From Deltaproteobacteria bacterium (lineage in GTDB: Bacteria; Desulfobacterota; Desulfobulbia; Desulfobulbales; Desulfobulbaceae), in assembly GCA_024280455.1 (NCBI GenBank), contig JAJRQC010000113.1, positions 1 to 34,997 of the forward strand: 34,997 nucleotides of DNA, given 5' to 3'. A model generated the notes under the pieces. That model saw nothing but the letters and a program-made list of their open reading frames with translations, was not told where the DNA came from and did not search any database. A program made the position numbers and the translations under genes. Of the stretch, positions 1 through 34,997 are shown one piece after another; position 1 is the stretch's first letter; each line of letters starts with the position of its first letter.

Positions 1-1
1 A

Positions 2-61
2 GCAGGCTTCAAATGGGATAAGTCGGGAAAGAACTGGTACAAAGAAGTAACGATTCATTAA
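2..61 (+). CDS. 3' end of an unidentified CDS (partial)
   Basis: An open frame runs in from the left edge and ends at TAA 59-61, giving the 19-residue tail AGFKWDKSGKNWYKEVTIH. A G-F-K-W ... W-Y/V-K pattern is common at the C-terminus of several phage and plasmid proteins, but the fragment is too short to name a family. It has the same orientation as the genes that follow. Only the tail is visible, so no function is proposed. Confidence 0.4.
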   Translation, partial: AGFKWDKSGKNWYKEVTIH

Positions 62-100
62 CCATTTTTCATTTTATTTTATTTTTTAACCACCAACCCA

Positions 101-168
101 GAAGGGAGGATTACACAAAATCTCCCTAACGGGATCCGTGTTCCCTCCCTATTTTTTTAAGGAGGAAA
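101..168 (+). promoter_or_regulatory. Structured 5' leader (copy A) with possible RBS-occluding hairpin
   Basis: The leader of the nuclease gene contains alternating blocks of G and C. GGGAG (104-108) can pair with CTCCC (122-126) or with a second CTCCC further on, and CGGGA (130-134) can pair with TCCC (142-145). CCTCC (144-148) is complementary to the Shine-Dalgarno GGAGG (161-165). The same layout, an A-rich run, CCC, AACGGG, TTCCC and then CTCC before the SD, recurs upstream of three other genes (1163-1254, 2915-2984, 3626-3710). The regulatory role is inferred. Confidence 0.5.
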
Positions 169-172
169 ATAC

Positions 173-1162
173 ATGGATATCCAAACCACTCTGCTGACAA
201 GCCTGCGTACATTGGCTGAACAGCACACTGTAGAAACACTTGGGGATCGCAGAGACTATCTTGGCGCATCCGAAATCGGATATTGCCCGAGAAAAGTAAT
301 CTTGGAAAAAATCCATCCAGGTGAACACGATCTTGCCACCCTTCTCCGCTTTCAGCGGGGACATATGGCCGAGGACATCATTGCCAGGGCATTTACTGCC
401 GCTGGTTACTCGAATTTTGAGCAGCAGATGGAAATTGTTCTGCCCGGTGATGTTCCGCTCAAGGCCCATATCGACTTTGTTTTCACATCCCAGATTCATA
501 AAATCAAATCCATTCTGGAGATCAAGAGCACCAGCAGGATTCCTGACGGGCCGTACAGCTCGTGGGAGTCTCAGCTCTATATCCAGATGGGCGCTCTTGC
601 CAAACAACATCCTGAGTATTCCATCAAGGGTGCGGTGCTGACGCTTGATCTTGCCCATGGTGAGGTTGCGTTTTTCAACGGCTATGAACCCCAGGAAACG
701 ATTTTCAATGGACTCATGGAACGGGCCGGAACCATCTGGTCCCATTATCAGGCCATGCTTCGCGGCAATGATCTTGTCCGGGAAGGCGTAGAGCTTGAAA
801 TGAAGACGGAAGTCAGCTCCCTCTGTGGTTTTTGTGATCATATCGCAACCTGCCCCCGGTTTGAGACAGAAGATGTCCCGGAACTGGAAAATGCTGTTGC
901 GGCATTGCAGGAACTGCAGGCCAGGGAGAAAAACATGCAAGGCGAAATCAAGAAAATAAAAAAGCATCTTCTCGCTGTTGTTGAGCAGAAGGGGCCGATT
1001 AAATCCGGTGGTTGTTTGTTACGAAAGGCAACCCGGAGCAGGAAATATCTGGATATGGATCGTCTGGAGGCCTTTTTGGCTGAAAGCGGAACTTTTCTGG
1101 ATGAATACCAGGAAAATCGGTCGTTTTCCTTTCTGGAGATAAGAAAAGCGAAAGCTGCGTAA
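173..1162 (+). CDS. Cas4/RecB-like PD-(D/E)XK nuclease with cysteine cluster
   Basis: This 329-residue protein resembles the Cas4/AddB-type exonuclease family (PDDEXK_1). Near the N-terminus it has SEIGYCPRKVILE, then a probable catalytic core HIDFV...SILEIKS at about residues 98-119 (Asp, then Glu-x-Lys), and a C-terminal CGFCDHIATCP cluster at about residues 218-228. Together with the N-terminal cysteine this could hold an Fe-S cluster. The expected role is 5'-3' or end-directed DNA degradation or recombination. It is followed by SSB, as in recombination modules of conjugative elements. AAGGAGG lies 7-8 bases before ATG 173. No cas1, cas2 or repeat array is present, so a CRISPR role is unlikely. 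The exact subfamily is not certain. Confidence 0.75.
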   Translation: MDIQTTLLTSLRTLAEQHTVETLGDRRDYLGASEIGYCPRKVILEKIHPGEHDLATLLRFQRGHMAEDIIARAFTAAGYSNFEQQMEIVLPGDVPLKAHIDFVFTSQIHKIKSILEIKSTSRIPDGPYSSWESQLYIQMGALAKQHPEYSIKGAVLTLDLAHGEVAFFNGYEPQETIFNGLMERAGTIWSHYQAMLRGNDLVREGVELEMKTEVSSLCGFCDHIATCPRFETEDVPELENAVAALQELQAREKNMQGEIKKIKKHLLAVVEQKGPIKSGGCLLRKATRSRKYLDMDRLEAFLAESGTFLDEYQENRSFSFLEIRKAKAA

Positions 1163-1254
1163 ATAAAAAAAGTTACCCCTTGGGGAGCCAATTTCCCATG
1201 GTGGGGATCTGTTGCTCCCTGAGTTTGTATCTATTTCATTCAATACAATGGAGG
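1163..1254 (+). promoter_or_regulatory. Structured 5' leader (copy B) upstream of ssb
   Basis: After an A-rich run this 98-base gap holds CCCCTTGGGG (1177-1186), TTTCCC (1192-1197), GGGGATC (1203-1209) and CTCC (1215-1218). CTCC can pair with the Shine-Dalgarno GGAGG (1250-1254) just before ATG 1261. It is the second copy of the leader layout seen at 101-168. Autoregulation or translational control of ssb is possible but inferred. Confidence 0.5.
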
Positions 1255-1260
1255 AACACA

Positions 1261-1665
1261 ATGAACAAGGCAATGGTAATCGGAAATTTAGGCAGTGACC
1301 CCGAAGTACGCTACACTCAGAACGAGACCCCGGTGGCAACGTTTTCCGTTGCAAGCACCGAGCGGTGGAAAGATTCTGACGGCAATAAACAGGAGCGCAC
1401 CGAATGGCACCGTGTTGTTGCCTGGGGCAAACTTGCCGAGATCTGCGGCGAACACCTGAACAAAGGCGATAAAGTCTTTATTGAGGGAAAACTCCGCACC
1501 CGGAAATGGGAAGATCAGGAAGGCATAATCCGCTACACCACCGAGATCAACGCCAGGGAACTGGAAATGCTTGGTGGTCGGCAGGATGGCGCTGGTTCTC
1601 CGCCCGAGGGTAATACTGCTCACGAAAATGTAGAACCGCCCATGCCCGATGATGTCCCGTTTTAA
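1261..1665 (+). CDS. ssb: Single-stranded DNA-binding protein SSB
   Basis: This 134-residue OB-fold protein starts MNKAMVIGNLGSDPEVRYT and carries the typical FSVASTERWKD and RTEWHRVVAWGKLAEI segments. It ends with the acidic tip DDVPF, the usual partner-binding tail of bacterial SSB (canonical DDIPF). It would coat ssDNA during conjugative transfer, replication or recombination. ATG 1261 is chosen over a longer upstream TTG frame because GGAGG lies just upstream and the OB fold begins immediately. The element-encoded SSB sits next to a nuclease gene, typical of plasmid/ICE recombination clusters. The linker between the OB fold and tail is short. Confidence 0.95.
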   Translation: MNKAMVIGNLGSDPEVRYTQNETPVATFSVASTERWKDSDGNKQERTEWHRVVAWGKLAEICGEHLNKGDKVFIEGKLRTRKWEDQEGIIRYTTEINARELEMLGGRQDGAGSPPEGNTAHENVEPPMPDDVPF

Positions 1666-1676
1666 CCGACAATTTT

Positions 1677-1707
1677 GTGATGGTATCCCGTAATGGGGTG
1701 CCATCAC
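1677..1707 (+). promoter_or_regulatory. Stable hairpin in the leader of the DUF6094 gene
   Basis: GTGATGGTATCCC (1677-1689) and GGGGTGCCATCAC (1695-1707) form a 13-bp stem with two G-U pairs around a five-base loop. No T-run follows, so it is not a simple intrinsic terminator. It lies 12 bases after the ssb stop and 34 bases before the next start codon. It could be an mRNA stability or translation element. Confidence 0.5.
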
Positions 1708-1741
1708 CTACCGATTGATTTAAAAAGACTCAGGAGACAAT

Positions 1742-2791
1742 ATGACAAGACTTGGATCCCAGGCAAAAGCGGGCTTTTATCCAACCCCGAATACGGTCTG
1801 CGAATTGCTGAAAGCAAAGATTATTTTTGATCTTGAAGAAGGTGGCCGACTGCTTGATCCATGTTGCGGAAAGGGAAAAACCCTTTCCCGGCTGGCAAAC
1901 GGCGTACCAAATTTGACCACCTATGGAATAGAGCTGGATCACCAGAGAGCGCACGAGGCCAGGTCACGGTTGACCAAGGTACTGTGGGGAGATGCATTAA
2001 CTGAAATGCAGGTTTCACCCAACGCCTTTGGCCTGCTGTACCTGAATCCGCCTTATGATGATGGAGTATCGGATGGCGCAAAATCGCAACGACTGGAAGT
2101 TCAGTTTCTGCGGCGCTATCTTGGCACCCTGCAGCAGGGCGGCTATCTGGTGCTGGTTATTCCCTACTACATACTCAAACACTGCGCTAAAGCCCTGGCC
2201 CGGTATTTCAAGGTTCAGGTGCTTGGTTTCCCGGAAGAGAAATTCCAGGCTTTCAGGCAGTGCATCGTGTTTGGCAGGAAGAAACTGCTAGTTCCCAAAG
2301 AGGAAGCAGAGCAGACCCAGGCCCATTTGGAAGCGTTGGCAGCTATGGAGCCGGATGAATTTATGGATGAGGTGGAAACACTTGAGCATATTGCTCCGGT
2401 ATCCATAACCGTTCCAGCCCCGGCCAAGCCTCTGACCACTTTCCGGGCCAGAAACATCGATCCGCTGGAGGCAATTCCCCTTGTTCGCAGAGCAGGAATA
2501 CTCAAAAATGTCCTGACGGAATTGACGCCCAGAAGAAACAACGAGATCCGTCCATTGACCCCGCTGGACAACGGCCACCTGGCCCTGATGCTGGCAGGAG
2601 GTTACATGAACGGAGCCATTGAAAAGGATGGTCGGCAACTGGTTATCAAGGGTGTGGTGCATAAATCCGAGACGGTTATCAATGTTCGCGAGAATGATTC
2701 GGGCGAAGGCTCCATTACCACCAGGGACCAGTATATCCCGACCGTCAAGGTCATTGACATGCAAACCGCTGAGTTGATCACGGTTCAGTAG
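1742..2791 (+). CDS. DUF6094-type SAM-dependent N6-methyltransferase-like protein
   Basis: This 349-residue protein has an N-terminal class I methyltransferase core. FYPTP (about 12-16) is followed by motif I LLDPCCGKGKT (about 37-47), an acidic SAM-ribose residue in YGIELD, and the catalytic NPPY motif at about residues 101-104, which matches amino-group (adenine N6-type) methylases. The C-terminal 150 residues are specific to the family found on conjugative elements (DUF6094). Neighbours are ssb and an unknown gene, a setting known from ICE backbones. It may methylate the element's DNA, possibly for anti-restriction, but the substrate is not shown by sequence. Start ATG 1742 has AGGAGA upstream. 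Confidence 0.75.
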   Translation: MTRLGSQAKAGFYPTPNTVCELLKAKIIFDLEEGGRLLDPCCGKGKTLSRLANGVPNLTTYGIELDHQRAHEARSRLTKVLWGDALTEMQVSPNAFGLLYLNPPYDDGVSDGAKSQRLEVQFLRRYLGTLQQGGYLVLVIPYYILKHCAKALARYFKVQVLGFPEEKFQAFRQCIVFGRKKLLVPKEEAEQTQAHLEALAAMEPDEFMDEVETLEHIAPVSITVPAPAKPLTTFRARNIDPLEAIPLVRRAGILKNVLTELTPRRNNEIRPLTPLDNGHLALMLAGGYMNGAIEKDGRQLVIKGVVHKSETVINVRENDSGEGSITTRDQYIPTVKVIDMQTAELITVQ

Positions 2792-2914
2792 TAACTGCCC
2801 CGGAGCGGCTCATCTCCGCACTGTCAGGCCTGATCGCATAGGAAAAAACTATTGCTCATCGACCTGACTGCACGGATCTAAACCACTCCAGAACAGTTGC
2901 AGGAATACAACTAA

Positions 2915-2984
2915 TAAAAAAATCCCAAACGGGGAGTCTTCCCCGCATGGGGTATCTCCCCATTTCTTTATTACTTTCAGGAGA
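2915..2984 (+). promoter_or_regulatory. Structured 5' leader (copy C)
   Basis: Within the 202-base gap between 2791 and 2994 an A7 run is followed by TCCC (2923-2926), CGGGGAG (2930-2936), TTCCCC (2939-2944) and GGGGTATCTCCCC (2949-2961). TCTCC (2955-2959) is complementary to the Shine-Dalgarno GGAGA (2980-2984). The rest of the gap (2792-2914) shows one small stem, CGGAG...CTCCG near 2800-2820, and no gene. This is the clearest copy of the shared leader. Confidence 0.5.
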
Positions 2985-2993
2985 GATACCACC

Positions 2994-3614
2994 ATGAACA
3001 ATAACAAGAACAATAAATATGTGAAAATTCAGGCGGCCGGTTTTGTCACCTATTGCGATGCCTTGATTGCCAGGGCTGCAGAGACTGAACTTCTTGCCTG
3101 CTTCTTAAGCCTTATCGGTACCCCGTCCAATGTGAAAGCATTGGTAGCCATTTTGTATGGCGGCGATACCTGCCGAGTCTCAAGCCCGGATGATCCAGTC
3201 CAGGAATTTGATTTTTTGGGACCGGTACAAACAAGCCGTGAACTGGGTTTCCCGGGAGGCTTGCGGAGTTGTCGAACCAGAAAGATCGGTGAAACCGTCA
3301 ACAAGGTACTGGTGAGTACGGATTATTTTGCAGAGGGTTCAGCTCCATCGGATAAATCAGGACAATCAGCATTTGTCTATGGCCCGGATTTACCCACCAT
3401 TCTGGATCGGGCATTTCTGTTGCTTGATGCGGCCACTACCATTCCCCTCAAACCGGAATGGCAGGCCTGGCTGTGGGATGAGGTGCTGCAGCCTGAAAAG
3501 CTCTACTCCTTTGGTGGGGAAGAGCTGCGGGAGGCATATCTTGTCAGCTGGCCCGGGGACGACACCCTTCAGGAACGAATCCTTGAGGGAATTGCCATGC
3601 ACTATCTGAATTGA
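2994..3614 (+). CDS. Conserved-looking hypothetical protein, 206 aa
   Basis: I do not recognise this protein. It is 206 residues, soluble, with no signal peptide or membrane segment, and has an N-terminal MNNNKNNKY stretch followed by a mixed alpha/beta composition. The C-terminal half is rich in aromatic and acidic residues (EWQAWLWDEVLQPEK). A good Shine-Dalgarno (AGGAGAG, 2979-2985) precedes ATG 2994, and the gene shares its leader type with three neighbours, which argues that it is a real co-regulated gene. Its position between the DUF6094 and helicase genes suggests an element-maintenance or DNA-processing role. That is a guess from context only. Confidence 0.7.
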   Translation: MNNNKNNKYVKIQAAGFVTYCDALIARAAETELLACFLSLIGTPSNVKALVAILYGGDTCRVSSPDDPVQEFDFLGPVQTSRELGFPGGLRSCRTRKIGETVNKVLVSTDYFAEGSAPSDKSGQSAFVYGPDLPTILDRAFLLLDAATTIPLKPEWQAWLWDEVLQPEKLYSFGGEELREAYLVSWPGDDTLQERILEGIAMHYLN

Positions 3615-3625
3615 CATAAGCGAAA

Positions 3626-3710
3626 TCAAAAAACACCCACCGGGGGAAGAGCATTTCAATTCCCCTGAGGGGGTATTGTTCTCTTTCTCCTGGTTACAAC
3701 GGGAGGAAAG
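3626..3710 (+). promoter_or_regulatory. Structured 5' leader (copy D)
   Basis: An A-rich run is followed by CACCC (3634-3638), CGGGGG (3641-3646), TTCCCC (3660-3665) and GAGGGGG (3667-3673). TTTCTCC (3684-3690) can pair with the Shine-Dalgarno region GGAGGAAAG (3702-3710), with one bulge. It is the fourth copy of the leader and precedes the helicase-like gene. Confidence 0.5.
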
Positions 3711-3716
3711 AAAACA

Positions 3717-4784
3717 ATGGAAACCGCCACACTCACACCTGAGCCGGAAAGAGTTACAAAAAATGTTGAAGATCCGGAACAGACACAACCCAAAACAATA
3801 AAGCTGGCTGAATTTCTGGGTGAATGGGGAGATATTTTAAAATTCCAGGTCATCCGAAATATGGATCCGGTCTATTCGCCGAAAGACGAAGATGATTGGG
3901 ACAGAGAGGCCAGAGAAAAACTGAAACAACTTATCCGTCCGCCATTTGAATCACAGACCCGGCGAGGGATTCTGCCGGTGGCCCGGTCTTTTTATAAGGA
4001 AGATAACAAGGCCGCCTTTCTGGTTGGCGAAATGGGGAGCGGGAAGACCTTCATGGGGCTTGCGGTAGCTCATCTTATTCCCAAACCAGGTAAAAGAATC
4101 CTGATCCAATGCCCAGGTCATCTGGTGCAGAAATGGATACGGGAAGCAGAAGAAACCATACCCGGCTGCACCTGCTTTAATCTGAACGATAAAAGCATGG
4201 AACAGCTCCTTGCCCACAAACTCCATTTGACCCGGCCAATCGGCACGGAGATATGGGTTATCGGCAAGGAACGGGCAAAACTTCATTTCCAGCGCAAACG
4301 GCAGCTTGTTATTCGCCGTGGCGCTGAATGCTGTCCCGAATGCGGCAGAGCGGTCGAATGCTCTGAAACCGACAAGGCTCCCGGCTGTGAACATTGCGGA
4401 GCCAGGATGTGGGCTGCAGACAGGGATAAAGTCCGGCGCTATGCCAAGGCCGAGTTCATCAAACGGTTTTTTCCGAAAAACTTCTTTGACCTCCTCATTC
4501 TTGACGAGGTGCATGAACTTAAAGGTGGCGGCACTGCCCAGGGCCAGGCAATGAGCTGTTTGATTGCCCGGTCGAAAAAGGTGCTGGCATTGACTGGAAC
4601 CCTCATGGGGGGATATGGGCGCGATTTATTTTATCTGCTCTGGCGAATGTTTCCCCGTTTGATGAAGGCGGCAGGCTTTGAATATGGCCGCACTCTGCAG
4701 TTTGCTGAACGCTACGGTGTTGTCCAGCGTACCTATGACAGTAAAGATGTTGGTGTCAGTCTGAACATTGCCAGTATCCATTGA
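3717..4784 (+). CDS. SNF2/DEAD-like helicase, N-terminal part only (truncated)
   Basis: The 355-residue frame has Walker A GEMGSGKTF at about residues 102-110, a motif Ia-like segment RILIQCPGHLVQKW, an inserted zinc ribbon (CPECGRAVEC ... CEHCGARM, about 204-230), Walker B/DEVHEL at about 263-268 and a motif III-like LALTGTLMGG at about 292-301. The second RecA domain with motifs IV-VI is missing. Complete members of such helicases are roughly twice this length. The frame stops at 4784, exactly where an unrelated DUF932 reading frame begins, so the 3' half has probably been lost by a deletion. ATG 3717 is preceded by GGGAGG. It is probably non-functional as a helicase. Confidence 0.75.
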   Translation: METATLTPEPERVTKNVEDPEQTQPKTIKLAEFLGEWGDILKFQVIRNMDPVYSPKDEDDWDREAREKLKQLIRPPFESQTRRGILPVARSFYKEDNKAAFLVGEMGSGKTFMGLAVAHLIPKPGKRILIQCPGHLVQKWIREAEETIPGCTCFNLNDKSMEQLLAHKLHLTRPIGTEIWVIGKERAKLHFQRKRQLVIRRGAECCPECGRAVECSETDKAPGCEHCGARMWAADRDKVRRYAKAEFIKRFFPKNFFDLLILDEVHELKGGGTAQGQAMSCLIARSKKVLALTGTLMGGYGRDLFYLLWRMFPRLMKAAGFEYGRTLQFAERYGVVQRTYDSKDVGVSLNIASIH

Positions 4785-5535
4785 CGGAGTTTCTGCACGT
4801 TATTCATTTGTGCCGACACTGACAGCCGTGGATTTACTGCGTGACGCAGGATGGTTCCCCATCCATGCAGAACAGAGCGCAGTCCGGGTTGCCAGACGGG
4901 AAGGATACCAGCGTCACCTGATCCGTTTTGCCAAGAACGGCCTTTCGTTTGACGGCGAACGGGTTGACCTGGTTCTGTATAATTCCCATGACCGTGGATG
5001 CGCTTTCAAGCTGATTGCCTCGGTCTGGCGGCAGATCTGCGGAAACGGCTTGATGGTGGCCTCGGAGTTTGCCAACTTCAGTCACAAGCATATCTGTTTC
5101 AAGCCGGATGATTTTGTTCATTCGGCTGGAGAGATCGCTTCCGCTGCCGGCATTATTGCCGAACGGGTTGACGAGATGAAGGTTATCGAGATGACCCCGG
5201 ATGAGAGAGGCGTGTTTGCTCAGGCTGCTCACAGCCTGGTTTATGGCGATCCTGAACAGGCCCCGATCCAGCCGCAACAGTTGCTTGAAGAACGGCGATA
5301 CGATGACAAAGGCAAAGATCTTTGGACATGCTATAATATTTGCCAGGAAAATATTTGCCGAGGCGGCCTCAAAGGAACCACCAGAGGCAGCAACGGTCGA
5401 ATGAGAAGAACAACAACCAGGCCGGTCAAGGCGCTTGATCGAAACATCAAGCTCAACCAGGCTCTTTGGGTACTGACCGAGAAAATGGCGGAGTTGAAGC
5501 AGGCTGATACCAGCCTTTCGGTTGTATCTGCCTGA
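4768..5535 (+). CDS. DUF932 protein, N-terminally truncated
   Basis: The 255-residue frame begins with VSARYSFVPTLTAVDLLRDAGWFP, the interior of the DUF932 domain (phage/plasmid-like protein, TIGR03299-like), and continues through GYQRHLIRFAKNG and a segment rich in aromatic and basic residues. The usual N-terminal portion is absent. The only start is TTG 4768, inside the end of the helicase fragment and with no Shine-Dalgarno, and an in-frame TGA lies just upstream (4762-4764). The helicase frame enters it out of phase by one base. I interpret this as the 3' part of a gene fused to the helicase by deletion. DUF932 proteins are common on conjugative elements but their function is not established. 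Confidence 0.7.
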   Translation: MPVSIDGVSARYSFVPTLTAVDLLRDAGWFPIHAEQSAVRVARREGYQRHLIRFAKNGLSFDGERVDLVLYNSHDRGCAFKLIASVWRQICGNGLMVASEFANFSHKHICFKPDDFVHSAGEIASAAGIIAERVDEMKVIEMTPDERGVFAQAAHSLVYGDPEQAPIQPQQLLEERRYDDKGKDLWTCYNICQENICRGGLKGTTRGSNGRMRRTTTRPVKALDRNIKLNQALWVLTEKMAELKQADTSLSVVSA

Positions 5536-5558
5536 AATCAATTCACCCACTAACCGCA

Positions 5559-5588
5559 GCCGTCTCCTTTAAGGGGACGGCTTTTTTA
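5559..5588 (+). terminator. Rho-independent terminator after the DUF932 gene
   Basis: GCCGTCTCC (5559-5567) and GGGGACGGC (5573-5581) form a 9-bp stem with one G-U pair, followed by T6. It is 23 bases after the stop codon. A near copy occurs at 6252-6280, so the two terminators bracket the HigBA cassette. Confidence 0.9.
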
Positions 5589-5617
5589 TTGTATACTGTA
5601 AAGATACAGGTTACAAT
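5589..5617 (+). promoter_or_regulatory. Promoter and operator of the higBA cassette
   Basis: TTGTAT (5589-5594) and TACAAT (5612-5617) are spaced by exactly 17 bases and resemble sigma70 -35 and -10 boxes. The inverted repeat CTGTA-AAGA-TACAG (5596-5609) lies in the spacer, where a repressing antitoxin would bind. The HigB start codon is only five bases after the -10 box and has no clear Shine-Dalgarno, so the toxin mRNA may be leaderless. Confidence 0.55.
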
Positions 5618-5622
5618 AGACC

Positions 5623-5901
5623 ATGATCAAAAGTTTCCGACACAAAGGGCTGGAAAAATTTTTCAAAACAGGAAGCAAAGCTGGTATCCAGGCCAAGCAT
5701 GCAGCGAAGCTGAGAAGAATACTTGGTTTACTGGATGTGGCAACAAAAGCGGATGATGTTAATCTTCCCGGCTACAGGCTGCACCCTTTGACCGGTAAAC
5801 AAAAAGGATTTTTTTCAGTTTGGGTCAATGGAAACTGGCGTGTAATTTTTCGTTTTGTCGGGGATGATGTCGAACTTGTAGATTATCTGGATTACCATTA
5901 A
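5623..5901 (+). CDS. higB: HigB-family toxin (RelE/ParE superfamily)
   Basis: This 92-residue protein fits the HigB/killer-protein family of ribosome-dependent mRNA interferases. [17 protein letters not shown] at the N-terminus, the central [21 protein letters not shown] and the C-terminal [10 protein letters not shown] are diagnostic. It is upstream of its antitoxin, the usual HigBA order. It would cleave mRNA on the ribosome when antitoxin is lost and so stabilise the element. The spacing to higA is 16 bases. The promoter has an inverted repeat suited to autoregulation. Full length, no defects seen. Confidence 0.92.
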
Positions 5902-5917
5902 GAGGTTATTGTCTATT

Positions 5918-6226
5918 ATGAGCGCAATGTATAATCCTCCCCACCCTGGGGAAATCATAAAAGAAGATGTCCTGGAGGCCGAAGGCATCAATGTGACTGA
6001 GGCTGCCCGGCAACTCGGGATTTCCCGGGTCACCCTGTCAAGGCTGCTAAACGGCAAGACAGGGATTTCGGTGGATATGGCCCTTCGTCTTTCCCAATGG
6101 CTTGGTACAACTCCCGAGGTCTGGCTGCGTATGCAGGATGCCTGTGATTTATGGCGGGCTAGAAAAACAAAACGTCCTCAAGTAAAGCCGCTCAAAGGCC
6201 GCGAGAATACCTGTTCTCCAGCCTGA
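5918..6226 (+). CDS. higA: HigA-family XRE antitoxin
   Basis: The protein has the classic HigA opening [18 protein letters not shown], followed by a helix-turn-helix ([26 protein letters not shown]) and the conserved [18 protein letters not shown]. It should neutralise HigB and repress the shared promoter. I use ATG 5918 (102 residues); a TTG at 5909 is possible but lies only three bases from the AGAGG motif. It ends close to a terminator that is almost identical to the one before the cassette. Confidence 0.92.
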
Positions 6227-6251
6227 TCCCTTCATAATTTTTTTGACTGCA

Positions 6252-6280
6252 GCCGTCTCCTTCGAGGGACGGCTTTTTTA
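6252..6280 (+). terminator. Rho-independent terminator after higA
   Basis: GCCGTCTC and GGGACGGC form the stem around a TTCG-type loop, followed by T7. Including flanks, 6249-6283 is a near-identical direct repeat of 5556-5591. Confidence 0.9.
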
Positions 6281-6289
6281 TTGCCTTAC

Positions 6290-6390
6290 GTATAATGTAT
6301 ACTTTTAACGCTATACAAAATTATAAATATTTTTTCATTGCTTGTATTGATACGGTAGGATATATATTTATGACAATAATGCTATACAAA
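6290..6390 (+). promoter_or_regulatory. Putative partition/operator sites upstream of parA
   Basis: Two copies of AAYGCTATACAAA occur at 6307-6319 and 6378-6390, together with the palindromic GTATAATGTATAC at 6290-6302. A third copy with two extra bases lies after the parA operon (7476-7490). Repeats on both sides of a ParA gene are typical of a centromere (parS) and of operators bound by the small partner protein. Assignment is by context. Confidence 0.5.
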
Positions 6391-6416
6391 TATCCTTTGA
6401 ATGGATAAGGAAAAGA

Positions 6417-7187
6417 ATGAAACTCATCATACTTAACCAGAAAGGTGGCGTCGGGAAATCCACAGTCGCCACTAACATGGCCTATGGCCTGGCGCTCTCC
6501 GGAAAGAGAACCCTGCTCGTTGACCTTGATCCCCAAGCTCACTCCACAGTTATTTTTTGCTCGGATCTTCCCAAAACCAATACGGTTAGCGAACTCCTTT
6601 CAAAAAAATCCTTCAAAATTGGTGATGCAATCCAGGAGGCCAAGATTGGTGACAATGAAGAACCGGTGAAAAATCTATCCATCATTCCGGCCAATATTCA
6701 TTTGGCCATTACCGCCGAGCAGATCACCACTAAAATTCATCGGGAAAAGTTGCTTCACAATCATCTGAAAAAAATCGAGAACGATTTTGATTTTATCATT
6801 ATCGACTGCCCTCCTTCTGTTAATGTGCTGACAGTCAATGCAATTTATACATCAGATCTGATCATCATCCCGACAATCTACGGACGTTATTCACTTGATG
6901 GCATTGCCGATCTTTTCCAGTCCATTGAAGATGTCAAAGAAACCAGCGATTTTAAGTATATGATCTTGAGAAATAACCGTGATTCCCGCAACAAACTCTC
7001 CAATGAATTTGTCGAAGAACAACTGGCCCCGTTCAAAAATAATCTTCTTCAAACCATAATCCGAAGAAACGAGGCCATCAACCAGACCCAGATGAACAAT
7101 GAACCTGTAATGGTCTTTGACCCCAGATCATACGGAGCAGAAGATTTCAAAAAACTTACCAGGGAAATTATCAGCTATGGCAGCTAA
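6417..7187 (+). CDS. parA: ParA-family partition ATPase
   Basis: This 256-residue P-loop ATPase begins MKLIILNQKGGVGKSTVATN, the deviant Walker A of ParA/MinD proteins. It has LLVDLDPQAHST (Walker A'/switch I) and DFIIIDCPPSVN (Walker B). The short length without an N-terminal HTH matches type Ib ParA proteins, which rely on a small partner to bind DNA. It drives segregation of plasmid or excised ICE copies. ATG 6417 follows AAGGAAAAG. The next gene overlaps by 11 bases, implying translational coupling. It is the last backbone gene before the BREX island. Confidence 0.93.
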   Translation: MKLIILNQKGGVGKSTVATNMAYGLALSGKRTLLVDLDPQAHSTVIFCSDLPKTNTVSELLSKKSFKIGDAIQEAKIGDNEEPVKNLSIIPANIHLAITAEQITTKIHREKLLHNHLKKIENDFDFIIIDCPPSVNVLTVNAIYTSDLIIIPTIYGRYSLDGIADLFQSIEDVKETSDFKYMILRNNRDSRNKLSNEFVEEQLAPFKNNLLQTIIRRNEAINQTQMNNEPVMVFDPRSYGAEDFKKLTREIISYGS

Positions 7188-7461
7188 AAAAATTACCGGC
7201 AAATCCAAGCTGGCAAAAACAGTCGAATCGAAAGAACAGACCAAAGAACAACTTGACTTGGTAACGCCAAGTAAAAAGGCGACATTAAAAGCTTACCGGT
7301 TGTATAATGATGATATTGCCCGGTTAAAAAAAATAACCGCAACCATGAACAGAGCGAGTCACCGGCACATCAGTGAAACCGCCGCAATCCGTGCTCTACT
7401 CGTGCTGGGGAGTAATGCTTCAGGGGAAAGGCTATTGAATGCGCTAAGAAAAACGATATAA
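7177..7461 (+). CDS. Small basic partner of ParA, putative DNA-binding protein
   Basis: This 94-residue protein has a lysine-rich flexible N-terminus (MAAKKITGKSKLAKT) and a C-terminal part (LKAYRLYNDDIARLKKITATMN...ISETAAIRALLVLG) that looks like a ribbon-helix-helix or similar fold. Type Ib ParA genes are normally followed by such a protein, which binds the centromere. ATG 7177 was chosen because it begins the basic tail and overlaps the parA stop by 11 bases; a longer frame from 7117 would lie wholly inside parA. The CTATAC repeats on either side are its likely targets. Family name is not certain. Confidence 0.75.
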   Translation: MAAKKITGKSKLAKTVESKEQTKEQLDLVTPSKKATLKAYRLYNDDIARLKKITATMNRASHRHISETAAIRALLVLGSNASGERLLNALRKTI

Positions 7462-7475
7462 TCAAATACATCAAT

Positions 7476-7510
7476 AACGCTATACACAAATATATCTACT
7501 TTCGTATACT
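7476..7510 (+). promoter_or_regulatory. CTATAC repeat downstream of parA partner gene, near BREX start
   Basis: AACGCTATACACAAA (7476-7490) repeats the sites upstream of parA. CGTATAC follows at 7503-7509, overlapping a TATACT box (7505-7510) that could be a -10 element for the BREX operon. No convincing -35 box was found. The rest of 7462-7624 has no clear gene except a short ORF. Confidence 0.4.
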
Positions 7511-7560
7511 ATATGTGACGAAACACGTTTAATTTCAATGGAATAAACGAAAAATAAACT

Positions 7561-7632
7561 ATGGCAAACAAGAAACAGCGTGTAATAAAAAACGAAGAAT
7601 CAATACACCATATAAAACATACAAATGCATAG
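7561..7632 (+). CDS. Possible 23-aa leader ORF overlapping brxF start
   Basis: ATG 7561 opens a 23-codon basic peptide (MANKKQRVIKNEESIHHIKH followed by TNA) that stops at TAG 7630-7632, eight bases into brxF. brxF itself lacks a strong Shine-Dalgarno, so terminating ribosomes could reinitiate at ATG 7625. There is no conservation evidence, so it could be chance. Confidence 0.25.
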   Translation: MANKKQRVIKNEESIHHIKHTNA

Positions 7633-8104
7633 TCAAACCCGAAACATACTCCAGGCACTGAACCAGACGGAATGTCTCTATCACCGGCTTGTGTTGCTTG
7701 TAGGGGAAACCCGTTCAGGAAAAACAACTGTCCTGCAGGAAGTATGCAATGAAATTGCTATTACGCCGGTCAATCTCAATCTTGAGTTATCACGATTGAT
7801 GCTTGAGATGACGGCTAAGCAACGGACATTGCAACTCTCTAAAATTTTAGAAGAAATGGTAAACAGCACTGATGACAAAACCATAGTCATCGACAACATA
7901 GAGATACTCTTTGACGTCAATTTGCAGCAGGATCCTTTGCGACTTTTGCAAAAGATTTCCCGCAATAAAAATATCATCGTATCCTGGAATGGAATCGTGA
8001 ATAATGGGAAGTTGATGTATGCTGTTCCCGGCCATCCGGAATACAGGAGATATGATAAGTCAGATTTATTCATAATACCGATGCAAAAGATGAACAAATT
8101 TTAA
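7625..8104 (+). CDS. brxF: BrxF, small ATPase of type 3 BREX
   Basis: This 159-residue P-loop protein has Walker A LLVGETRSGKTT at about residues 24-35 and Walker B-like KTIVIDNIEILF at about 83-94, with the compact length typical of BrxF. In type 3 BREX, brxF is the first gene and directly precedes brxC, as here (30 bases apart). Its biochemical role is not well defined; it probably acts with the BrxC/PglZ machinery. It starts the defence island right after the partition genes. AlphaFold-style confirmation is not available here, but context and length agree. Confidence 0.85.
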   Translation: MHSQTRNILQALNQTECLYHRLVLLVGETRSGKTTVLQEVCNEIAITPVNLNLELSRLMLEMTAKQRTLQLSKILEEMVNSTDDKTIVIDNIEILFDVNLQQDPLRLLQKISRNKNIIVSWNGIVNNGKLMYAVPGHPEYRRYDKSDLFIIPMQKMNKF

Positions 8105-8134
8105 GAGTTCGTAATATCACGAAGGAATTTTCTT

Positions 8135-11100
8135 ATGAAATACGGAGACCTAATCCAGTTTGATCCCATCGAGTCAGTTGTCCAGCTGCGCGATGCTGAT
8201 CATGCCTCTGCTGCCCAGCAACTGGTCAGTACCTATGTTATTTCCGATGAAATGGCAGACAGGCTGATCTCGCTTGTAATCCCACAACTCCAGTTTGAAC
8301 AACCTATGGACAATAAAGGGCTGCTGGTTGTGGGTAACTATGGCACAGGTAAATCACATTTGATGTCTGTAATCTCCACCATTGCAGAGGATGTTTCATC
8401 ACTGGATGTCATGGCCCATGCCGGAGTAGCTGAGGCTGCAAAACAAATCGCCGGTCGCTTCAAGGTTATTCGTACCGAGATCGGGGCAACAACCATGTCG
8501 CTGCGTGATATCCTTGTTGCAGAACTGGAGGAAAATCTGGAAAAATTCGGTGTCGAGTATGTTTTTCCTGAGGCAGATACCATTTCCAGCCATAAGCGGG
8601 CCTTTGAAGACATGATGGGCAAATTTCAGGATGTGTTCCCTGAGCAAGGCCTCTTGCTCGTTGTAGATGAACTCCTTGACTATCTCCGCACCCGTAAAGA
8701 TCAGGAACTTATCCTGGATCTTAATTTTTTGCGTGAGATTGGAGAAGTATGCAAAGATCTTAATTTTCGCTTTATCTCAGGCGTTCAGGAGGCAATTTTT
8801 GACAGTCCTCGCTTTGCCTTTGTCGCTGACAGTATCCGCCGGGTAAAAGATCGTTTTGAGCAAGTCCTGATAGCCCGCAATGATGTTAAATTTGTTGTTG
8901 CCCAGCGTTTACTTAAAAAGAGCCCTGAGCAGCAGGCGCAAATAAGGGAATACCTGACAGACTTTGCCAAATTTTATTCCCATATGAATGAACGGATGGA
9001 TGAATTTGTCAGTCTGTTTCCCATCCATCCTGATTACATTGACACCTTTGAACGGGTTACGGTTGTTGAAAAGAGAGAAATTTTAAAAACCCTGTCAATG
9101 GCCATGAAGCGTAAACTTGACGAAGAAGTCCCAGCGGACAAACCGGGACTGATCGCCTATGATTCCTACTGGAACACGCTGCGGCAAAATGCATCTTTCA
9201 GATCAATTCCCGAAATCAGAGACGTTATAGAGTGCAGCCAGGTTCTTGAGTCCCGTATTGAAAGCGCCATAGCCAGACCACAGTACAAAGATATGGCCCT
9301 GCGGCTGATCCATGCCCTGTCCATTCATCGTCTGACCACCGGGGATATTTACTCAGCAATGGGGGCAACTCCGGAAGAATTACGGGATGAACTCTGTCTT
9401 TTTGAACCAATGATCACGGACCTGGGAAGCGATGAACCTGAAAAAGATCTCCAGACCCATGTGGAAACGGTTTTGCGCGAAATCCATCGGACTGTCAGTG
9501 GTCAATTCATTTCCTCCAATCCGGACAACCGGCAATATTACCTGGATCTCAAAAAAACTGACGATTTTGACGCCCTGATCGAAAACAAGGCAGAAACGCT
9601 GGATGACAGCCAGCTTGACCGGTTTTACTATGAAGCCCTTCGCCGGGTAATGGAATGCCAGGATACCACCTACGTTACCGGCTACAAAATATGGCAGCAT
9701 GAACTGGTCTGGCAGGAGCACAAGGCTGCCCGCAGTGGGTATCTCTTTTTTGGTTCGCCGGATGAACGCTCAACAGCAGCACCGCAAAGAGATTTTTATC
9801 TCTATTTTATTCAGGTGTACGATTCCAGCCCCAAGCTGAAACGGTATATCAATGAGAAAAATCAGGATGAAGTTTTCCTGCAGCTCAGCGGCATGGATGA
9901 TGAATTCCAGGACAGTTTAAAATATTATGCTGCAGCCCTGGATCTTGCATCCGTCTCATCCGGCCATGCCAAATCCACCTATGAAAGCAAGGCCAATACT
10001 TTCCTGCGCAAGCTGGTAGGCTGGCTGCAGAAAAATATGACCACAGCCTTTGAGCTTACCTATCAGGGCCGGACCAAATCCATGACAGAGTGGGTCAAAG
10101 GAAAATCAATACGTGATATCTCTGGAATTGCCTCAAATGAAACTATAAATTTCCGGGATATGATCAACACGGTTGCCGGTATCTGTCTGGCTCCCAGGTT
10201 TGAAAACCAGGCCCCCGAATACCCTTATTTTTCCGTTTTGGTTACCGGTCGCAACCGGGAACAGGCAGCCTTTGATGCCTTAAGGGCAATTGGTGGGCAA
10301 AACCGGACCAAGCAGGCCACTGCTGTCCTTGATGGACTGGAATTACTTGATGTGGATAAGATTGATCCCTATAAATCAAAATATGCCGGCTTCCTTCTTG
10401 ACTTGGTCAAACAAAAAGGTCATGGCCAGGTCGTGGGGCGGAGTGAAGTGTTTCAGGACGATCACGGCCTTGAATACATGAATCCAGGGCTCTTCCGAAT
10501 TGAACCTGAGTGGACAGTGGTGCTGCTGGCAGCCTTGGTCTATTCCGGCGATATTGTCCTGGCCATTGTCGGGAAAAAATTTGATGCGACCAATCTTCAA
10601 CAGCTGGCTTCCACCTCTATTGACGAGTTGATCCATTTTAAACATATGGAACAACCAAAGGATTGGAATCTGCCAGCCTTAAAGGCCATGTTTGAGCTTC
10701 TTGGTTTACCTCCCGGCAAGGCACAGCTCGTAACCCAGTCAAAAGATGATGCGGTTCAGGACATGCAGGACAGAATTTTAAAAATCGTAAAACGTCTTGT
10801 CATGGCCGGGCAGTTATTACGCGAGGGCGTTTCTTTCTGGGGTGTTGATCTTCTGGCAGCCTCAAACCTTGCGGGTCACCGGGAAGAGCTTGAAAAGGCT
10901 AAATCCTTTTTTGAATCTCTCCAGGCCTATTCCACCCCTGGAAAATTAAAAAATTTCCGATATTCGGCTGACGAGGTCCGAAGCTATGAACCTGCCATTC
11001 AAACACTTGACAACCTGAACAAAATTCGGAACTTTGCCACCGAGCATGGTGGAACTGCTTCCTGGTTATCCATGGCTGAGGCAAACCTGCCGTCAGATCA

Positions 11101-11884
11101 TGCCTGGATCGACCGAATGACAACCGCCAGAAAAGATATTCTTGATTCTTTGGGGGCATCACTTTCCAAAGTGATGGCCGGTTCAAGGGAAATCTCATCC
11201 AGGTTACAGGAGCTGAAAAAAGAATATATCAAAATTTATCTTGGCCTGCATAGCAAAGCCAGGCTGGGCATTAATGACGATAAACGCAAGGCAGCGCTGC
11301 TGAATGACGCAAGGCTTACCACCCTGCAAAAACTTGCTACTGTAAAAATTATGCCCAAGCAACAGCTCACGGATTTTCAAAATCAGCTGGCAAGTTTACA
11401 GAGCTGTTTTTCATTGACCAAACAAGACCTTGAGAATTCACCCATTTGTCCCCATTGCGGTTTTCGCCCTGCAACGGAACTCTCCACCACAGCGGCGGTG
11501 GGCTCCCAAATGATAGAGCAGATGGATGACAAACTCGATACTCTGCTTGAAAACTGGACAAAAACAATTTTGGAGAACCTTGAAGATCCCGTTACCCAGG
11601 CCAATATGAATCTGCTCAAAGCTGACGAGCAGGCAACACTGGAAGGTTTCATGAAAAGCAAAACCCTTCCCGATCCCATGAGCACGGATTTTGTCAATGC
11701 CCTGCAGGAAGTACTTTCCGGTCTTGTCAAAGTCTCCATAAAATTTGCCGACCTGCAAAAGACCATTGCCAATGGCGGTGGCCCTGCCACTCCGGATGAA
11801 TTGAAAAAAAGATTCGTTGACTATATTGATAACCTCACCCGTGGCAAAGATCAGGCAAAAGTAAGGATAGTTTTTGGTTCGTAG
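8135..11884 (+). CDS. brxC: BrxC/PglY-family large ATPase of type 3 BREX
   Basis: This 1249-residue protein has an N-terminal AAA-like ATPase: Walker [12 protein letters not shown] at about residues 65-75 and Walker [13 protein letters not shown] at about 173-184. A long helical region follows, and a CPHCGFRP metal-binding pair sits near residue 1105. Size and motifs match BrxC/PglY (DUF6079-type), an essential BREX component thought to act on DNA or in complex with PglX/PglZ. Lysine 73 is the expected ATP-binding residue. The gene sits between brxF and, after insertions, pglXI. Its last codons and stop (TTT GGT TCG TAG) lie in the first units of the heptanucleotide repeat, so the native C-terminus may have been altered by that element. 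Confidence 0.93.
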
Positions 11885-11924
11885 TTCATGGTTTGTGGTT
11901 TCTGGTTCGTAGTTCTTGGTTGGG
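11869..11924 (+). repeat. Heptanucleotide repeat, left arm (8 units of RGTTNNT type)
   Basis: Eight contiguous 7-base units fit RGTTNN(T/G): starting at 11869 they are AGTTTTT, GGTTCGT, AGTTCAT, GGTTTGT, GGTTTCT, GGTTCGT, AGTTCTT and GGTTGGG. The brxC stop codon lies in units 2-3. The complementary arm is at 12336-12376 on the far side of the S23-like gene, so the gene sits inside an imperfect long inverted repeat. Confidence 0.9.
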
Positions 11925-11929
11925 GTAAA

Positions 11930-12319
11930 ATGGCGCAGATAGAAAGATTTGAGGATATTCAGGGGTGGCAGAAGGCTCGGGAACTGACTAAAGAAATTTA
12001 CCGGATTTCAAACCAGGGCGAATTTGCTAAAGATTTTGGTCTTAGAGATCAAATACGTCGGGCTTCAGTATCAATTATGTCCAACATTGCCGAAGGGTTT
12101 GGTCGAGGAGGAAATAAAGAGCTCATTCAATTTCTTTCAATGGCTGGAGCTTCAGCTTCAGAGGTACAAGCCCAGCTCTATGTTGCCACGGATGTTGGCT
12201 ATATAACAAAAGAACAATTTCAACAATTATTTAACCTGGCACAATCAACAGGGAAACTGATTGGTGGCTTTATACGTTATTTACAGAACACCGAACATAA
12301 AGGAGTTAAATTCAAGTGA
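11930..12319 (+). CDS. Four-helix-bundle protein, S23 / 23S rRNA intervening-sequence family
   Basis: This 129-residue protein (MAQIERFEDIQGWQKARELT...) has the hallmark W-x-x-A-x-x-L opening, the RDQIRRASVSIMSNIAEGF motif and the C-terminal helix of the S23/IVP four-helix-bundle family. Relatives are encoded in intervening sequences of 23S rRNA in bacteria such as Leptospira and Coxiella and also occur as stand-alone genes. Their function is not settled; nucleic-acid binding is suspected. ATG 11930 is chosen because the upstream extension (VCGFWFVVLGWGK) is just translated repeat. The gene is enclosed by heptanucleotide inverted repeats and interrupts brxC and the AlbA_2 gene, which suggests that repeat arms plus gene form one inserted unit. 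Confidence 0.92.
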   Translation: MAQIERFEDIQGWQKARELTKEIYRISNQGEFAKDFGLRDQIRRASVSIMSNIAEGFGRGGNKELIQFLSMAGASASEVQAQLYVATDVGYITKEQFQQLFNLAQSTGKLIGGFIRYLQNTEHKGVKFK

Positions 12320-12335
12320 GCCAGCAAAATTATCC

Positions 12336-12376
12336 AACTCCAACTAAGAACCATAAACTACAAACCACAAACCAAA
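12336..12376 (+). repeat. Heptanucleotide repeat, right arm (6 units of AACY type)
   Basis: AAC trinucleotides occur at 12336, 12342, 12349, 12356, 12363 and 12370, that is at 7-base steps after the first. The sequence is the reverse-complement pattern of the left arm at 11869-11924. It ends six bases before the AlbA_2 ATG and leaves that gene with no recognisable Shine-Dalgarno. Confidence 0.9.
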
Positions 12377-12382
12377 AGCTGC

Positions 12383-13894
12383 ATGAATGTGAATGAAAAA
12401 CAAATACAGGATCTGATCCGTGAAGGAGAAGGAATAACCACGGAGTTCAAAACCTGCCGAAACCAGATCAACCGGGATGTATATGAAACGGTTTGTGCTT
12501 TTCTCAATCGTCATGGTGGGACTCTCCTGCTCGGTATAAAGGATTCTGGTGAAGTCCAGGGGGTAGACCATGACGCAATCCAGCAAATAAAAAAGGATTT
12601 CGTAACAGCCATTAATAATCCTCAGAAGCTGACCCCGGCTACCTACCTTTCCGTGGAGAAGATAGAAATAAACGGAAAAACACTTCTCTATATTTATGTG
12701 CCTGAAAGTTCTCAGGTGCATCGTTGTAATGGCCGCATTTATGACCGCAATGAAGATGGTGATTTTGATATTACCGATCATACTGTTCAGGTTGCCAGAC
12801 TCTATCAGCGCAAAGATGCCTCTTTTAGCGAAAATAAAATCTACCCGTGGATTCAGGTTGCTGATCTGCGGGCTGATTTAATTGAAAAATGCCGCAATTA
12901 TGTCCGAATCAAGTCAAAAGACCATCCATGGGCAGGTATGGATGACCTGCAACTTCTGCAAAGTGCCGGGCTATATCTCGCAGATCCATTTACCAAAGAA
13001 TCAGGAGTTACTCTGGCCGGAACAATGTTGTTTGCCCCGGATCAGTTAATTCTTCGGGTCTGTCCTGCTCACCGCACAGACCTGATCCTGCGAAAAGTGA
13101 ATGTGGATCGCTATGACGACCGTGATCTGGTCCGAACAAATCTCATTGATAGTTACGATCGTATCCTGGCCTTTATCAAAAAGCATCTGCCCGACCCCTT
13201 TTACCTGGAAGGCATTGAACGAAGAAGTCTGCGTGGTGCTATTTTTCGGGAAGTAGCCTCCAACATGCTTATTCATCGTGAGTATAGCAGCGGCATTCCG
13301 GCCCGTCTCATTATCGAATACGGCAAGGTGACAACCTACAATGCCAATCGTCCCCATGGCTTTGGTGCGCTCAACCCGGACAATTTTGCTCCCTATCCCA
13401 AAAACCCGGTTATCGGCGCTTTTTTTCGTGAAATAGACCGGGCCGATGAGCTTGGCTCTGGTATGCGTAAGATGATGCTGTATGGAAAACAATATGGCGG
13501 GGCTGATCCGCAGCTCATTGAAGGAGATGTATTTCAGATGATTGTTGCAGTGCCGGAGTTTGGTGAAAATCCGGCCAATATTCCTGAAACGATTATCGGG
13601 GATGATTCCGGGTCACCATCAAGTCCGCACCAAGTTACTCCCGAAGTTGGCACTAAGTTGGCACTAAGTCGGCACCAAGTTAAAATACTGCGTAATTGCA
13701 GGCAAGACAGCACATTATTGGAGTTGATTGCGATTACAGGCCGATCGGATCGCACCAAGTTCAGGAACCAGGTTCTCAATGAATTGCTGGACATTGGCCT
13801 TATTGAAATGACCATTCCGGATAAACCTCGCAGCAGCAAACAAAAATATCGAATCACTCGAAAAGGCGAAGAACTATTGGAGAGCAGCACATGA
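12383..13894 (+). CDS. AlbA_2 (Schlafen-like) / RecG-related putative transcriptional regulator
   Basis: This 503-residue protein begins with an AlbA_2 domain: GEGITTEFKTCRNQINRDVYETV (about 14-36) and FLNRHGGTLLLGIKDSGEVQGV (about 39-60). The middle resembles the ATPase-like part of COG2865 proteins (FREVASNMLIHREYSSG...DELGSGMRKMMLYGK), and the C-terminus is a winged helix (LLELIAITGRSDRTKFRNQVLNELLDIG). Such proteins are often encoded in defence islands, including BREX loci, as accessory or regulatory factors; the exact action is unknown. The stop overlaps pglXI by ATGA, so it is translationally coupled to the methylase. Tandem 11-base repeats code the linker before the winged helix. ATG 12383 has no SD because the repeat element abuts it, so the true start may have been displaced. 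Confidence 0.85.
   Translation: MNVNEKQIQDLIREGEGITTEFKTCRNQINRDVYETVCAFLNRHGGTLLLGIKDSGEVQGVDHDAIQQIKKDFVTAINNPQKLTPATYLSVEKIEINGKTLLYIYVPESSQVHRCNGRIYDRNEDGDFDITDHTVQVARLYQRKDASFSENKIYPWIQVADLRADLIEKCRNYVRIKSKDHPWAGMDDLQLLQSAGLYLADPFTKESGVTLAGTMLFAPDQLILRVCPAHRTDLILRKVNVDRYDDRDLVRTNLIDSYDRILAFIKKHLPDPFYLEGIERRSLRGAIFREVASNMLIHREYSSGIPARLIIEYGKVTTYNANRPHGFGALNPDNFAPYPKNPVIGAFFREIDRADELGSGMRKMMLYGKQYGGADPQLIEGDVFQMIVAVPEFGENPANIPETIIGDDSGSPSSPHQVTPEVGTKLALSRHQVKILRNCRQDSTLLELIAITGRSDRTKFRNQVLNELLDIGLIEMTIPDKPRSSKQKYRITRKGEELLESST
13622..13681 (+). repeat. Coding tandem repeat of about 11 bases in the AlbA_2 gene
   Basis: AGTTGGCACTA occurs twice in tandem (13645-13655, 13656-13666) and is followed by AGTCGGCACCA (13667-13677). 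Upstream, AGTCCGCACCA (13622-13632) and a 12-base degenerate unit continue the array. It encodes the QV...GTKLALSRHQV linker before the C-terminal winged helix. The 11-base unit is not a multiple of three, so copy-number change would shift the frame. Confidence 0.75.
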
Positions 13895-16773
13895 GCGCAA
13901 AACCACAAAAGCTATTTAAAGATCCATCTTCTTCTGCTTTATCCGGCCCGGTTACCTGCCTGGGGATGGAGTTTGAGAGTGATGAAGCCCGGCGGGAATA
14001 TTTCACCGAAGAGTTACGCAAAAAATTACAGGAGCCTGAATTCCGGGCCATCGAGGGTTTTCCCATCGGGGAGGATGAGGACATTCTTACCCTGTCTGAT
14101 CCGCCTTATTATACGGCCTGTCCTAATCCATGGATTGAGGATTTTATTGAGCAATGGGAAAAGGATAAACCGACACCCGAGAATGATGAACCTTACCACC
14201 GGGAGCCTTTTGCCGCTGATGTGAAGGAAGGCAAGAATGACCCCATCTATAATGCCCATTCCTATCATACCAAAGTGCCGCACAAGGCCATTATGCGCTA
14301 TATCCTCCATTATACAGAACCTGGGGATATAGTTTTTGATGGTTTTTGCGGAACAGGAATGACCGGGGTTGCAGCCCAGATGTGTGGGGATCGGGCAGTG
14401 GTTGAATCGTTGGGTTACAAGGTTGATGATGATGGAGTTATATACCAGCTTGATGAAAATGTAGCGGTTCCTGGTTCAGAGTTTCTGGTTCCTGGTTCCA
14501 GCAACCAACCAGAAACCAGAAACCAAGAACCTCAAACCAAAAAGAAATGGGTGAAGTTTTCCAGACTTGGTGTACGAAGGGCTGTTCTCAATGACCTGTC
14601 TCCGGCGGCTACGTTTATTGCTTACAATTATAATACGCCGGTTGATGTGGCTGAATTTGAAGCCGAGGCCAAGCGCATTCTGGCTGAGGTGGAAAAAGAA
14701 TGTGACTGGATGTATGAGACTAAGGATAAATCCGGTCGTGTTGGTAAGATAAATTATACTGTTTGGTCTGATGTCTTTGTTTGTCCTGAGTGTGCAGGAG
14801 AAGTTGTTTTTTGGGATGCAGCAGTGGATAAAGATATAGGTAAAGTGATGGATAAATTTCCTTGTCCGCATTGCCAGGCTGAGCTTACTAAAAGAAGTAT
14901 AGAGCGGGCGTGGATAACAACTTACGATCCCGCAATTGAGGAGACAAAACGTTTAGCAAAACAAATACCTGTTATCATTGATTTCTCTATAGGCAAAAAA
15001 CGCGCAAGAAAAACGCCAGATGATCAAGATATTAGTATAATTTCAAAAATTAATAATATAGATATTCCATATTGGCACCCAACAAACATTATTCCTTTAG
15101 GAGTAAAAACAACAGATCCATTTCGTGTAGGAGTGCAAAATGTTCATCATTTTTTCACAAATCGAAACCTAATAACAGCATCAACGTTTACTGAAAAAAT
15201 ATCAAACAGCAGGTATCTGTCTATTTTAACGGGAGTAATGTCAGATATATCAAAAATGGCAAGAGTTAAAGTTGGTTATTATTTTAAAGGTGGTGGAGGA
15301 CCTTTTATTCCAGGACTATCAGGAACATTATACATTCCAAGCCTGTCTGTAGAAAAAAGGCCCACATTTGCGATGAAAAATCGTATTTCAACTTTCAGTA
15401 GATCATTTTCTCGCAGTAAATTTAAAGTATTTCCATTAATTAATACATCATCAAGTTCTTCATTGTTTGAAGTACCATCAGACAGTTTAGATTATTTGTT
15501 TCTTGATCCACCCTTTGGTTCAAATATTATGTACTCTGAACTAAATATCTTGTGGGAGTCATGGTTAAAAATAACTACCAATAACAAAGAGGAAGCAATA
15601 GAAAACAGAATACAACACAAAGATAGCAATGAATATAGAAAGATAATGACTCTTTGTTTCGGAGAGGCTTATCGAATTCTCAAGCCAGGAAAATGGATGA
15701 CTGTTGAGTTTTCTAACACAAAAGCATCCGTATGGAACAACATTCAAACATCATTGAATGATGCAGGTTTTATCGTTGCTAACATTTCAGCTCTCGACAA
15801 GAAACAAGGTAGTTTTAATGCGGTAACTAATACCACATCGGTAAAGCAAGATCTCGTAATCTCCGCCTACAAACCAAATGGTGGTTTTGAAGAACGCTTT
15901 CTCTCCGAAGCCTCCAGTGAAGAAGGAGTATGGTATTTTGTCCGCACTCACTTAAAATATCTTCCTATCACTAAACGCCAGGGCAGCCAGCTTGTCGCCA
16001 TCCCGGAACGAGATCCCCGCATCCTCTTTGATCAGATGGTGGCCTATTATGTCCGCAAAGGCTACCCGGTTCCTCTGTCCAGCCAGGAATTCCAGATCGG
16101 CCTAACTCAACGCTTTGCAGAGCGGGATGGCATGGTTTTCCTGCCTGAACAGGTGGCAGAGTATGACCGAAAAAAAATGACAGCCAAAGAACTGGTTCAG
16201 GCCTCTCTTTTTGTCTCAGACGAGGCATCTGCCATCCAGTGGCTGCGCCAAAAGCTAAAAACTAAACCGCAGACATTCTCTGACATCAACCCGCAGTTCA
16301 TGCAGGAAATCAGCGGTTGGAAAAAAGTAGAAAAACCCCTGGAACTCTCCACCCTGCTCAAACAGAATTTCCTCTGCTATGACGGCAAGGAAAAAGTACC
16401 GGAGCAAATCCACGCCTACCTCTCCACCAACTGGAAGGATATGCGAAATCTTCCCAAAGAAGACCCAACCCTCAAAGCCAAGGCCAAAGATCGCTGGTAT
16501 GTGCCGGACCCCAACAAGGCCGGTGACCTGGAAAAACTCAGGGAACGCGACCTGCTCAAAGAGTTTGAAACCTACAAAACCGTCAAAAAATTCAAACGCA
16601 ACGACCGCTTCCGCCTCGAAGCAGTCCGGGCCGGTTTCAAAAACGCCTGGCAGGCCAGAGACTACAAAACCATCATCACCATTGCCGAAAAAATACCACC
16701 CAAAATCCTCGAAGAAGACCCCAAACTCCTCATGTGGTACGATCAGGCAGTAACCAGAATGGGAGATGAGTAA
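13891..16773 (+). CDS. pglX: PglXI-type adenine-specific DNA methyltransferase of type 3 BREX
   Basis: This 960-residue methylase has DPPYYTACPNPW at about residue 69, the SAM-binding motif I FDGFCGTGMTG near 148-158, a zinc-ribbon pair CPEC...CPHC at about 299-332 and a second (D)PPF motif, FLDPPFGSN, near 537-545. This layout matches the type 3 BREX methylase (PglXI), which should mark host DNA at non-palindromic sites as self. It overlaps the AlbA_2 gene by ATGA and ietA by TAATG. Two oddities stand out. Residues about 192-217 are encoded by an inserted heptanucleotide palindrome, and DNA from about 14740 to 15850 is much more AT-rich than its flanks, suggesting an acquired middle segment. 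It is otherwise intact and open. Confidence 0.92.
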   Translation: MSAKPQKLFKDPSSSALSGPVTCLGMEFESDEARREYFTEELRKKLQEPEFRAIEGFPIGEDEDILTLSDPPYYTACPNPWIEDFIEQWEKDKPTPENDEPYHREPFAADVKEGKNDPIYNAHSYHTKVPHKAIMRYILHYTEPGDIVFDGFCGTGMTGVAAQMCGDRAVVESLGYKVDDDGVIYQLDENVAVPGSEFLVPGSSNQPETRNQEPQTKKKWVKFSRLGVRRAVLNDLSPAATFIAYNYNTPVDVAEFEAEAKRILAEVEKECDWMYETKDKSGRVGKINYTVWSDVFVCPECAGEVVFWDAAVDKDIGKVMDKFPCPHCQAELTKRSIERAWITTYDPAIEETKRLAKQIPVIIDFSIGKKRARKTPDDQDISIISKINNIDIPYWHPTNIIPLGVKTTDPFRVGVQNVHHFFTNRNLITASTFTEKISNSRYLSILTGVMSDISKMARVKVGYYFKGGGGPFIPGLSGTLYIPSLSVEKRPTFAMKNRISTFSRSFSRSKFKVFPLINTSSSSSLFEVPSDSLDYLFLDPPFGSNIMYSELNILWESWLKITTNNKEEAIENRIQHKDSNEYRKIMTLCFGEAYRILKPGKWMTVEFSNTKASVWNNIQTSLNDAGFIVANISALDKKQGSFNAVTNTTSVKQDLVISAYKPNGGFEERFLSEASSEEGVWYFVRTHLKYLPITKRQGSQLVAIPERDPRILFDQMVAYYVRKGYPVPLSSQEFQIGLTQRFAERDGMVFLPEQVAEYDRKKMTAKELVQASLFVSDEASAIQWLRQKLKTKPQTFSDINPQFMQEISGWKKVEKPLELSTLLKQNFLCYDGKEKVPEQIHAYLSTNWKDMRNLPKEDPTLKAKAKDRWYVPDPNKAGDLEKLRERDLLKEFETYKTVKKFKRNDRFRLEAVRAGFKNAWQARDYKTIITIAEKIPPKILEEDPKLLMWYDQAVTRMGDE
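14466..14541 (+). repeat. Heptanucleotide palindrome inside pglX (in frame)
   Basis: The left arm has five units, GGTTCCT, GGTTCAG, AGTTTCT, GGTTCCT and GGTTCCA (14466-14500). The right arm has AACC at 14507, 14514, 14521, 14528 and 14535, exactly seven apart. Only a few bases separate the arms. It translates to VPGSEFLVPGSSNQPETRNQ and more, a low-complexity loop unlike the rest of the protein. It is the same repeat type as at 11869-12376 but without a gene. Confidence 0.9.
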
Positions 16774-17770
16774 TGGCCAGAGCTGACCTGTTAATTCGTC
16801 TTGTCCAATCAGGAATACGCCATGATAAGACGAAATTCAGAAAGTTGTTGAGGCGATTATTGCCGAAGAGCGGTCTAAGCAACACAAGGTGCTGGCCGAC
16901 AAACTCGAAGCAATACTGAGCAATGCTACACCAATTGATCGCAGCATATCCAATGGTATCGCGAGGCCGGATCAGCGCATAGGCAACTTACTCCATGAAA
17001 TTACGCCGGATCGGAAGCTGACGGATCTTATATTACCACCGGAGATAGTTGAAATTTGTCAGGGACTCGTGCAAGAGCACCATCGGGTTGACTTGTTGCG
17101 CTCTTACAATTTAGAGCCCCGTAATCGTCTGTTGCTTATCGGGCCTCCGGGGAATGGAAAGACATCACTTGCAGAGGCTATTGCTGATGCACTGATGGTT
17201 CCTTTGCTGGTTGTTCGATATGAGAGTGTAGTCGGAACATATTTAGGAGAAACAGCTGTCCGATTAAGAAAAATCTTTGAATACGCATCTACCAGAAAAT
17301 GTGTTCTGTTTTTTGATGAATTTGAAACTTTGGGGAAGGAGAGAGGTGATACTCACGAAACAGGAGAAATAAAAAGGGTTGTCAGCTCGTTGCTTCTCCA
17401 GATAGATACATTACCGAGCCATGTAGTAGTCATCGGTGCAACAAATCATGCAGAGCTGTTGGATCGTGCTGTCTGGCGACGATTTCAAGTTCGTATGCGT
17501 CTCCCCGTACCGACGCGAGCTCGTTTGACAGAATGGTTTGAAAAATTTGAACGTCGTATAAATGTATCATTGAATTATTCTCCATTAACCTTGGCAAAAA
17601 AACTATATGGGGCAAGTTTTGCAGAGGTTGAAGAGTTTGGTATCACCGTTTTTCGTCAATATGTTCTTGAACAACCAGGTTCAGACATGAAATCTGTCAT
17701 TTCCCGTACCCTCAAGCATTGGGCAGCCAGGTCTGTAAAAGTAGCCCAGCAGGGTGGAGGAAATGAATAA
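16773..17770 (+). CDS. ietA: IetA-like AAA ATPase, probable one-base frameshift near the 5' end
   Basis: The main open frame (GTG 16889 onward, 293 aa) is an AAA ATPase with Walker A IGPPGNGKTS, Walker B CVLFFDEFETLG and a sensor-like VVIGATNHAELLDRA. It is followed by a subtilisin gene, the pairing of IetA/IetS, first described as a plasmid-stabilising toxin-antitoxin on the Ti plasmid and later reported as phage defence. The natural start is almost certainly ATG 16773 (MARADLLIRLVQSG), which overlaps the pglX stop as TAATG. That frame runs to GIRHDKTKFRK and should continue as VVEAIIAEERSKQHKVLADK, which is one base out of phase. A single A missing in the AAA run at 16841-16843 explains it. 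It could be a real mutation or an assembly error. Confidence 0.8.
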
Positions 17771-20433
17771 TGGCAGACCGACCATTGTTATTGTTCCCTG
17801 CTCCTGAACCGGCATCAAAATCAAAGTTAGGAGGTGGAGGTGGGAATGTTCACAAGCCATCTCATGGGACACAGGTGCATCGTGTCGCGCCGCAACTTCA
17901 ACAACTGCAAAAAGCTTTAAACAATAAAGCAATTGCTGTCCAAAGCTCCTCGTCCGGTATTGAGCCTGAACTTGCATTAGTGATTGAGACTATTGGCAGC
18001 GTTGATGGATTTTTAAGCGCGGTTAATAAGATAGATGGCCTTGAATGGCTTGGAGAGTATGAACAGGATGAAATAATTCCTGATGAATATTTTTACGATG
18101 TAAAACATGAAGAAAAAAAACTTAGCGGCAGATTGTTCTTTTTATTTACCAATCAAGCCGCTATGGCGCAGCTCTTAAACCTGTGGGAAAAATTTGAACA
18201 AAATCCAGGCAAAAAATTCGGGGAGATATTTGATTATGGATATGCGAGCATTGGCCGTCTTTTTGAGCAAGTCAAGACAATCCGACTTTGGGATGTTCAA
18301 GACCGTTTATTAGAAACAGGTGTACTTGATGCTTGGCGTGAAGATCTGGAACATGATGGCGAAAGGCCGATTCGTTTTGAGGTAGAGCTTTGGTTTCGAA
18401 ACAGTCATGAAGTGAGGCAGACTCAGCAGAAATATATTGCCAACCTGGTACAGCAGTACGAAGGAAATGTGCTGAGCCAATGTATCCTCGAAGACATTTC
18501 GTATCATGCCTTATTAGCTGAATTACCGGCAAATGCGATACAGGACCTGCTTGATGACCAGACTACCGAACTGGTTAAATGCGATAATATCATGTTCTTC
18601 CGACCTGTGGGACAAATATCAGTTGGAGAACAACCTGATGAAGATACCACGGAGATCGAGACGTTTCAGGAATCCCCCCTACCAGCAGGCAACCCTGTAA
18701 TTGCCGTCTTTGACGGGCTTCCCCTGGCTAACCATGAACTATTGGCGGAGAGGCTCATTATTGATGATCCCGATGATTGGTCTTCCGATTATTCCGCATC
18801 TGAGCGAATACATGGGACAACCATGTCGGCCTTGGTGGTGCACGGTGACCTGAATGATTCTGGCCATACGTTAGAGACCCCTGTTTACATTCGCCCTATC
18901 ATGAAACCTGACCCAAACGATTGGCATAATCCTCGTAGAGAATGTATTCCAAGAGACGTTTTAGCAGTTGATCTTATACACAGGGCTGTAAAAAGAATTT
19001 TAGAAGGTGATGGAGACGAAGAGGCGATAGCACCGACAGTTAAAATTATTAACCTGTCTATCGGGGATCCGAGCCGACAATTTGATGTTGTCATGAGTCC
19101 GCTGGCAAGATTGCTGGATTGGTTAAGTTCGAAGTACAATGTATTGTTTTTTGTCAGTACAGGTAATCAATTAGCCCCTGTTTCCTTAGGAATAAATCGT
19201 TCAGAGTTTGAAGCTCTTTCAGCCGATGATTTAGAAAAAATCATCATCGAAGCTTTGCATGAAGATGCCAGAAACCGCCGTCTACTCTCTCCAGCTGAAA
19301 GTATCAACGCTATAACAGTTGGTGCAGTTCATCTTGACACATCTGAAGTTGTTCATACCGCAAACCGATTTGATCCTTTTGAAAAGATTCTCCCCAGTCC
19401 TGTTTCTTCCGTCGGCAGTGGATATCGCAGGTCTGTAAAACCTGATATCGTATTTCCTGGAGGGAAGCTCTGGTATGAGAAACCGTTTTTAGACAGCCAA
19501 CCCGTATTATTAACAGTAACAAATACAACAGTTGCACCAGGAAATAAAGTTGCCTATCCCGGAAAAGTGGAAGGTGAACTTGCCGCAATCGCATATACCC
19601 GCGGTACAAGTAATTCGACGGCATTAATCAGTAGAGCCGCTGGATTGTGTCATGATTCTCTAGTTCAAATAATTAATGAACAAGCTCCTCCTGAAATTGA
19701 TGCTGATACATATATTGCCACTTTACTCAAAGCAATGGTGGTTCATGGTTGTTCCTGGAATGATTTCGGACAAGAGCTTTCTGATATTTTGAGGCATTCA
19801 AAAGTTGGTGAGCAGGTTGAGCATTTTGCAAGAAGCATATATTCACATAACTCGGCTATAACAAACGAGATCAATAGACAATATAACAAGATTTTGCATC
19901 GTTGGTTGGGTTACGGAATGCCTGAAATTGATCGGGTTCTTGATTGTACTGAACAGCGAGCCTCACTCCTTGGTTTTGGCCAGTTACCTGATGGTGAAGC
20001 CCACATTTTCCAATTACCTTTACCCCCTTCCCTTGCTTCACGTCCTGAATGGAGAAGGTTAACCGTCACTCTTGCGTGGCTTTCGCCGGTTTCTCCCAAT
20101 ACCCAAAAATATAGAACAGCCAGTCTGTGGTTTGAAATCAATAACAGCATAGCTTCCAGCAGAACAGATGTGGATTATCATGCTGTTCGCAGAGGAACCG
20201 TGCAACATGAAGTTTTTGAAGGTGACAGCGCGGAACCATTTGTTGATGGAGATACTGTAGAGATAAAAGTAAACTGCCGGTCAGATGCGGCAAAAATTGC
20301 CGAGCCAATTGGCTACGGACTGGTAGTTTCGTTGGAAGTTAGCGATGGTGTTGATATTGCTGTTTACGATGAAATCAAGACTCGAATTGCTCCTCTTGTA
20401 CAAATTCAACAAGCCACAGGCGGGAATGAGTAA
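17770..20433 (+). CDS. ietS: IetS-like S8 (subtilisin) serine peptidase
   Basis: This 887-residue protein has an S8 peptidase domain in its middle: the Asp motif VIAVFDGLPLANH near residue 314, the His motif ERIHGTTMSALVVHG near 346 and the Ser motif YTRGTSNSTALISRAAG near 613. The three expected catalytic residues are present. The flanking regions are unannotated N- and C-terminal extensions, and there is no signal peptide, so the protein should be cytoplasmic. Start ATG 17770 overlaps the ietA stop as TAATG. In the Ti-plasmid system the protease is the toxin and the ATPase the antitoxin, so an intact ietS beside a frameshifted ietA is notable. Confidence 0.88.
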   Translation: MADRPLLLFPAPEPASKSKLGGGGGNVHKPSHGTQVHRVAPQLQQLQKALNNKAIAVQSSSSGIEPELALVIETIGSVDGFLSAVNKIDGLEWLGEYEQDEIIPDEYFYDVKHEEKKLSGRLFFLFTNQAAMAQLLNLWEKFEQNPGKKFGEIFDYGYASIGRLFEQVKTIRLWDVQDRLLETGVLDAWREDLEHDGERPIRFEVELWFRNSHEVRQTQQKYIANLVQQYEGNVLSQCILEDISYHALLAELPANAIQDLLDDQTTELVKCDNIMFFRPVGQISVGEQPDEDTTEIETFQESPLPAGNPVIAVFDGLPLANHELLAERLIIDDPDDWSSDYSASERIHGTTMSALVVHGDLNDSGHTLETPVYIRPIMKPDPNDWHNPRRECIPRDVLAVDLIHRAVKRILEGDGDEEAIAPTVKIINLSIGDPSRQFDVVMSPLARLLDWLSSKYNVLFFVSTGNQLAPVSLGINRSEFEALSADDLEKIIIEALHEDARNRRLLSPAESINAITVGAVHLDTSEVVHTANRFDPFEKILPSPVSSVGSGYRRSVKPDIVFPGGKLWYEKPFLDSQPVLLTVTNTTVAPGNKVAYPGKVEGELAAIAYTRGTSNSTALISRAAGLCHDSLVQIINEQAPPEIDADTYIATLLKAMVVHGCSWNDFGQELSDILRHSKVGEQVEHFARSIYSHNSAITNEINRQYNKILHRWLGYGMPEIDRVLDCTEQRASLLGFGQLPDGEAHIFQLPLPPSLASRPEWRRLTVTLAWLSPVSPNTQKYRTASLWFEINNSIASSRTDVDYHAVRRGTVQHEVFEGDSAEPFVDGDTVEIKVNCRSDAAKIAEPIGYGLVVSLEVSDGVDIAVYDEIKTRIAPLVQIQQATGGNE

Positions 20434-20466
20434 CCTAATGCATTACATGATTAATCGTGAATTCAG

Positions 20467-20538
20467 ACTTGTACACTTGTGCAGTGTACAAGTTGATGTT
20501 GTGACATGGTTGACTTGTACACAATCAGGTGCACAAGC
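20467..20538 (+). promoter_or_regulatory. Two tandem inverted repeats between ietS and the AIPR module
   Basis: ACTTGTACAC (20467-20476) and GTGTACAAGT (20484-20493) form a perfect 10-bp inverted repeat around TTGTGCA. A second copy follows: ACTTGTACAC (20513-20522) with GTGCACAAGC (20529-20538), matching eight of ten. They occupy the 120-base gap before the small gene at 20554. Repressor operators, or a recombination site marking where the module joined, are both possible. Confidence 0.65.
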
Positions 20539-20553
20539 CCAGGGAGAAAAACA

Positions 20554-20832
20554 ATGAGCGGTGGTCATTTTAATCACGAGGAATCCTATCTGGATTACAT
20601 TGCTGACCAGTTGGAACAGGATATCAAATATAACGAAGTCCCTTGGGATAATCCTGTGAAAAAGGATGATGAAGAATATTACAGCTTTCAGCTGGAAACA
20701 AAGTCCATTGAGTACCTCAAGGGGGTAGCCAGACAACTGAGAGAGCTGCGGAGCGTCTTGCATGAATATGATTATGCTGTATCTGGGGACACCTGCGAAA
20801 AGACTTTTCAGGAACGGGTTGGGATAAAATAG
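20554..20832 (+). CDS. Small acidic protein upstream of AIPR gene (MSGGHF-type)
   Basis: This 92-residue soluble protein begins MSGGHFNHEESYLDYIADQLEQDI. The MSGGHF opening resembles small uncharacterised proteins that I have no functional name for. It has a basic-acidic amphipathic helix (SIEYLKGVARQLRELRSVLHEY). ATG 20554 was preferred over the longer frame because AGGGAG lies just upstream. It is 12 bases before the AIPR gene and probably co-translated. It may be a partner or inhibitor of the AIPR protein; this is inferred from the arrangement only. Confidence 0.7.
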   Translation: MSGGHFNHEESYLDYIADQLEQDIKYNEVPWDNPVKKDDEEYYSFQLETKSIEYLKGVARQLRELRSVLHEYDYAVSGDTCEKTFQERVGIK

Positions 20833-20844
20833 GAGAAAATTCCA

Positions 20845-22509
20845 ATGAATATAAATGCAAGTATCGTCGATCAGAGAATTGTCGGAATTATCGAAGATCA
20901 TGGGGATTGGCTGCCGGTCGGAAATGATATAAATAAGAAAAAATCAGCGGCCTTTGTTTTGCTCTGCATGTCTACCTCCTTGGAATTTACTCTGGAAGAG
21001 GCAGCTGAATTACTTACTGAAGGCGGCAATGATGCCGGGGTTGATGGCCTGCATATTGGTGAAGTGGATGACGGTGAATTTGTCGTTACCCTGTTTCAGG
21101 GAAAGTATAAGGTCAAAGATTTAAGTGGCTCTGCCAATTTCCCGGAAAATGGTGTCCAGAAGGCGGTAAACACTGTTCAGGTGTTGTTTGATCCTGCCCG
21201 TAAAGTTGCACTTAATGAAAAAATTGCACCTAAAATCGAGGAGATACGGTCTTTGATTCGTGATGCATATATTCCCGTAGTGAGAGTAATACTCTGCAAT
21301 AACGGAGAACCATGGACTGAACAGGCGGACAATTGGATAAGTGAAGCCAAAAATGACTTTGGGGAAAGCGTGCATTTTATTCATTTTAATCACAACTCCA
21401 TTGTTCAAATCCTCCAACGTAGCAAACAGGTAGATACCAATCTGATCCTTAATGGACAGGCAATTGTTGAAGATATGAATTTCATGCGCGTATTGGTTGG
21501 TCGCATTTCTGTTCAGGAAATTCAACGCCTCTTTAACGATCATGGCGACAACCTGTTGGAACGTAATATACGGCGTTATCTCGGCCTGCACACCAACCGC
21601 GTGAATAGAGGTATTCATGAAACACTTTCAGACCCGGCCAAATCAGACAAATTTTATTTCTTCAACAACGGTATCACCGTTGTCTGTGATAAATTTGATT
21701 ACAACGCCTTCCAAAAGAGCGATTATCAGATTCAAATAAAAAATATGCAGGTTATCAATGGCGGACAAACCTGTAAGACCATACAGCAGACACTTAACCA
21801 GGTTTTGCCTGGATTTGTCGGTGAATCTGCCTTTGTTATGATCCGTATCTATCAACTATCTGAAAATCAAAAAGATTTTGTCCGTGATATTACCTATGCC
21901 ACGAACAGCCAGAACCCTGTAGATCTCCGGGATCTGAGATCCAATGATGAGATACAGAAACAGCTTGAAATCGGCATACAAGACCTGGGGTACAGCTATA
22001 AACGCCAGCGCGAGGAAGGTGGTGGTGGTTCGTCGGTTATTACCAGTTCCATTGTGGCAGAAGCGACCCTTGCCATCTGGAGAGAAAAACCGCAACAGGC
22101 TAAATTTCGGCGCAAGGAACATTTTGGCAAATTATACACGACTATTTTCGATACAATCAATGCTGCGCAGGCGGTGCTGGCAGTGATGATATTTAGATAT
22201 GTGGAGAATGAACGGAAACGTCCTACGGCTGAAAATCCACCTGATTTTCTCCCTTATGCCTCACATTATCTTGCCATGTTGCTGGGCAGGCAATTGCTTG
22301 CCAGGCAAGAAATAACAGTAGATGATATTTCCCATCGAAATTTCCAGGAATTATTCACCGCGTTTGAGGAGAACAGAGAAAATTATTACCAGGAATCCAT
22401 AGATCAAGTTCAGCACGCTCTTCATACTTTTTATGGCCAGCGTGAAATTTCCCTGCAGCAACTCTCCGCCACATTCAGACGGGGAGACTTGATGGAAATG
22501 CTGGAATAA
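20845..22509 (+). CDS. AIPR-family abortive-infection protein
   Basis: This 554-residue protein matches the AIPR (abortive infection phage resistance) family. It has an N-terminal mixed domain with GGNDAGVDGLHI...VTLFQGKYK, reminiscent of a restriction-nuclease-like core (Asp then Q-x-K). The typical central block is RNIRRYLGLHTNRVNRGIHETL...KFYFFNNGITVVCDKF...MQVINGGQTCKTIQ. Such proteins are found with phage-defence and BREX loci, where they may degrade nucleic acid on infection. AGGAGA precedes ATG 20845. It sits between ietS and brxHII, directly after a small gene. It is full length and has no evident lesion. Confidence 0.9.
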   Translation: MNINASIVDQRIVGIIEDHGDWLPVGNDINKKKSAAFVLLCMSTSLEFTLEEAAELLTEGGNDAGVDGLHIGEVDDGEFVVTLFQGKYKVKDLSGSANFPENGVQKAVNTVQVLFDPARKVALNEKIAPKIEEIRSLIRDAYIPVVRVILCNNGEPWTEQADNWISEAKNDFGESVHFIHFNHNSIVQILQRSKQVDTNLILNGQAIVEDMNFMRVLVGRISVQEIQRLFNDHGDNLLERNIRRYLGLHTNRVNRGIHETLSDPAKSDKFYFFNNGITVVCDKFDYNAFQKSDYQIQIKNMQVINGGQTCKTIQQTLNQVLPGFVGESAFVMIRIYQLSENQKDFVRDITYATNSQNPVDLRDLRSNDEIQKQLEIGIQDLGYSYKRQREEGGGGSSVITSSIVAEATLAIWREKPQQAKFRRKEHFGKLYTTIFDTINAAQAVLAVMIFRYVENERKRPTAENPPDFLPYASHYLAMLLGRQLLARQEITVDDISHRNFQELFTAFEENRENYYQESIDQVQHALHTFYGQREISLQQLSATFRRGDLMEMLE

Positions 22510-22521
22510 GGTGATAGGTTA

Positions 22522-25440
22522 ATGTCGGATTCTTCAACGCAATGGCTCTACTCCACAATCCACAACTCACCCTGCAAGGTGATCGAAAAGCAGAGCTTAT
22601 GGGGCCAAACCATTTGCCGTATCTGGCTGCCGGGCAGTGATGCTGTTGTTAAAGTTCCGCAGAAATCTTTACAATCCCTGTCCCTTGATCTGCAGCCGGA
22701 CATTGAGGCAGACAGGGTTGTTTATATTGCAGCGGCAGCAAAGGTGGCCGAAGCCCTTGAAGGAACGTCTTCCAGTGACGGGCATGTACTGCTGGCGCCC
22801 ATGGAATCCAATGTTATTCCCTTGCCCCATCAGATTCATGCCTTGTCTCGGGCCATTTCCGGGGACAGGGTACGTTATCTGCTGGCCGATGAAGTGGGAC
22901 TTGGGAAGACCATTGAAGCCGGGCTTGTTATCCGGGAACTGAAACTTCGTGGGCTGGTACGCCGCATTCTGATCATTTCTCCCAAGGGGCTGGCAACGCA
23001 ATGGGTCGCTGAAATGCAGACCCATTTCAATGAATCGTTTCAGCTTGTTTTGCCAAGCGATTTTAAGACGCTCAACCGCCTGGGACCCTTTTCCGGACCT
23101 GAAACACATAACAACCCTCAATTTCAAGCAAATAATCCCTGGACATTTTTTGATCAGGTTATTGCTCCCCTTGACTCTGTAAAACCCCTTGTAAAACGCC
23201 GTGGCTGGAGCGACGAGCAGGTGGCGGAGTATAACAGAAACCGGTTTGAAAACCTTATCACCGCCGGATGGGATCTGGTTATCGTTGATGAGGCCCATCG
23301 CCTGGGCGGCAGCACGGATCAGGTCGCTCGTTTCAAGTTGGGGCAGGGCTTGGCTGAGGCTGCCCCTTTTCTTCTGCTTCTGACAGCCACACCACACCAG
23401 GGAAAGACAGATGCCTTTCATCGGATTTTGACTCTGCTCGATGCGGAAGCCTTTCCTGACGAGGCCAGTGTTTCCAGGTCACGGGTTGCTCCCTACGTTA
23501 TTCGGACAGAAAAACGAAAATCAATTACTGCAGAAGGCAAACCTCTTTTTAAGCCGCGACGTACACAGATGGCACCGATTCGCTGGGAGGATCGTCATTT
23601 TCAGCAGGAATTGCTCTATGAGGCTGTGACTGATTATGTCCGCGAGGGATATAATCAGGCCATGCAGGAGAAACAGCAGCATTTCGGATTTCTGATGATC
23701 CTCATGCAGAGACTGGTCGTTTCCAGCACCAGAGCTATTCGGACAACCCTTGAACGCCGGTTAATGGTTTTACGTTCCGAGTTTCAGGTTCATAGTTCAA
23801 AGATCAGCAAACTTTCCAACAACCATGAACCAGAAACCATAAACCAGGAACTAATCCACGATATGGATGGCGAAGAATTGCTGGAAGAGCTGTTACAGCC
23901 CCATGTCCGTGCTCTGCGCAATGAAGCCCGCCACGTTGAGACCCTGCTCACCGCCGCCGTACAAAGCGAGCGGGAGTGTGCTGATGCCAAAGCCGAGGCG
24001 CTGATAGAGTGGATTTATAGACTCCAGGCGGAAGAGAATGATCCTGATCTGAAGATATTGATCTTCACAGAGTTTGTGCAGACTCAACGGATGCTGTACG
24101 ATTTTCTGGTTGATCGCTCCATATCCGTTGTCTGCCTGAACGGCTCCATGGACATGGAAGAACGTCAGCTTGCCCAGGATACCTTTCGTGACAAAACCCG
24201 TATTTTGTTGTCCACAGATGCCGGTGGTGAAGGCCTGAATCTCCAGTTTTTCCATGTTGTCATTAACTATGATATGCCATGGAATCCTATGCGGATAGAA
24301 CAGCGGATAGGTCGTGTAGATCGTATTGGTCAGCCCAAAACGGTTCGTGCCATTAACTTCGTGTTTGAAGATTCTGTTGAGTTTCGGGTACGAGAGGTAC
24401 TGGAGCAGAAGCTGTCTGTCATTTTTGAAGAGTTTGGTATTGATAAAACCGGTGACGTTTTGGATTCCGCCCAGGCTGGAGAGATTTTCGAAGATGTGTT
24501 TATAGATGCTTTGCTTGACCCGGATTCTATGGAACAAGCTGTGGATCAAACTGTTTCACGTATTCGCGGCGAAATTGAAGAAGTACGTGAAAACTCGGCG
24601 ATTTATGGCTTGTCCGAAGAGTTGGATGTGCATGATGCGGCCATGTTGCGCACCCATCCTCTACCACATTGGGTGGAACGGATGACCACTGCCTATATTA
24701 AGTCCCATGGCGGCCAGGCAATAAAAAAGAAATATTGGTGGGATTTACGCTGGCCGAATGGGGATATTGATAAAAAGCAGGTTTTCCTTGTCGGTGATGC
24801 TGAACGATACCGGGGAACGGAACTCCTGAACCTGGAAAACAGTCGTGTCTGCGGCCTTGCTTTGCGTCTTCCCCAGATAGCAAAAGGACAGCCGTTTCTT
24901 CACGTTTATATTGAAGGCTTACCAGCAGAATTAAAAGGGCATTGGGGCTTATTTGAAATACGGCTGCAGACGGAGAATGTCAGCCGGTCCAGGCTGCTGA
25001 GGATTCCTCTTTTACGACGGAAATTTCTCCCTGTCTTCGTGTCTGATGCAGGGAAGATTTTTCAATCCACAGCCAGGCATATATGGGAGTCTTTATATTC
25101 TTCCGAGCTTAAATCTGCCGAGCATCCGCATCAGGTTCAGCATTCTTCCGTGTTTGATGATTTGATGAAAATCGCAGAACAATCAGGTCAGGAGTTGTTT
25201 GAAAGCCTGCAGGGGGAACACAATGAAGCCATTTCGGCGGAGGAGGAACGGGCCCAATATTTTTTTACCGTCAGAGAAAAAGCCATAGAAAGGGTTGGCC
25301 TGGCGGAAGTTCGTAATTATCGGCTGGCAAAACTGGCAACAGAGAAAAAAGAGTGGCAGCAGGAAATTGAGTCTGCACGTCAGATTATCCCGGAAATCAG
25401 ACCACTTCTTCTACTGGGTATCATGGGTGGTGGCGTATGA
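22522..25440 (+). CDS. brxHII: BrxHII-type SNF2-like helicase of type 3 BREX
   Basis: This 972-residue superfamily 2 helicase has Walker A LADEVGLGKTIEAG at about residues 120-133, DEAH (VIVDEAHRLGG) near 252-262, motif III LLTATPHQGKT near 288-298, motif V STDAGGEGLNLQF and motif VI QRIGRVDRIGQ near 594-604. This is the RapA/DrmD-like organisation of the type 3 BREX helicase. It overlaps pglZ by ATGA, matching the conserved brxHII-pglZ-brxA order. Residues about 418-445 (VLRSEFQVHSSKISKLSNNH and on) are encoded by an inserted heptanucleotide palindrome between the two RecA domains, yet the frame is preserved. Confidence 0.92.
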   Translation: MSDSSTQWLYSTIHNSPCKVIEKQSLWGQTICRIWLPGSDAVVKVPQKSLQSLSLDLQPDIEADRVVYIAAAAKVAEALEGTSSSDGHVLLAPMESNVIPLPHQIHALSRAISGDRVRYLLADEVGLGKTIEAGLVIRELKLRGLVRRILIISPKGLATQWVAEMQTHFNESFQLVLPSDFKTLNRLGPFSGPETHNNPQFQANNPWTFFDQVIAPLDSVKPLVKRRGWSDEQVAEYNRNRFENLITAGWDLVIVDEAHRLGGSTDQVARFKLGQGLAEAAPFLLLLTATPHQGKTDAFHRILTLLDAEAFPDEASVSRSRVAPYVIRTEKRKSITAEGKPLFKPRRTQMAPIRWEDRHFQQELLYEAVTDYVREGYNQAMQEKQQHFGFLMILMQRLVVSSTRAIRTTLERRLMVLRSEFQVHSSKISKLSNNHEPETINQELIHDMDGEELLEELLQPHVRALRNEARHVETLLTAAVQSERECADAKAEALIEWIYRLQAEENDPDLKILIFTEFVQTQRMLYDFLVDRSISVVCLNGSMDMEERQLAQDTFRDKTRILLSTDAGGEGLNLQFFHVVINYDMPWNPMRIEQRIGRVDRIGQPKTVRAINFVFEDSVEFRVREVLEQKLSVIFEEFGIDKTGDVLDSAQAGEIFEDVFIDALLDPDSMEQAVDQTVSRIRGEIEEVRENSAIYGLSEELDVHDAAMLRTHPLPHWVERMTTAYIKSHGGQAIKKKYWWDLRWPNGDIDKKQVFLVGDAERYRGTELLNLENSRVCGLALRLPQIAKGQPFLHVYIEGLPAELKGHWGLFEIRLQTENVSRSRLLRIPLLRRKFLPVFVSDAGKIFQSTARHIWESLYSSELKSAEHPHQVQHSSVFDDLMKIAEQSGQELFESLQGEHNEAISAEEERAQYFFTVREKAIERVGLAEVRNYRLAKLATEKKEWQQEIESARQIIPEIRPLLLLGIMGGGV
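23773..23853 (+). repeat. Heptanucleotide palindrome inside brxHII (in frame)
   Basis: Left units are CGTTCCG, AGTTTCA, GGTTCAT and AGTTCAA (23773-23800). A 20-base spacer follows, and then AAC occurs at 23821, 23828, 23835, 23842 and 23849, all seven apart. The arms are partly complementary. It is the third copy of the repeat type seen around the S23-like gene and in pglX. Confidence 0.85.
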
Positions 25441-27434
25441 GCTGGCGGGATACCATATTGAATGAATTTGTGCAGGGAGTAAGCAGGTTAACGCTGGTCG
25501 CGGATCCAGATGGGCTGTTGACAGAGGAAAAACTGGCTCTTGAGCTCAAGGAAAAAGGATTTGATCTCCTTGAATTTTATGATCATATAGAATTCCGATA
25601 TGCCTATGAAGTGAATTACCGTTCCATTTGGGATCGTGGTGAGCAAACCGATTTAGTAGTTGTCTTGCGTCTGCAGGATTCAAAACTCGAAAACTTGCCG
25701 TTTGATCTGTTGCAAAGTGGACGAAAGCTACAGTTTAACTTGGGGACAATCTTTCCGAATTTCAGTTATCCGATCATTGAAAAACTCGATTATCAGCATC
25801 TTGATGACTTGTTTGCTGCCCAGGAAAAGTACAATCCGGATCGAATGGGGGACAATGCAACAAAAGATTTTATCCTGCGACATGTCTTTGGTATTGCCGC
25901 CGAACTGCTCCAGACCCCAGTGGATCTGTTGCGTTGTCTGCTGCGCTGTCATTACTCAAGTCTGAGCTTGCCATCTGAGTTATGGAACAGACTTGTCCAC
26001 TTGTTACAGCAAAACCAGAATTTTGCAGGGTGGCCGATTCAAGAAATTGTCCCTGATGCACTGGCATTTTTTTCTTTTTTACAGGAAAGATGGCCTCTTT
26101 TCCTGGCTTCGCTTGACCAGGCCAATGAGTCCAACACTATTCAAGAGCCGAGACATGTCTTTGACCTGGAATTTGCCGGGCCTGCAATATTGCCTTTTGG
26201 CCATCATGATATTTTGGTGTATATCGACAACCTTTTCGTTGAAGGAAAGCTCTCCCCGATTAAGTGGGAGAAAAAAACAGACGACTGGACACAGTGCGGC
26301 CTGATGAATAAAGGGGAAGCAGAAGGTGGAGCAGACAGGATAAACCGCTTGATGGATGCTGTATGGAAAGCTCTTCCCATGGAGGACTGCAGGTATGGTG
26401 GCTGGCTCACCTTTGCCCGAAAATGGGCGGAACTGCAACAGCTGGTTGAAACATTTGATTCTGAGAGATCTTTTTCGGAGATAGAAGAAATCAGCTCGGA
26501 AATTTCGATTAAGTTTGACCATTGGCTGCAGCATCATTATGGGAGTTTGATTAACTTGCCGCCAGTGTTTCCGGCAATGCTGCATCATGTTCCCAGGCAT
26601 CTTGCCAGAAACATTGAAGACGACCCGAATGGTCGGATTGCCCTGCTTGTTGTTGACGGGTTGTCCCTCTCTCAATGGTCTTCAATACGTAGCATTTTAC
26701 AGGAACAGGCATCTGATAAACACCTTGTGATTCGGGAATCGGCGACTTTTGCCTGGATCCCCACGTTAACCTCTGTCTCAAGACAGGCTCTTTTTGCCGG
26801 ATCTCCACCTTTTTATTTCCCTTCATCCATTGGATCTACTGCTAAAGAAAGCAAGTTATGGCGTAAATTCTGGGAGTCCATTGGCTTGTCTCGTCTGGAG
26901 GTAGCTTACCAGAAGGGCCTTGGTGACGGGGATGCTACGCAGACGCTTGATGATGTAATTTCTTCACGCACCAGAGTGCTTGGCCTGGTGATAGATAAAG
27001 TTGATAAGATTATGCATGGAATGCAGCTTGGTGCCTCTGGTATGCATAATCAGATAACACAATGGTGCAACCAGGGATTTTTAAGTTCTCTGGTTGATTA
27101 TTTATTAGACAGAAAATATCAGGTTTGGCTCACTTCAGATCATGGAAATATAGCGTGCAGCGGGGTGGGGAGTCCGTTGGAGGGATCTATTGCAGAAACA
27201 CGGGGAGAGCGTGTTCGAATTTATCCTACCAGGGAGCTTCGAACATCAATCTCTGCACAGTTTCCTGCCAGCCATGAATGGGAGCCAGTTGGCTTACCTC
27301 CCCATTATTTCCCATTACTCGCCAAAGATAATTCGGCTTTTATACAGGATGGGAAAAAAATTGTAGGGCATGGAGGAATGTCTATTGAAGAGGTCATTGT
27401 GCCTTTAATTAAGTTTGAAAGGAGGAGCAAGTGA
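25437..27434 (+). CDS. pglZ: PglZ, alkaline-phosphatase superfamily BREX protein
   Basis: This 665-residue protein has the PglZ signature: a metal-binding Asp in ALLVVDGLSLSQW near residue 403, the distal LTSDHGNIACSG near 565 and the C-terminal VGHGGMSIEEVIVPL near 643-657. It is the defining BREX protein and is required for defence; its substrate is not established. ATG 25437 overlaps the brxHII stop by four bases, and the stop overlaps brxA as GTGA, so the three are tightly coupled. There is no sign of truncation. Confidence 0.95.
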   Translation: MSWRDTILNEFVQGVSRLTLVADPDGLLTEEKLALELKEKGFDLLEFYDHIEFRYAYEVNYRSIWDRGEQTDLVVVLRLQDSKLENLPFDLLQSGRKLQFNLGTIFPNFSYPIIEKLDYQHLDDLFAAQEKYNPDRMGDNATKDFILRHVFGIAAELLQTPVDLLRCLLRCHYSSLSLPSELWNRLVHLLQQNQNFAGWPIQEIVPDALAFFSFLQERWPLFLASLDQANESNTIQEPRHVFDLEFAGPAILPFGHHDILVYIDNLFVEGKLSPIKWEKKTDDWTQCGLMNKGEAEGGADRINRLMDAVWKALPMEDCRYGGWLTFARKWAELQQLVETFDSERSFSEIEEISSEISIKFDHWLQHHYGSLINLPPVFPAMLHHVPRHLARNIEDDPNGRIALLVVDGLSLSQWSSIRSILQEQASDKHLVIRESATFAWIPTLTSVSRQALFAGSPPFYFPSSIGSTAKESKLWRKFWESIGLSRLEVAYQKGLGDGDATQTLDDVISSRTRVLGLVIDKVDKIMHGMQLGASGMHNQITQWCNQGFLSSLVDYLLDRKYQVWLTSDHGNIACSGVGSPLEGSIAETRGERVRIYPTRELRTSISAQFPASHEWEPVGLPPHYFPLLAKDNSAFIQDGKKIVGHGGMSIEEVIVPLIKFERRSK

Positions 27435-28192
27435 CCAACAGATATGATGCTTTAGGAGTCAAACAGGTAATCCGGCTGGAATGGATGGAGAGAGCTGTAC
27501 ATTTATCCATGTCCGGCATGGGGCCACAAGAAATCAGGTCAGAATTGCATGAATACCTTGCAGGACGCAAAGGCGACGGATTAATAGGAGAGAGAAGTAA
27601 ATTGACCTGTTCCCAGGCAGTGGTTGTTCTCATGAATATTTGGGGAAAACCGAACCCTGAAATTGCGGCCTTTATAGAAGATGTTAAATTACAGATTCAA
27701 AGCAATGGGGTGGATCCTGCTGAAAGAAAAGCACTATATTGGGCAGCGATAAGCGCTGCATACCCATTCTGGTTCAATGTTGCCAGGCAAGTAGGCAGAT
27801 TACTCAATCTACAGGATCAAATCACCAAACAACAGATCGTGAGGCGACTCAAGGAACAATATGGTGACCGCCAGACAGTGAGCCGTATTACCCGGTACGT
27901 TATTCGGTCATTTGTTGCTTGGGGTGTTCTTAAAGATGCTGCCAAGAAAGGGTGTTACGAACGTGGGGATTTACTAAGATTCCATGGCCAACATACAGTG
28001 AATTTGTTGATCGAATGTGCTTTACACACGTTACCTGAAGGTAAATCATTGATTAATGATCTCTATGCGAACCCAGGTTTTTTTATTTTCGAGTTCCCTA
28101 TAATAACAGGCAAAATTATTGCTCAGGACAATCAGCGTATTGAGGTTATGAGGTTTGGGGTAGATGAAGAGGTCTTGAAGTTAGCGCTTTGA
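27431..28192 (+). CDS. brxA: BrxA (DUF1819-type) small BREX protein
   Basis: This 253-residue protein has the BrxA-like segment YWAAISAAYPFWFNVARQVGRLLNLQDQIT, with a C-terminal helix-turn-helix-like part (ITKQQIVRRLKEQYGDRQTVSRITRYVIRSF). In type 3 BREX, brxA is the last gene, as here. BrxA of type 1 systems binds DNA. The GTG start at 27431 overlaps the pglZ stop (GTGA) and follows AGGAGG, a strong ribosome site. It closes the BREX operon; I see no clear terminator in 28193-28305. Confidence 0.85.
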   Translation: MTNRYDALGVKQVIRLEWMERAVHLSMSGMGPQEIRSELHEYLAGRKGDGLIGERSKLTCSQAVVVLMNIWGKPNPEIAAFIEDVKLQIQSNGVDPAERKALYWAAISAAYPFWFNVARQVGRLLNLQDQITKQQIVRRLKEQYGDRQTVSRITRYVIRSFVAWGVLKDAAKKGCYERGDLLRFHGQHTVNLLIECALHTLPEGKSLINDLYANPGFFIFEFPIITGKIIAQDNQRIEVMRFGVDEEVLKLAL

Positions 28193-28305
28193 TTTTTAAA
28201 AAATTGGAACGGGCAGATTGCTTGACTTATTTATGATTAATGGTAAGCGTTAGATTGAGATTTTTGTTTTTTGGATCAAACTTCTTTCTATGAATAGGAG
28301 ATGTT

Positions 28306-28548
28306 ATGGTGATTATTCCTGTTTGTCCTCATTGTGGTTTTGAAGTTGAAGATGAGGAGATGTGCCGGGCATGTGGCGCATTGATAGAGGACATCCCTGT
28401 TCGAGATGTATCATTGACTCATGGTATTGGCCGGTTCATTACCGGGTTGAAAAATAAAGGGTTTCATGGCGCTGCATCTACTTGTATTGGAGATCCCGGG
28501 GCGGCTCCCTTTTTCTTTGATGAAGAGATTAGAAAGCTTCATGAATAG
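28306..28548 (+). CDS. Small zinc-ribbon protein
   Basis: This 80-residue protein has CPHC and CRAC pairs at about residues 6-24 (VCPHCGFEVEDEEMCRACGA), a classic short zinc ribbon, followed by a tail without recognisable domain (GIGRFITGLKNKG...AAPFFFDEEI). AGGAG lies five bases before ATG 28306. It is separated from brxA by 113 bases of AT-rich DNA with no detected feature and faces the convergent traG operon. Function unknown; it may be part of the island or of the element backbone. Confidence 0.65.
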   Translation: MVIIPVCPHCGFEVEDEEMCRACGALIEDIPVRDVSLTHGIGRFITGLKNKGFHGAASTCIGDPGAAPFFFDEEIRKLHE

Positions 28549-28576
28549 TCTCGAGAATCAATCCATATTTCCTGAG

Positions 28577-29731
28577 TTACTTTTTTATCGTTGAGGGTGC
28601 ATCTCTCTGTATAGGGCCAGGTTTTGGGACAGTCACGCCTTCGGATACCGTTGGCTTCGGTGCATTGACGCCCGTAAAGGTATCAAAATATCCCTTATCA
28701 TCGCTTGGCCTCACTCCTTGACTATCCACCAGCCCTTTGAATGTTTTGCCAACTCCCTCTTTGGCTATGCCGGTGGCAGTGGTTTGCACCCTTCCTTTAC
28801 CGGCCTCTTCCCTCCTGTTCAGATTATGGAGTGTATCTGCGTCCTGCTGGATTCTGGTACCATTTGGTTCTCGTAACCGAGCGGAATCATCCGGCAAGGA
28901 AAAACTATCACCTGTAATAACCGCAGTATTTTCTGCGGCTGTTACAGCCGCCTGGTCACCGGCTTTTTTCAATATATCCTGTCCGTTCACCTGTTCACGG
29001 GTGTTTTGCATTGCCTCGTGAACTTGACTGGTTGTATTCCCCCAACCGTAGCCGCTACCACTGACAAAACCATTGACAATATCATGCATATTGTCAACTC
29101 CCTGGCTACCCTGCCGGGTAAGGTAATGATTGAAATCAGTTATGGCACGCCTGATGTTTTCGGGAGACTCACTACCATACCGTTCCATGGCATAATTTTT
29201 TACCAGAGCAGTCGTCAAGTCTGCTCCGTACGATTCGGTGGATGTTCTCAGCTCTCTAGCATCATTGAGATAGGCATACGCCTCTGAGGCACCTATTTGT
29301 TTAGCCATTTTGGTCATGTAATCCAACCCTTGAGAATTATTTAACGTTTGACTCAACGATTCTGATCGTACCCTTGCCTGATCTCTGGCAAAAGCTCTGG
29401 TTGTATCTTCGGAAACATCAAAACTTGCTCTTTCATTGTCCTGACCAATGACTGTAATTTGTCCATTAGCTCCGAATATTTTCTTAAATCCCGCCCCAAC
29501 AGATGACTGAAAGGCAGTACGTGTATTTTCATCCATGGAATGAACGAAACTGGATTTATCACTGAATGCTCTTTTCCAATTTGATTTTAAGGCATTGTCC
29601 AGGCGGCTGGAAAAAGCTCGTGCTTCACTGCTGGTCTGGCTGTCTCTATGAATTTGATCCCAGGCTGTACTCCAGTTTGTGTTACTTCCCAGGCTGTTTG
29701 ATGCAGAGACTATTTTTTGATGCTGGGCCAT
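28577..29731 (-). CDS. traG: TraG C-terminal region (separate frame)
   Basis: This 384-residue hydrophilic protein has the composition of the periplasmic/cytoplasmic C-terminal part of F-type TraG: helical, Ser/Gln/Asn-rich, with DNALKSNWKRAFSDKSSFVHSMDENTRTAFQSS and no membrane segments. In F, that region stabilises mating pairs and takes part in entry exclusion. It overlaps the upstream TraG N-terminal frame by 22 bases and lies in the -1 frame, joined at an A6 run directly before the first frame's TAG stop. ATG 29731 has only a weak GGA upstream. It may be a natural split gene, a frameshift fusion product or a sequence error. Confidence 0.75.
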   Translation of the reverse strand: MAQHQKIVSASNSLGSNTNWSTAWDQIHRDSQTSSEARAFSSRLDNALKSNWKRAFSDKSSFVHSMDENTRTAFQSSVGAGFKKIFGANGQITVIGQDNERASFDVSEDTTRAFARDQARVRSESLSQTLNNSQGLDYMTKMAKQIGASEAYAYLNDARELRTSTESYGADLTTALVKNYAMERYGSESPENIRRAITDFNHYLTRQGSQGVDNMHDIVNGFVSGSGYGWGNTTSQVHEAMQNTREQVNGQDILKKAGDQAAVTAAENTAVITGDSFSLPDDSARLREPNGTRIQQDADTLHNLNRREEAGKGRVQTTATGIAKEGVGKTFKGLVDSQGVRPSDDKGYFDTFTGVNAPKPTVSEGVTVPKPGPIQRDAPSTIKK

Positions 29732-31686
29732 GGATCCGACTGTGACCGGTTGAGTCCATTAACGGTGGCTTGAGTAGTCTGGAAATTACCGGAACCGTCA
29801 ACGGAGTAACTTGCCCTACCTTCCGCCATGTTATCAACAGCTACACCGGTGCCTCCGGATCCGGTTGTGGTGACAGTGGTGGAGCCGTCTGCATTGACGG
29901 TTTCTGATTTTGTTCTGGTTCCATGACCATCGGGAGCAGTGGATACTTCCACCAGGCCGGAGTTCGTTCCCACGCTCATTCTGGCAGAGGCCATCATGGT
30001 GGCCATGTCACTGTCTGAGGTGCCCTGGTCGATCTGTCCGGATTGCTGCAGGGAGTTTTTAGCATTCATGGCTGCTTTGTAACCGCCGACATTTCTATGC
30101 AGGGAAAATGCGCCGGCTGCCGCCATGTTGGAAAATCGATGTTCCGGCATACCGGCAAGCAGACCTGCGGCCCGTACCTGCTGATTCATGGCTGCAGATG
30201 TTCCTTCCGGGGTGAGCAGTTGACCTGCCTGCGCTCCACCGGACTGGACAATCCTGCTCAGGTTTCCGGCAAGCATTGCCAGAGCATGGCCACCGAAGCG
30301 GATCAACATCATGGAGAAAAAACTTGCCAGCATGATACCGGCAGAACGAATCACCCCGAACATGGCCAGCAGTTTGATGGAGATGGTCGGGAATGCGGCC
30401 ATGGCATAGACACCGAGATTGGACTGCCGCATATCCTCAAAGGCATAGGTGGCATAATCCATTGCCGCCCCGTGAATCACGGCATCGGTGATTCCCCAGG
30501 TGGTGAGAAAGACAAAAAAACCAAACATCACCGATACGGCCTTGCCCACAACAGGGGTAAATAAAAAGAGTACCAGAAAGGGAATAACACCGATGGCAAT
30601 GGCGGTCATCACTGCCCGGATGATGGGGATCCACTCGTTCATGGTCAGGCCGATTCCCAGACCGGTGGAAGTGATTTTCCGGTTACTCTCCATGAGCATG
30701 GATGTTTCGTAATCGTCCTGGAAATAAAAGTTGTAGAGGATTTCCGCAATCTGCCGCTGCTGGATGATCTTTTCCGGAGTAACGGCGGTTCCGGTGGTAA
30801 AATTTAGGGTGCTGGTGAGTAGCGTTTTGCATGTGTTCAGTTCCGCCATATTGGCCGGATCAAAATAGGCTTTGCTGCAGACTTTTTTTATAGCCTCGTC
30901 GTAATTGGCGGGATTGGCATAGATGGGTTGTAAACTGTTCCAGGCTTCCGTGCAGGTGACGTTTGCCCCTTCCGGATGCACAGCATCATAGTACACGGTG
31001 TACACTGCCGGATTGACCGCTTTGCCGAGATCGGTCAGAAAATCCGTTGTGTTGTTGCGCAGATCATCGAGCGAAAGAGTTGTGCCGGGCCGAACCAGTT
31101 CAAACGTCACACAATCCTTGACGTAGCGGATCATGCTCGTCCTGGCATAGTTATTCTTGGGAGAAGATCCCTTGACCGATTCCAGGGCCTTGAATCCTAT
31201 GCCGCCGGCCGTTGTCTGGTATTCGGCTCCCGGGGCGGCTGCGGTGTCGATAATATCGACCATGCCCCGTTCGATTTTGTTCAGAAATCCGGCGGTAAAG
31301 ACGACTGCATCCGGCACCTGGCCGATGGTCTGGAACCGGTTCAGCACCGGATCGTAAACCGTGATGTTTCCCTTGGGGACAAACAGGGCCAGGTAGAGAA
31401 TGGCTCCGAAAAAGACCGGCACTGCCCAGACCATGGGAATAACCCGTGCGCCGGTGGCAGCTCTTGCCAGCCAGGCGGTCACCCCGGCAATGAGGCCCAG
31501 CACCATGATGACAAAAAGAAGGCCCTGGTAACCCGAATCACTGAAAATCAGGGCGATTTTGGTAAATGCCTGGGTGACAGGGTTGAAGCCGCCATAGGTG
31601 TAATACTCCATGTCCAGGGCAAAAGCCTGAGCGGCATGGAGCATTACCCATGGCAGAATTGTTATTATGATGGAGCGTTTTCTCAT
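29710..31686 (-). CDS. traG: TraG N-terminal membrane region, mating-pair stabilisation
   Basis: This 658-residue protein matches the TraG_N domain. A hydrophobic start (MRKRSIIITILPWVMLHAAQAFA) precedes DMEYYTYGGFNPVTQAFTKIALIFSDSGY. Several membrane segments follow (GLLFVIMVLGLIAGVTAWLA, VPVFFGAILYLALFV, two or three near residues 355-450), and a Gly/Ser/Thr-rich tail ends it. Complete F TraG is about 940 residues; with the next frame this gene would total about 1040. ATG 31686 overlaps the upstream 68-aa gene (ATGA). It works with TraH in the F-type type IV secretion apparatus. Confidence 0.88.
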   Translation of the reverse strand: MRKRSIIITILPWVMLHAAQAFALDMEYYTYGGFNPVTQAFTKIALIFSDSGYQGLLFVIMVLGLIAGVTAWLARAATGARVIPMVWAVPVFFGAILYLALFVPKGNITVYDPVLNRFQTIGQVPDAVVFTAGFLNKIERGMVDIIDTAAAPGAEYQTTAGGIGFKALESVKGSSPKNNYARTSMIRYVKDCVTFELVRPGTTLSLDDLRNNTTDFLTDLGKAVNPAVYTVYYDAVHPEGANVTCTEAWNSLQPIYANPANYDEAIKKVCSKAYFDPANMAELNTCKTLLTSTLNFTTGTAVTPEKIIQQRQIAEILYNFYFQDDYETSMLMESNRKITSTGLGIGLTMNEWIPIIRAVMTAIAIGVIPFLVLFLFTPVVGKAVSVMFGFFVFLTTWGITDAVIHGAAMDYATYAFEDMRQSNLGVYAMAAFPTISIKLLAMFGVIRSAGIMLASFFSMMLIRFGGHALAMLAGNLSRIVQSGGAQAGQLLTPEGTSAAMNQQVRAAGLLAGMPEHRFSNMAAAGAFSLHRNVGGYKAAMNAKNSLQQSGQIDQGTSDSDMATMMASARMSVGTNSGLVEVSTAPDGHGTRTKSETVNADGSTTVTTTGSGGTGVAVDNMAEGRASYSVDGSGNFQTTQATVNGLNRSQSDPWPSIKK

Positions 31687-31889
31687 TCTTCCGGTTTTAT
31701 GACTTCCGGCATGTCTATGGTTTGAATCGTCAAAACATCATCATCAAGAACCTCCTTACGAAACACCATGGCAATAGGTGATATATCCAGCGTTAATGAC
31801 TTGCCGGTCGCTGCATACGTAGCATCAGAATGATCTTCTAAGATAACTCCCTGTCTGCTTTGCGGATTCCAAATCCAATGCACTTCCAT
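31683..31889 (-). CDS. Small hypothetical protein between traH and traG
   Basis: This 68-residue acidic protein (MEVHWIWNPQSRQGVILEDH...) has no recognised domain. A strong GGAGGAG Shine-Dalgarno precedes ATG 31889, and its stop overlaps the traG start by four bases, so it is a translated member of the transfer operon. I do not recognise a family. It could be a small cytoplasmic accessory factor. Confidence 0.7.
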   Translation of the reverse strand: MEVHWIWNPQSRQGVILEDHSDATYAATGKSLTLDISPIAMVFRKEVLDDDVLTIQTIDMPEVIKPEE

Positions 31890-31934
31890 ACGATCTCCTC
31901 CAAATTTAAGGAATAAAAAAAAATGGTTAAAACA

Positions 31935-33371
31935 TTACATCTGCAGCCTTGCGGCTACATCCTTCCCGTAACGGCGGGTTATCTCCGCCGTCATCTGGGC
32001 CTCAACCTTCTGCATGTGCTCAAGGTAATCCATGATGGTGGACATCTCCTTTGCCGAGGCGATATAGCTGGCCCGGGCAGCATTCTGGAGCCGCCTGATT
32101 CTTTTGAGCATGATTGAGATATTCTGATCGGCATGTTCGGCAAAGATGACTGCCGCACAGTTCTCCGATGGCTGGCCTGAGCTGGCTTCAGCCTGCTTTT
32201 CCAGCATCTCCCGTGCCTTCCAGGCAATGGTCTCTGCCCGGATATAGAGATCAGACAGCATCTGCAGGGCATAGGCATTGGAGGTGATATCTGCAAGACC
32301 GGACACAGCAGCCTCCTGCAGCCCTGCCCCCACGGCGGTTTTTAATATGGGTAGAGCCGAAAGAGGATTTGAGGCAAGAAAAGTTTCTTCGGCAGAGCTG
32401 AGGGCGGATTTGTTTTCAATTTTACCCGCTATGCCGGTTAACGTTGTTTGAACGTATTGTCGCAGATCCCGGTTGGTATCCGTGATCTGGCTGCAGGTTC
32501 CGCTGGTATTTTTGGTGTACACCTCACCGTTGGTGAACGCCTTGATGTCATCGGGATTGTTCTCCGGGCATGGCGCTTCATAAGAAACCTTGTAGGCATT
32601 GGCGGATCCTTCCAGGTTTACATCCCCCACCAATCCCCGGATAAGATTGGTATAATCGGCAGGAAGGCCCAATCTGCTACCCACGTTTTCCAGGAGTGAG
32701 CCGCCGGAAAGAAAGGTATTTCGTATTTCAGCGTTACAGCCATTGGTCACCCTGGCAACATCGCCTGCCTGGGGCACATTGTTATTGGCCTTATCCTCGG
32801 TGGTGATAATATCCCACATTTCGGAGACGCCTTGGCTCAGCTTGTTTTCCTTGATGGCTGTTCCAAGTTTTTCCTTCATCACCTCGTTGGAATGAAAGCC
32901 GTTTTCATCCATAACCACCCCGACCAGCTCCTTGGCAGCCGCGCATTCATCCAGCTGCATGGAGTTGAGCTTGTCGGAAAGGGCCTCAAAGTTTTTGATG
33001 GTATTGGAACATTGCTCACAGAGTGTTTTCAGACCCAGATCAAAGGCTACGGATGCCGCACCGGACAGGATCCCCTGGAGTTTATCCACCAGATAGTCGG
33101 TATTCATGAAGGAAAAGCCGCCCATGAACACATCAATCCCGCCACAGCCGCTTTTGATTCGCGGCATTTCCACAGTGACTGGATAATCGGCACTATTGGG
33201 CCACCGGGCACTGAAACTGCCGCCGGAATAATAGCCTCGCTGCTGTCCTGAAAAATAATTGGGCGAAGTGGTAGTACGCTGGTTGAGCCAGTCATCAACC
33301 CATGCGGCGGATACATTCCCGGCAATCATTTGGGTAAGTATGATTGTGACGACAAGAATTTTTAAAAACAT
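31935..33371 (-). CDS. traH: TraH, F-type conjugation pilus/secretion protein
   Basis: This 478-residue protein starts with a signal peptide (MFLKILVVTIILTQMIAGN, probable cleavage after VSA at about residue 22) and continues AWVDDWLNQRTTTSPNYFSG. It carries the TraH block RIKSGCGGIDVFMGGFSFMN and the helical region with LCEQCSNTIKNFEALSDKLNSMQLDECAAA. The C-terminus is coiled-coil-like (AEHADQNISIMLKRIRRLQ). In F the protein is periplasmic, needed for pilus extension, and interacts with TraF and TraU. It is upstream of traG on the same strand, the standard order. Spacing to the following small gene is 45 bases. Confidence 0.93.
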   Translation of the reverse strand: MFLKILVVTIILTQMIAGNVSAAWVDDWLNQRTTTSPNYFSGQQRGYYSGGSFSARWPNSADYPVTVEMPRIKSGCGGIDVFMGGFSFMNTDYLVDKLQGILSGAASVAFDLGLKTLCEQCSNTIKNFEALSDKLNSMQLDECAAAKELVGVVMDENGFHSNEVMKEKLGTAIKENKLSQGVSEMWDIITTEDKANNNVPQAGDVARVTNGCNAEIRNTFLSGGSLLENVGSRLGLPADYTNLIRGLVGDVNLEGSANAYKVSYEAPCPENNPDDIKAFTNGEVYTKNTSGTCSQITDTNRDLRQYVQTTLTGIAGKIENKSALSSAEETFLASNPLSALPILKTAVGAGLQEAAVSGLADITSNAYALQMLSDLYIRAETIAWKAREMLEKQAEASSGQPSENCAAVIFAEHADQNISIMLKRIRRLQNAARASYIASAKEMSTIMDYLEHMQKVEAQMTAEITRRYGKDVAARLQM

Positions 33372-33662
33372 CGTATTCCCCTGAAAAAGTATGTCCTGCT
33401 ACTTACTCTTTTTAGAGGGGGTGACCTGTTTAAAGTGCGGGGATGGAAATATCCGAGGGGAAGAGATTCCTTGGCGAGGTCCAACTGCGGAGGAATGATA
33501 TTCTATGTGCTAAACGCATCAAAAGATGCACTGTTCTGCACATGGAACATAACGATCACGGCGAAAAGCAATACTGATTTTTTGGCTCTGTTTTGTTGTT
33601 GTTTTCTTCTCTACTCTGTTCTTGTCAGTTCTCCTGCGTGACGTCACGTGACACCTGCAAAT
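33372..33662. other. Intergenic region between traH and the XRE/RelE pair
   Basis: No convincing gene is seen in these 291 bases. The traH-proximal part has G/C blocks on the minus strand (CCCC clusters at about 33416-33465). The perfect 12-bp palindrome CGTGACGTCACG lies at 33637-33648, near the 3' end of the antitoxin gene. A short plus-strand frame at 33435-33641 has an odd Cys/Phe-rich composition and no ribosome site. Confidence 0.5.
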
Positions 33663-34037
33663 TCACAAATCCAGAAAACGGGCTGGTGAAGTGTGCAGTA
33701 ACGTTGCCAGCTTCTTTGCCATTTCAAGGCTTATGGCCCGGCTATTGTTCTCCATGTTGGAGATATGCTGCCTTGGCAGGTCACCTAACATTTTACCCAA
33801 TGCCTCCTGGGTCAGGCCTGCATTCTGCCGATAGATACGCAGGGATTCGCCCGGAGTCAGCCCGGCCTTTGCCTCTTTGTACCAGTCCGCCTCCTGGGCA
33901 TCGACAAACTCTTCATCCGGATCGGTGATGATCACCAGGTCGTCCCCGCATTCATCCGCAAGTGTTTTCAGGAGTTTTTCAGATATTTCTCCGGTGATCC
34001 TGACATCAATATGGGGCGTTTTCGCGACTGCCTGCAT
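33663..34037 (-). CDS. XRE-family antitoxin/regulator of a RelE-like pair
   Basis: This 124-residue protein has an N-terminal flexible region and a C-terminal helix-turn-helix (LTPGESLRIYRQNAGLTQEALGKMLGDLPRQHISNMENNSRAISLEMAKKLA, quoted in parts: SLRIYRQNAGLTQEAL, PRQHISNMENN). It should neutralise and repress the toxin encoded just upstream. I take ATG 34037, preceded by GAGG with seven bases spacing, over an ATG at 34070; both overlap the toxin reading frame. Orientation and order toxin then antitoxin match RelE/HigB-XRE pairs. Confidence 0.82.
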   Translation of the reverse strand: MQAVAKTPHIDVRITGEISEKLLKTLADECGDDLVIITDPDEEFVDAQEADWYKEAKAGLTPGESLRIYRQNAGLTQEALGKMLGDLPRQHISNMENNSRAISLEMAKKLATLLHTSPARFLDL

Positions 34038-34272
34038 AATATACCTCGATTTCAATGGTTCCCTTTTCATACCGCCAGCAGGCGACCCATTTTCTGCTGA
34101 GATGACAATGGTATTCCAGCTTTGATAACTTACTGTAATTTGGCCACCCGGGCTGTACCGGACCCTTTTCAGTCAGGTCATCAACAAGCAGGGCCAGTCG
34201 TTGCTGCTCACTTTTCGGGATCCTGCTGACGGCCTTGACAACTTTTTTCTTCATTATCACGCGGTATTTCAT
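34006..34272 (-). CDS. RelE-like toxin
   Basis: This 88-residue protein (MKYRVIMKKKVVKAVSRIPK...) carries the RelE/ParE superfamily pattern: basic helix VVKAVSRIPKSEQQRLALLVDDL, the WPNYSKLSKLEYHCHLSRKWVACWRYEKGTIEIEVYYAGSREN end (key pieces HCHLSRKWVACWRY and VYYAGSREN). It probably acts as a ribosome-dependent mRNA interferase. ATG 34272 follows GGAG closely; a GTG at 34281 is an alternative. Its stop overlaps the antitoxin gene. This is the second classical TA module of the element besides HigBA. Confidence 0.8.
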   Translation of the reverse strand: MKYRVIMKKKVVKAVSRIPKSEQQRLALLVDDLTEKGPVQPGWPNYSKLSKLEYHCHLSRKWVACWRYEKGTIEIEVYYAGSRENAPY

Positions 34273-34380
34273 ATACTCCACATGTAATATTTTTTTGGTT
34301 ACAAGTCAAGCGCGAAATATAACGCCAGCCACGGCAACTCAGTTACATAGCCAATCCTCTAAAATTTTTATGGCTTATAT

Positions 34381-34401
34381 CGTAAGAATTTACGGTATAA
34401 T
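34381..34401 (+). promoter_or_regulatory. Possible promoter and operator upstream of the small plus-strand gene
   Basis: TATAAT lies at 34396-34401 and the inverted repeat CGTAA-GAAT-TTACG at 34381-34394 directly upstream. No clear -35 box is seen. The region is between the divergent RelE-like gene and the small gene at 34420, so the operator could serve either. Confidence 0.35.
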
Positions 34402-34419
34402 ACAAAACATTGAGATCCT

Positions 34420-34671
34420 GTGATTCTCTACCCCAAAATTACAAAAAACTCCGTAGCGGACATTATGCGCACAGAAAAAGAATTGGATTTTCTTGAAGCC
34501 TTGATCCCAACTCTTGCGGAAGGTGCCTTCAAAAAAGCATATGTAGATGCATTGAGCAGTGGTAGCTCTGTTCTGGAGGCCATTGATGGAAAAATTATTG
34601 AGATTTTTCCTGATGGGACGCAAAAATTCATCAAGCTAATTGCTGCTGATAGAATAATTAAAAGCCAATAG
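34420..34671 (+). CDS. Small hypothetical protein
   Basis: This 83-residue frame from GTG 34420, or 68 residues from ATG 34465, gives MRTEKELDFLEALIPTLAEG and a tail VLEAIDGKIIEIFPDGTQKFIK. The tail has a regular beta-hairpin look (DGKIIEIFPDGT). No family is recognised and no strong Shine-Dalgarno is present. A TATAAT box 18 bases upstream of GTG supports transcription. It is the only plus-strand gene in this right-hand part. Confidence 0.55.
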   Translation: MILYPKITKNSVADIMRTEKELDFLEALIPTLAEGAFKKAYVDALSSGSSVLEAIDGKIIEIFPDGTQKFIKLIAADRIIKSQ

Positions 34672-34684
34672 CCCTCCAAGAATA

Positions 34685-34997
34685 TCACTCCATTTTCCAC
34701 GGCTGCCTGCCCTTATCAAGAATCGAGGTCGGATCAAAGGCTGAACCCTTCTGAAAATCATACATCAGGAAGTTATCACCTTTAGTGTTTCCCTGCAGGT
34801 AGCGAATGGCCCGGTAGAGTTTTCTTTCCAGCTCGGATAAGGCAATAACCCCGCTGGGGGAGCATTACGTGCGTGTCCCCAGGACTTTTTTTGCCTGATC
34901 CCGCGTCACGTACTGTGCAAAGGCGTTGTTAAACGTCCCGTTGACAAGAGAACAACGCAATCGGAGCATACCATTGCCATTTGACTTTAACCACCAG
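34685..34997 (-). pseudogene. Gene entering from the right edge, interrupted by an in-frame stop
   Basis: On the minus strand one frame is open from the window edge, giving MLRLRCSLVNGTFNNAFAQY and ending VLGTRT at TAA (34865-34867). The same frame then resumes as SGVIALSELERKLYRAIRYL, passes through GDNFLMYDFQKGSAFDPTSI, and ends at TGA (34685-34687). Both halves look like real protein, so this is probably one gene with a nonsense mutation. The family is not recognised. Confidence 0.45.

Follow-up and report, generated by a model that had tools for sequence, protein, structure and literature searches.

An in-frame inverted heptamer array in brxHII is probably a miniature relative of an IVP-gene element in the same BREX operon

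The inverted heptamer array that is read through in frame in the brxHII gene of a type III BREX operon is probably a miniature, ORF-less and locally spreading relative of an element built around an IVP gene (23S rRNA intervening-sequence protein). A complete member of this element family has an IVP gene in the middle and an array of 7-nt units on either side of it; the two arrays are inverted relative to each other, and their units are specific to the lineage. A full element of this kind lies 11 kb upstream of the brxHII array, between brxC and the next gene.

Results

Features of the operon and its arrays

The features relevant to this analysis, given in the coordinates of the window (the whole stretch of 34,997 nt that was analysed), are the following:

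8135..11884, + strand: brxC, which reaches the left arm of the IVP element with its 3' end (PADLOC BrxC, 2013 bits; ORF end at 11884)
11870..11926, + strand: left heptamer arm of the IVP element; the last brxC codons run into it
11930..12319, + strand: IVP gene, encoding a four-helix-bundle protein (PF05635, TIGR02436)
12337..12377, + strand: right heptamer arm of the IVP element
13891..16773, + strand: pglX (PglXI), the gene hosting the second array (PADLOC PglXI, 1447 bits)
14466..14543, + strand: inverted heptamer array inside pglX, ORF-less and in frame (pattern, fold z -5.7); left arm about 14467-14497, right arm about 14507-14543
22522..25440, + strand: brxHII, the gene hosting the array under study (PADLOC BrxHI/BrxHII, 1469 bits)
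23767..23854, + strand: inverted heptamer array in the inter-RecA linker of brxHII, ORF-less and in frame (sequence, shuffles, genome pattern, fold); left arm about 23767-23801, right arm about 23820-23854

PADLOC placed BrxC, PglXI, BrxHII and PglZ in one operon, which is thus of BREX type III. Schlafen/AlbA-like, IetS-like and AIPR/AbiU-like genes are embedded among the BREX genes (12383-13894, 17770-20433, 20845-22509).

In the brxHII array, five 7-nt units that begin with GTT are followed by a short core and by five 7-nt units that begin with AAC. The left units read, from 23767, GTTTTAC, GTTCCGA, GTTTCAG, GTTCATA and GTTCaaa, and the right ones, from 23821, AACCATG, AACCAGA, AACCATA, AACCAGG and AACtaat. 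With about 88 nt and no IVP ORF, the array is at most an ORF-less relative of the IVP element. Its in-frame translation, ...RSEFQVHSSKISKLSNNHEPETINQE..., falls between the SNF2 domain (117-327) and the Helicase_C domain (492-603), in agreement with the first-pass annotation, which had described an in-frame heptanucleotide palindrome between the two RecA domains of the helicase. The RNA folding that it had proposed as a check revealed strong folds for the brxHII copy (z -3.7 on the + strand and -4.6 on the - strand) as well as for the pglX copy (z -5.7).

Arrays of the GTT type are restricted to the BREX operon and are very unlikely to be due to chance

We searched for hairpins with three GTT units on one side of a core and three AAC units on the other. 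In the window this pattern matched only at 14467-14530 and 23767-23837, and after dinucleotide shuffling of the window (300 shuffles) it matched nowhere. Across the 4.15-Mb genome it was found in pglX and brxHII only, its reversed control had no match, and runs of three GGTTNNT units were restricted to the three BREX loci. These genome-wide statements are based on pattern searches; a threshold-based hairpin detector misses degenerate arrays, including the two hairpins of the window, which were found by pattern. The absence of matches in the shuffles and in the rest of the genome led us to reject a chance origin, and the earlier view that the arrays exceed chance was upheld.

That we are dealing with chance, or with an ordinary conserved protein loop that happens to resemble repeats, is in our opinion extremely improbable. 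Array-free BrxHII orthologues do have a linker here that is about as long (28-41 residues), which would fit such a loop, but the sequence of the linker is unrelated between orthologues. Moreover, in the related operon of genome G345 this place is occupied by an independent array, made of another heptamer. As the array-free linkers are of this length and unrelated, the brxHII linker was replaced by the array rather than lengthened. A clean insertion, which had been expected to appear as a gap at residues 418-445 in homologues, was thus rejected; the array took the place of, or grew within, a variable linker. The pglX array is absent from the same site in 9 aligned orthologues, and the pglX copy is closer to a clean insertion than the brxHII copy. 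The first-pass annotation had named a lack of further copies in the genome, together with conservation of the loop in distant BrxHII proteins, as evidence against local spread. No further copies of the GTT type were found, and the orthologues have a linker, but of unrelated sequence.

Arrays of other heptamer types do occur elsewhere in the genome. In contig C90 (L249), arrays of the AGCYNAT/GAGCCAN type were observed at 1846-1874, 2891-2914, 3269-3388 and 4513-4565; they are intergenic and belong to another gene cluster, and a family search of this contig revealed no IVP. In addition, a brxHII orthologue of another genome (G406; L124, about 1487-1501) is frameshifted exactly in the inter-RecA linker, without heptamers. 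An AlphaFold model of BrxHII, based on nine sequences, was discarded (mean pLDDT 49); it presented just a low-confidence loop (433-449) between helices.

A complete IVP element lies upstream in the same operon

The locus at 11870-12377 had been taken for a third empty copy of the repeat, but it turned out to be an element with an IVP gene. Its ORF is open from 11888, with an ATG at 11930, and is enclosed by complementary, pairable heptamer arms. The encoded protein matches PF05635 (E 1e-36) and the four helix bundle family TIGR02436, has the PDB relatives 2gsc and 2rld, and matches both Avd models weakly. We know of no established function of IVP proteins. The heptamer type is common to the IVP element, the pglX array and the brxHII array. 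The IVP gene is single-copy in its genome and is most likely the source of the ORF-less copies; it had been missed in the first-pass annotation. The idea of local spread voiced there gained support from the concentration of heptamer hairpins around IVP genes, with which they share their heptamer (see below).

The element is located in the BREX operon and not in a 23S rRNA gene, and Rfam gave no match anywhere in the window. Neither a transposase nor a reverse transcriptase was found beside the IVP gene, and no template/variable repeat pair was recognised there; the 4 reverse transcriptase and 11 Y1_Tnp matches of the genome are all on other contigs. Viral contigs contained no IVP relative of the window's kind, and only distant helicases.

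IVP genes of many phyla are flanked by complementary heptamer arrays

To the 80 closest relatives of the IVP in GTDB we added IVP genes that family searches retrieved from related genomes and from the class of the window, which resulted in 118 distinct IVP loci with enough flank, from many phyla and mostly from metagenome-assembled genomes (MAGs). Complementary flanks were found at 93 of the 118 loci, as compared with 14 of 353 mismatched (shuffled) pairs. A 7-nt periodicity was seen in 62 upstream and 75 downstream flanks, as compared with 13 of 216 control positions. The 7-nt period was dominant, periods 8 and 9 were in the minority, and periods 5 and 6 hardly ever occurred. Period-8 arrays flank the IVP gene at L040 and L066, and period-9 arrays at L051 and L073. 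Plasmids of Riemerella, Nostoc and Calothrix carry IVP genes with the same kind of borders.

The heptamer itself varies by lineage (e.g. GGTTYHT, GAGTTNC, AGTCCAC, GAGGACT, AGGGAAC). Resemblance between the arms of different loci is largely limited to IVP proteins that are more than about 60-70% identical, and since the two arms of one locus stay complementary while arms differ between loci, both arms change together. A fixed code linking IVP to heptamer was not supported, as heptamer type tracks IVP only above this identity. IVP genes are present in 131 of 258 genomes of one class, and the co-occurrence of hairpins with IVP at the level of whole genomes is weak (25/37 vs. 106/221).

Hairpins cluster around IVP genes and share the local heptamer

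We compared 20 stretches, each of about 20 kb with an IVP gene at its centre, with 20 control stretches from seven of the same genomes. The density of hairpins per 100 kb was 20.1 within 0.3 kb of IVP genes, 6.9 at 0.3-1 kb, 7.6 at 1-3 kb, 3.4 at 3-6 kb and 1.4 at 6-12 kb, as compared with no hairpin in 400 kb of controls, which were unmatched for intergenic content and island status. One control stretch had a weak IVP match, without a hairpin. The 7-periodic segments decreased from 130 to 10 with distance from IVP genes, against 2.2 in the controls. One hairpin of period 9 was seen in the same stretches, and none of period 5, 6, 8 or 10. Arrays near an IVP gene matched the arms of the local IVP best, in comparison with eight random loci, in 60 of 94 cases, where 10.4 were expected. 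Around IVP genes outside BREX operons, arrays more than 300 nt from the gene reached 4.4 per 100 kb, as compared with 0.39 in random contigs (two genomes), and hairpins occur there in uvrC, manC and polysaccharide genes. The idea that coding arrays are specific to BREX was therefore dropped.

These data bear on two explanations in which IVP has no active part. Arrays could arise in place, through polymerase slippage and fold-back template switching in tolerant linkers or intergenic DNA. The imprecise junctions and the replacement of the native linker would fit such an origin, as would the one-unit changes in unit number and the quick turnover of heptamer type. However, it would not account for separate loci near one IVP sharing a heptamer, as the three loci of this operon do, for the clustering of hairpins at IVP genes, or for the near lack of hairpins of other periods, and we regard it as unlikely. 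Alternatively, a Y1 transposase (IS200/RAYT-type) or another resident transposase might move the arrays in trans, which would then be REP-like elements or MITEs, with IVP as a passenger. Y1 transposases act on hairpins, and the genome does contain Y1_Tnp matches, but the heptamers are lineage-specific, no common end motif was seen, and the hairpins cluster near IVP genes, which makes this quite improbable.

Arrays recur in related BREX operons

The nearest IVPs, those of L007 (a Desulfocapsa MAG), L008, L009 (the gammaproteobacterium Thiohalocapsa) and L010, are all in type III BREX. About 20 arrays were found in BREX ORFs of related operons, nearly all of them in frame: in BrxHII (G345, with two, and G311), in BrxHII as given, in PglX (G345 and L008) and in BrxC (L007, G318, G441, G428, G424, G345, G218, L009 and L010). 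The PglX of BREX-1 carries arrays as well (G324 and G502). The BrxHII linker carries GGTTYHT units in the window and GRGTTSC units at the same site in G345, and three BrxC sites are each reused by several lineages with different heptamers. Five related BREX operons (L138, L139, L141, L144 and L148) had no arrays, and the array-laden BREX operons of G345, G318, G218 and G324 had no IVP in the sequence examined. Genome G424 has two type III BREX copies (L147 and L148), one with brxC arrays and a rearranged helicase and the other array-free. Along 6 kb of a BREX-1 operon of G324 (L328, 4072-9975), at least six AGTTRTC-type arrays were seen, and there was no IVP within that stretch.

Comparison of relatives revealed gain, loss and change of units. 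The IVP element is common to L007 and the window, with a left arm 36 nt longer in L007, and the ORF-less copies are not shared; in BrxC of L007, native sequence was replaced by an array. In the surroundings of the IVP gene, the plasmids pNe_5 and pC052_D of Nostoc are 88% identical; they differ in an IVP arm by exactly one 7-nt unit, and their common AGGCAGA hairpin family occupies different places. In these comparisons no target-site duplication was seen and the junctions were imprecise. The units of the window are degenerate, and a one-unit change was seen in an IVP arm elsewhere.

Could the arrays instead be a functional part of BREX, either as mRNA hairpins targeted by RNase III or IVP, or as frame-shifting switches, which would tune or phase-vary the defence genes, with IVP as a BREX accessory gene? 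Among 30 GTT-type hairpin loci found class-wide (one per genome), those in recognisable genes are in BREX genes only, of types III and I. The reuse of the same protein sites by different heptamers, the strong folding of the hairpins and the shift of frame that 7-nt units would cause point the same way. Nevertheless, we consider this unlikely, even if slightly less so than an origin in place, because IVPs outside BREX have hairpins in other genes, the five related BREX operons lack arrays, and nearly all sampled arrays are in frame. Moreover, as the units of the window are degenerate, slippage should be slow.

Discussion

The reading we prefer is that of a locally spreading relative of the IVP element. 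Two ORF-less hairpins with the heptamer type of the element would have settled in its operon, one in pglX and one in brxHII. Points against this reading are the array-laden BREX operons in which no IVP was seen, the weak co-occurrence of hairpins and IVP across genomes, the imprecise junctions, the replacement of native sequence in brxHII and in BrxC of L007, and the lack of a transposase or reverse transcriptase next to the IVP gene. As an Avd-like, pentameric four-helix-bundle protein, IVP may bind the repeat stem as RNA or single-stranded DNA and help to copy it to nearby sites with borrowed host enzymes, the candidates being a reverse transcriptase, a Y1 transposase or template switching during replication. 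Slippage would alter the number of units, and copies would be retained in flexible linkers of proteins, where they leave the reading frame intact. Avd of diversity-generating retroelements is a four-helix bundle homologous to IVP and is essential for retrohoming (PMC10053308); by analogy, binding of the stem by IVP and its hand-over to a host reverse transcriptase or to replication seem plausible. The window element differs from such retroelements in that no reverse transcriptase is adjacent to IVP and the repeats are heptamer arrays instead of a template/variable pair.

The element also resembles, and departs from, several other known systems. In the 23S rRNA intervening sequence (IVS) of Coxiella burnetii, 3-4 heptamers (GACAGAT), whose number varies among strains, precede the S23p ORF, and the stem is cut by RNase III (PMC4990558). 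As in the IVS, the window element has an IVP ORF inside an inverted-repeat stem, but it is located in a protein-coding operon, both of its arms are heptamer arrays, and ORF-less relatives occur close to it. The palindromic elements of Rickettsia (RPE), like other in-frame MITEs, are short palindromic DNA in protein genes, tolerated in unstructured segments (PMC10969869; PARCEL, PMC2996958). The window arrays are likewise palindromic and read through in frame. In contrast, RPE are families of about 150 bp with conserved sequence, while the arrays here have a changing 7-nt unit, are linked to IVP and are locally clustered; as the heptamer differs by lineage, so does the encoded peptide, unlike the conserved peptide of RPE. 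A short inverted-repeat element beside a fuller, gene-bearing relative is also reminiscent of a MITE. Finally, lineage-specific heptamer families have been described in Geobacter (H4; PMC2700814), in Xanthomonas and Nostoc (G-rich repeats; PMC4692102), as TAACTGA repeats (PMC4679880) and in Beggiatoaceae. As far as the accessible portions of these sources go, they too are lineage-specific arrays of 7-nt units, sometimes inverted and sometimes intragenic, and, unlike the arrays here, these families are described there without a link to IVP genes. We found no description of that link in the open-access literature searched, a search outside which most subscription papers lie.

More broadly, and more tentatively, IVP genes across phyla may be the core of an undescribed class of mobile elements whose ends are inverted arrays of a fast-changing 7-nt unit, and whose IVP copies hairpins within about 10 kb, in frame into neighbouring genes. 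Such a class would bring together rRNA IVS elements, orphan IVP genes and many of the lineage-specific families of heptamer repeats. With IVP linked to heptamer arrays and local spread, the IVP family would have a role that can be tested, many scattered heptamer repeats would be accounted for, and IVS elements would be connected with Avd of diversity-generating retroelements. The way in which anti-phage BREX proteins gain new loops at recurrent sites would become apparent as well.

At three loci (L056, 4800-4922; L072, 3212-3305; L078, 4829-4924), arrays form the N-terminus of an ORF and encode a signal-peptide-like sequence, MKKLFVLGSWFLV..., so that the repeat may supply a leader.
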